Assembly: GCA_903813345.2 (NCBI GenBank)
Contig: CAIIXF020000003.1
Location: 11,236,931 to 11,300,930 of the forward strand
Source of the DNA: Owenia fusiformis
Taxonomy: Eukaryota; Annelida; Polychaeta; Sabellida; Oweniidae
Length of the DNA: 64,000 nucleotides
Direction: 5' to 3'
The position numbers and the translations under genes are program-made. Of this stretch, positions 1 to 64,000 are shown in pieces. Under the pieces are notes generated by a model that searched no databases, was not told the origin of the DNA, and saw only the letters and a list, made by a program, of their open reading frames with translations. Position 1 is the first letter of the stretch, and the number at the start of each line of letters is the position of its first letter.

Positions 1-1289
1 GAAACCCCATGATGATAAAAATATCATTTGAAGAATTCGAAAAATTGAACTCATTTGCTCAAAAGAGGATCTTCTTTTTCTGATTTTTATTGTATGAAAA
101 GATTATTCAACAAGGGGTCTAAAACATCTTCAAAAGTAGGTTGGTATTGAAAGTCTAGTTTTGAAGATATCAATTTTTGATGACCAAAAACATGCTGAAA
201 ACAATGGATAGCATGAGTTTTCCTGATGGGAAAATAACATGGGAAATGTGGTTTTTAACTTTATCGCATTTCAATACCAATCCCCTTTTCAGAAGTTACT
301 AATATAGTGTAGAAGAAACTCTTGATATATTTAAATTCAGAAAAACGAGATCCTCTTTTTAGAAAATAAGTTTTAAATTTTCAAAAAGTGACAAGGTGGG
401 GTCCTAATCCATAATTTTTCAGAGAGTTGGATTGATATTTTACTATCACGGGGACTTCACTTTAAAGAAAACACATTGTTTTAATAAAAGCCACTGCATT
501 TATATCCAGAAAGTACTCATGGTGAAATATATGGACGTTTAAAATCACTTGCCATACTGCACGTGGCCTTTTTCAAAGTTGATAAACACTTTTTAAACCA
601 CATTTCTTGATTCTTGAAATATGACAGGATAATGACAGAGAAATTCAAGAAACATTCAACACCAGACTTTCGATCAGCATGACTCTGGTCAAGTCCAGCA
701 GGTGGCAACATTATTAATTTAAATGAACTAAATTACAAAGAGGTATAATATATACCAGCATGACCAGTATGGGGGCTTCAACAGATTCATAATACTCCAA
801 AAACATATGCATTATATTGTAAGCAGACCATTTCTGTCGTTTTAACTTATTTTTAGTATAATATGATGTATTTAATTGCTCTAATGAAATACTATATTGC
901 GAATTCAATTCTAATATGATGTACTGGTATGATGTCAAAACAACTAGAGCAATTGATTTATTGAAAACAAAATACCCCGTTAGGACATCCATGTTGTTTC
1001 GAACCATGTACTCTAGTAACTCATGCTGGTTGAGTATGCACTTCTATGTCTCCAGAACCGCTGGACATAGAAGGTTGCGTTACCACCCAAAATCCGGATT
1101 CGCAGCCTCTGGTCAGATAAGTTAAAGAACTTTTATAATCTCGGTGGAAGCAGTGTTATTCTTGTCAATTTGTCAACGGAGGAAATGAGGTTATCTGTCA
1201 AGCTATTTTACAATGTTTTACATCATGTTTTGACTAATATCAAGTTCTCATTGATGACTTATAGCATTTCAAATATCAACATATCTTGA
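1..1289. other. Intergenic, dispersed repeat fragment, no gene
   Basis: Positions 1-450 resemble 4110-4700 (ATGCTGAAAACAATGGATAG and the CCCCTTTTCAG block) and, shorter, 10255-10330. The remainder shows only short ORFs without recognisable motifs. Confidence 0.6.
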
Positions 1290-1830
1290 TATAGGGTAAT
1301 GTCTCGTTGACAAACATATTCATTTAGTATGAGCAAGTAAAAACTCAATGTTCAGTGCATTTGACACAATTTTTTGTCACCATTTTACTCAATGTTCAGT
1401 CGTGCATTTGAGACATATATTTGTCATCATTTTACTCAAAGTTCAGTGCATTTGAAACACTTAATTGTCATCATTTTATCATTTTACTCAATGAAACACT
1501 TATTTGGCATCATTTTACTCAATTTTCAGTGCATTTGAAACACATATTTGAAATCATTTTACTCAAAGTTCAGTGCATTTGAAACACTTAATTGTCATCA
1601 TTTTATGCAATGTTCAGTGCATTTGAAACACTTAATTGTCATCATTTTACTCAATGTTTAGTGCATTTGAAACACATATTTGGCATCATTTTACTCAATG
1701 TTCAGTGCATTTGAAACACATATTTGTCATCATCTTACTCAATGTTCAGTGCATTTGAAACACTTATTTGTCATAATTTTACTCACTTTTCGGTGCATTT
1801 GAAACACTTATTTGTCATCATTCTACTTAT
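1290..1830. repeat. 44-bp minisatellite, ~12 copies
   Basis: Unit TTTACTCAATGTTCAGTGCA + TTTGAAACACTTATTTGTCATCAT; copies differ mainly in ACTTA/ACATA and GTCATC/GGCATC. Gene 1 starts about 5.6 kb downstream. Confidence 0.92.
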
Positions 1831-2195
1831 ATTTATTTTATAATCTATGAGAGGGGTGGCAAAAGGAAAAAAATTATTGAATAAAAATTGAAAATGTTTG
1901 TTCCAAGTCATAGACAAATATAACTCCCGAGCTGTTCAAAACTTTGATTCACAACTTTGTTCAGATCTAATATTCTCCTTTCAAAACATTCCCAACATCT
2001 CACACATTGTATTTTAGACACAACAGGTTGTAACACCCTAGTATACACGAAGTGAGTGGATATGGATACGGAAAAGGACATAACAAAAATAACAACAATC
2101 GAATTAAAATTTCACAACTGTGAAGTCGTATTTAGAAAGGTCGTAATAGAAAGGTTAACGTTATTCAAAACAAAATACATGTAGGTAAACCATTA

Positions 2196-2711
2196 TCAGT
2201 TTATGGTGAAATTACAGATTTTTATGTCACCACCAAAAAGTGGTAACATATTGGGGTGGTCTCCGTTTTTTGACGGCGGTTGGCGGTTGGTGGTTGGCGT
2301 CTGTAACAAATTCTTACAACTTCCAATAACTTCACAAATACTGTTTAGACTGACTTCAATTTTTAGGGTGAAAATATTAACCAATGTTGATTGTCTAACT
2401 AGCTCGAAAAGAAGAATATATTATGTTTTAAATACTACTAAACCATTGGTTTCTATGAGAACTAGGCTAATGCATTGATGAATTCAATTCTCGCTTGTTT
2501 ATCAACCAATTTTCTTGGTTTTTTGTACATAAGACACATGCATTGGTGTAAATTGTCGCTTACATAAAGAAACATATGTATGTGTGATGGCTAAAATTTA
2601 GTTTGAAATAAATTCACGACTTTTCGAACAAAAAGTCCTTCAAAAACCACTTTTTAAATAAAAAAGTTTCACATATTACATTTTGATAGCATTGAGAAAT
2701 ATTAAAATATA
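2196..2711. repeat. Dispersed repeat fragment interrupted by the 3.84-kb element
   Basis: 2380-2711 plus 6558-6600 together match 39340-39755 (AATGTTGATTGTCTAAC, ATTGGTTTCTATGAGAACTA, TCTCGCTTGTTTATCAACC, then ATAAGCCAAA.TGGTTTA). The GGCGGTTGGCGGTTGGTGG tract at 2275 recurs in complement near 44230. Confidence 0.75.
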
Positions 2712-2713
2712 TA

Positions 2714-5700
2714 GTGTGTGCCAAAACTCCAGAAAATCACAAAAACCTATGTTGTGGTAGCTTACTATGAAGTGACCCATTAGCATTATAGATTGGTCCA
2801 TCAACTATTCATTTTTACTTGTCTGCACTCAAAAAGGTGACACGAATGGGCTAAACGGCTCGCCACAAGGTGCAACCATCAAAAAGATGAGTTTGATAAA
2901 AAATTATTTTTTTCAAATAATAGCAATGGGTATACAATATAGGAGGCGAATTTGATATTGATAAGTATGATAGTCCATTTGCGTGTGGCCATTTTTATAA
3001 AATACAATAATTGTGAAGAATTATATATATCTGACCTGAAAATACCATCTTAATTCAAAAGTCATGGTTATTAATGATAATATTCCTATTTCACCTATTC
3101 AATGTTTTCAAAATATTTTAATTACCGTTATATTCATTTTTGGCAAAGTAAATAAATATAGGGCTCATAAGGTTAAACACAATTTTATTTGTTAAATGTT
3201 TAACAAAATAAACATAGTGTGTTTATTTCATTGTTTCGACTGAAAAATCGGAATTCATTGCTCTTCCTCTTAGAACGGCAGAGGATATTCAAGTACATCA
3301 ACAGTTTTAAAAAACGTTGATCCTTGTGTAAGCCCTACACTTATTTACTTTGCCAGAAACTGATATAATGGTTATTCGTCGGTATGAAAATCATTTCAAA
3401 GGTAAAAAAGGAAGAATGTCATTGAACTTGGAATAAAAAGCATTATATGGTTAGAAATACCCAATTTTTACAATAAATGTTTTTAATAATATAACCATAC
3501 CCTAATGGACTATCTTTACATTTCAATAACCAATGTGCATTATATTTTGCATGTTTTACTGCAATTATTTGTAAATTTTTTTTAAATCTTACATTTTTGA
3601 CTGGAAAGTGAAGAGACAATGCTCAAATATAATATTATAATATTATTGGTCACATTTGGTTATTTCACCCAAACAGATTCGGGATTTTTTAGTCCAGGCA
3701 TATGAAGAAACTAGTGTGAATTAAATATTATTTGTTGTTTGATTTAGCTAAATATAATATGTTGAACTTGCTTTGGCCATTAAACTTTAAATTTGCTTTG
3801 AATTTAGATTTTGGGAAACACATCCGGTTACTGATCCAATTCAGAACTACTAGAGAAAGTAACTCTCGTGAAAAACTTCGTCAACGTGACTGTTGATTAC
3901 TGATTGCAGTCATGCAGTCATTAAACTAATGACCTCATATTTGGATATCCTCTCTTCTGATATGATTTTACAATTCACTTCAAATTGGCAAAGGACCAGG
4001 TATAGTATGACAAGTGATATCTGACGGTCATATATTTTACCATGACGACTTTCTCAATATAAATATGACATTTCTCAAAAACTCAATATGTTATCTTTCT
4101 AGAAAATTCAATTCTCAATGATTATAAAAATATCATTCGAACAATCTAAAAACCCAAATTATGCTGAAAACAATGGATAGTTTGAGTTTTTCCAATGGAA
4201 AATAACATGGAATTTGTGGTTTTTAACTTTATCGCTTTTCAATACCCGTCCCCTTTTCAGAATTTGTTAATTCATGAGCGTAGAGGAACTTTTGATATAT
4301 TCAAATTAAGAAAAAATACTTCAGAAAATAAGCCTAATATTTTTCAAAAAGTGACAAGGTGGGGATCTTATCAATAATATATGTCAGATATATTTTCATA
4401 TATTTATAATTTCAATTTCAATTTATTCATACATTCAAGCATTATGTTTACGAATATTATTAATAACAGGTGGCACCACAGGTGATGCTTATACCTGTAC
4501 ATATAGTAGTAAAATCATGTAGTGTATCATTAAGTTGTCAAGGAATCAAACCAGAATGAAATCATAAAAAATAAGTTGAAAATAAAGGTTGTGGGAGATT
4601 CATGATGTTTTTTCTTTTCAAGTGAAGAAGTTGGATGATATCATTTTTATCACGGGGACTTTACATAAGAAAAATCATATTGTTTTCACAAAACACGTTC
4701 AGCCCCAAAACGCCAAATACTAATTAGATATTGAGCTGTGACCTTGAAATGATCTTGATCCATAAACACTGACATATGGATCTCTGGTCACTTTATCATT
4801 GGTCATTAAATAGGACTGTAGCCCCACAGTTGCCAACTACCTAGATATTGACCTTTGACCTTGAAATGACCTTGACACCAGGTCACCTAATCATTGGTCA
4901 CCAAAGTTCACAATTGTTCTCAATTGCCCTTAAACTCCAAATTGCTAGATATTGACCTTGGAAGTCACTCTATCATGAGTCGCTAGCTACAGCAGATCCC
5001 AGGGCCTTAATACACCAAATACTTAGATACTGATATTTGACCTTGGAATAACCTTGACCTCAGGTCACACATTCATGATTCACAAAGGGTAACCTCAGCC
5101 CAAAAACGCCAAATACTTAGATATTGATGACCTTGAAATGATCTTGACCTATAGACCTTGACCCTGACAACAGACCACCTAATAATCGGTTGTCAAGGGT
5201 CAGAATTGTTCTCAACTTAAAGCCCCAAATTTTATGAACAAAACATACGAAGTTAAAAACTGATCTTTTTGAAATGAAATTGCTGCTAATGTTTCAAAAC
5301 TAAGGTATCTGTATTGCAAAAGTAATATTTAAATTGAATAAACCAAAAGAGATGTAATTTCCCATCAGATTTAGTAAAATTATAACTCTTAAGTAAATGT
5401 TGCAATGAATGCTCACACATATCTTGTTGCATATCAATCAATCTATTGCAACTGCTACGGGTGTCACTCTGACACGTATCTGTGAACAAATCAAACTTCT
5501 TTGATGGTGATGTAATACAAATTGGTATCTTTTAATATGACGTCCGTAAGATAAACCATCAATACCAGGATTGTCAAAACTTGGCATTAATAAAATCAAT
5601 TCCCGTCTTATCACTGTCACACCCATTACTACAAGATGATGTCTCGTAGATCACTGTCTGCAAGCTATAAACTAAAAAGAATCAACTTCACTATCTGCTG

Positions 5701-6555
5701 CATCACTATAAATATAGAGTGTTGTCCTGGAAGTGATGCACTATATGCTCGTAATCCCTTTTTTATTCAAAATCAAAAGTCAATGATACTATTCCTATTT
5801 TACCTATTAAATGATTTTTATATATCCAAATAACCATGATATACGTTTTTGGCAAAGTAAATAATTGTAGGGCTCACACAAGGATCAACTTTTTGAAGAC
5901 TTTTTCGAACTGGTGTAGACTCTCCTGCTTGCAAAGCAAGGGCGATGAATTGAGATTTTTCAGTCGAAAACAAGAAAACAAACATATAATTAATTTTTCT
6001 TCAACAAATAAAAGATACAATTGAGTTTACCTTCGTATTTTTTCAAAACATCACTTAATATGAAAATGCTGTGAAGAAAGTTGATCCTTGTGTGAGCCCT
6101 ATGATTATTTACTTTGTCAAAAACTAATGAAATGGTTATTGGTATATTTAAAAAACATTGACGATATAAAATAGGAATACTATCCTTGACAACAGTAACT
6201 TTTTAATTGAAAACGCATTTTAAGGTCATAAATATCCAATTTTTTACCATAATTGTTTTTCATAAAATTACCACACCTGAATGGACTATCATTACACATC
6301 AATATCAAATTTGCATCTCATTTTGTATACTTACAAGTATTATTTAAAAAAATGTATATTTTTCAAACTCATCTTTTTGACGGTCGCACCTTGGTGCAAG
6401 CCGTTTAGCCCTTTCGTGTCACTATTTTGACTGCAGACAAGTAAAAATGAATAGATAATAGATCAATCTTAAATGACTATGGGTCAATTCATAGTAAGCT
6501 ACCACAACATAGGTTTAGCCTAACTAAGCCACTTAGAAAGCAATTTGGCACACAC
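2714..6555. mobile_element. 3.84-kb TIR element without transposase
   Basis: Ends GTGTGTGCCAAA and TTTGGCACACAC, each next to TA (2712-2713, 6556-6557). Arms pair over about 280 bp: AACCTATGTTGTGGTAGCTT at 2749 against its complement near 6500, and the AAACGGCTCGCCACAAGGTG region against 6380-6400. Internal segments are repeated in both orientations (GGCAAAGTAAATAA blocks at about 3144, 3350, 5851 and 6110). No ORF over 70 aa makes sense as a protein. A sequence at 39.3-39.75 kb matches both flanks without the insert. Confidence 0.85.
4710..5230. repeat. TGACCTTGA-rich repeat tract
   Basis: Loose tandem repeat with TTGACCTTGAAATGACCTTG-like cores about 100-130 bp apart, inside the 3.84-kb element. 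TGACCTTGA is the complement of the ERR/NR5A extended half-site; whether that matters here is unknown. Confidence 0.7.
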
Positions 6556-6838
6556 TAATAAGCCAAAATGGTTTACACTTTATATGGGGCCTTTAATTGA
6601 CTCAATTGTCTCAAAGATTCGACCATTCTAATAAAGAGATCATGATAATGAAGAGATTAAAATATGATAATAAAAGCATGAAAACACGTATCGCTAGAGT
6701 GTCAATAAACGTATCATGGGTAGAAAATACCCAACTCTGTCTCCAGGTCTGTAAACAAGTTCCAGGAGCTACTCGCGAAAGGATTTGATGTTGGCCTGGC
6801 AATATATCGAAGTTTGCTGCCAAATGAATGTTGTTTAT

Positions 6839-6976
6839 GCCTGGGTCACATTTGCTCAGATCCATCGACCGGCGCCCGGCCGATTGACTGTTTTGCTCAA
6901 TATTGTATTCCATTTTGAACAAAATACTCAATCGGCCGGGCGCAGTAGTGAAAATCGGGGCAAATGTGACCAAGGC
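6839..6976. mobile_element. 138-bp hairpin MITE upstream of SLC22 gene 1
   Basis: Arms GCCTGGGTCACATTTG and CAAATGTGACCAAGGC; inside them CGCCCGGCCGATTGA pairs with TCAATCGGCCGGGCG around a short loop. It lies 460 bp before the gene 1 start codon, in what could be promoter or 5'UTR. Confidence 0.8.
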
Positions 6977-7435
6977 ATTAGGTACAGTGCATACATGTAA
7001 TTACTACTTTGAGTAATGAATTTGATTTATAATCAATTTATAATAAAGCAGAGCTGTTCAGAGCTGTTCAGTGTTTTATCTTTTGTGTTAACTGAATACA
7101 GAAGCTGAATATTCCCTCTCGTTAGCCTTGTTAAATAACTGGTCTCTTATATAATATATGGCAAAATGGCGTGAAATCAAATCCTTTCTGTAGCTAATAT
7201 GAACACCTAGCAACACCGAACATTATTTTCTTGGCAAAACAAAGTTTTATTGTATTTATAGGTTTTCACTCATTATTAAATTATGAAATTCTGAATTGAT
7301 GAGGGTAATCAATTTCACTGAATCTAAAAATAGCCATGGTTTTTGGTTGTAATTTCAAGAATGCAGATTATTTTAAATTATATATTCAACCGTCGTCGTG
7401 TACCTTTCATTTGATGGTTCAAGAGAGAAGAAGAA

Positions 7436-7828
7436 ATGAATTTTGACCAGTTATTAACTGAACATATAGGAGAGATCGGACCATATCAAATATGGATTCT
7501 AATTATACTAGCTTCACTGTCGACAGCAGGATCTATGGTAAACGTAAATATTGTCTTTCTGGCCGCAGTTCCAGAACATCATTGTTATGTCCCCGAACTT
7601 TGGAATTCAACGCTTAATTTAACGATTGATAAAATACGAACTTTAAGTGTACCATTGGACCCTGAAAATGGGGGCTATCAAAAATGTCATATGTATAATC
7701 GAGACTACGCAAACTTGTCACTGTCAGCGGTGGAGGCCTGGGATGTAAATGGGTCAGATGTAGGACTGACGCCGTGCAAACAATGGTACTATGACAAATC
7801 TCGATATTCAACTACCATTGTTTCTCAG
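7436..7828 (+). CDS. SLC22 gene 1 exon 1
   Basis: Encodes residues 1-131: cytosolic N-terminus (MNFDQLL), helix 1 and the glycosylated extracellular loop. Ends at ...GTTTCTCAG with donor GTAAGT at 7829, phase 0. The open frame runs on into the intron to 7945, but that extension is intronic. Confidence 0.93.
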
Positions 7829-10800
7829 GTAAGTGAAAAATATATTTGGAATGCTAAAATTATTTTCAAACAAATGATTTTAACACTTTGTGAAAATAAT
7901 AGTTTAACCAGACACTTTTTTGTAAGGGTCTCGAAGCCTCAATAGGTTGAATTGCATTATACATACATGTAGCTTATACTAACAGGGTGAAACAAAAATA
8001 AATGACACCCAAGTGCACCTTACGTTGCATAACTTGTTTGTCAGTTAACATATAGACTTGTCCTTTGACACAATTAAATGCGAAAGCATCTCCAAAAATG
8101 TCAGATGTGTTGCTCAAGTGGGTCAAATTTGATGAGCGTTTCAACATTTCTCTAAATGTCGACCATGCCTTGGAGACACACATGGATTCTACACAAAAAT
8201 GCCACCCAGCTTTTGTAACACAACTTTGTAAATACTAATAATTTTGGCTTGTACTTTCAGGGAAATGAAGTCCATTCAATTAAACACAAAATAATGTAGT
8301 TGTCGTTGATAAAATCATTATAACTTATTTTCAAAATTATGTTACAAAAGGTGGGTGTCATTTTTGTGTAAGATCCAGTTGTGCCAGCAAAGGAATAGAC
8401 GACACATTTTGTAACGCTCATTTGTGTGCATCTAGGTGAGCTGGTAATCTCAAAGTTATTGTGGAGTTGCAAAATAAAGTGTAGTTTTATTGTGTGAAAT
8501 AACAAGTCAGAATTTCTTCAGACAAAAAGTTATGAAATATTATGTGGGTGGGTGTCATTTCTTGTGTTACGTGTTCATAAAGTATGAAACTATTCAATTT
8601 TTTTTCACACGAGCCCATTTTTTCTCCATATTACACTTTTCCATATAATAACCATGCATTTGCATTTATTTTATGTGTATATATATATTTTGTTGATCGA
8701 GGCTATTGGAATTCATTTGATTTGTAGTGGGATCTGGTATGCGACAAAAAGTGGATGGTTGCCTTTGTCCAGTCCATCTTCTTAGCTGGCGCCCTTGTTG
8801 GAGCCGTTCTATCAGGTCAAATATCAGACAGGTACCTCTCATAGACTAGTTTTAATATATGCATGTATAATTCGTTTGTTTATATTGTTACATGTTTTAA
8901 AATTCTATTTTAAAGGTTCATATGCCGGTCAATAGCAATTGCGCAAATGTTCATTGTATAAAAATATCCGTTTTGAAATAAATATTGACATAATTGATAT
9001 GGTATGATATGATATTTTTAAACTTGTACATTTATCTCCAAAAGTTTGTCGACCCCGATACCCAATATAGTCTTACATGTGGTATATCACATATACGTTG
9101 TGCAATAACAATTTATTTTTAGGGTATTTAAGTTGTTGATGTATTAATTCTTTAAGTTGAAAAAAGTTATTTATCGGGTGTCCCCAAAAAGTAAGCCGCT
9201 TATTGACAAGTATTTTCTCAGCAATAGATAACCCAAATTCTTACTGGGGAATTATAGGGTATTATTATCAAGTGCCATAAATATGAAAGAGTCGATCGGT
9301 TTATATTATGTGAGTATAGTCAAATTAAAAGCAGTATGCCAAAATATCCAATATTGCTTTTTAATTCTTAAAAACAGCTTTCATGATGATTTTGAGACAA
9401 AAATCAAAGTTTGCTTATATAAGCTCAACAACTGACAACACAACAAATAACGAATCATGTTCTTCGATAATTTCCAACTTGTTTATTAAGTATGTTTGCA
9501 ACAAGCTCTCAAAAGGGATTGTTTGAAATTTTATACTCATAAAAAAAGAATACGTTTTAGTTTGTCCATATGATTTGTGTCCTACAACACACGCTTAACA
9601 CATTCAATTTACTAAGAAACTAGATATTGAGAATTTATTTAACAATCATTGTATTAGTTTCTGTTAGTTTCATTTCTCAAAATGATTATTTGAAATCGTA
9701 TTGGTACATAGCTGAAATCTAGTGTTAGGAGGATACGAAATATTGGACAGCAAAATCTAAATTCACTACAAAAATAACAATACTTCGTCTGATGTTTTCA
9801 TTGTCTGTCATTTAAAGGATTACCTTTAAGGGCACTTTCTGGAGAAGCTTTCAACAAATTATGCATCAACCACATATCAATAACGTTAATGTAACCAGTT
9901 TGTCGGAGGATACAAATTATATGGACATAATAAAACGTATTCTGTTTTATGAACATAAAATATCAAACAATCCCCCTTTGAGAGCTTGTTGCAAACATAC
10001 TTTAATAATAGGTTGGTTGGATTTTTAATCATCATTAAAGCTGTTTTTAAGAATTGATAAGCAACATTTCAGTATATATATAGCATAGTCATATAATGAC
10101 CAGTTGTGTTGACATTAAAATAGCACACATTAAAAATGTTGACCTAATTTTCACCAAAAATGCAACCTTTTATTATATTGTTGAATGCATAATTAGAATG
10201 TGCTTTGAGACATGTTCCATTTCCTAAGAGGAAAAGTGGATTGGTCCAGGGACTTTAAAGATACTGAATTTGGATGACCAAAATGAACTGAAACCAATGG
10301 ATAGCATGGGATTTTTCAATGGAGAAATAACATTTTTTTTTTCTTTCAAGAAATCTTTGATACATTAAAATAAAGAATAGTAATGCATTGAACAATGTAA
10401 AAAATGACTGCATTTTTGGTGAAAATGAGGTCAACATTTTTGAAAAATGTGTTGATGGGTTGATTGCTAGTTAAATATCGAGAATTAAATCGACGATTCT
10501 GTTGTCTTTTGAGCTATTTGTTCGCAAACATGTACATTTTCTAAAACAAAAAACGTCGTGGGTAACCAGCGTAAGGATCACCAGTGTTATGAGACACTGG
10601 TCACTAACTTCCAAATAGAATCATGTTCGCAAGAACATTGAACATACACTGTGGTCAATATGCATCAGTAATGTATTATAAAACAGTTTATCCCAAGTAT
10701 TGCACAAGTTTGATAATTACAAATCCATATACATAATAAATAGAAAGGGTTAACATGTAATATATTGCCTCTTTAAATTGACTAGAGTTAAATTATAGTA

Positions 10801-13800
10801 TAAAAGAATTTGGCACTCAATCTAATCCATATGGTTAAACATACATTAGGACATTACAAATACTAATGTTACAGTCAACCTTCCAAGGTTAAATTGTCTT
10901 TTTACATTCCCAGTGGATGATTATCTTCCCTATATGCATACATACAGTATATAATTGTTATCTTTTCAGATTCGGGCGAAAGTATACCACGATTGCTGCG
11001 ATGGTACTCACTCTTACCTCATCCATAGGTTTGGCCTTTTCACCTAACTTTAGTGTGTTTGCAGTATTAAGGTTTTGTCTTGGTGTATTCAGCGTTGCAG
11101 GATTTACCGTTGGCTTCGTTTTCAGTAAGTTCACACCAATTATAAAACGGTACTACGTTATGCTGTGGTCACACTTGCCGTGTAGGCTCACCGTTCGCCA
11201 CCGTGTGGCTGATTATGGCAAGACGGTGACGATTCAGCGACGGTCGCATTTCTTTTTGAATTTATGACCGGGTTTATACCGTGCTATACCGGGTCTGCAC
11301 CGGCTTTATACCGACCTAGTACCGGGCTAACGTGTTTAAAGAGTAGTGGCTTACCATTGTCACCGTGTTTTCAACGGGTTTATACCTTCCTTTCACCGGG
11401 TTTTCACCGGTCGGAACGCATTGGTAACGCATTGGTACCGCCAAACCGCATTGAAAACGTCATGAAACCGCTCTCTATAAGTCACTCATCACTGGGCATA
11501 AATCCTCATCATGTGAAAGTCCATGTTCAAAACACATATCACACAAACTATCATCGCTATAAAAATGACTTTTGGTTTAATTGTATTGTCCAATCCAGAT
11601 CAGATGTAGGTTACCTCGCCTGTATACTCTTATAGTAATCATAAGTCTCTACTGATTAAAAAAAATAGTTTGAGTATACATACAAGGATCGATCAAAAAG
11701 TTTCTTACCGTTGGCTCTAGGTTTTATAATAAGAGGAGTTGAATGCTAAAACTTTAACAAGAGACAGGGTAGTTAGTTTGCTTGAAACTCTATGAGTTTC
11801 ATATAATTATAATTTATATGAAACTCATAGCTATAGAGTTTCAAGCAAACTAACTACCCTTTCTTGAGTTAAAGTTTTAGGATCCAACCCCTCTTATTAT
11901 AAAATCTAGAGCCAACGGTTAGAATTTTTTTCATCTACTCTTGTATAGTAAATAAGAACTAAATAACACAAATGTCTTTGTAAAACAAATTGCTTGTCAC
12001 ATAAGATATGTTTAACGTGTAATTATTGATATACAGGGTGATCCAAAAAGGTAACCTCAACAAATCTTTATATTTCAGTCATCCAGTATGGGTTTAAGAT
12101 CGTATTTCGCACAATTAAATCTTATTCAATATAAGTTTCATTGGTCTACTCAAAAACGGTGAACATTTCATGGTCATTTTACCAAACATGCCCGAAATGC
12201 CGGTCTTGTCTTGAAAGCAAACTTGAACGTATCCCAGATAGCACAACTCTGATGGGCCAACGTTGGCCCAACAACTACGTATCTGTTGGCCCAACGTTGG
12301 CTGTCGTGGTTGGCCCACCGTCGCTATGTCCATCGGTCCAACGTTGGTCCACCGTCGCTATGTTCATTGGCCCAACGTTGGTCCATTGTTGGCCCAACAC
12401 GATTTCAAGCTACGTTGGCCCATAGTTGGCCCACTAATAGTAAGAAGACTGGTTGGCCCGACGTTGGTCAACAGTTGGTCCGACAATGTTAAGAGGGATG
12501 TTGGCGCATTGGCGGTCAAAACTGGTTGGCCCAACGTTGGTCAACAGTTGGGCCAACTTTGGCCCAACGATTACGTATATGTTGGTCCAACGTTGGCTGA
12601 CGTGGTTGGCCCACCGTCGCTATGTCCATTGGCCCAACGTTGGCCCACCGAAAATATGGTTGGCCCAACGTTGGTCCATTGTTGGGCCAACCATATTTTC
12701 TTTCGGTGTGCCAACGTTGGGCCAATGGACATAGCGACGGTGGGCCAACCACGTCAGCCAACGTTGGTCCAACATTGGCAGCCACCACAGAACCAACGTT
12801 GGCCCACTGTTGACACAATTTACTTTTTTGTACAGCCATTGTTGGTTCCCTGGGCAGCCAACGACAGGCCACATGAATAATTTGCCAACTGCAACCTTGA
12901 GAACCGATGGTCACCGATAGCGACGTTGACCCAACGTCTTTGTGCTATCTAGGCATTCAGTACTGCTACTGTAAATGTGTTCACATATTATATCCGTTTT
13001 ACATCAATAAAATATGGTGGCTTGTTTTTCCATACTAAATATATTTGGTAGCCTTATAAGTGGTTTCAACTGTATTACAAGGCGAAAATCCATATTTTTG
13101 AGGTGAACAACATTATCAGATAATTTTGAAAGAAAATATTACAAAAATTTACCTTAATTTTTTTTAATGACTGCTGGTATGTTTTCTTCTATTTTTAAGC
13201 ATTTGCAATGATTTATCGATAGGTGGCTTCCTGGTATTAGCGGCAGCCAACAACGGGCCAACGTTGGCCCAACTACAATTTGCCAACTGCAATTTTGCAC
13301 TGATCGATAGGTCCCAGATAGCACATCGCCAATGGGCCAACGTTGGGCCAACAACTACGCATCTGTTGGCCCAACGTCGGCTTGAGCGGTTGACCCAACG
13401 TCATTTTGTCCAGCGGGCCAACGTTGGTCCAACAGTGGCAAAAAATTATATTGGCCCAACGTTGGTCCAATGTTGGCACAGATAGCACACCGCCAGTGGG
13501 CCAACTTCGGGCCAACAACTACGCATCTGTTGGCCCAACGTCGGCTTGAGCGGTTGACCCAACGTCATTTTGTCCAGCGGGCCAACGTTGGTCCAACAGT
13601 GGCAAACAATTATGTTGGCCCAACGTTGGTCCAATGTTGGCTCGACAGTGCTTTAGTGCTAATGGCAATGTTGGCCCAACGTTGGCCTTGCAGAGGGAAC
13701 AGATAGGTGGGTGGCCCAACGTTGGCCCAACAGTACTTTAGTGCTACCCAGATAGCACAACGACGTTGGGCCAATGTTGGTCCAACATTTGCAGCGTCTA

Positions 13801-16800
13801 CAACGTCAGCGTACAGCCGTAAAATTGCTGACTTCAGGCCAACAGAAAAGTGTACCTTGACGACCTCGTACCAACGTCGGCCCAACGTCAAAGTACCGCC
13901 CTAAAATTGCTAACTTCAGACCGAAAAAGATGTGTCATTTGCCAACCTTGTACCGACGTCGGTACAACGTGAGCTTACAGCCGTAGAATTGCCGACTTCA
14001 GGCCAACGGAGAAGTGTGCCTTGACAACCTTGAACCAACGTCGGCCCAACGTCAAGGTACCGACGTAAAATTGCCGACGTTGGGCCAACAAAGACGTGCT
14101 ATCTGGGATCGGGTGAAGTTTTCTGACAACACACTCACAAATATCTTGTGTAATTTCTCTCACTTTCCTTCTACTCTATTGTTTTAGTGAAGCCACAAAG
14201 GTACAATTTTGGGAATTCAGATTGTGTTATTTTGGTATGTTTTGGCATTTGGAGCATGTTTTTTAAAATGACCATTTTGGAGCATGTTTTTTAAAATTAC
14301 CATTACGAGCTTGATCATTCGAAATAGACCAATGAAAGAACAGTGAACAAAATTCAGTTGTGCCAAAAATGGCTTAAAACCCATATTAGAAGACTGAGTT
14401 ATTAAAACTTGTTTGGGTTACCTTTTTTGTCTGACCCTGTATAACCTAACAAGTCTCAATTGCTCTATATCCTCGGAAAATCATGACCAGGAGTGTACGT
14501 ATTCATATTTTCCTGTCTTGCCATGGTACAGACCCGGCCTCGCAGTTACACCAGTGCCGGAGGAGATTGCGTTGTTTCTTGCCTTCCCGGTTGTCACGAT
14601 CCGGGCCCCCCTGTCTTTGTGTATCTTCAAGATTTCTAGCTCCCCTCCAATGTCCAGCTGGGTGTGCGTAATCACCATGCTGGTTGATGAGTTGGTTTTG
14701 CATTTGGGGATACCTCATGCGCATCAGATTGTGTAGTACCATACAGGTCCGGACAATCAACCGAACAGTTGAAGGAGCATGGCCCATGGTCGTCAGTAAC
14801 ACTTGAAAACGGTTCGCCATGATCCCGAAAGCGTTTTCTACACAGCGACGTGCCCTTGACAGACGGTAGTTGTATACGCTCTTCCACGTTCCTTCCTTTG
14901 CCACCATACGGCTTCATCATGTTTGGTGTGAGGGCGAATGCATCATCTCCTATAAAGAAATACGGTTCCTCCTGGTTGTCGTTTGGGAGTGGAGAGGGGT
15001 CGGGGAGATTTAGGAAACAATCAGCTATGCCCTGCTTGAGCTCTGAGGCATTATAAATTTGAGCGTCAGACGCTGCCCCCTTCCCTAAAAATACAGAACA
15101 GTTGCATTTATGAAATGAACAGCGATCAGTTTCACCTTATTAAAAACGTGCCATGCGCTTTATAGAACATTTTGAAGTATTCTTTCTAACCATGTTTCTA
15201 GAAAAATTCAAAAACGTTGTGAGACTTTAACGTCATACTTTATCTTGACATTTCATTTTCCAGGGAATGTTGATGCTCGCTCTAGGTTTAATTTGATTCA
15301 CCGATCGTCTCTCAAAATCCAAAAACATTTACGAAATATTGTCTTCAAGAAATATGTTGTTTTGGGTAAATTATGTAATGGTCGTCTAAAACAAATAATT
15401 TTATTTTAAACTGACGAACTTGCGATGTGTAACTGAATTTCATTGAATTAAGAGACGTTGTGTTTATAAATGGTCTCTTTTTGTCATGAAACACTTACCA
15501 CCAAGATCGGCCCAGATAAACTTGTAGTCAGGGTCTACCAACGCCATTAACACAACAGAGTAGAAACCCTTGTAGTTGTAGTATAGGGAACCCGACTTTG
15601 CAGGGCATTTTATTGCGACATGCTTCCCGTCCAGGGCACCTATGGTGTTTGGGAAGTTCCAGCGACTCAAGAACCCGTCAGCTATCTTGCCATGCAGCCG
15701 GAGTGGTCGGGGGCATCATCACCTCATCCAGGTACTCATCCACTATCGCTTGACACACTTCTCTGATGATAACGGAGATTGAGTTATGGGGTATCCTCCA
15801 GCTGTATTGAAGATCTCTGTACTTCGCACCCGATGCCAGATGACGGAGCGTCACTGATAACTTTAGGCCTGGTTCGAGAGCCTCTCGTAGCCTGGTATTT
15901 TGTTTGGTAAGGCGATGCTCAACTCTGTTCAATATTTCATCAAACATCTCCGGAGGCATCCTGAGAAAGTTTTTAAAGGCTTGTGGATCCTCCCTCCTAA
16001 GCTCTACCATCAACTGGTCATACAATCCAAATTGTCTGCGACGTTTCACCCATTCTCTCGACCATACATTTCTGCTTTTCCTTGCCCTTTCCTGCTGATG
16101 TCGACGAATGTGATTGCCAATTTCTAAGTCAATTTCATCCCGCTCTCTCTGAGTAATGGCAACCATGTACATTAAACGAACCTTTTCAGGACAATCCATG
16201 ATGAAGACTGACAGTCTGACACGACCAAAAGTGTCACATGGTCAGGAGTGAATAAATCGAAGAGGAAAAAACTGCAGAAACTGCAGAAGACGGTGAGAAG
16301 CTGCGTCATTAGACGGTACGATTTCGAATTCACGGTAATAGGATGTTAGGAGGATGTTATGAAGCCGTTATAAGGCCGTCAACACGTCAATGGACTGTTA
16401 CCTAGGCGTTAAGCGGCTGGTACCGTGAAAACGCTTTTAATGTGACATTTCAAACACCCGTTGGGAGCCCGTTTATTGGACGGTACCAAAGCGGTAAACT
16501 TTCGTTCGCAACCCGTCGCTGATTGAGTCAACGTCCCCCATCGTCCCATCACCGCCTTGTGAACGTGTCCTTAACGGCCGCACCGTTCTCATACCATTCC
16601 CATACCGCTATCGCCGTTCGCAGCCGAACGTTAGTCAAACGGAAAAAGTTTTGAGCATGCTCAAAAAATTCGCCGGGTGTGGATGGCCGGCAACGTTCCC
16701 TGAACGTTTTCAAACGGCCGGGAAACGGCCCACCGTGTGACCATGCCGGCCATCGCCGTCTGGCCATAATTAGCCACACGGTGGCGAACGGTGGGCCTAC

Positions 16801-19800
16801 ACGGCTAGTGTGACCGCTACTTTAATCAAAGTACAGTTCATTTTTCTCTTAGGCGGTCCCTATAGAAACTTTTTACTATGGGGGGGGGGAGAGGAGGCAG
16901 TCGGTTTGGGACTTCGTTTTTGCGTTAACACTAGGCCTTTGATGGTGAAGTCATCATTTTTATACAGTGCACAAATAATATTATACAAATAATTGACACT
17001 AGGTATTCTGTTTTACCTTGAACATGCATCACTACATCCTTATAAATATTGTAACATCATTTTTGAAAATTTAACAAAATAACCGCTTTTGTTTCTTTCA
17101 GATATGGAAATCGTTGGTCCGTCATGGCGAAATACTGCTGGTCTCTCAGTTCAATATGCATGGGCCTCAGGTTACTTTGTTATAGCAGCAGTGGCCTATT
17201 TCATCAGGGACTGGTCGACATTACAGTTAGTTTTATGTATTCCGATAGCAGTACAGTGCATACTTGTTTTGTAAGTATTATTAAGCAAACGTCATTGAGC
17301 AAACATCTTCAATAAGAAATTTATCGATGCATACTCGTTATACCAGTGTATTCTTTCAGTCACATGAAATACCTTGAAAGATCAAGATGAGATGAGTGCA
17401 TATTATATACTGTTAAACCAGTGTATTCGTTCGGTCATATGAAATACCTTGAAAGATCAAGATGAGATGAGTGCATATTATATATACTGTTAAACCAGTG
17501 TATTCTTTCAGTCACATGAAATACCTTGAAAGATCAAGATGAGATGAGTGCATATTATATATACTGTTAAACCAGTGTATTCTTTCGGTCATATGAAATA
17601 CCTTGAAAGATCAAGATGAGATGAGTGCATATATATACTGTTAAACCAGTTTATTTTTTTCAGTCATAAGTTACATTGATGGATCAAGATGCCATCAATG
17701 ACCTCCTTTTCATTATAACGATTTTTGCCAAAGTCACTCTACGCTGACCTCGATGTTTAGATGTAAAGATTTTGCATAATTTGCAGTTTTATCCCAGAAT
17801 CTCCTCGATGGTTGTACGCAACACACAAGTCCAAGAGAGCACAAGCAGTTGTCAAAGCGTTCGCTAAATCGAATAAAAGGGAACTTCCTGAAAAACTATT
17901 AGATGAAATATCGGAGGTAATAAGAAAACTCAAAAAGATACAACATTTCCCATTTTGTAACCCTTTCTGAATGTGACTATCGGAAATATAACATTTAAGG
18001 ATGTGCCTCGATTGCATACTAAAAACACCTGTACACTCACATTCTAGATCTTTAAAAGAGAGGGCTCAAAAGGATTGGTATCGATATGGTGAACTGAATT
18101 CAATATTGTTTTTCTTTTAAACCAATTATTGAAAACATTCTGTAAAAACACGATCCTTTATGTATGGTCACTCATTGACAACAATTTGATGCGAAATATA
18201 TTTATACATATTTTATATAACTGTTTTTGTAAACATTTTTTAGTGCAATTATTTTTTGTTCTGTTTCTACCAATTCTTGAGAATGAAATGAAACATCTAT
18301 CCCAAAATGACATATACACAACGTGTTTGGGTCTCTCAATATTGTAATTGTACAAAGTTTGGTTCATTTAACAAAAATAATTCAAAAAATTAAAATAAAA
18401 ACATCAAAATAGATAAAAACTAAAGTAATTCTTTTAGTTCATTAACAAGATACTGTTTTAAATGAACCAAACTTTCCTTTGCACAATTACAATATCGAGA
18501 GACCTAAACACGTTGTGTATATGTCATTTTGATCCAAAGAGGTTGGGATAGATATTTCAATTCATTCCGAACATATGATACCAAAAGTTTATATATTTTT
18601 TTCAAATTAAATTCATACCATTCAAAAGATGATCATTTAATTGAACATGTGTTCAATTCAGTTCGCCATATCGATGCCAATCCTTTTCATCACGTTCAAT
18701 TTAGGAGACAAATAAGAGACGCAGTGGTGGTAGTAATATATTTAGTCTATTCCGGGGATCTCGTCTGAGAAAAAGAACACTGGCAATGTGCTATGCCTGG
18801 TAAGTCCAATAACCATTATTTTGAGCTCATAATTTTACATAATATATTGTTTTAAGAATAATCTTGATATCGTTACTACATATACTAAATGAATGCATTG
18901 TTTCATGTGTATTTTGTGATGTTTCTCCCGAACCCATTTTAGGGTTGTCTGTTCGTTTGTTTACTACGGATTGTCTTTGTCATCGTCATCACTGGGCGGT
19001 GACCCATTCATCAACTTCCTCATCTCTGGAGGAATCGAAATACCTGCATATTTATTCACCCATATTTGCTTCTGGAAAGTTGGGCGCAGATATCCACTAA
19101 GTTTTGTGTTTTTCTTTGGTGGGGTGGCGCTGTTCTGTTTACTAGCCATACCAAGGCGTAAGTAAAAGTTCGTTATGATTACATTTTCTATTGTAAAGTT
19201 GTTCTATCCCTTCAATGTAGCTGACTCGCTCTGATGATATATTAATACTATTAACCTCATGACGAATTCCCCCATTGTTAATATATATTGCAGATATGAC
19301 AACGGTGACAATAGTTGTATCGATGTCCGCAAAATTCCTAATATCTGCTGGGTTTGGTATGGTGTACAACTATGGTGCCGAGGTGTTTCCAACTCAGATT
19401 CGTAATTTAGGAGTGGGCACTTCATCAACTTGCTCAAGAATCGGTGGAATTATAGCTCCTTATGTATCGCTTTTGGTAAGTTATAGCCAGTCATCTTTCC
19501 ATTGTGTCGACCCATATTTGCCACGTACATATTACATTATTATATGTCTCTGGTACATCGTACTGTGCAGTTATCTAATCTGTTCAAGCTGAATTTTTAA
19601 TCAAGATGGCTTGGACAAAATCAAACAAACAGCAAAGTGAATGAATCATTCCAAAACTGAGTCCCAGGCTTCAACGTAATTCAAGAGAAAAGGGGTCATA
19701 TCAAACATTCTCTAGTTTAATGCATTAACTTTGTTGTTTGGCTTATCAAACTACTTTCTTCCAGGGAACGTTTAGCAGATTCGCCCCGAGCATTTTCTTC

Positions 19801-20007
19801 GGTCTCGTGTCACTCTTGGGTGGTTTTATTGTGTTACTTCTACCAGAGACTCGGGACAGGCCCCTTCCTGAAACTCTAGAGGACGCTGAACGGTTCAGCA
19901 AATTCAAACCCAAGCGGAATGACTTGAATGAAGAAAATGGTGTGTCCATGGTGCCTCTAAGAAGTTCGGAGTATGCCTCGTGTTATGACGACGACAAACA
20001 CGTTTAA
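7436..20007 (+). CDS. SLC22-family transporter, gene 1 (9 exons, 561 aa)
   Basis: Polyspecific organic ion transporter of the major facilitator superfamily, expected in the plasma membrane; substrate cannot be told from sequence. Coding exons: 7436-7828, 8728-8831, 10970-11124, 17102-17270, 17787-17916, 18705-18799, 18943-19157, 19294-19475, 19765-20007; all junctions are GT-AG and the joined 1686 nt is one open frame. Visible hallmarks: helix 1 (about residues 18-45), a large extracellular loop with sequons N57, N61, N93 and N105 and cysteines 50, 84 and 114, the SLC22 motif WDLVC (132-136), the MFS motif RFGRK (166-170), PESPRWL (277-283) after helix 6, WKVGRRYP (393-400) and LPET-type C-terminal motifs (from 508). 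Length is normal for SLC22. The start is the only ATG before helix 1. Gene 2 (50839-24398, minus) is its paralogue. OCT, OAT and OCTN subclasses were not distinguished. Confidence 0.93.
7983..8572. mobile_element. Repeat element filling most of SLC22 gene 1 intron 1
   Basis: Starts CAGGGTGAAACAAAAATAAA and carries three copies of an AAATGACACCCA block (about 8004; inverted TGGGTGTCATTT at about 8350 and 8550). The inverted ends are imperfect, so its borders are approximate. No protein signal. Confidence 0.55.
8728..8831 (+). CDS. SLC22 gene 1 exon 2
   Basis: Acceptor TTTGTAG, then WDLVCDKKW, helix 2 and SGQISD; donor GTACCT at 8832, phase 2. It is too short for an ORF scan but matches gene 2 exon 2 in length (104 nt) and in the motif block LVCD...SGQI.D. 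Confidence 0.92.
9174..10090. mobile_element. Foldback element in SLC22 gene 1 intron 2
   Basis: Left part GGGTGTCCCCAAAAAGTAAG is related to the end of the 20.8-kb element. Inner arms face each other: TATGTTTGCAACAAGCTCTC (9490) against GAGAGCTTGTTGCAAACATA (9980), and CTTAAAAACAGCTTT against AAAGCTGTTTTTAAG. The right outer end is missing, so the copy looks truncated. Confidence 0.7.
10091..10969. other. Remainder of SLC22 gene 1 intron 2
   Basis: Contains a short third copy of the ACCAATGGATAGCATG dispersed repeat (10255-10330) and an inverted AAAAATGTTGACC pair (10132, 10432). Otherwise no structure seen. Confidence 0.5.
10970..11124 (+). CDS. SLC22 gene 1 exon 3
   Basis: Acceptor TCTTTTCAG. 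The split Arg codon completes the MFS loop motif RFGRK, followed by helices 3 and 4 (FSPNF, LRFCLGVFS). Donor GTAAGT at 11125 with a single base left over (phase 1). The Harbinger target duplication starts 33 nt after this exon. Confidence 0.92.
11675..11949. mobile_element. 275-bp foldback MITE nested in the Harbinger element
   Basis: Two near-perfect arms of about 137 bp face each other around ATAATTATAATTTAT at about 11812: CCGTTGGCTCTAGGTTTTAT on the left against its complement ATAAAATCTAGAGCCAACGG on the right. No coding capacity. Confidence 0.85.
12233..12953. mobile_element. TTGGCCCAACGTTGG repeat element, copy 1
   Basis: Bounded by CCCAGATAGCACAAC and its complement TGTGCTATCTAGG. 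The interior is a lattice of the palindromic word GGCCAACGTTGGCC, with a central foldback (for example GGACATAGCGACGGTGGGCC about 12727 against GGCCCACCGTCGCTATGTCC about 12608). The long ORFs (up to 205 aa, rich in GPTL, WPNVG and HRRYVHW) come from the palindrome lattice and exist on both strands. Confidence 0.8.
13313..14107. mobile_element. TTGGCCCAACGTTGG repeat element, copy 2 (composite)
   Basis: Begins CCCAGATAGCACATC and ends GACGTGCTATCTGGG. Further internal CAGATAGCACA starts at about 13480 and 13749 show tandem or nested insertion of the same family. From 13800 the lattice decays into ACGTCGG/GCCGACTTCAGGCC repeats of about 115 bp. Confidence 0.75.
14503..16199 (-). pseudogene. 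HARBI1-like (PIF/Harbinger) transposase, two exons, frameshifted
   Basis: DDE nuclease of the Harbinger transposon. Exon A 16199-15499 (MDCPEKVRLM... with MPPEMFDEIL and the helix-turn-helix-like RHLASGAKYRDLQYSWRI), donor GTAAGT; exon B 15084-14503. Catalytic landmarks: first Asp in GALDGKHV, second Asp in GAASDAQIY across the intron, Glu in VENAFGIMANRF. Two frame breaks: near 15681-15690 (AAWQD to ADGFLSRWNF, apparent 2-base loss or 1-base gain) and near 14891-14905 (MMKPYGGK to EGTWKSVYNYRLS). The intact length would be about 425 aa, in the family range. Not functional as it stands; no Myb/MADF-type second protein was found. Confidence 0.88.
17102..17270 (+). CDS. SLC22 gene 1 exon 4
   Basis: Acceptor GTTTCTTTCAG. 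Encodes MEIVGPSWR, the conserved SLC22 block between helices 4 and 5, then helices 5 and 6 up to CILV; donor GTAAGT at 17271, phase 2. Same length (169 nt) as gene 2 exon 4. Confidence 0.93.
17325..17665. repeat. 75-77-bp tandem repeat in SLC22 gene 1 intron 4, ~4.5 copies
   Basis: CCAGTGTATTC recurs at 17343, 17418, 17495, 17572 and, changed, 17646. Each unit contains ACCTTGAAAGATCAAGATGA and a pyrimidine-rich TTCTTTCAG or TTCGTTCGG word upstream of the true acceptor at 17786. Confidence 0.9.
17787..17916 (+). CDS. SLC22 gene 1 exon 5
   Basis: Acceptor AATTTGCAG. Encodes FFIPESPRWL, the SLC22 signature at the start of the large cytosolic loop, and a charged stretch ending LLDEISE; donor GTAATA at 17917, phase 0. 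Confidence 0.92.
18068..18687. mobile_element. 0.62-kb foldback MITE abutting SLC22 gene 1 exon 6
   Basis: Ends AAAAGGATTGGTATCGATAT and ATATCGATGCCAATCCTTTT are inverted repeats; the inner arms carry GGTCTCTCAATATTGTAATTG against CAATTACAATATCGAGAGACC. The same family occurs at 20070-20690 and 35466-36395. Confidence 0.85.
18705..18799 (+). CDS. SLC22 gene 1 exon 6
   Basis: Acceptor TTCAATTTAG. Encodes a basic, glycine/serine-rich loop, then NIFSLFR and LRKRTLAMCYAW at the entry to helix 7; donor GTAAGT at 18800, phase 2. The acceptor lies 17 nt past the end of a 0.6-kb foldback element, so the distal intron end is transposon-derived. Confidence 0.9.
18943..19157 (+). CDS. SLC22 gene 1 exon 7
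   Basis: Acceptor CCATTTTAG. Encodes helix 7 (FVYYGLSL), GGDPFINF, helix 8 (GGIEIPAY) and the second MFS loop WKVGRRYP, then helix 9; donor GTAAGT at 19158, phase 1. Same length (215 nt) as gene 2 exon 7. Confidence 0.93.
19294..19475 (+). CDS. SLC22 gene 1 exon 8
   Basis: Acceptor ATATTGCAG. Encodes helix 10 (KFLISAGFGMVYNYGAEVFP), the conserved TQIRNLGVG block and the start of helix 11; donor GTAAGT at 19476, phase 0. Same length (182 nt) as gene 2 exon 8. Confidence 0.93.
19765..20007 (+). CDS. SLC22 gene 1 exon 9 (last coding)
   Basis: Acceptor TTTCTTCCAG. Encodes helix 12, LLLPETRDRPLPETLEDAE and a cytosolic tail ending DDKHV before TAA at 20005. The LPET/EDAE motifs are typical of the SLC22 C-terminus. 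Confidence 0.93.
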   Translation, partial: GTFSRFAPSIFFGLVSLLGGFIVLLLPETRDRPLPETLEDAERFSKFKPKRNDLNEENGVSMVPLRSSEYASCYDDDKHV

Positions 20008-20069
20008 ATACAGTCATCATCAGACAGAATACTGTTCCTTCATGAGTTTTGGCCGGGGATGACACCACA

Positions 20070-20690
20070 GTGTGGAACGACTAGTTTGTTGAAAACATTT
20101 AAACACATGTTTCTCTTAAACCAGTCATCAAAAAATTCTGAAGATTTTACACATCGTCAATCTAATGATCATTCTTTGAATGGCAACAGTTTAATTTGAA
20201 AATATATATATACTTTTCTCTATATTAGTTTAGAAAACACATCAAACACTTCTTTTGTTCTCGGTACCATATGTTCGGAATGAAACGAAATATCTATCCC
20301 AACATCATTGGAACAAAACAACAGAAACACAGTTGTGTTTAGGTCTCTCAATATTGTAATTGTACAAAGGAACGTTTGGTTGATTTAAAAAAGTATCATG
20401 TTAATGTAATAAAAGGTTTACTTTAATTTTTATATATTTTTGTTTTTTTGTAAAATCAACCAAAATTTCCTTTGAATAACATATAATATTGAAAGGTCTA
20501 AAAAATGTTTTATATGCTGTTTTGTTCCAACAAGGTTCGGAAAGATATTTTATTTCATTCTCAAGAATTGGTAGAAAGGAACGAAAACAATTGCATAAAA
20601 ATCAAAAAATGTTAACAAAAACAGTTATAAAAAATATATTCTTGATCTTCGTCTTCGTCTTGGTGCATTGGGTTTCTATATAAATCATTT
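20070..20690. mobile_element. Second copy of the 18.1-kb MITE family, in the gene 1 3' flank
   Basis: Shares AGGTCTCTCAATATTGTAAT, the TTTCATTCTCAAGAATTGGTAGAAA block and the inverted layout, but lacks the outer ends. Lies 60 bp after the gene 1 stop, so it may form part of the 3'UTR. Confidence 0.7.
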
Positions 20691-20811
20691 CGAAACAAAA
20701 ATAATAAGTGTAGATATGTTATGACCCGAGTAAACTAATATAGACCTAGTACATGTAGTACGACTATATAATATTGGACCTAAATTAAATAAACTATTTC
20801 AAACTATATCG

Positions 20812-22872
20812 CGTGTCCCAAAAAGTGAGTCTCTCTTTGACGAGTATTTTATTAGCAAATTGCTAGAAAATTTTCATTGGAGAACAATTAAATAGGATAT
20901 CATTAGCAAGTCCTTTTTTATGGATGAGATCGTTTACATCTTCTACGAGTATTTTCAATAAAAAAACAGCATGCCAAAACATACAATATTAACAGTAAGG
21001 TCACTTATAACTAAGCTGTTGTGTATTTTCCCCAACGTTATCGCCTCCCATGACATAACTAGAAAACAGCAACTCCGTGGAGTAGCAAATCCCACCGAAC
21101 AAATACACCCTATGCAGACAGAGCCTGTGGGAAATATTGGGTGCGGCGCAAATGAGCGGAGGGTGCGGAGCTAACGGTCATTTTTGAATTTAAAATTGGG
21201 ATATTTCTGAAACTAAGCCGTTTTGGGACTTCAAATATACCAAGATATGTGTATTTGACACCAAATATCAATAAAATTGTGAAAATAGTAGTGCAATTCA
21301 TTTTATAGCGACGCAGTATGCCTTAAACATTTCCCAGACCTATATATTTTGAGACCATCCTTTTAATACTGCGTCCCCAGCATTCATAAAAAATGGTGTT
21401 CAAGATACACTACCCATGCAAATTATTTTTGCATCTTGGAAGCCAGGCAGTATCTGTGTGATTTTATAAAAATTCGGAAATGTTCTTCAGATATGAGCCC
21501 CTCTAAATATTGGGTGCGGAGCTACGTTTATGGAGCTGCTCCGCACCCAATATTTAGAGGGGCTCATATCTGAAGAACATTTCCGAATTTTTATAAAATC
21601 ACACAGATACTGCCTGGCTTCCAAGATGCAAAAATAATTTGTATAGATAGTGCACCTTGAACACCATTTTTTATGAATGCTGGGGACTCAGTATTAAAAG
21701 GATAATTTCAAAATATATAGGTCTGGGAAAGGTTTAAGGCACACTGCGTCGCTATAGAATGAATTGCGCTACTATTTTCACAATTGTATTGATATTTGGT
21801 GTCAAATACACATATCTTGGTATATTTGAAGTCCCAAAACGGCTTAGTTTCAGAAATATCCCAATTTTAAATTCAAAAATGACCGTTAGCTCCGCACCCT
21901 CCGCTCATTTGCTCCGCACCCAATATTTCCCACAGGCTCTGTCTGCATAGGGTGAAATAACAAAATATGTTTGATATATAGAACCAGTCTTGAAAATTTC
22001 TTCTCGAGCGGATTTTCTTTGCCCCTAGGCATCAGCTTATATAATTTGAACCAAATCCGTCAACTGGTATTTGGGTTATCAAAGATTACATTTCTAACGA
22101 CAAACGGCAGCCATTTTGATACTATTTTTTCAAACAGCGCTCCTTAATCCACTGGCATCAGCAAATAAAATTTGAAGCAAATCCGTCCACTGGGACTTGA
22201 GTTATCAAATATTACGTTTTACGGAAAATGGTGGCCATTTTGAAATTCAGTGGCCATCTTGAACAAAGTTCCTTTGTCCCTAGACATCAGCATATTAAAG
22301 GAAGAGGTGCGATAATTGGCAGATACCCGCATGGTCAAAATGAATCATTCTTAGGTGAAACATGAAGAATAGAATGTCACGTGATTCTCTGGAAATTTTT
22401 AAAATGCTTGGGCACACATAGGCTGAGATACGGGTCATTTAGTTCAGCAAGGTTGTATTGGCTTACATGGGGCTGTGCACCATTGGCTTAACATGGGGAT
22501 ATCATCATATCCCAATAGAGGCCATTGGTTTCCATTTATTATTGCAAAATTTACCAAAAATACGCTATGACCCGAGACACAAAAATACTTCCTGGTTTGA
22601 AATCTTCGCCTCTACACTTCATCATGATAGAATTATGACCCTTATAAGTGGCTTATACATCAATACAGTGCTGAATAAAGGTCAACAAGATACTAGTGTG
22701 CATATAAATGTAATAATAAAAGCGGTATATTCATTTTGAAATATCAGATGAATTAATTTTTTTCATGGGGAAATCATAATGGAGAGTGCACTACTTCCTT
22801 TGAACCAAATCCGTAAACCTATTGCTGAAAAAGTACTTGTCAAAAAGCGGTTCACTTTTTAGGACATCCGAT
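20812..22872. mobile_element. TIR element interrupted by a palindrome
   Basis: Left GTGTCCCAAAAAGTGAGTCT then TTTGACGAGTATTTTATTAG; right, in complement, ATGTCCTAAAAAGTGAACCG then TTTGACAAGTACTTTTTCAG. The left side is also related to 9174-9340. Spans the region between the two SLC22 genes. No transposase seen. Confidence 0.7.
21106..21954. mobile_element. 849-bp near-perfect palindrome with 5-bp target duplication
   Basis: Starts CACCCTATGCAGACAGAGCC and ends with its complement; arms of about 417 bp meet at GAGC-TACGTTTATGGAGCT-GCTC near 21530. AAATA flanks both sides (21101-21105, 21955-21959). Arms differ by only scattered changes (for example TGCGGCGCAAATG against CATTTGCTCCGCA). The mirrored 63-aa ORFs on opposite strands are copies of one another and not evidence of a gene. 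Confidence 0.9.
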
Positions 22873-23994
22873 ATGTATATAAAGTTACATGATATTTATC
22901 AAAACATAAAATAAGTTTGATTCTGCAATTCATTTATTTTTAGAGATATTATTTTTTCCATCTACAAACAATCATTCAAGAAATGTATAGTACAGGGTCA
23001 CTTATGAATATACACTCAAAGATCAAAGTCAGGTAGTAGAACAGATAACCAATGGTCTCTTGGTGGTAGACCATATTTTGTAGGATAAGGAATAAAAAGG
23101 GCGGTTTTCATCAAAAAGTCTCATTTCTCCTAAGTCATTTAAGTAAACCTTAGGATATAGAAAATAGAATCCTGATTTATTTCAGGACTAAATCTAGCTT
23201 ACACCATGAAATTCAACCTAGATTTCCTCCTCGAATATATAGGACCCTGGACAATCACTTGAGGATATATAACATGATTCTTAAGTAGCTGTCCCGTTAC
23301 TCGTTTCAATCATCTTCTGGAAGATATAGCCTTAATCTAAATCACCAATGTGGGATATCAAAAGTTATAAAATATTGTGACCTATAGTTCAGGATTTGTG
23401 GACCTGGCTTTGAACATAATATTTTCAGTTACACATAGGCTAATCCATTCCATACATGGAATATATTTTATGCATGACTGAAATTATTTTACTATATAAC
23501 TCCCTTGATGTCCGATCATGTCAGACTGATGTACGGCAAGCTTTAGACAGTTTCATGGCTCATATCAATGGTAATTACATTTCAAAAGACGTACCTTTTC
23601 AAAAAAATAATACTTGAGAATTGCATCATTTAATTTTCATTTAGGAGAAAGGACTTTGAAGCCCCGTTTGTTCAGCTAATAGCATTTTCTTGATAATGCA
23701 ACTCTGCGATGAACAAAAAATAGATATTAAGTTTTGTGCGTTTCCTAGATATTACCCTTCGTCTGTTCTCCCTCATTGTAATAATCCATGCATCTTAACA
23801 ATAAATAAAGATCAATATGCACATCAAGATCTTCTAGGCGATAAAGCATTAGAATTCAAACACTGGATGAATGAATACAAATAAAAAATAAGTGACTTCA
23901 TATTAACCATGGATTTTTCCATTTCTTGAAAAGAAGGATGGGTAAATTTTTCTTTTGAACAATGATGGATAATGTTTATCAGTGAATAAATATA
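22873..23994. other. Intergenic, no gene recognised
   Basis: AT-rich; short ORFs only. The 64-aa frame at 23690-23884 has no motif I know. Confidence 0.5.
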
Positions 23995-24380
23995 GAACAC
24001 AATAGACTAACAGAAGATTGAAGTACACTCATAGAGCGCAGAAGACTAACAGAAGATTTAAGTACACTCATAGAGTGCAGTAGACTAGCAGAAGATTGAA
24101 GTACACTCATAGAGCGCAGTAGACTAACAGAAGATTGAAGTACACTCATAGAGTGCAGTAGACTAACAGAATATCTAAATATACTCATAGAGCGCAATAC
24201 TTTAACACGCTCATAGAACGCAGCAGACTGAATAAACTCATAGAGCGCAGCAGTCTAACGGAACATCTAAATACACTCATAGAGCGCAGTAGACTAAATA
24301 CACTCATAGAGCGCAATAGACTAAATACACTCATAGAGCGCAATAGACTAAATACACTCATAGAGCGCAGTAGACTAATA
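23995..24380. repeat. 39-bp minisatellite in the 3' flank of SLC22 gene 2
   Basis: Unit ACACTCATAGAGCGCAGTAG + ACTAACAGAAGATTGAAGT, shortening to about 26 bp (ACTAAATACACTCATAGAGCGCA split) toward the gene. About 10 units. Confidence 0.88.
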
Positions 24381-24397
24381 GAAAGTAAGTCTGAGAG

Positions 24398-24610
24398 CTA
24401 TACATCATTTGCTGAACTTAAAGGTTCGGCTAATGTAGAATCGTCCATAGCTGGGTTAAATTTTCTTTTAAATTTACTGAAGTTTTCCGCCTCTTCCATC
24501 GTATCTGGGAGGTTCCTACCACGTGACTCTGGCAGCAGTAACACAACCAATGCTCCAATCAACGATGCTACGCCAAATATTAGGCTGGGTACGAACCAAC
24601 TAAATGCACC
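24398..24610 (-). CDS. SLC22 gene 2 exon 9 (last coding)
   Basis: Acceptor TTTATTTCAAG; helix 12, LLLPESRGRNLPDTMEEAE and a tail ending SSANDV before TAG. A 39-bp minisatellite begins 18 nt after the stop in the 3' flank. Confidence 0.92.
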   Translation of the reverse strand, partial: GAFSWFVPSLIFGVASLIGALVVLLLPESRGRNLPDTMEEAENFSKFKRKFNPAMDDSTLAEPLSSANDV

Positions 24611-27600
24611 CTTGAAATAAAGAAAGATGCGAGATGCAAAATGTATACGAATATTTGAAGCACATATTAGAGAGATTTCGCACATAAGTGAAAGTAAAAC
24701 TTATACGTATACGTATACTTTAAAGGGTCATGTCGAACTATTATTTTTACTAAAATCAATTTTAAATTGTACTTAATGGAACATAACTATTCCCGATACA
24801 GAAAAGCTCCATCAACCAGAGACTGTGAATGCACTGCCATCTGCACATGTAGATTATGCACATTATAATTAAATGCTTGCTTCCGTGTCCTAGTAGTTGT
24901 AGTGTATTCTAAACACGATCCTTTAAAGTGAGTCATGATCCTTTCAAGTGAGTCATTACATAAACAAGTTGATTATTTCAAAGTTTTCATGATCAGTATA
25001 AGTTCAATGAACTTACAAAATTGTATATACACGTAGATGATAAACGTATACAGTTGGATCTACGTATAAAGCTTTACCTCCATGTGTGTGGAACAATTGA
25101 CCACAAGTATTTTCTAAATTAATCGGCTGAGTAGGAACAGTATCCAATCAAATACTTTAACCATCAATTTGAAACACCAATCAAACCAGTAGGTTCTAGC
25201 AATTCCTGGAAACGACCCATTCAGTAGCTCAACAAATGACATACAGGGTGTTTCATAACGAGCATCTCCAAAAGGTCAATTTGAGAAGAGATGGGTCTAT
25301 ATGTATGTACTATATATGAGCCTATTTTATTCTAGACAAACACATTTGGATCAACTAAACATGCTACAATTCAAGAAAGTACAAAAGGCATCCCTTTTAG
25401 TATGTGAGCTAGCACCGAAAAATGTACCGGTGTCTGAACAAATTGAAATAACTTGTTTCTTATGTATTTTTATGTGATACTTCAGAAAATTTATGTCTGA
25501 CGCGCCGTATCCGGGGCGAAAGTGGTCAAAATGGGGTTTTTGACCCTAAAAAGGAAAATTACAGGGGGTACATTATCATCATTGAATAATTAATTCAGTT
25601 GATCTTCAATCATTATAATAATTTTATTGAGAGTTGATGAGATCATTCTGAGGTAGTATGTAAAGTTTCAATGGTCTGACACTCATGGTTGTCATGGAAA
25701 CCACAATGTTTGATGAGAAGATCCATAATTTTGGTAAAACCTGTACCTGCACCTAATATAGAATGTGGATTATTTTTCAAATCAACAGATATCAGAACAT
25801 TTTAGCATTCTCAAAATTACCAGGGCAGTTCAAACATTTATTTAAATATAAAGGATATTGCAATTAACATAACTGGTAAGTGTCAAAGACCATACAATTA
25901 CATTAGGGATCAAAAGTGGGTGTCGCCCTTATAGTAGTAGATGATTGCCATTCTCTATAAATACAGAATTTTAGTTGACTTTTGAGATACATTTATAATG
26001 ATGTTCTTTGGTTATAAATCATATCAAGCATTTTTGCTAAATAATGTACATCTAAGTGTTATACTTATTGCATGGGGGGAGGGGGGAGATGGGGGGGGGG
26101 GTAACAGAATTGAAAGAGGGCAGAGCTAATCATCCTTAAGTATAAATCTCATCTACATAGTTCTGGATTTCATGGGGTACATCGTCTGGGTCTTCTTCAC
26201 ATTCATCTCAATATATAGGATATTATAATTCTGCATTATTGGTAAGTATTAAGACCATAGAATTACTCAATTGATCAAAAGTGGGCGTCGCCCTTATCAA
26301 AGTCGATGATTCATTCTCTATAAATACAGTCTAACTTGACTTTTGAGATACATTTACATTGCAACTTCTTTGATTATACTTAATATCAAGCATTTCTGGT
26401 AAGTAATGCACATCTAATTGTAATAGTTCTTGCCTGGGGGAGAGTGGGGGAGAGTAGTAACAGAATCGGGAGGGGGCAGAGGTAATCAGCCTTAAAGGTG
26501 CAATAATTAGTGCAGAGGGGTCATTCAACGATCATGGACCAGTGTCAAAATATATTTAAGTTTGGATATTTCATCAAGACTAACATCTATTTTTATTATC
26601 TACAAAGAAACCCCCTAGATAAACATTATTTCAGCTGGTATTCCTCTTGAAACATGGTGGATCTTAAAAATATAAAAGTGGAAGTCCCCTTTTTGAAGCT
26701 TTGAACTGAATTTACACTTTCTCATGCTGAAATTGATAATTTATCCATACGTTTTAAGAAAATAGGTATGTCAAAGAAGATGTTAAACCAAATGTTGCCT
26801 TGATAGCTCAGAAAAAATTAAAAAACTTTCCTATTTTCTCTACAGTCCTTATTGCCCCTTTAAGTATAAATCTCATCTGCATAGTTCTGGATTTCATGAG
26901 GTACATCGTCTGGGTCTTCATATTCATCTCAATATATGGGATATGACAATTTACATGATTTGTCAAACACCATACAATTACATATCTCTCACAACTGCCG
27001 GCGGACCCGTACGCCCGATTTCAAACTTTTAAAAACTTTACTTTTTCGCGCCGTTCGTATTGTCCAATTAGATTGCCCGATTTATTCAGTGCCTAACATG
27101 ACTTCCTGTTGACCTAGAAATGGCGATATTTCGAAAAATAATTCTCAATTCAACAATTTAAACAGTGTTTTAGTCGTTTTTAGTGAACGAATCGTACAAA
27201 ATGGTGGACAAATACGATCACAACGAAAATGTGGAGGAAATGGATTACGATTTCGAGCTCTTTAGGCTCTTGGAAGCCGATAACGGTCATCGAAAATAGA
27301 AACTAGAATATTTTCTGAATTGAAAAATTGAACATTCGATCGCTGCAAATTCAGATTTGGATTCTGACCAGACGAAGAGGCGGAGCGGCGGATTCCGGAG
27401 GAGTATTCATGGTATATTTATGCCCAGTCGTGTTAATGTACGAAAAAATTCATGAGAACATTTTTTTTCATGAGCCAGGCCACTGTATCTTCCCTTTGTG
27501 AAAATTTTACCCAGATTCATTCAGTAGTTATTGAGATATTAATTATTTAGTCCAGGCATATCATTTTTTGCACTCTTTGAAAAATAAGCCAGTTGCGTGG

Positions 27601-30600
27601 GATATATTTGCTGAAATAAGGCAGCATGGTAAAGGTTAATAAATGATCAAAAGGGGGTGTCATCCTAACAATAGTAGATGATTGCTTCTTTGTATAAATA
27701 CAAAATTGAACTTGACTTTAGAGATACATTCATAGTTATACTGAACTGCTGTTATTTTAATTTATGTCAAGCATTTCTGGTAAATATATCTGTGTAAGTA
27801 TTATAGTTTTTACATTGGGGCGGGGTGAGTAGTAACAGAATTAGAATGTGTAGATCTAATCTGCCTTAAGTATAAATCTCATCTTCTTAATTCTGGATTG
27901 CATAGGGTACATCTTCTGGGGTTTTCTGATTCATCTCCTGGTGTTGCTATATCATCAATCTCTTATCTGAGAATATCAGTCAATACCCATTATAACGATG
28001 GAGTCATTTAGTTTCCATTCAAGTGCTTTATATGGATGAGATGGTTACAACAATCAGACGGTCCTTCATGAGACCAACTTAGGAATATTATCTAGAGATG
28101 AGAGGAGTGTGACACCCATAATGACCTTGGAAAGGCACAAATATCAAGTACAGAAAAAGACATAAAGATGACAGACACCGCAATCAAAGACTTTCTTGAT
28201 CCATTTACCATTTTGAGGATGAAGGTCATCTCTACAGTCTATCATAAGGAGAATCTGTGCCAAATGATGTCGCTGTCATCTAATTTTAGTCAAAAGGAAA
28301 AATTGCATGAAGAGATACCATCTGAGATTAGTCAAAAAAAAGATTTCATGATATAATAAAACATATGAAATTGAAAACTACAGCAGCAACAGTGACAGTA
28401 AAAAAGTACTCAGAACAAGCTAACAAGATGGCAAGAAAAAGACAACTTCAAAATGTATACAAGTCATAAGGAAAACAAACCCCAACTATCCCAAACCATA
28501 ATTAAACTTGAAAGCTAGTTTTGTTTCAAGATCTGACGGAGACTACAATTTATTTTCAAGATTCTACATTTGCAGATTGATTAATTTGGTATGTGATAAT
28601 TACATCAAAAATTCTATAAAGGAACCTGAAAGAGGGACCTTGACACCTTGCCCTATTTAAGGTTGAAAAACAAGAGTCCCTAAAGATTGGAATGAGTTCT
28701 TGTATGATGATGAAAACAAGAAGCAAAATACAGCAGTGTGCTGCTGGATACTTGAGTTGGAAACAAATGAAGACTGATGTCAGTGGTATTTCCTCCAATA
28801 TAGACCCTGACATATATGCAGCCTTCCTAGCACTTTACACATTCACAGATGAAGTGTCATGCAGAAAGGGCAATAGCAAGAGCACCTTTTTAAAAGGCAA
28901 AGGTGGAGCGCCATATAGCCACATTCAACTGAATGATTCTCAAATCTGCAAGTGTAGTGGTATATTCTTCCATATGATATTGTTAATATATTAACATCAG
29001 GAGAAGAATGAAAATGATCAGACTATGATATTAATACTTAAGACTGACTGGCCATTGGCTCTGCCCCCTCCCATTTCTGCTACTACCCCCTTGCCCCCCC
29101 CAGGGAATAACTATTACAATATTAAGTGTAATCAAAGAAGTTTTAATGTAAAAAATATATCTTAAAGTCAAGTTAAACTCCATATTCATAGAGAATGAAT
29201 TATCTACTATTGTGAGGGCAACACCACTTACGTAATTGAATGGTCTTTGACACTTACCAATCATGTAAATTGGAATATCCCATATATTGAGATGAATGTG
29301 AAGAAGACCCAGAAGATGTAGCCCATGAAATCCAGAACTAAGTAAATTAGATTTATATTTAAGGCTTATTAGCTCTGCCCATTTCCAATTCTGTTACTCC
29401 CCCCCCCCTCCTCCACCCCCAGGCAATAACTATTACAATTAGATGTATATAACTTACCAGAAATGCTTGACATTAAGTATAAATCAATGATGTTTTTAAG
29501 TAAATATACTTCAAAAGTCAAGTTAAACTCTCTATTTATAGAGAATGAACCATATACTATGATTAGGGCGATGCCCACTTTTGATCACATGTTTTATTCT
29601 ATGGTCTTTGACACTTACCAACCATGTAAATTCTAATATCTTCTATATTGAGATGAATATAATAAGACCAAGAAGATGTACCCTATGAAATCTAGAACCA
29701 TGAAGATGAGATTTATACTTAAGACTGATAAGCTCTGCCCCCTCCCATTCTGTTACTAGCCCCCCCTCTCTCCCCCCATGTATCCCCATGCAATAACTAT
29801 AACACTTAGATGTTAAAATGATTGATATTAAGTATAACCAAAGAAGTTCAATATAAATGTATCTCAAAAGTCAAGTAAAACTCTGTATTTATAGAGAATG
29901 GCAATCAACTACTATTATGAGGGCGACGCCCACTTTTGACCACTTATGTAATTGTATGGTCTTTGACACTTCCAGTCACATAAATTGCAATATTCTTTCA
30001 CTTTAAACAAATGTTTGGACAGCCCTGGTGATTTTTAGAGTGCTAAAATGTTCTAATATCTGTTGATATAAAAAATAATCCATATTCTATATTATGTACA
30101 GGTACAGGTTTTACCAAAATTAAGGATTTTCTCAGCAAAAATTGTGGTTTCCATGGCAACCATGAGTGACAGACCATTGAAACTTTATATACTACCTCAG
30201 AATGATCTCATCAAGGCTCAATAAAATTATTATGATGATTGAAGATCAACTGAATGAATTATTAAATGATGATAATGTACCCCCTGTAATTTTCCTTTTT
30301 AGGGTCAAAAACCCAATTTTGACAAATTTCGCCCCGGATATGGCGCGTCAGACAAAAATTTTCTGAAGTATCACATAAAAATACATAAGAAACAAGTAAT
30401 TTCAATTTGTTCAGAAGCCGGTACATTTTTCGGTGCTAGCTCACATACTATTTGACCTTTATTTATTACAGTCCGAGAAGATCTTTCCTGACGAAATACC
30501 CACATTATGAAACACCTCGTACGTCTTCTTATAAGTATAAGTATACGTTATAAGTTGTATTTTACGTATGTGCGAAATCTCTCTAGTCAACTTATAAACC

Positions 30601-33600
30601 AAAACAAACATACATGTAGGGTCTAAGCTGATGTCTCCTACTCTTCTCCCCGTTTCAAAATGGATAGACATACAATGGTCCTATATTTTTGAATTTCAGC
30701 TATTGAATATTTGGTGAAATAATTATCTCACATGGTTTCGGCTGACTCAAATAATCTCTTTAGGGATCAACGTCATCCATTTTGATACGGACACACCTTA
30801 TTGTCCATGAGTATACATGTGCACAGAGAGTGTGAAACCCATTGCAGTAGGTATGTATTTTCGGTATATCAAAAATAGCTTTAAATATAAAATTAATTAT
30901 GTTTTATTAAGAAATCCAAAGTATACAGTTAATTTGCTTACCAGTAAATTGACACACGGGGCCAGCATTCCCCCAACCCTTGCACAAGTGGAAGATGTAC
31001 CAACGCCAAGGTTGCGGACCTGAGTGGGGAATACCTCGGCAGCGTAGTTATACACCATACCAAACCCAGCAGATATCAGGAATTTTCCAGTCATTGACAA
31101 AACAATGATTAGCAGAGTCATATCTATAAGAAAACAAAGAGTTTTTCAGTGACATCTGAGCACTAAAGCTTTTTGACACACAAAAGGGGTACCGAATCCT
31201 AATGAAGAAACCATGACAATGACAACCGTTTACAGTGGCGGATCCAGGGGGAGGGGGGACATAGGGCCCAGGCCCCCCTTTTGTGAGCTCAGAAAAAATC
31301 TTTAGGGCCCAAAAATTATTTAGACCCAGAAATTTTGTAGGGCCTCAAAAACGGGCCTTTTTTGGCATAATTCTGCCTTTTGAGGCCTTTCTTAGGCCAA
31401 ATTTTTAAAAAATGGGATTTAAATTTTCAAAATTTTCGGATTTAGGGGCCCAATTTTTTTAAAAACATTCTTAATAACACTTTGTCCAATGAGTGTCGAA
31501 TGTGTGTTGTATGACATTCTGTCCAATGAGTGTCAAATGTAACCCTACTGAATGGTCTGTCATTATTTATTCCTAAATTTAAGTCCTGAGAATAGCACAA
31601 GCAGTAAGCAGTATGCATAAGCAGTTAACTTATGTCAGGAAATCAATTTCCTGATGTAATATTTAACTCGTACTTACGTTTTGGAATTACCAAGATACAA
31701 AGTAAAGCTAATCCTCCACACATGAAAGCAAAGCTGATGGGGTATCTTCTCCCTATCTTCCAGAAACAAATATGGGCCAACACATAGGCAGGGACCTCAA
31801 TTGCCCCGGATATGAGGAAATTGACGTAAGGATCACCTCCCCACGATGATGAATTGAGGGATAGACCATAGTAGACAAAGGCACACACAAACCTGAAAGC
31901 AAGTATGCGAAAATTCATTTGAGTTTTCCTATACGAAGAAATCATATGGATAGAAAAGGCCGTTAAGGTTGTCTATTTTACTTGAATACTTGTGGATTAA
32001 TATATTGTCTGAAACGTTCATGACCCTTGCCCTGTGTCATCTTAAGAATTCTTTATTGGATTTAGGCTCACACTGTCATATGTTTTGTGTGAAGCATGAC
32101 TGAGCTGGATCGTGGCGAATTTATTTCACAAATAGAGTTTTTATTCAAACGTCATGGCAAGTGCTCAGTATTAAAATATGGTATGAGTACCTCACCAGAC
32201 GTAGAACATGGCAAGTGCTCAGTGTTAAAATATGGTATGAGTAACTCATCAGGCGTATAACATGACAAGTGCTCAGTGTTAAAATATGGTATGAGTAAGT
32301 CACCAGACGTAGAACATGGCAAGTGCTCAGTGTTAAAATATGGTATGAGTAACTCACCAGGCGTATATAATATCATGGCAAGTGCTCAGTGTTAAAATAT
32401 GGTATGAGTAACTCATCAGGCGTAGAACATGGCAAGTGCTCAGCGTTAAAATATGGTATGAGTAACTCACCAGACGTAGAACATGGCAAGTGCTCAGTGT
32501 TAAAATATGGTATGAGTAACTCACCAGGCGTATAACATGGCAAGTGCTCAGTGTTAAAATATGGTATGAGTAACTCACCAGACGTAGAACATGGCAAGTG
32601 CTCAGTGTTAAAATATGGTATGAGTAACTCACCAGGCGTATAACATGGCAAATGCTCAGCGTTAAAATATGGTATGAGTAACTCACCAGGCGTATAACAT
32701 GGCAAGTGCTCAGTGTTAAAATATGGTATGAGTAACTCACCAGGCGTATAACATGGCAAGTGTTCAGTGTTAAAATATGGTATGAGTAACTCATCAGGCG
32801 TATAACATGGCAAGTGTTCAGTGTTAAAATATGGTATGAGTAACTCATCAAGCGTATAACATGGCAAGTGCTCAGTGTTAAAATATGGTATGAGTAACTC
32901 ACCAGACGTATAACATGGCAAGTGTTCAGTGTTAAAATATGGTATGAGTAACTCATCAAGCGTATAACATGGCAAGTGCTCAGTGTTAAAATATGGTATG
33001 AGTAACTCACCAGGCGTATAACATGGCAAGTGTTCAGTGTTAAAATATGGTATGAGTAACTCACCAGGCGTATAACATGGCAAGTGTTCAGTGTTAAAAT
33101 ATGGTATGAGTAAACACCAGACGTAGAACATGGCAAGTGTTCAGTGTTAAAATATGGTATGAGTAACTCATCAGGCGTAGAACATGGCAAGAGCTCAGTG
33201 TTAAAATATGGTATGAGTAACTCATCAGGCGTAGAACATGGCAAGTGCTCAGTGTTAAAATAATGGTATGAGTAACTCACCAGGCGTAGAACATGGCAAG
33301 TGCTCAGTGTTAAAATATGGTATGAGTAACTCATCAGGCGTATAACATGGCAAGTGTTCAGTGTTAAAATATGGTATGAGTAACTCACCAGGCGTAGAAC
33401 ATGGCAAGTGCCCTCTTTCTCATCCTTGGTGTCCGCATTAAATCAATGATTGTGTGGTTGGCAGCGTTTGTCTGAAATGCAAAAAATACCATAAGAAATT
33501 TTCCATTTTTAATTTTATAAAACACTATATTAACATAGTATTTGTTTTAAATCTGTTTAAATAAGCTAGGAAGTTTAACAAGTTGCAATGTTTCATAGAA

Positions 33601-36600
33601 ATGACTATGGTGAGATGTGTAACATGCAGTTTGCTTATAAAATGATAAAGCAAATGTATATTTCAGGGTTTACCTTACTTTAATAGCAAACAAGAACTAA
33701 TTGGCACGATAGAGACAATATGTTGGCTAAATTGTAAAATAGGTTGAGCTTTGAAAACATAAATCATATGAACCCATATTAAGCAAATAAATACGCCAAG
33801 TAGACACATTATACTGTTATAATACAGTTTACCATGACAATTTATGTCAAACGTACACATGTTTTAAAGAAAACCTTTACTTGAACGTGAAACATTATGT
33901 ATTCCACACCTGATGAGGTTTCAGGGACGTATCAACCGGGAATATATTCCATATCCGGGAAATTTTTTTCGTATGTCCTGCACCAACGAGTATCCGGGAC
34001 ATATAAATCGTATGCCCCGCATAAGCCGTTCTCCGGGACATACGATGGCTATATGTCACGCCCCGGGAATTCATGTCATAACTGTTTCAGCCCTGGACTA
34101 AACAAGAGACAGAGGTGCCAAACGAACGGGGTAAACAGAATGGATGAATTCTAAGTAAACACAGGAAATGAACACACCGCAAAGAAACTCATTTGGATGT
34201 TCAAGTACTGAAGAAGTACTTGGCCACTAAGGGGAACTCCAGCCCGTCGACGATCTGCTTATTATTTCAAACTTCATCAGGTATGGAATACATAGTGGTT
34301 ATGCAATATGCACGGTCGGTTTTGATACAGGTAATATCCTTTGGGATGTACAAAATATTGTATATCCCTCGGGATATTCCCTGTATCTAAAACCTTATGT
34401 ATTCAATACCTGATGAGGTTTCAGGGACATATTAACCGTGAATGCATTCCAATTCCATTTCCGGGTGAAAATATTTCATATGTTCCGCGGGATCCCGGGT
34501 GTACAAATCCTATATTCCGCATAAAGCGTTCTCTGAGACATACGATTGCTATATACAAACCTCACCAGGTATGGAATACAACAGTTATGCACGGTCGGTT
34601 TTGATACAGAAAATACACCTAAGGATATACAATATATCTTCCCTTGATCCTATCGGGCCCTCGGAAAGATATATTGTATATCTCTCGGGATATTCCCTGT
34701 ATCCAAAACCTCACAGTGCGTAACCTCTATAATTGCCACATGTGTTCTTAACTTTGCCAGTCTATGTATTGTATATTTAAATGTATTAAACTGAAATAAA
34801 AGAAAAAACACCATAATTCTACGACCACGTACAAGTTCTCTTAAAGCTAGTATATCCACCTCCTATCCCTTTTTATATTACACACTGTATATACGAGTAA
34901 GTTCTAATGATAATTGTGTCAATGATAATGTCCTGAGCAAGACAGTGTCATGGCGTAGCATATTCAGACGGTTTCTTCATAACACAGTTATAAATATAGT
35001 CCAAGACAAGTATACCACATCCTGCGATAAAACGGAGAGTCGAAAACGAGCTGCTCGCAAAAAGAGAGGAACGTTTTGTTTTCGACAACTATATCTTTAC
35101 TATGTTTATGAATTCTAATGATCAATACTTAAAGTTGTATTTAGGATGTGAATCGCAGCTGTTGTCTCTTATAACCAGAACGCACAAATGTCTCACTGCG
35201 TATTGCATAATTGCACAATTGAATATCAAATATTACCTCCACATTTACATTGAGTGCCTTTGGGATGTCCTTCCTGTTCCACTTTGCAATTTTTCTGACA
35301 GCAGCATCGGCATTTTCGGTTTTACATTTAGCGTATAACCACCGAGGTGATTCTGGAAGAAAACTAGAACGACGACAATGATATTATGTTATTCTTTTTT
35401 ATGCATGCGGATGTGTTTTTTAGTATATTTTTCAATAAGGGCACCAAATTCTTCACTTGCTAAATCACAGGGTGTGTACCAAATTAAGCGTGTCAGTTAA
35501 ACGCACGGGGTAAACCTACAACTTTAAACTTCGAATGTAGCAAACGGTAAAACGCGCAGGTAAAGGAGTGGTATCGATATAGAGAACTTTTTGAAAACAC
35601 GTTTCTCTTAAACCAGTCATAAAAAATCTAAAAATTTTACACATCGTCAATTTAATGGTCATCTTTTGAATGGTAACAATATAATTTGAAAAAATATATA
35701 TACGTGCGCGTTCATCTATATTGTTTTAGAAAACACATCAAACACTTGTTGTGTTCTTGGTATCATGTTTCCAGAGTGAAATGAAACATCTTTCCGAACG
35801 GAACAAAACGACATAAACACAACATGTTTAGGTCTCTCAATATTGTGATTGTACAAAGGAAATTTTGGTTGATATTAAAAAAGTATCTCAGTGTTAATGA
35901 AATAAAAGGTTTATCTTGATTTTTATCTATTTTGGGGGGATTTTGTTTTAATTTTTTGAATACTTTTTTTTAAAAATCAACCAAAAATTCCTTTGTATAA
36001 CTATAATATTGAGAGGTCTAAAAACATGTTGTATATGCTATTTTGTTCCAGCAAGGTTCGGAAAGACATTTTATTTCATTCTCAAGAATTGGTAGAAAGG
36101 AGCTAAAACAATTGCACTAAAAAACAAAAAAATGTTAACAAAAACAGTTATATAAAATATTTCTAAATAATTTTCGCATTAAATTGTTGTCAATCAGTCA
36201 ACATTACATAAAATACCGTGCTTTTTACAGAATGTTATCAATGATTGGTTTAAGAGAAAAACATTGTTGAATTCAGTTCTCCATATCGATACCACTCCTT
36301 TACATGAAGTACGGTATAACGCAAATTCAAGTTCCTCGTGTTGTACTTTAACCTGCGCGTTCAACTGTCACGCTTAATTTGGTACAGTCCCTGTGTTCAG
36401 CAGTGTTGAGCGGGCGTTGTTTCTAGAACTCTAATCTAAAACCTGTTAAACAGGACTGGCATCTGTACTTACAAAATGAGGAAGCAATGCAGAGCAAGTG
36501 GTATGACCAACACCAACTGTAGCGTGGACCAATCTCTTATATAATAAGCTACAAGAGCAAGCACCATAAAACCCATCGACCAGGAATACTGCATTGACAA

Positions 36601-39600
36601 CCCGCTCGTGTTCCTCCATGACGGACCAACAAGCTCCATATCTAAAATGATTGCTTCGAGTGATAAAATGATGATCATAAAAGGATGGTGGTGCAGTCCA
36701 CTTGTTTATATATAATGAATGGTAACATGAACTACCATTAGTGCCATCTTTATATCGGCCTAAAACCTTGAAAGTGCATTTATGTTTTCAGGTTGAAGTC
36801 TACAATTTTTAACAGATTAATCTACAATGCTCTACAAGTATACATTGCATAGACCTACTGAATACGAATCCTATGGTATAACTGCTTATGCTGAAGACAG
36901 CCGTACAGAACCTCAAGATGGTGAATATCGTAAAGTTGGGCGAAAACGCAGTCGCAAAAGAGAACACAACAGTCAATGCATAACACCCAATGATGGTGTA
37001 ACGTCTCCCAAATCTTGAATACAAAAATAAAATATGAGATGATTAACATGGGGTGATCAAATTTGGAGTAATGCCACGACTTTTTGTTATGGAAAATAGA
37101 ACAACTGGATATACCATGCAAAATGATGAAGCACAAATGGGCAACATTTGAAACAAATCGAAAACCTATTTCAATTCTTTTTTAGAGATGAATCTCAGCA
37201 TAATGTAATTTTGCATCTAAACACTTAGCTTGTATTCGCAAATGCAACTAACGCCTGTCGGCTACCGGATTAACCTGCTATTCTATGGGCAACTCATCTG
37301 AATATGAATAGTAATTGCCACAAGTCCATTCATATTTAAATGAGTTGGCCATAAAATAATAGATTAAACCGGTAGCCGGCAGGCGTTAGTTGCATTCGCG
37401 AATACAAGGCATGCCCGTAGCCAGCTTTTTGTAAGGGGGGGGGGGGGGGGGGGCTCGAACCCCCCCTACCCTCCCGCAAACCGCCCCCCCCAAAAGAAAA
37501 TTCCCCATGCTAAACCAAGCCCCTTTGTATTGTAAAGGACAGTGGCAGATCCGGAAGCTAACAAGGGGGGACACAGACTTCAAGTCAGGAAAAAATATCC
37601 GCGCTTGCGCGGAAAAACTTTTCAGGGCACTAAAACAAGAATTTGGGCCAAAATTTAGAAAATCTATGGCATGTTTTTTGAAAATTTGGCCTAACATTGA
37701 AAAAAATAAGGCCCAAAAAGGTCAAGTAATGGCCAAAAAAGCCCATTGAAGATTTATGGCCCGTTCTTTGAATATTTTGCCTAAAATTGAAAAAATAAGG
37801 GGCAAAAAGGTCAAGTAATGCCCAAAAAGGCCCACTATAGGCCCTTCAATATTTTTGGGCCGACATTTTTTTCTGGGCCAATCCTATGGCTGCGTGGAAA
37901 ACCTTTTAGGGCCCTAGAACCAAAATTTAGAAAATTTATGGCCCGTTTTTGAAAATATGGCCTAAAATTGAAAAAATAAGGCCCAAAAGGTCAAGTAAAA
38001 AGGTCAAGTAAAGGCCAACTAAAGAGGCCCTACAATATTTTTGGCCCAACATTTTTTTCTAAGCCCATCCTAGGGCCGTGCGTAAAATTTTAAAGGCCCT
38101 AAAACCCAAATTCAGGCGAAGTTTTTGAAAGTTTTTGGCCCGTTTTTTGAAAATTTAGCCTGAAATTGAAAAAAATAAAGCCCAAAAAGGTCAGGTAAAA
38201 AGGTCAAGCAAAGGCCAACTAAAGAGGCCCTACAATATTTTTGGCCCGACATTTTTTTCTTGGGCTATCCTAGGGCCGCGCATAAAATTTTTAGGGCCCT
38301 TTAACCCAAATTCGGGCCAAAATTTTGAAAATTTATAGCCCGTTTTTTGAAAATTTGGCCTGATATTGAAAAAAGTAAGGCCCAAAAGGTCAAGTAATGC
38401 CCAAATTCGAAAAACAATGCACAGTAATGCCAGTTTTTTAATCTTGATTGCCCAGTGAATGTGGGGAAGAGCAAGTTTTTCTTCAAGGAAGCAAAAAGGT
38501 AGGTCCACATTTTTTTAGGAGATATCGGGGGGGGGGGGGCTCGGACGAGCCCCCAGAGCCCCCCCTGGCTACGGGCCTGCAAGGTTCACCCCTCCATAAG
38601 TTTGGCAACCTTAGCTCCCCCATTGAACTACGTGTTAAAGCCTCTTTACTTCCTGCGATGAAAATACTTATACTATTGATTGAAACGTAATTTGACTTTA
38701 TTTCCAATACCTCCCAATTTTCTCAATTTTTTCCTCAATTACAATAGTTCGAAAATTGATGTTTTGATGAATTTTTGAAAATCGACATTCCCATGTTAAC
38801 CAATGGAAAATGGAAGGTTGTTTGCCTCAAGTCATGTGACAGAATATCCATCACTCTGAGTCCTTGCAAAAAATACAAGTTAGGTAGGCAATTGAATTTG
38901 CTAACTTTAACTTTAAAGTCCCCGTCTAAAGTTTGAAAATATTTTTTTATCATTCATTTACTATTTGTCAGGACTTAAAAAGTGATTTTAGAGATTTTTG
39001 AACAAAAAAATTTTTTTTGAAAAAAAAGTTGTGAGCATTTCATTTCTCAAATATTCAAATTTCCCGCCATTTTTCAAAAGAAGTTGAAATTTCTTAATCA
39101 TCAAATATTTCTTAATGCATTTCAAAAAGGATTATCTTTTTAACACCAATGCAAAGATTGAACAAACGACACACTATTTCAATAATAAAATGTCATATTT
39201 AATGGGCCACTTCAATGTTTTAGCTTATCAAAAATATTTTGAAACATTAGTGATGTCACTAAGGTAACAAACACTTTTTGAAAAAAATTGAATTTTTTTT
39301 TCGATGTCAATCTTTTCTAAATATGCTAGATTTTCATAAAAAAACAATGTTGATTGTCTAACCAGGTTAAAAGGAAGAATAAATTATGTTTTAGATATCA
39401 TTGTACCATTGGTTTCTATGAGAACTAAAATTTTGAAATGCATTTTTCTCAGAACCATTTTCATGCACTGATAAGTTCATTTCTCGCTTGTTTATCAACC
39501 GATTTTCTTAATTTTTTCGGCAGAAAACATGGGAGGATGAATGCTATGCATTGGTATTAATTGTGGCTAATTAGAAGATATGAATGACCTCTAAAAGTTG

Positions 39601-42600
39601 GTTTTAAATAAATTCACAAATTTTGGAACAAAAAGTCTTATCAAAAACCACTTTTTGAAATTTAAAAAAAAAGTTTCACATATCACACTTTGATAACATT
39701 GGGTAAGACTACAATATAAGCCAAAGTGGTTTAAACTTTACATGGGGCCTTTAACAAAAAATTGATACCTTTGTTCAGGATCAGCAAAGTTATAGGTCTT
39801 TAAAGTCAAAATTATTTTTCAAAAAACCTCTCCCATTGAAACAAGAGATCATTTTAAAAAATGAAGGCTCGTGTGAAGGAGATGTTTGCAGTGATGTAAT
39901 GAATTGTATTGATAAATAGGGATGCTTACTTTTAACGCGGTTGTAATTTACCGAGCGGCAAAAGTAGAAAAATTCGAACATTTTGAACATAGCCAAGGGA
40001 AAAGTAATAGTAAGCTGTATATTAGAAGAGACAGGTGCACAAGTCTGACTTAGACCACTTGTTAAGAGGGAGATTTCAACAATATCTAGTGTATTATTTT
40101 CAAAAAGCAATGGGCAGTTGATAGAAAATTGATAGTTTGTAGCTCTTACCTAAGATTGAAACAAAGTCAGATGAAATAGAGTGAATAATGCTGTCTAAAA
40201 GAGAGAATTTCTGAAAACCTACAATTACCAGGCAAGTTCAGTATCCAGAAAAAATGAACAAGTGATCTGATTGGTCACTGCTGACCTCCCTGACCTCCAA
40301 AAGTGACAATTTCTGTATTAACCAACCAAATCACTTGTTACAAATTTCAGCTTGCCAGGCAATTGTAGATATCCATAGTTGTTGTTTTATAAGCACTATT
40401 ATATGCAGTTTTAAGATAAAGATTTGAAAAAAACAATGATATAAGTTTGAAAAACACTTTAAAGAAGATTTTGGAGAGATTTGGGAATACAATTTGATAC
40501 TAGCTGAGACTAACATATTATTACTAACACATTATGTTAGTCTCAGATACCAGTAAGGAGAACTAGTGCCAAGACTAAAAATATTTGAAAATTTTTCAAT
40601 CTTACTTGTGCACCTGTCTCTTCTATATACAGCTTACTATTACTTTACCCTTGGCCTATGGTTTTGAACTGATTAAGATCTTTAACTTGTGAAGGTCTGA
40701 GTACCTGGACCTCTTAGAAAACATCCAAACATATCAAAAAGTGGAGATGGGTCAATTTGATTCTCGTTCTCCGAAGATATTAATAAAATAGTTAAATGTT
40801 TTTCACAATTATAAATCAAGAAGTCGCTCGTATTTCTGTCGTATTTAGGAAATCATGTTGCCGAAAATCAGTGCCCATAAAATAACAGTGTTCATGGTGT
40901 TGTTGTAAAATTGCGTATATGTCGTTTGAAACCCTCTCTAACTTTTGCTCGAGGAATTAACTCATTTTCATCAATAAATATTAACCCATCAGGTTTTCTA
41001 CTAGTAAACTAACGTTTAAACCTCAGTCCATTGTCATTATCACTTACTATTAAACCCAAGTGAGATATGGCTCTTGCCTCAGCACGAGCCAATAACACAG
41101 GAGGCGAAAAATGATTTTCAAAAATGGCTTTGAAGCTCACTAACTTTAGTATTCATCAAGTAAGTTAAACACTTAGTGTTCAAAAAAGTTAGACAATCCA
41201 ATTTTCTATATAAAATTATTTTTTGCTGAATCTTTTTGTGAACAGATATCATGATTTCTGATATGCCCCGAACCATTGGTTTACATGGGAATAACGATTT
41301 TCAAAAATTCATCAAAATCATCAATTTTCGACCTGTTGTAATCGAGGAAAAAAATTGGGAAATTTTGAAGGTATTGGAAATAAAGTCAAGTTACGTTTCC
41401 ATCAATAGTTATAAGTTATTTCATCGCAGGTTAAGTGAATAAAAATTCAAACGTAAAGAGGCTTAAACACGTAGTTCAATGGGGGAGCTAAGGTTACCAA
41501 ACTTGGGGAATGTAAGACACACAAGGATGATTAATAAAATTTCGCTGTTCTCGGCTTGTTCTCCAATTACACCTTAAATGACCCTTCCAGTTTCACCTAC
41601 ACCGTGATCAGCAGACTATGCCATTTAACATGTAATAAGGGAAGTTAACCTAAAAGGCCACTGAATTTGAAATAATTTACAAAGACGACGGCATATGGTA
41701 ATACAGTGTCCGTTGTCCCGTATCTCATTTTGATCGGTTAAATTAAAGACTTTATGTCGATGGTAGAACATAATTAACAGTATAAAGTATAAATTTTGAT
41801 TGATTGTTGTTCCAAAGGAATTTAGTCTATGTGCTCTATTAAACATACAGTTCGTGAAAATCTAATTGAAGCGACGGTAATGTCCGCCATTTGTGACAAC
41901 GGTATTTGACTTTACCGTTGCCAGGCTATTCCGGCGTGACTCTGTTCAAATAGACAAATGATTGCATTATTGCAAAAATCTTTAGTTTTCCTCAATAAGT
42001 ATATACTTGGGGTATTTTTAGAAAATAGGCATGACAAGGAATGATTTTTCTTGATTTTGAAGCAATTTTCGTCAAGATGAAGTAACCAAAGTAATTCCTA
42101 AATCTGATCCTGGATTTAACATGTTTAATTGCAATATAAATGACTAGTATGTGACTGAAATATAAAAAGTGTGACTCTAATGTTCTTTAACTTTACTGAC
42201 CTGTCGGCTATTTGTCCTGATATCAGTGTACCGACGAGATAGCCGGCCATGAACATGATATTTGTTAAATATATCATCCATTCATAATCACACACCAGGC
42301 CAAACTGAAATAAAAAACACATAAACAAGTATAAAATATGAAAAATGTAAATATATATAAATACAATATATACATATATACCTCATAATAGTACTAAGAC
42401 TATGACTACAGAAAATAAACTACCATTCACTCATAGCCCAACACCACCAAACTCGAAGCAACATACATGTACTACTCATAGCCCCATACAAACGCACCCG
42501 CAGCCACACACGACCACATTCAAAGCCTCACATGACCACACTCGTAACCTAATTATACAACACTCGCAACTCCATGCGACCACACTCGTAACCACACTCG

Positions 42601-45600
42601 TAATTCAACACTCCCAGATTCCCAGTCACACATGAAAACACTCGTAGCCACACATGACCAATCCGTAACCTCATTACAAGAGTACAATTATACTACACTC
42701 ATAGTTCCAGTACACGACCACACTCGTACTCTCGTAGACTCACATGCCCACACTCGTAACCCAACTATACAACACTCGCAACTCCACACGACCACACTCG
42801 TAACCTCATTACACGAGTACAACTATACTACACGCATTGTTCCAGTGCACGACCACACTCGTACTGTCGTAGACTCACATGACCACACTCGTAACCCAAC
42901 TATACAGCACTCGCAACTCCACACGACCACACTCGTAACCTCATTACACGAGTACAACTATACTACACTCATAGTTCCAGTGCACGACCACACTCGTACT
43001 CTCGTAGACTCACATGACCACACTCGTAACTAAACTATACAACACTCGCAACTCCACATGGCCACACTCGTAACCTCATTACACGAGTACAACTATACTA
43101 CACTCATAGTTCCAGTACACGACCACACTCGTACTCTCGTACTCTCGCAGACTCACATGCCCACACTCGTAACCCAACTATACAACACTCGCAACTCCAC
43201 ACGACCACACTCGTAACCTCATTACACGAGTACAACTATACTACACTCATAGTTCCAGTACTGCACCCGAGCCCGACATAAGTGCCTTACAAGCTGATGA
43301 CATGGATAATTGCACTCATAGATGAAATATTTAAAATATAACCATAGAAGTAGATGATGAATTAAAAACAGTTTCTCTTTTTATTTTGAGAAGGTGAAAT
43401 CTCAAATAATTGGTCAATTTGAAGCAAGTTGAAAAAGACATTAAGAAGGTTATTGAAGGTCAAATCTTTTTTGACCTTGAAAATGTAATAGAAGGTCAAA
43501 TTTAAAGTCAGATTTGAACTTCGGATAACTTGTAAATGATTTTGAAAAAAAGTCGACCTTTTACCCCTTTTTTATCTTGAAAAGGTCATTGAAGGTAAAA
43601 TCTTAAATGTAAAGTCAGATTTGAACTTCTGAAAACTTCTAGATGATTTTGAAAAAAATAAAGTCAATCTAAACAGTAATTGTTAAATTTTTTTAAAAGA
43701 CCTTTAATGACCTTGAGATGGTCATTGGAGGTCAAAACTCAAATCTTAAGTCAGATGCGAACTTCTGAGAACTTGTAGATGATTTTTAAAAATAATTGGT
43801 CAATTTGAAGCAAGTTGAAAAAGACCTTTTGACCTTGAGAAGGTCAAATCTTTTTTGACTTTGGGAATGTCATTTAAGGTCAAATCTATAGTCAAATTTG
43901 AACATTTAAGAACTTGTAGATAATTTAAAAAAAATGGTCAATTTGGAGCAAGTTGAAAAACGACCTTTTGACCTTTTTGACCTTGAGAAGGTTATTGAAG
44001 GTCAAATCTTAAATCTAAAGTAAGATTTGAACTTTTGATAACTTGTAGATGATTTTGAAAAAAAAGAACTTTTTTTAACCTTTTGTTACCTTGAAAAGGT
44101 CATTGACGGTCAAATCTTAAACGTAAAGTCAGATTTGAATTTCTGAAAACTTGTAGACGATTTTGAAAAAATTGAAGTCAGTCTAAACAATATTTGTTAA
44201 GTTATTTGAAGTTTTAAGAATTTGTTAGACGCCAACAGCCAACCGCCACCCGCCGATCACCAACCACCAATCGCCACAAAAAAACAGAGACCATAACAAC
44301 TACAAAAATCAGCAAAAACAAATACCATGTGACCATGACATGACATGATGATTTAAGATTGGGTGGAGCGGGGCGTTCATGGGTAAGTGCATCGTTCCCT
44401 TTTGAATGGAATTATAATATTTGAATAATGGGTTATCTATTAACATTGTATTTCAATTCATATAATTTCAATAGCAAGTCTCAAGCGAACACTTTGTAAA
44501 GAAGCAAAACAACAATACTATTGGCCGATCAAACAACACTGTTCAATCAAAATATTGTAGATGTTTGCATTTTGGATTTGTCTGCTGGTGTAAAAGCTAA
44601 TACCTCAGTCACATTTGCCTTTTATTTAGGCTGCAGATATCTCTCGATTTTGGGAAGCTGCAGCCGCCGTACGGTTACCGTTGGTCTCATGTGACTAAAG
44701 CACTATTACGTATCGAAGTCGTATATTGAATTTACTATTTTGACTGACTAATCTACATGTTTTGATTTGAAGTTACTGTTGTAGCAGGATGCTGACCCTT
44801 ACTTGTATTTATACGAAGGGTCACATGATATTTTTTTGTTTTTCGGCGTCTGTAACAAATGTCATGTAATGACATTTTGCATGTAAATGCTTGTTGTTTT
44901 CATTCCTTACCGTGCGGGCAAGACCATGGGCTTTCAATTAAAGTTGACAGCCCATGGCAAGACCCCTCAATTTCATATACTAAAATGAATTAACAATTAA
45001 CACCAAACCGAGATCTAGCCGAGATCAACAATGAAAATGGAAAAAGAATCGAGAAGAACAAAAAAGTCAGAACAGAGAAGTGAAATCATATCAAATCCTT
45101 TGAGATAAAGTTCAAGTTTATATTTCATTGTCAAATCAAGAAATGCGTATACCGCTACCAGTATAACTATACTGCATGTTAAATCCCTATCTAGGCCCAT
45201 TAAGCTGTCAACGCAAACATTAATGTGGTTTCATATTCCAGCAAACTGTAGAAGTTGCTTCTCAAAGCAGAATTAGGGTTTTGCTAAAATGTTACTGTAC
45301 ACAGAGAAATATACTTCATTTCCCATCATTTTGTTTTTGAGATAATAATGTTATTTATCTTATTTGACTTAGTTTGTTGACAAAATATAAATAAATAGAA
45401 TGCGTACTGTTAAAAAATCATTGTTAGATTATTTAAAAGGATGAGATTTCGTTGATTTATTTCTGAAAGGTTACTACACGCTAATATAAAGAGTTTACAG
45501 TAATAGTAATAGTAGAATAGTAGAAACCAAACTTTACATTCTAAATGTAGCAAACTTTATCATTTATATTATTTATCGAATCCATCTAGTCTTGGATCTA

Positions 45601-48600
45601 TCAATGGTTTTCAATGTAGTGTACTGTGAAAGAATGCTGGCTATCTCAAATATTTTCAACGTTCTTTTTAATCTATTTTGAGTGACAAATATTTCAGAAG
45701 AGGTTGATTAGATGATACAAAATAGTAAACTTTGCAAACTTTTGTTGTGAATTTATATCCTTTCGGTTGCAATTTTTGGTAATTTTTGATATTCTACAAA
45801 TACTGCACATATAGTGTGAGTGCACAGTAGGGTCAGCATTATAGTACCCCACACAAGTTTTTGATAATAACTTTAACCCGTGATTTGAACATTCCACCAA
45901 AATTGCTATATTGTTTCAATGAATATGATGTTAAAACTGTAGTGCATTTATGATTCAACCATGACAACACCTGGGCAACTAGATATCAAGCGCAAGTATA
46001 TTCCAAAATAAAGCTTTGTCAATGAACCTGTCTATGTATAGACAGACTACTGATAGACTATTCAAAAATACCATAAAGATCTACTTTAAACAGAGTGTTA
46101 TTGTTCAAATAAGTGATAAGTAAATAAAATTGTTTAAATCAATTCTAAATTTTGATTTTATGACGTCAAATTGGTTAAAAGCATTAATGACACCTGACCA
46201 GTGTGTTTCTATTGTTATTGATATTGAATTAAAATGAAAACAAAACTTTCCTATGTTGCCACTAGTTTATCTGTGTGCTAAATTTAATAACACATAGTTT
46301 AGGGTAGAATGTTAAAATCACGGGTCAAAGTTATTATCAAAAACTCGTGCGGGGTACTAGTGACTAGAAATTGAGCATTCTACACAGCTTTACATTTAAT
46401 TAACATAAGACTTTTCAATGTTTTGACCATTAGACATTTTAACAGTTAAGTATTCATGTTTATGCCTTATCAATGTTAAGTAGTTACACTCTTCCAAGAC
46501 TCCTACTGCAGACGTATCAGATGACAAACAAACTGGCTTAATCACTGATGATAAGGAAATTCTATACCGCTAGTGTAGCGGTATACGCTGCCATAGGAGA
46601 TTTCTTGATTTGGTTAAGTCTGTTATGGCCAATGCTTCCCTCTCATCTCTCCCTTTATATGCAATTTGATTTCACGTACTTGTAGTCTGACTGCTCAAAC
46701 TTTATACCTCTTTTTCAATATTGCATGTACACGCCTAACCATCGACAAGGTACAGTGACAAAATATACCGTAGTACACTTTAGATGTACCATGTCACTAT
46801 TTAACCGATTTGAAGCAAAGACAATGATGTAGGTTTGATGTCTTTAAAATATAATCTGAGGGATGCAAATGTCGTCTCAAAGTGTCGAAGATTCTTATGA
46901 GAATATGTTTCTTTAAACAGCACAATTAAGGTCTGTTGAAGATTTAACGAGTATGAACAATTTGGCTATAATTTAAAAAATCAAAAGTGTATGTTGTCAA
47001 CTCGAATGTACGTTGTCCCATTGAACTTACTCAATTCACACTTACTTACTCACAGTTAACCCTAATGCAGAGAACGTATTTTTCATAACACTAACAGACA
47101 CAGGCCCGTAAGACACTTTTCTCCAAGGGGGGTGCGGTTTTTAGCTTACTAAAGAGAATATAAAATTGTCATTTTTTTGCCGCGTAAATCAAATCGCGGA
47201 GGACAGAGGGGGGGGGGGGGGGGGTCAGTTACTCCCTATATTGGTTTGGAATTAACAAATGGATGCAACTTCCAAACGTTCCAATTGTTTTGTGGGGTGT
47301 GTGAGGATTGGTCTACTCCCCCTAGAAAATTTTACAGTTTTGAGATGCTATTTGGTGCTTTCTGGACACTTTCAAAGTGTAAGTTTCTAAGTAGTACGCC
47401 ACCACCACGGGAATAAGAGTTGAGTGAATAAAAACTGAGCATTCAGGGGGGTCTGGGGGTTCTCCCCCCAGGAAAATTTGGAAATTTGGTTGTATTTGGA
47501 GCGAATTTGCAACCATCTGGTACGCCTGTGCGTTATGAGTCAATAAGAAAAATGTGAATTTTTTTCAAATTCTTTTGGGGGTGTCAAAGAGGATGAGAGG
47601 GTGAAGTGGGGTGGGGTGCCAGTAGGGGAGCAAGGGGTTGTCCCCCAGAAACATTGACCATATCAAGGTGCTATTTGATGATGTCTGGGCACTTAAAAAA
47701 TGTCTGAGACAATACATGATATTCAGAATATTTTCTTTTGTTTTGTGGGGGATGTGAGGGGTGGCTAACTCTCCTAGAAAAAATTACAATTTAAATATGA
47801 TATTTGGTGCTTCTGGGCACTTTTAAAGTGTATTAGTCAATAAAAACATTGAAAAACAATCACAATTTTTTTCAAATTCTGGGGGTGTCAAAGGGGCGGG
47901 GAGGGGTGCCAGAGGGGGAGATGGGGCTGGGGTGCCAGAGGGGGAGAAAGTGTTTGTCCCCCATATCAAAATTTACAATATCAAGGTGCTATTCGATGAA
48001 GTTTGGGCAATTTTAAAGTGTCTGTGCCTAAAAGTGCCTATTTCCCAAGAAAATTTTACAATTTTAAGATGCTATTTGGTGCTTTCTTGGCACTTCCAAA
48101 GGGTATGAGTCAATAAAAAAATTTGAAAAATCTCATATCTCTTTTTGGGGGGGGGTGTTGAGGGGGGGGGTGTTGAGGGAGGGGGGCTGCTAGAGGGGGA
48201 TGTGGAGTGGGGATGCCAGAGGGCGAGTAAGTGTTAGTCTTCCAGAATCATTAACTTTATCAAGGAGCTATTTGATGATGTCTGGGCAATTTAAAAGTGT
48301 CTGAGACAATACATAAAACAAATTCAGAACTTTTCCATTGTTTTGTTTGGGGTGTGAAGGGTGGCCCACTCCCCCTAGAAAATTTTACAATTTTACGACG
48401 CTATTTGGTGCTTTCTAGGCACTTTCAAAGTGTATGAGTCAATTAAAGAATTTGAGAAAATCACAATTTTTTTTGAGGGGGGGGGGGGGTCAAGGGGGGG
48501 GGGGGGGGGCGCCAGAGGGGGGGGGTATGCAAGTGCAAGATGCAAGAGAGGGAGTAAGTCCCCCAGAAATACTAACTATATCAAGGAGCTATTTGATGAT

Positions 48601-50839
48601 ATCTGGGCAGTGTCTGAGACAAAACTCTAAAATAAATTTAGAACTTTTCCATTGTTTTGTGGGGGGGGAGGGGTGAGGGGTGGCCAATACCCCTAGAAAA
48701 TTTTACAATTTTAAGATGCTATTTGGTGCTTTCTGGGTACTTTCAAAGTGTATGAGTCAATGAAAAAAATATTTCAAAAAAATATTTTTCAAAAAAAAAA
48801 AATTTCCAAATTTTTTTTTTACATTTATTTTGGGGGGTGACAAAGGGGGGTGCGGTCGCACCCATCGCACCCCCCCATCTGACGGCCCTGAGACAGGGGG
48901 TCAGATGCATTTAAAATTGAAACAGAACAGAATTACTTCAATTTGATTGAACTATTAAAACTTTTCAGATATATCATAAACGGTATTTTAAAAAGTCATA
49001 TCCAATAAGCTAGTATAGATCAGTAGATCTATCTAATGTAACTAACAAAACGTAAGATACAGACGCCAAATAATCAAACAGGCTGGAAGGAGACTCCGTG
49101 GCAGTATAACATATTCTATTCCGAGACACTGGATGGCCGGAGTTTGGGCTGGAAGCTAACACCAAATGGGCACAAATTAACCACCACCACAACAATACTT
49201 TCATAAAATGAAAAAGCAAAAAGGATACTTGAACATGTTCGTTAAAGATCACTTGTTACTCATAAAAACCTTAATGAATTTTGAAATGAAATCATTACAT
49301 TGTTTAATATTACGTATATCTCAAGAATTTCAATTTCAGGGACAACGTACATTCGAGTTGACAACGCACATTTCTGATTTTTTAAAATTACAATAAATAC
49401 TTGAATATTTATTAATCTCCACCCGTCCTAAATTGTGTAGTATAGAGAAACATATTCTCACAAAAATAATCGACACTCTTAGGCAACAGGGGAAAAAATG
49501 ATCAAAGTAAATGTGAAAAACCCAACATTTTCAAACCGATCAATTTTCGTGGGTAGATTGACAACGAAAAAATCGAGCACTGTTCGAAAATCTTTAACGT
49601 TATTAGAAAGTTAAATGTCTTCCTAAAAGAATACACACGAAATTAAACAAGAAATCTTTCAAGTATTCCCAAGATTAATATTTTAAAACCTACATCACAC
49701 CTGCATCCTTGCCTTTGATTCAAATCGGTTAAACAGTGACATCGTACATCTAAGGTGTACTACGGTATATTTTGTCACTGTAACTTGTCGATGGTCAGGC
49801 GTGACATCAACTTAAAAGAACTGAAATCCATACATTACAATTATTAAGATAAAAATAATAACAAATTATATTAATTTTTTTAAATGTCAGATGGCCAAAA
49901 TGTTAGTATTGCAACCCCTCCTCAATACACACGACATTTATATGAAACACAGTCTGAAAACTGTAAAGAACAATGACATGCGATGGGCACATGTAAATGA
50001 AAGAGGAGTCATAGTTAATAATTGACCTCATAGTGTTATTAGTAATATTAGTTTCTTCTAATAAGGGGAGAATTAGTTGCTATGCATACGAGCAGATGGT
50101 GTGGTTTTGTAATCTGAAACACGAGTGACATTCTGATCTATAATACCCTCTTTACACCTAAATGTTGTCTTGCCTCAGGTAGTTGTGGATATAGATATTC
50201 ATTGTGACTAATAGAATATATCTCCTTCCCCCAAAATGGGTAGGAACTGCGTATCTTAAACAATGGGGAGTACAATCAATTCACATAATTTACTAGTCTA
50301 GCTAATACCCCACGTGACCCCCCTATTACTCATACAACCCTAACAAGTGGTGAATTAGATAAGGGGGGGGGGTGAGGGGGCACAAAGACTTGAAGCAAGA
50401 CCAATAATTTTTCACTTCAGTCATAAAGCAATGAACTAACCTGAGAAACCACAGTGGATATGTACTGCGATTGGTCGTAGTACCATTCCTTACATGGTAC
50501 AATCTTAACACTAGACTCGTTCACCTCGCTCATCCAAGAGTTCAATTTCGAGGATGTAATATCGGAATAATTCCTGTCGTACATCTTACACTTTTGGAAT
50601 CCTCCATTCTCACTGTCTCGGGGAATGCTAATATTACGAATGTCATCGATCGATATGTTTAACGTCGATTGCCAGAGTTCCTGTATGTAACAATGGTGTT
50701 CCGGCACGGCGGCAATGAAGACAATGCTTACGTTTGTAAAACTAACTGTCATACCCAGGATTGACAGCAGGGCTACGACCAAAATTTGATACAATCCGAT
50801 TTCTCCGAGATACTGCTTCAACAATTGATCGAATTCCAT
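24398..50839 (-). CDS. SLC22-family transporter, gene 2 (9 exons, 548 aa)
   Basis: Second SLC22-type organic ion transporter. Coding exons in order: 50839-50441, 42304-42201, 37013-36859, 36641-36473, 35363-35237, 33471-33389, 31892-31678, 31123-30942, 24610-24398; joined 1647 nt is one open frame with GT-AG introns. Signatures: sequons N36, N61, N69, N90 and N107, cysteines 50, 84 and 116, RFGRRY after helix 2, MELVGPSWR, LPESPRWLY, WKIGRRYP and LLLPESRGRNLPDT. Intron positions and phases match gene 1. The near-invariant WDLVC block is FGLVC here, which may alter the loop before helix 2. The start ATG has a strong context (A at -3, G at +4). Introns total about 25 kb, largely transposons. 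Intron 6 begins with a 23-copy array made from its own 5' splice site. Confidence 0.92.
25245..30516. mobile_element. 5.3-kb element with long inverted arms, in SLC22 gene 2 intron 8
   Basis: Outer ends GGTGTTTCATAACGAGC and, in complement, AGGTGTTTCATAATGTG. Arms pair for well over 500 bp (GTGAGCTAGCACCG at 25408 against 30436; ATCATTCTGAGGTAGTATGTAAAG at 25640, split, against 30190). Each arm also holds tandem ~360-bp subrepeats (GATCAAAAGTGGGTGTCGCC..CTCTATAAATACA..GGGGGGAG..CATCTCAATATA) at 25.85, 26.2 and 26.9 kb and inverted at 29.0, 29.4 and 29.8 kb. The centre (27.0-28.9 kb) is single-copy here. Confidence 0.8.
27201..27299 (+). CDS. Short acidic ORF in the unique core of the 25-30-kb element
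   Basis: 32 codons, MVDKYDHNENVEEMDYDFEL and a short tail to TAG, preceded by a GC-richer stretch (GCCGGCGGACCCGTACGCCC at 27000) unlike the surrounding DNA. Could be the first exon of a lost transposase or of a captured host gene. No homologue recognised; weak support. Confidence 0.2.
   Translation: MVDKYDHNENVEEMDYDFELFRLLEADNGHRK
30942..31123 (-). CDS. SLC22 gene 2 exon 8
   Basis: Acceptor TTCTTATAG; KFLISAGFGMVYNYAAEVFP, TQVRNLGVG and helix 11; donor GTAAGC, phase 0, 182 nt as in gene 1. Confidence 0.93.
31222..31480. mobile_element. Fragment of the 'cggatccaggggg' poly-G repeat family
   Basis: GGCGGATCCAGGGGGAGGGG then CCCAGGCCCCCC and repeated GGGCCCAAAAATT / TTTTAGGCC motifs as in 37409-38581. 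In gene 2 intron 7. Confidence 0.6.
31678..31892 (-). CDS. SLC22 gene 2 exon 7
   Basis: Acceptor GCTTTCAG; helix 7 (FVYYGLSLN), WGGDPYVNF, helix 8 and WKIGRRYPIS, helix 9; donor GTAAGT, phase 1, 215 nt as in gene 1. Confidence 0.93.
32153..33400 (-). repeat. 54-bp minisatellite built from a 5' splice junction, ~23 copies
   Basis: Read in gene direction, each unit runs GCACTTGCCATGTTCTACGC + CTG, then GTGAGTTACTCATACC and an AT-rich tail ending ACACTGA. The first part is the last 23 nt of SLC22 gene 2 exon 6 (LAMFYAW) and the second is the start of intron 6 with its donor. The array follows the real exon directly and ends with a partial GCACTTGCCATG at about 32153. I count 23 units: 15 keep the GT of the donor, 8 have GT changed to AT (CATCAGGCG or CATCAAGCG on +). 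The unit is a multiple of three, so two other frames stay open for hundreds of codons; those ORFs are not genes. Confidence 0.95.
33389..33471 (-). CDS. SLC22 gene 2 exon 6
   Basis: Acceptor GCATTTCAG; TNAANHTIIDLM, RTPRMRKR and ALAMFYAW; donor GTGAGT, phase 2. Found only by homology to gene 1 exon 6. Its last 23 nt plus the donor form part of the 54-bp unit repeated downstream (32153-33400). Confidence 0.9.
33885..34735. repeat. Repeat cluster with CCTGATGAGGTTTCAGGGAC in both orientations
   Basis: In gene 2 intron 5. The block recurs at 33908 and 34408 and inverted at 34268 and 34560; short palindromes CTCGGGATATTCCCTGTATC near 34370 and 34682. Probably nested fragments of one foldback element. 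Confidence 0.6.
35237..35363 (-). CDS. SLC22 gene 2 exon 5
   Basis: Acceptor TCGTTCTAG; FFLPESPRWLYAK then a basic cytosolic loop ending VNVE; donor GTAATA, phase 0. One codon shorter than gene 1 exon 5. Confidence 0.9.
35466..36395. mobile_element. 930-bp foldback element filling SLC22 gene 2 intron 4
   Basis: Ends CACAGGGTGTGTACCAAATT and AATTTGGTACAGTCCCTGTG; inside, AAGCGTGTCAGTTAAACGC and its near complement, then TAAAGGAGTGGTATCGATAT against ATATCGATACCACTCCTTTA. The inner part is the 18.1-kb MITE family. It occupies about 84% of the 1109-bp intron. Confidence 0.88.
36473..36641 (-). CDS. SLC22 gene 2 exon 4
   Basis: Acceptor ATCATTTTAG; MELVGPSWRN then helices 5-6 with YYIRDWSTLQLVL; donor GTAAGT, phase 2, 169 nt as in gene 1. 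Confidence 0.92.
36859..37013 (-). CDS. SLC22 gene 2 exon 3
   Basis: Acceptor TGTATTCAAG; RFGRRYTII then helices 3-4 (AFSPNF, LRFCTAVFS); donor GTAGGT, phase 1, 155 nt as in gene 1. Confidence 0.91.
37229..37408. mobile_element. 180-bp near-perfect hairpin MITE
   Basis: CTTGTATTCGCAAATGCAAC..CGGCTACCGG pairs with CCGGTAGCCG..GTTGCATTCGCGAATACAAG. In gene 2 intron 2, directly against the next element. Confidence 0.9.
37409..38581. mobile_element. Poly-G-ended repeat element with ~190-bp internal repeats
   Basis: Ends GCATGCCCGTAGCCAG with a long G run and CTGGCTACGGGCCTGC with a long G run, in inverted orientation. About four internal units with AAAATTTATGGCCCGTTTTTTG and CCAAAAAGGTCAAGTAA. 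Predicted ORFs are low complexity. Confidence 0.75.
38595..41508. mobile_element. 2.9-kb foldback element in SLC22 gene 2 intron 2
   Basis: Outer arms: AAGTTTGGCAACCTTAGCTC at 38599 against GAGCTAAGGTTACCAAACTT near 41488; continuing through AACGTAATTTGACTTTATTTCC. A second inverted pair lies inside (AGTAATAGTAAGCTGTATAT at 40001 against ATATACAGCTTACTATTACT at 40625). Includes the 39340-39755 block that serves as an empty site for the 2714-6555 insertion. Confidence 0.75.
42201..42304 (-). CDS. SLC22 gene 2 exon 2
   Basis: Acceptor TTATTTCAG; FGLVCDYEW then helix 2 and SGQIAD; donor GTCAGT, phase 2, 104 nt as in gene 1. The Trp and Asp of the SLC22 WDLVC motif are replaced by Phe and Gly. 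Confidence 0.91.
42400..43265. repeat. 135-bp tandem repeat (CACTCGTA-rich) in SLC22 gene 2 intron 1
   Basis: AGTTCCAGT recurs at 42704, 42839, 42974, 43109 and 43252; unit includes CACGACCACACTCGTACTCT and CCTCATTACACGAGTACAAC. Starts about 95 bp upstream of exon 2. The 133-aa His/Thr-rich ORF is the repeat read in frame (135 is a multiple of three). Confidence 0.9.
43380..44235. repeat. TGACCTT/AAGGTCA-rich tandem repeat
   Basis: Units of roughly 140 bp with GACCTTGAAAAGGTCATTGA, AAGGTCAAATCTTAAA and AACTTGTAGATGATTTTGAAAA, about six copies, followed by an AGACGCCAACAGCCAACCGC tract. Confidence 0.8.
44236..45833. other. Part of SLC22 gene 2 intron 1, nothing recognised
   Basis: Only short ORFs. 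One small inverted pair, ACCATGGGCTTTCAATT against GACAGCCCATGGCAAG near 44930. Confidence 0.4.
45834..46372. mobile_element. 0.54-kb foldback element
   Basis: CAAGTTTTTGATAATAACTT and TAACCCGTGATTTGAAC at the left pair with AAAATCACGGGTCAAAGTTA and TTATCAAAAACTCGTGCGGG at the right. In gene 2 intron 1. Confidence 0.75.
46730..49804. mobile_element. 3.1-kb TIR element with nested poly-G repeat
   Basis: Outer ends CACGCCTAACCATCGACAA and TTGTCGATGGTCAGGCGTG; arms continue (TACCGTAGTACACTTTAGAT against ATCTAAGGTGTACTACGGTA; TTGTCAACTCGAATGTACGT against ACGTACATTCGAGTTGACAA). The region between is largely the 47103-48895 repeat. Confidence 0.82.
47103..48895. repeat. Poly-G repeat element with ~340-bp tandem units
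   Basis: Starts GGCCCGTAAGACACTTTTCT and ends ATCTGACGGCCCTGAGAC. About four units, each with AGATGCTATTTGGTGCTTTC, TCAAAGTGTATGAGTCAAT and long G runs. Predicted ORFs are glycine runs. Confidence 0.75.
50441..50839 (-). CDS. SLC22 gene 2 exon 1
   Basis: Encodes residues 1-133: MEFDQLL, helix 1 and the extracellular loop (AAVPEHHCY, ENGGFQKCKMYDRNY). Ends ...GTTTCTCAG with donor GTTAGT, phase 0, as in gene 1. Confidence 0.92.
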
Positions 50840-53810
50840 CTTGGCTATGGCACTGCCTAGTTCAGCAAGTTACAAGAGAACATCCAATCCTGCAATGACT
50901 CCTCGTGGTCGGAAATGTCCTGGCTTTTCTAGTTACTCGATGACACACGTGTGAGATCTAGACAGACACTCTATTAGCCCTGTTCAGCGTGAGGAATATC
51001 CGCAGACTACAGCATGGAAGTAGACCGATTCATTAATTAGAGTCTTGCAGTGCTGCTAGTACTAGATAGTGCTCTGTAGTATATATATTACAAGACATCC
51101 AAATCTCTGCAATTGAAACTTTGGCTTCTATTATTTACGAAGTGTTTATCAAGGAATACGCTTAAATGTTAGATATGAGTTTTCTCCAGTGAATCTATAA
51201 GAAGGATTTACTCGGTAAAACTACACTACTGAAGAATACCGCAAATAACTTGCTATACCGCAAGAATCCGGCCAATATCGTGCAGTTCTACTATCCACTC
51301 TTGTACTTGAAGCCAATTCGCTAGTGTGACAGTATTAACCCAATGAACAAGTGGACACGAATGAAGGTCGGATGAAACATATCAATCAAAAGCCACACCA
51401 TGTCACACATAGTGCACACTACCAGGTTCACTGAACAGAATATTCTATTTATGTGTGTATTAAAATGAGAAATCTCATTTAAGTATATCATGTTCATGTA
51501 ATAGACTAATATTGTATATAAGTCTTTTTACGATAATTTGTATCGAAAATAGAAAAGCTAAATTCTAAAATACAAGGTTGGCAAAAGTTTCTTCTTGTTC
51601 TTGAATTGTAAAGGGAACACATTCTATTTTAAGATTTCGTTTGCGGAATCATTGTCCCCATGTTGACCTCTTGCTGAATTTTGTATATCCAAGGAAATGA
51701 AAAATTACGCTTTTTCTTTTGAACGTTGATTGAGATAAGCAATATGATTAAACAATTTTGAGAACGTGCAAATTAAAATTAAACATCTTTCCTCAGAAGG
51801 ATGTATTGAAGAATCATGATTTAAATGTATATGGCTGTATGATTCAACACACAATTGTTCGAAAATATTATAGACTGTAAATCTAGTAAATCTCGTAAAT
51901 CTAGTAAAATCTTGTAAAATCTTGTAAACTTTTTAGGGACCATTCATTTGATATCAATGTCAGTCTCTATGAAGAGTATTGGTGATTATGATTCCTTTTA
52001 CAGCATTATTGTCCCAACGAACGGGAAGCTAACTCGAATACTACGAAGCCGATTCTCTCTATATTTGGTGGAAAGATGTATAATGGTAAATAACGTCATT
52101 TCAAAGGGCAATATAGTGAAATATTGGACCAAGGGCCACAGTGCCATCTTTTAACTTTATATCGGCAAGAAAATATGACCTGCGAACATTTTAGTATTGA
52201 ACAGACCTCCGTATGCGTGATTTAATACGATTTCCTTATCAGTAAAAATTGCACACATGGTTCTATTTTATAAATAATTTATCTACAATAAACATATATT
52301 GTACAACAGTTGTATAATAAAGTACATGTACTAACGATATAATATATAATCTACTAAAATCATAATCACAGTACAAGCTACATGAAAGTTGCTTCTGGTC
52401 CCATTTTGAAAGGTGTATAATGTATAAGCCCAAGAAGATGACGTTCGGATAAATACTCGTGAAAATGCACCATTCGATGAGCTCGAGTGCATTACTGAAA
52501 TACATGTATGTGTAATAAGCATTGTAAGCATTGTAAGCTGATAATCTAGACAGATCATTTGCATAATCAAAAATTGTAGACGTATTCCGTTCATCCAAAC
52601 CAAATAAAGTCTGTATATTTTGCAGATATTTTGTCATGCGATTGTGTAAACAATAACAAAGAAATGCTCGAACATCGGGGAAAAGATCAGGTATGTTATC
52701 GCAAATGATTTTAGACGGTTAGATCTACCATGAGTATTTTCTCACCATTAATTCAACATGCCTCATAAAAATAATATGTTTTCCTCTGGGGTCTCTACAG
52801 GATAATAAAACAAGGCATTCACGTGCAAAATGTCACCGCCTGCCATCTGTTACAGACGCTAACCGCTCTCCGAGGCAGAGTGCCAAACGCTAACACATTT
52901 GGTGACACTCCGAAAAACAATGGATTTCTAAACGAAATGATCTTGTTTGTTTCACTTTAACCACATGAAACATGAAACGTTTCATCTGCACTATGTCAAC
53001 AACTTCTGAAAGGAGGAAGGCCGTTGAAATGCGATGGAGTTGAAAACAACATAACCCTATGCTCATGCGGTCCATTGTTTTCAGCATAATTTTGGCCACC
53101 AAAATTTGAAACCTTCCAAATGAGGTTTTCTATGTCATTCTACCTTTAAAGAACTTATACATCTCTTCTTCCATAATCTATTATTGCAATAAAGGTGAGA
53201 AAAACAATATCATATTTTCACAAAATAAGTCCGATCATTTTGAAAAATAACATGGTCAAAGGTGTGACTGATAAGGGATTATTTTGAAAAATTGAAATTA
53301 AACCCCCATCTTTCCTGGCAGGTTCATTCAGAGTGTATTTGCTTCTCAGAAATTTTCTTTCCTTTTGGAATATTTCTCCTACTAAATAAAACATGCATTT
53401 TTGTATCAAATGACAGTTACTTAGTTTTGCATTTAAGATAACATAAAAATTATAGTTTTTCTAATTTCTCATAACAAAAGTAAAACAAGGCATTAACATG
53501 ACAAAATGTTTGAGAAATAAAAAATGCACTGAATACAACTGTTAATAAGATTGTACACTGTTTTGTCTGCAATCAGTACTGTTGAAGCAGCACTGTTAAT
53601 AGTCCACATGGCACAGTTCCATGAATATGGTATTGCAAAACCATATGGCACCTTGATTTTAGGATGAAGTCTGGTGATAATGTTCTACTAAATGTTAGCA
53701 CTGTCAGACAAATGGTCATTGAGGTTAGCATCAAAATCTAACGTTTTTGTACAATTGACAAACTGAAAAACGTTTTTACTTCAGAGTTCTGACTCCAAAT
53801 TTACCACAAT
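50840..53810. other. Spacer between the KLHL stop and the SLC22 gene 2 start
   Basis: Must hold the KLHL 3'UTR and the gene 2 promoter and 5'UTR, but no convincing TATA box, poly(A) signal or conserved gene was seen. A 30-bp stretch at 53037-53060 resembles the complement of the 190-220 repeat word (ATTGTTTTCAGCAT). Confidence 0.5.
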
Positions 53811-55420
53811 TTATCCACTGGGATACATGAGTTTCATACTGAGTGGGGTACCTGTAGTGATTGGCAAATGGAGATCTTCTCTACACATAGGAACCTCTAG
53901 GGTACAACACATATGCTCCCAAATCTCAAATGGGAACCATTGATCTTCTTCCCAAATGTTTTCCTTTGCATTATACACTGCAATTCGATTTGTTTGTCGC
54001 ATAGCTGTTTTCTTGTCGAATGATTCAAAACCTCCAATAATGAAGATTCTGGATCCAATTAAGGCAGCACCAGCGTGATATTTTGGCAAAGTTTGTTGAT
54101 TGATTGTGATCCACTGGTCAATTTTGATATCATACATGTCAACTGTTTTGATGATTTCACGGTCATCGTCCAGGTCAGGGTTGATGTATTTCCAGCCTCC
54201 AGCCACAATTATCTTATCCTGAAATATCTCCATCATATGCCCCACCCGCTCTGTGGGCATGCTCTCTTTGATCTCCCATTGATTGTTTCTAGTGTCCAGT
54301 TTCAACAAGATTTCTGTGACGAGATATTCAACGTCATCATAATCTGATGCCATTGGTGTCTCATGTGTCCACATTCCACCGGATATGTAAATATTGTGAC
54401 CATGAACCACCCCAGGAAAGTTATTGTAACTCTCCTTCGAATCTATTTCACATATGAATGACCACTTGTCAGTTTCTGGATCATATACTTCACAGGGTGA
54501 CATCTGACTTGCCGTGGAAATATCTGGGTTCACGCCTTCAAGTTCTGTCAAGTCAATTAAACCAGCGCATGCATATAGTTTATTCCCAACGACCCCTAGG
54601 TAGAATTTGCAGCGCGGTCGTAACATTGAGCTTAAAGTGGTCCATTTGTCAGTTGCTGGGTTGTATTTAAAGAGAAAGCTGTGAGCACAATCATCTTGGA
54701 TTCCCTGATGGTAGTTGCCCCCTGCTATATAAAGCTCATTGTTTAAGACAGCAACACCAAAATCAGTCTGCTGTAAATGAGGCACTGCACTTAATTTCTT
54801 CCATTTCTTATCATTTGTATGGAAGTACGATAGCCGATTGTTTAAGCCATGGTTTGGATCAAATCCCCCAATTGTCACAATGGTTTTCTCAAAACCACGT
54901 TTATTCATCAGAGTTTTTGCAAGGGTTTCACTTTTATTGTCCAGTGTACCACAAAATAGTTCTGTTTCAATGAAGGGGTGCTCTTGAACAATTCGTTGAA
55001 AAATATCCAGCTGGAGTGTTGCAGATAATGAGTGGACAGCAATATTTTGAAAGTTTATATGGCGAAGGACCTGCCCTGCTTGAGCCATTCTTTCACTTTC
55101 CTTGTATTCGACCCAATTCAACACAGCATTTAAGATATCTTCTTCACTACAACGAATTGGGTAATTGCACTCTAGTAGATATACTAAGTTCAACGTTGGC
55201 ATATTGAGAAACTGTTCTGAACATGTTAAATTCATGAAATGTTTTCCAATGCAAATGTATGCCTTTTTCTTCAAATGTTGCAGAAAATAGGTCTCACTGA
55301 TTGTGGCAACATCTATACAGTTTTCAAAATCAAGGAATCGCTCCAGATAGGTGGCGCATGATTCTATTATAGAGATGACCTGCGTGTGACTAGCTGTTGA
55401 GAGGACATCCTGGATGTTGC
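53811..55420 (-). CDS. KLHL gene last coding exon (BACK and Kelch)
   Basis: Acceptor CCACTTTCAG at 55421. Continues NIQDVLSTASHTQVISIIES, the BTB end, then BACK and the six-bladed Kelch propeller, ending KLMYPSG and TAA. A 1.6-kb intronless exon is usual for KLHL genes. Confidence 0.94.
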
Positions 55421-57227
55421 CTGAAAGTGGAGAAGATGTTTACTATAATCAGGTTTTGAAATATTAAAGATACAATAGCTGTATTTCCTATCCTATAACC
55501 TTGAACTTCAAACAAAAACTCCTTGCCCAAAAGGCAGGACAAGTTCCGTATTTTTTTCGATCTTAAAAGACAATTAATTCATTTTCTAAATGACTAAAAA
55601 GAAGGTTTATGTCCTATGAATTAAATATGAACTAAACAATTATGATTTTTCAGAAAAATACGTCTGATAAACCAACAAATCATTATATATTAATCACATG
55701 GAGTGATTGAAATGACTGTAGCAGCCGTAGCCAAGTTAGACTCCCATTAAATGGATATGAGCATTAGTTCAGATGAACTAATGCTTTGTTTGTATTAACC
55801 TCTTGAATCCCAGGCTCTAAAATCAGTTGAAACCAGAGAAGTTTTCATTTTTGCCTGCTTTTACGACACACATATACAACAGCTGATGCTCATCTTAGTA
55901 AAATTAGGGAACAGAGTTTCAACATTTCTACACATTTTAAAACAATTTTTGAGTAAATTGGATGAAAATTGTTCAAATAAGAGCAATTTTAGTGAAACAT
56001 TTTGTGACAGATTATCTTGTCACTCAGGGTTTCAAGGAAGTCAAGAGGTTAAATAGATAAACAAAAAGATGGATGGAGTAATGGGCAATTCCATAGGCTC
56101 ACAATGATAGCCAAAATACATAATTCCTTTAATTTTGAGGAACCCTTGACATCCCTCTGTTCTCTGCTGATTGCTCTGATGTGTTGTAACTCACCCACAT
56201 CCAGCTTCAGTTTAGCAGTATAGGCAAAGTCTACAATGGCAGCTAGACCAGGGGCTGAGACACCATTCAGAGTGATCACATCCAATTTACATTCCTTCAT
56301 CTCATCAGTGAACATAGCCCTGCAATAGCATATTTCATTTAGCAGTATAGGCAAAGTCTACAATGGCAGCTAGACCAGGGGCTGAGACACCATTCAGAGT
56401 GATCACATCCAGTTTACATTCCTTTATCTCATCAGTGAACATAGCCCTGCAATAGCATATTTCATTTAGCAGTATAGGCAAAGTCTACAATGGCAGCTAG
56501 ACCAGAGGCTGAGACACCATTCAGAGTGATCACATCCAGTTTACATTCCTTCATCTTATCAGTGAACATAGCCCTGCAATAGCATATTTCATTTAGCAGT
56601 ATAGGCAAAGTCTACAATGGCAGCTAGACCAGAGGCTGAGACACCATTCAGAGTGATCACATCCAGTTTACATTCCTTCATCTTATCAGTGAACATAGCC
56701 CTGCAATAGCATATTTCATTTAGCAGTATAGGCAAAGTCTACAATGGCAGCTAGACCAGAGGCTGAGACACCATTCAGAGTGATCACATCCAGTTTACAT
56801 TCCTTCATCTTATCAGTGAACATAGCCCCGCAATAGCATATTTCATTTGGTTGAATATTGTAAGAAGTAAATGATTATGGTTACCTAAGTTTCTTAAAAT
56901 TCTTAAAAACATCATGATTTCCACCTTACAATTGCTAAAATGCCCAAAATTGTTCTTAAAAGGTATGCAACGGTTTAGATTAGCTGATTTTGCATATTCT
57001 TTTAAATGTCTGTATATGTTGTAAAAAAACTTGGTTTACCCCAAAATTTAAAAAAGCAAATACCTAAAATATTCACTGCATGAAGCAAGTACAGCTTTAT
57101 GTGCCTTGAATTCCTTCCCCTCTGCAATCAGTGTGATGTCAAACAGCAGTTTCTTGTCCCTCAGGGCATTCAGACCCTTCATGACAGCACGCTCATGACC
57201 CTCATCTTTGTGCTCCCAAGGGTCCAT
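53811..57227 (-). CDS. BTB-BACK-Kelch (KLHL-type) protein, 3 coding exons, 632 aa
   Basis: Likely substrate adaptor of a CUL3 ubiquitin ligase. Coding exons: 57227-57064 (exon starts at 57242), 56319-56195, 55420-53811; joined 1899 nt is open. BTB about residues 15-125 (LLFDITLIAEGKEFKAHKAV, SCSEYFRAMF, VDFAYTAKL), BACK about 130-240 (CATYLERFLDFENC, ILNAVLNWV), then about six Kelch blades (IGGFD, IAGGN, CAGL, ISGGM, VAGGW, IIGGF, each with a Y-x-W-type partner). The overall design and the end (WEEDQWFP...CTLEVP) recall the KLHL26/KLHL9/KLHL13 group, but I assign no orthologue. The ATG at 57227 has a strong context; the ATG at 57254 lies across the intron acceptor and is rejected. Upstream 5'UTR exons were not found. 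Intron 1 ends in five tandem copies of the exon 2 acceptor region. It lies 3 kb upstream of SLC22 gene 2 on the same strand. Confidence 0.93.
55421..56194. other. KLHL gene intron 2
   Basis: 774 bp, AT-rich, no repeat or ORF of note. Confidence 0.6.
56195..56319 (-). CDS. KLHL gene exon 2 (BTB second half)
   Basis: Acceptor GCTATTGCAG; AMFTDEMKECKLDVITLNGV to TAKLKLDVG; donor GTGAGT, phase 1, 125 nt. This is the only one of five tandem copies that keeps the 3' end of the exon and the donor. Confidence 0.9.
56211..56845 (-). repeat. 127-bp tandem array built from a 3' splice junction, 5 copies
   Basis: The block TTTAGCAGTATAGGCAAAG (+) recurs at 56211, 56338, 56465, 56592 and 56719, exactly 127 bp apart. 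In gene direction each unit holds the end of KLHL intron 1 (ATATGCTATTGCAG), then about 105 nt of exon 2 up to GCCTATACTGCT, where it jumps back to intron sequence AAATGAAATATG. Only the 56211 copy continues into the exon's 3' end and donor. Acceptors are at 56320, 56447, 56574 and 56701 (AG kept); the farthest copy (56828) reads GCGG, so its AG is lost. Copies 3-5 share CCAGAGG against CCAGGGG in the others. Confidence 0.95.
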
Positions 57228-57242
57228 TGTCTCAGTAAAGCC
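57064..57242 (-). CDS. KLHL gene exon with start codon
   Basis: Acceptor TTCCTTTCAG at 57243 shows at least one upstream non-coding exon exists. Translation starts at 57227; encodes residues 1-54, first half of the BTB fold ending SCSEYF; donor GTATTT, phase 2. Confidence 0.88.
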
Positions 57243-58154
57243 TGAAAGGAACATGGTATTTTATATCACATATCTTTGAGGTTTTGAGCAGTTTGATTTG
57301 TCAGTTGTGATGATGAATGTTCAAATCTCATCACATGTCATCGAACTAATTAATTTCTGATGCTACAATGGACTGTATCACTTAAGACAAATGACATAAT
57401 CTGTTCGCTTTATTGTTACATGATTTGTTTATTTGTTCTCATTGTTTAATAGTCTGAAAATTTTCAGTCATTTACAATCAATGGTTAACTTACTAAAGTA
57501 TTCAAGTTTATCATAAATTCAAATGTCTCTAAGTTCTGAGTTGTTATAATTTTACCAAGATGTTTTTAAAGGGATATTCCTTGCCAGCCCATATCTTTCT
57601 CATTATGGTAGTTATAACCATTTATATACTTTCCATATCGAGCAAAACAAGGAAAAATGTTTTGATATAGTCAACAGTGGTCATTTAAAAATGTATTGCT
57701 CATTTCCAGTAGGTTGCCATTTTTGAAGATTTCACTCAGAAGTTGTCATCAACTCTTTACTTTGCATATAGCATTAGGCAATGACATATTGAGAAGAAGG
57801 ACAAAACCAGCTGAATATTCTTTTTTATTTTTGTCTATGATTTAATTCTTCAAACAATCTGTTCTTTTTGAACAGAAAGTAAGGACCATAGGTTTTGGGC
57901 CAGAGATCTATTACCATGCCATCTTTACTTAAAAATTATTTATATCGACTTTAGCCTATAATAGGTAAGAACCATTTGTCTAGAAGTGATTTTGAGCTAC
58001 TTTCCTATATTCAGATATTGTTGTAAGCAATGTTATAAAAGTTAAAAGTCCAAGACATCACATCCTGTGTAAAATCTAAAAAATGGCAGCCTTCTGAAAA
58101 TAATCACTACATTTTTATATGATCAATGCTGACCATATCAATTCAAAATAACTA

Positions 58155-58946
58155 CAGGGTTACCCCAAAAAATGCAACCCTCCATTTCTTCAATATTTTT
58201 CTTAAATGGAGGTAAATTGCTCTGGGATTTGGCACACAAGGACTTCTTTCAATGTGGGATCCACTGGCAAAGTTTCAATAATCATAGCTTTATATTGATT
58301 AGAGTTATGGTCATTCCAAAATATGCTCCAAATGTCGTCCATTTCCATTGTTAGGTTTTCGGATGAATCACATTCCCTTCTTTCTGAACATGTAAACTCA
58401 AGAAAGGGGAAGAAATAATGTGTTCTGGGATCACAAATTCCAGATGAAGTGCTTCAAAGGCCCCTTCATTCTGTTAAATGCACAGCTAGGGCTGCCAATT
58501 TCCAAACATGAAATCATCAACCCCTTTTGGTTTGAGGTTGGTAATAGCAACACTGTAACTGCCTTTTGGTTTGAGGTTGATAATAGCAACACTGTAACTG
58601 TTAACACACAGCGCAATATTGACGTTCCCAGGAAGTTCTAGGCAGTTCTAGAGTGACATAGAGGCTTCAATAGACAAGAACAGTGGTTCTAGAAGGATGG
58701 AGCTACTCCTCACACTTCTAATGATAGCATAGTCTGGCTCACTAGTCATTTCTATGAGAAGATTATCTCTCCTAGGATGGAGAACCCATGGTCATCCCAC
58801 AGTCTTGATCTAGTAGTTATTTCATTCTTCAAAGTGTCAAAAGGTACTGAAAATACTCCTTTTCTTGATACTTGGAACATACGAAGATTCTATATATGGG
58901 GTTATTTAAAGGATAATGTGTAAGTGCCTTTTTTTGGGTCAACCTG
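58155..58946 (+). mobile_element. Decayed Tc1/mariner-type element
   Basis: Ends CAGGGTTACCCCAAAAAA and TTTTTTTGGGTCAACCTG, each next to TA (58153-58154, 58947-58948). Near the right end the + strand still reads ENPWSSHSLDL, SFF and, after a ~60-bp insertion, IWGYLKDNV, which resembles the PWPP.SPDL...FFLWGYLKD block before the end of mariner-like transposases. Otherwise stops and frameshifts throughout. Confidence 0.6.
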
Positions 58947-59518
58947 TATTTTAATTTTTGCAGATTACCTCTGAGTAACAAATCATTATATCATAATAAT
59001 TAGTATGATTTGTTAAGCGGTCAGCTGGCAGTTGCTTTCGGGAATGATACTTCAGTGTCTTTTTGAGTTAAATCAAGCAGATTATCAATTGTATAAAATT
59101 GGTATTCAATGCTAGGAGAATCACACTTTCAGTAATATCCCCATGACATCAGTGAAACACATGAGTTCAAAATCAAAGATTAACACTCAATCAATGCTAC
59201 CAGTTCAGTGTTCTTCCCACAATTTTGAATCTGCAAAATTTTCACAATTCAGACCAGATGTAGTCAAAATATATCTATTTTTTCATGATTGTTTCAACAA
59301 ATTGATTCTGGTTAAGAGATCACTGTAGTTGATCAAGGAAGCAGAGGCAGGAAAATCTCATTGCTGCCTAGCTACCTCATGTGGGGTATCCTTCAGACAA
59401 ATAGATGTTTATAATCATCTGCGTATTATATTACCTCTGAATAATGGAACACCACGTAAGTAGAATATTTAGGCAGAACTAAGGGTGTTCCATTTACACA
59501 GGTTTTACTATAGGGAAC

Positions 59519-59777
59519 ATACGAGGGTATACCATAAAGTTCTCATAATATCTCTCTAATGTTTATATTTTTCAATATATTCTAATGCAATTTTCATAGA
59601 ATCTGCAGTATAGAATACTGTATTAATCTAGACACAGACATTCTGTGAAAAATTCATCAGAATATATTTAAGAATAAAAAAATAGAGAGATATTATGAGA
59701 TCTTCGTATGTTCCAAGTATCAAGAAAAGGAGTATTTTCAGTACCTTTTGACACTTTGAAGAATGAAATAACTACTA
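59519..59777. mobile_element. Hairpin element plus inverted copy of part of the mariner remnant
   Basis: 59519-59715 is a ~197-bp hairpin (GGAACATACGAG and TCATAATATCTCTCT against AGAGAGATATTATGAGATC, CGTATGTTCC). 59697-59777 is the complement of 58811-58889 (GATACTTGGAACATACGAAG). Confidence 0.65.
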
Positions 59778-62285
59778 TTGATTGAAAATAGAACATAAGA
59801 ACATTTGGAACAATGGTCAGCGACCACCCAGCCAAAGGAATAAGTTAAGGACATATTGCACATTTAAACTAGATACATAGCCCCTGAGACTAATTTGAAG
59901 TCTGACATACATCTTTCATGTAGAAGGTCCGTGGACTTAACACCGGGCCATGAACCGCCACATATTAATGGGACAAACAAATTGACCTTTTATGCCATGG
60001 GGTCTCTAGACCCAGTGGAAAGCGACGATGGGCTCAGTGGAGAATTAAAATAATTTTATTTTGGACTGTGCTTTTTATGACCACCTAAGGTCAGAGCTGG
60101 ATCACTAGTTGTTCAGAAGAGTTGTAAATCAAATCTCTGCATTTTTACAAATGAATTACTCATTGAATGGCCAAATGCCAAAACCTTTCTCGTATAAATG
60201 ACCTACATGTATTTTACTTTATAGCGTCCTATAGGTCGTTGTTAGCCTAGGGTGTTTTAATCATATTGTATATGTTTTATGACTCATTGCACAATAAAAT
60301 AAATAAAATGAAATAACAACATTTTTTATCTTACTTCTGGATCACCCTGTATGTTACCAAAATAAATTCTGATCAGGAAATGAGGAAAATAGAACCTGAG
60401 AATTTGGACATCACCAATCTAGGTACCCATAGTAGACTATAGACTATTTAACATATTTACCAATCATACCATTTTGGCTTATGTGATGCTTTGAACATCT
60501 CAGTGCTGCATACACTATTAACACTACCTCAAGCTTTGATTTTGCTAATGTAATAGTATCATCTATGGGTGGGGGGGGGGGGTGATGTTGGAACTCAACT
60601 CCCCTTTTGATCAAACTACACACCAGACCAGTATTTTTGTTTTGATAAACAAATTGTGAAATGCATACTTTGCAATCTTAAATCTATAGCGCACCTCATT
60701 AGGCTCAAATTAACCTCAGCAATACAACTAATAAAACGTTTTTGTAAAAAGTACTTATTCATACTTACTGTTGAAATAAAAGAACCGACCATCCATTATG
60801 AAATTCAAGCAAATCAAACGTAGTCTATGTATTACGAGAATATGTACTATTTAAATTGATCAACTCAACATGCTCAAGTTTTGCGTTCTAATATATAAAC
60901 AAACAAAGAAAATTGTTCCCTTGCCCCAAGTTAATGTGTTCTTTGTGCGAAACTAAACATTAAACTTGAATAAGGTCCCAGTCGCAAAGTATACATGTAA
61001 ATTAAAATGCCTTTAAGTTGTTCAAACAGTAAAATGTTTTATGTGATCATGATCATTTTTTACTGAAATGTGTATGTATTGGCATAAAAGCTGCCTATGA
61101 ATGATGTCATCTTCTGGCCTACTGGCACCTGGTGGCTATATTTGTTACCAACTTTATCAACAGGCTGTCATGTCTAGAGATGTCACACTGACCCAAATCA
61201 GAAGGCCTGGGTGTTGGGTCACAAGCAACTACTTACCAAATTCAGGTCGAATCAGAACACTCAGTAATATCGTTAATTATCATCAAATGCTAAATTCCAA
61301 GCAAGAATCTCAAACTTCTAGCCGACCCATTTTATGTATACATTTAAATCATGAATAGAAAATAATTTACAGTTCTTCTCTAACAAATTATTGCTAAGTT
61401 TCTATCATTTTTCCTTTATCAACTAAACACGACAAAAGGCAGTATTTTGAGGTTATAAAATATAAATAAAAAATTCCATTTTTATATTTCCTGAATTGAA
61501 CAAAGAAGCGAATGTTGCGATCTTTCAACTTTAGTCCGTTGTTTTTACCACTTTATGTGTAGCGTTTTAATTTACTTATTTCACGGGTGTTAAGCCACGA
61601 TGATACCATGAGCACATGCTTTGAGGATCCGCGTTGTTTGAACCTACCGCTGAGCTCACTTATACATTAAGCCCCGTTACACAGTCATGATACCGCCGAG
61701 CAAGCTCATTGCATCATCGGGTCTGCTTTACCCCCGTGTATTTCAATGCATCATTTCAGGTCTTTATGATTCATAAAATCAATAAGTTTCCTAGCGTAAT
61801 ATCTTGAATAAAGTTGATTTTAAATAGTCAGTAGCTTCAGCAGCCCTTCATAGTTTATACAATATTTGACATTGCTACCTTGGAATATTTTCTCCTGTAC
61901 TCAGCAGTAGATGTCCGAAAACCATTTTCTAATAAATCAATATCTTTCTTTGAAGACATGGTATTGGTTGAGCGACATGTCACAAGTCGCGTGATATCAA
62001 CTAGTAACTAGACATGTCGTGATCAGACAGGTGAATGGCAAAATGGACGATCTAAATTTCGACAAATTCTGCTAAGATCAATATCTAGTTGAAAGCCCAT
62101 GGTTGTTGCCTTCACTTTCGTATTTGGCAGCTGGGTTTCAAGATGTAACCTCGGACAAGAGATGACATAGAACATACTGGTAAATTTAAAGCGCAGCAAG
62201 TTTGGCAGAACAGTGTGAGCTTAATTCCATCAGTATTACCAAAAGCGAAGCATACAATATAATTCACCAATCAATCAAAAACAAA
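59778..62285. other. Upstream flank of the KLHL gene, nothing firm
   Basis: A G run at 60570 and a short inverted pair GACATGTCACAAGTCGCGTG / TAGACATGTCGTGATC near 61975-62022. No exon confidently placed, although a KLHL 5'UTR exon must lie somewhere beyond 57243. Confidence 0.4.
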
Positions 62286-62480
62286 TGGCAAAGACAGTAT
62301 TCTAACTCTCTAAATCCAAAACTGCAGAATCTCCTGCATCATCAACCAGCTCATAAGTGGACATACCCAACTCAATAGCCACCAAGCCAAAATAAAACCA
62401 AGTACAACAAACCTCTGTGAACTGTGTAATAAACCAGAAACTGTGGACCACTACATAAGTTCATGTAAACTCTTCGAGTA
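62286..62480 (+). pseudogene. LINE reverse-transcriptase C-terminal remnant
   Basis: The + strand reads WQRQYSNSLNPKLQNLLHHQ, a stop, then (after one frame change) LCELCNKPETVDHYISSC. The C-x2-C...H...C pattern with 'PETVDHYI' is the usual C-terminal zinc-knuckle-like end of non-LTR retrotransposon ORF2. Only the tail is present. Confidence 0.55.
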
Positions 62481-64000
62481 CTGAAGGGCTACAGCTCATG
62501 GCACAATGGTCTATAGATATCTTATTTTTCAGGTTCAACTGCTTGCCTTTGATTGAAGAAGTGTAACATCCGGGTGTAACATACTGTAGACTATCATTGT
62601 CATGGCGTATCATGATATCGATTTCAATAGAAATTTAATATAAACTCACTTTATGAAGTATATATATCCATCTGTATGACTGCAGGTACTGTAATGTTGC
62701 TATTATTTTGGTTAGGCAGGGAAATAAATATAGATCTATTTATGTACAACACTAAAAAGTTTGTTTTCCTGGTTTTAGGATAGAACTGTTATTGTAAATA
62801 TTAGTAATATTATGATACTCAAATTTGTATCATGTTATAAACATTGAAATGTCTATGATTAATTCGAATTATTTGAAAAATCATATTCATCGTGAGAATG
62901 AATTACAAAATTATGCTAAATACTCCTGATAAATTGTTATTAAATTATTAATTATTCAACAATAGTAATGTCCTAGCGCACTTCCATGACACGCCAGTCC
63001 AAGGTTTCCTTATGATTCTAACCCTATCAAAATACAGATTTGCTGTGACGTCAGACTAAAAATTGCATTCAATGGCGGACGTGGCTTTGTTTCGCGTCCC
63101 AAAATTTGTTCCAAGTTTTTGAACTATACATAGAAAATAGGATTGCATATTTATAAATTGACAGTTAAACATCTTCATGAACATCCAGTGCACAGGTAGG
63201 ATATCCTGATTCTATGTGATCACGTGCCTTTTCCATGCATTTGGTAGATTATTTCAAGTTTACAAATTGAAGAATTCTGAAGCTGATTCTCAAAATCACT
63301 GTTCCCCAAGTCAAATTGCAGTTTATAATTTTGCTCGGATTTAGAGAATTACAATATTTTCTATTTATCTGGTGCCAGGACTAGGGCAGAGGATTGTCAC
63401 ATCGATGCGTGGGGTAGGCCTAATGTCGACATGAGAAATGGGCCGGTTCAACTTCTAGATATTACATGTAGATTCTGTGGCCATTTAAAGTCCATTTCAC
63501 TGTTTAACTGCGTCAGTAAAAGCTAAAAAATAAGAAATCAAAATATCATTTTTCAATAATATATGGAAAAATATATTCCTATTGTACATGAATGACATTT
63601 GTATATCTTGGATTGCTTCTAGTTTGGCTTATAAAGTGTGTGGCCTCTTATATTTGGATGCTTCTCTGCCATGTTATTTTCAATAAGATTAGCATGGCTG
63701 AAATTCTTCAAATTACAAGACGGCACAGGCTTATTGCACAAAAAACTAAAAAATCGGAAATATACAAATGTCATTCATGTACATTATGAATATACTTTTC
63801 CATATATTATTGCACAATGGTCTCCCAATTTCTTATTTTTGCCGTTCTACTGACGCAATGAAGCAGTGAAATGGACTCTAGGCTAGACAGAAGTCAGCTC
63901 TGGGAAGTTGGATGTATGTGTACTTGAAGAGAGTAAATCGAGCCCATTTTGACTAAACGCTGTGCTGAGTAGCCTTTATAATACGCTATATATTTGAATC
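62481..64000. other. Right flank, no gene recognised
   Basis: AT-rich. The overlapping 65- and 71-aa frames at 63592-63853 contain hydrophobic stretches but no known motif. Confidence 0.4.

Follow-up and report, generated by a model that had tools for sequence, protein, structure and literature searches.

A 54-bp minisatellite repeating the exon 6 donor junction of an Owenia fusiformis SLC22 transporter gene

When a minisatellite repeats a 5' splice site many times over, immediately beside the exon that ends in it, the question arises of which donor the gene uses and what becomes of the other copies. In the annelid Owenia fusiformis, such a locus occurs within a 64,000-nt stretch of contig CAIIXF020000003.1 (hereafter the window, whose own positions are used throughout). 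The host gene lies on the (-) strand at 24398..50839, with a nine-exon model of 552 aa and no internal stop. Pfam assigns the product to Sugar_tr/MFS_1 (Sugar_tr, E 3.2e-30) and its best solved relative is the organic cation/carnitine transporter 2 (OCTN2, chain 9pdq_A; E 1.2e-95), aligned along residues 3-535. With a near full-length match to SLC22 proteins and membership of the MFS family, the gene is, as judged from its translation and as initially proposed, an SLC22 transporter. Since only frame-keeping and stop-free joins were allowed in the gene models, which were scored with splice-site weights, the reading frame is no independent test of the model; the SLC22 match along residues 3-535 is. 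From about 20 nt past the stop codon, two minisatellites (39 and 27 bp) occupy positions 23992-24378, probably within the 3' UTR of this gene.

The junction of concern is that of exon 6 with intron 6. Exon 6 (83 nt; 33389..33471, (-) strand) consists of TNAANHTIIDLMRTPRMRKRALAMFYA plus the TG of Trp350, as delimited by blastn, the gene model and the paralogous exon end at 18799. The true 5' splice site, CTG/GTGAGTTAC (the slash marking the junction), lies at 33380..33391 with its GT at 33388-33387, and opens a phase-2 intron of 1496 nt (31893..33388) whose acceptor ends at 31893, followed in the gene model by exon 7 (31678..31892).

Most of this intron, namely 1236 of its 1496 nt (83%), is taken up by a 54-bp minisatellite at 32153..33411 on the (-) strand, composed of 23 full units, the first of which (copy 1) is the genuine junction itself, and a 12-nt partial one. 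Over the 64-kb window, TRF reports it as a single array (32153-33411, period 54, 23.2 copies, 93% matches), the score of which, 2163, is the highest among 39 rows, so that chance is no issue. Splitting the array at the exon-tail motif likewise gives 23 full copies and a partial copy 24 of 12 nt, in agreement with the roughly 23 copies of 54 bp initially annotated, and such head-to-tail units, falling within about 10-100 bp (54 bp x 23.2), correspond to a minisatellite. Units measure 54 nt in 20 of 23 cases and 53, 55 and 59 nt once each; the 20 equal-length (54-nt) copies, all read from one haplotype, exhibit a pairwise identity of 94.8%. On the minus strand, the unit comprises (i) 22-23 nt from the end of exon 6, (ii) the donor, and (iii) about 31 nt of intron. 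When exon 6 is compared with the window by blastn, its last 22-23 nt are found again, with 91-100% identity, at 21 further places throughout the array, i.e., copies 2-23 minus copy 20, where an insertion leaves a 12-nt match, which bears out the original description of the unit as exon 6 tail and donor. Of the bounds then given (32153-33400), the start stands and the end moves to 33411, and the array includes the true junction as copy 1. The presence of GCACTTGCCATG at both ends, taken at that time as bounding the array, does not amount to an independent flanking repeat, as one occurrence opens copy 1 and the other is partial copy 24. An exact-match search with a 29-base unit pattern containing one degenerate position returned nothing from viral_contigs and genome_contigs, which is expected for an animal sequence.

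The initial annotation further viewed the array as up to 23 near-identical exon-end/donor cassettes, which holds for about half of them. The full donor CTG/GTGAGTTA is present in 12 of 23 copies, the real site counted, while a weaker GT site remains in three (copies 6, 21, and 23) and AT replaces GT in eight (copies 2, 4, 5, 9, 11, 12, 19, and 22). Respective to the 22 extra copies, this amounts to 11 full donors, identical to the real one over -3..+8, three weaker GT sites and eight dead ones. As such, the array spans a donor in the strict sense, i.e., its unit joins an exon end, a GT donor and an intron start and several units keep the donor, the junction behind this assignment being supported by the paralogue described below. 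Among the 20 equal-length copies, donor position +1 is one of the most variable columns (12 G vs 8 A); the exon-plus-donor part has nine variable columns out of 28 and the intron part three out of 26, a difference that is not significant (p = 0.10). Because eight of 23 copies have lost GT and +1 stands at 12 G to 8 A, the extra donors do not look maintained, and their sequences give no sign of preservation. Predicted pairing with U1, computed against the U1 5' end and with the value for copy 6 (53 nt) left out, is -9.2 kcal/mol for the real donor and the full copies, -8.6 for copy 23, -5.1 for copy 21, and -2.6 for the AT copies. The real donor lies within the values spanned by the other 16 donors modelled in the window (-5.3 to -12.9 kcal/mol). 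Given that the 11 intact extra donors pair with U1 like the real one, the sequence by itself does not forbid their use.

A hairpin masking its own donor was considered as a designed feature and rejected, as shuffled sequences fold equally well. The real unit, taken as 60 nt, folds into an 8-bp stem between exon tail and donor (-9.0 kcal/mol), matched by 35 of 200 shuffles (z -0.84); extending exon 6 by 27 intronic nt gives z -0.20 (77/200 shuffles), an AT unit adopts a different fold (z -1.66, 11/200 shuffles), and the paralogue reaches z +0.98 (170/200 shuffles).

A comparison is available within the window, where two SLC22 paralogues lie in opposite orientation, at 7436-20007 (+) and 50839-24398 (-). 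The paralogous exon (18705-18799, (+) strand) ends in RKRTLAMCYA and TG at 18799, followed by gtaagt, i.e., the same phase-2 junction, and blastn aligns the last 34 nt of exon 6 with 18766-18799 (79% identity). The shared junction supports the end of exon 6 at 33389, which was most likely placed correctly from the outset. The intron that follows (18800-18942) is 143 nt long and TRF detects no array in it; since the same junction thus exists without an array, the SLC22 array is best read as derived, as the sequence comparison suggests. Similarity between the two intron heads was apparent by eye only and was rejected as evidence of intronic homology (p = 0.11, or 0.20 in a cruder test), the five other intron pairs compared giving p from 0.086 to 0.87. 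As a consequence, a shared ancestral intron is not established as the source of the unit's intronic portion. Homology with the paralogue is confined to the exon part; the intronic portion is linked to the junction through its continuity with copy 1.

The plus-strand SLC22 gene presents some features of its own. Its model has no counterpart of exon 2 of the minus-strand gene, which is either missed or absent, and the start of its second exon is doubtful. One of its introns holds a 77-bp x 4.4 array at 17331-17666, where inspection by eye shows an acceptor-like TTCTTTCAG in some units and TTCGTTCGG or TTCTTTCGG in others, the acceptor-like motif having no match to the start of the next exon. Also in an intron of this gene, two minus-strand frames match DDE_Tnp_4 (14506-14913, E 3.9e-08; 15467-15715, E 4.6e-07), which we take to be Harbinger/PIF-like, and a third frame nearby (15681-16241) has no match. 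At 21106-21522 and 21538-21954, two 417-nt arms, 96% complementary and 15 nt apart, form an inverted repeat that is possibly a fold-back element.

From the array, the content of its units, the donor states, the stop described below, the intact gene model and the array-free paralogue, all legible in the DNA, we infer how the array was made, which donor dominates and what mis-spliced RNA would undergo. In all likelihood, a tandem duplication straddling the SLC22 exon 6/intron 6 junction was amplified by array turnover, with the exon-proximal donor working and the other copies cryptic or dead. Slippage or unequal exchange would have expanded the duplication into a 23-unit minisatellite. A duplication over a donor would leave the complete exon joined to the first copy only, for which reason the exon-proximal donor at 33388 would stay the working site. 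The remaining copies would have become intronic and drifted, giving the present 11 full donors, three weak ones and eight without GT among 22, and occasional use of a distal donor would be possible. Units two apart share variants at 0.695 vs 0.599 in shuffles, a value reached by 92 of 5000 shuffles and the sole lag with p below 0.05 among eight tested, which hints at dimer-wise exchange between units; adjacent units (lag 1) are alike at the level of the shuffles (p = 0.53). The right end of the array stops 12 nt inside a unit. A simple single duplication would need a pre-existing 12-nt repeat 54 nt apart, and this end is explained equally well by a later deletion or exchange with its breakpoint within a unit.

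The same window contains an array on the acceptor side. At 56206..56848 on the (-) strand, a BTB-BACK-Kelch (KLHL-type) gene has five copies of a 127-bp unit composed of 21 nt of intron with the acceptor and the 106 nt that open exon 2, with units starting at, among others, 56721, 56594 and 56467. The copy adjoining the intact exon (exon start 56319) remains in frame, each of the four distal copies encodes YTAK followed by a stop, and the outermost has CGG instead of CAG. This acceptor array mirrors the SLC22 donor array. Counted as 13 merged arrays with a TRF score of at least 200, tandem repeats cover 9.6% of the window and include 137 of 5196 coding nt. They show no enrichment at splice junctions, as 2 of 34 modelled junctions lie in arrays vs about 3.3 expected by area, figures that depend on the gene models used. 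Since two is not above 3.3, no special affinity of arrays for splice sites is shown.

Similar architectures are on record in human genes. The 31-bp VNTR of the human CBS gene was reportedly treated by Lievers et al. in 2001, and Turri et al. (in 1995) are said to be the source for the repeat donors of IFI6. In the accessible part of one source, the CBS VNTR is named c.1444_1467+7 and has 16-21 copies (PMC2630376), which in our reading means 24 exonic and 7 intronic nucleotides, donor included. By this HGVS name, its unit thus resembles that of the SLC22 array in comprising an exon end, a donor and an intron start; the copy number is similar and, as far as the accessible text goes, single-nucleotide differences occur among units in both. 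The differences lie in the unit (31 bp, vs 54 bp with more intron) and the gene (human CBS vs an animal SLC22 gene), as well as in variation, since the CBS VNTR is polymorphic in length and reported, in the text available, to track activity, whereas the SLC22 array is known here from one haplotype. Located at exon 13/intron 13, the CBS VNTR was reported with lower enzyme activity when more units are present, although the review that reports this calls the results inconsistent overall (PMC5188458), and a table in another partly accessible source gives the effect with a question mark (PMC1395315). For the IFI6 minisatellite, the accessible text states that two downstream repeat units act as donors, resulting in three mRNA species (PMC4526556). 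Tandem repeats downstream of the real donor supply further donors in both genes; unlike the IFI6 units so described, which are used, a distal donor of SLC22 would meet a stop at once. A close parallel of the KLHL-type array (56206-56848) is CBS 844ins68, a duplicated splice junction where, according to the available passages, splicing prefers the copy attached to the intact exon, which call the sites donor although the named junction is an acceptor (PMC2630376); it differs in being a single extra copy, at an acceptor, and its preference agrees with proximal-site use in the SLC22 gene. Intron gain by tandem genomic duplication, as far as outlined in the accessible text of a review (PMC3443670), also copies splice-site sequence, but there an exonic duplication creates a new intron, whereas in SLC22 an existing junction was copied into an existing intron. 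Minisatellites at exon-intron boundaries are discussed, in the part available, for human duplicated genes (PMC2812944). Calling the amplification of a donor at this scale unusual, as the initial annotation did, was therefore fair, but the architecture had already been documented with the CBS 31-bp VNTR and IFI6. The literature consulted, in which SLC22 was not queried by name and most subscription papers were outside reach, yielded no SLC22 donor array, which is no proof of novelty.

In the unspliced sequence, the codon after the TGG of Trp350 (residue 350 of 552) is an in-frame TGA (33387-33385), so that any donor beyond the first adds a stop at this place. Use of a distal donor would lengthen exon 6 by roughly n x 54 nt and, with the stop after residue 350, would lead to product loss and not to longer isoforms, the protein being truncated or the mRNA exposed to nonsense-mediated decay. 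Copy 3 (donor at 33280; that of copy 7 is at 33064) is the first extra copy keeping GT and its use would leave about 104 nt between the stop and the new exon junction downstream. In animals with junction-dependent decay, a stop some 104 nt before a junction would mark the mRNA. Alternatively, the array might function as a bank of decoy donors tunable by copy number, where the intact copies compete for U1 or splice rarely into the built-in stop and the number of units sets transporter output. The 11 of 22 extra donors with the same -3..+8 sequence and U1 pairing as the real one, the position of the TGA, the lower CBS activity reported with more units, inconsistent overall (PMC5188458, as excerpted), and the donor use recorded in the accessible text on IFI6 (PMC4526556) speak for it; the eight of 23 copies devoid of a donor, the variability of +1 and the lack of a significant hairpin over the donor in two 60-nt units (z -0.84 and -1.66) speak against it and make it unlikely. 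If true, array length would set the amount of full-length transporter and, together with the acceptor array of the neighbouring KLHL-type gene, the genome would provide a natural test of how many competing splice sites can be tolerated on either side of an exon.

Assemblies often give the wrong length for arrays whose units are nearly identical, and the SLC22 array could be a shorter or longer one expanded or collapsed by this process; with unit variants and three length variants interspersed along it, and 12 other arrays of TRF score at least 200 in the same window, such an artefact is very improbable as an explanation, a wrong copy number being possible and a wholly false array not likely. 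That the units are real micro-exons with their own acceptors hardly deserves any credence since, although most units have, immediately ahead of the exon-derived part, TTTTAACACTGAG or a sequence one base away from it, which by eye resembles a poor branch point with an AG, a pyrimidine tract is absent and this part is just the 22-23 nt tail of exon 6, the inclusion of which would shift or stop the frame.

A junction-straddling duplication with a working proximal donor being the preferred account, the SLC22 array appears as a real and tidy case of a known kind, with more intron per unit than CBS and a built-in stop. The category itself is not new, human genes already carrying such arrays according to the accessible texts. 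For an array of this sort, allele-length variation is plausible, and the array may conceivably alter transcript diversity or exon definition. The value of the locus resides in its being a natural cis series of near-identical donors, some intact and some killed at +1, adjoining one real exon, with the array-free paralogue as a control, and so RNA reads by themselves would be enough to test the proximity and exon-definition rules of donor choice. As the window also contains the acceptor array, the donor and the acceptor sides may both be read in one genome.
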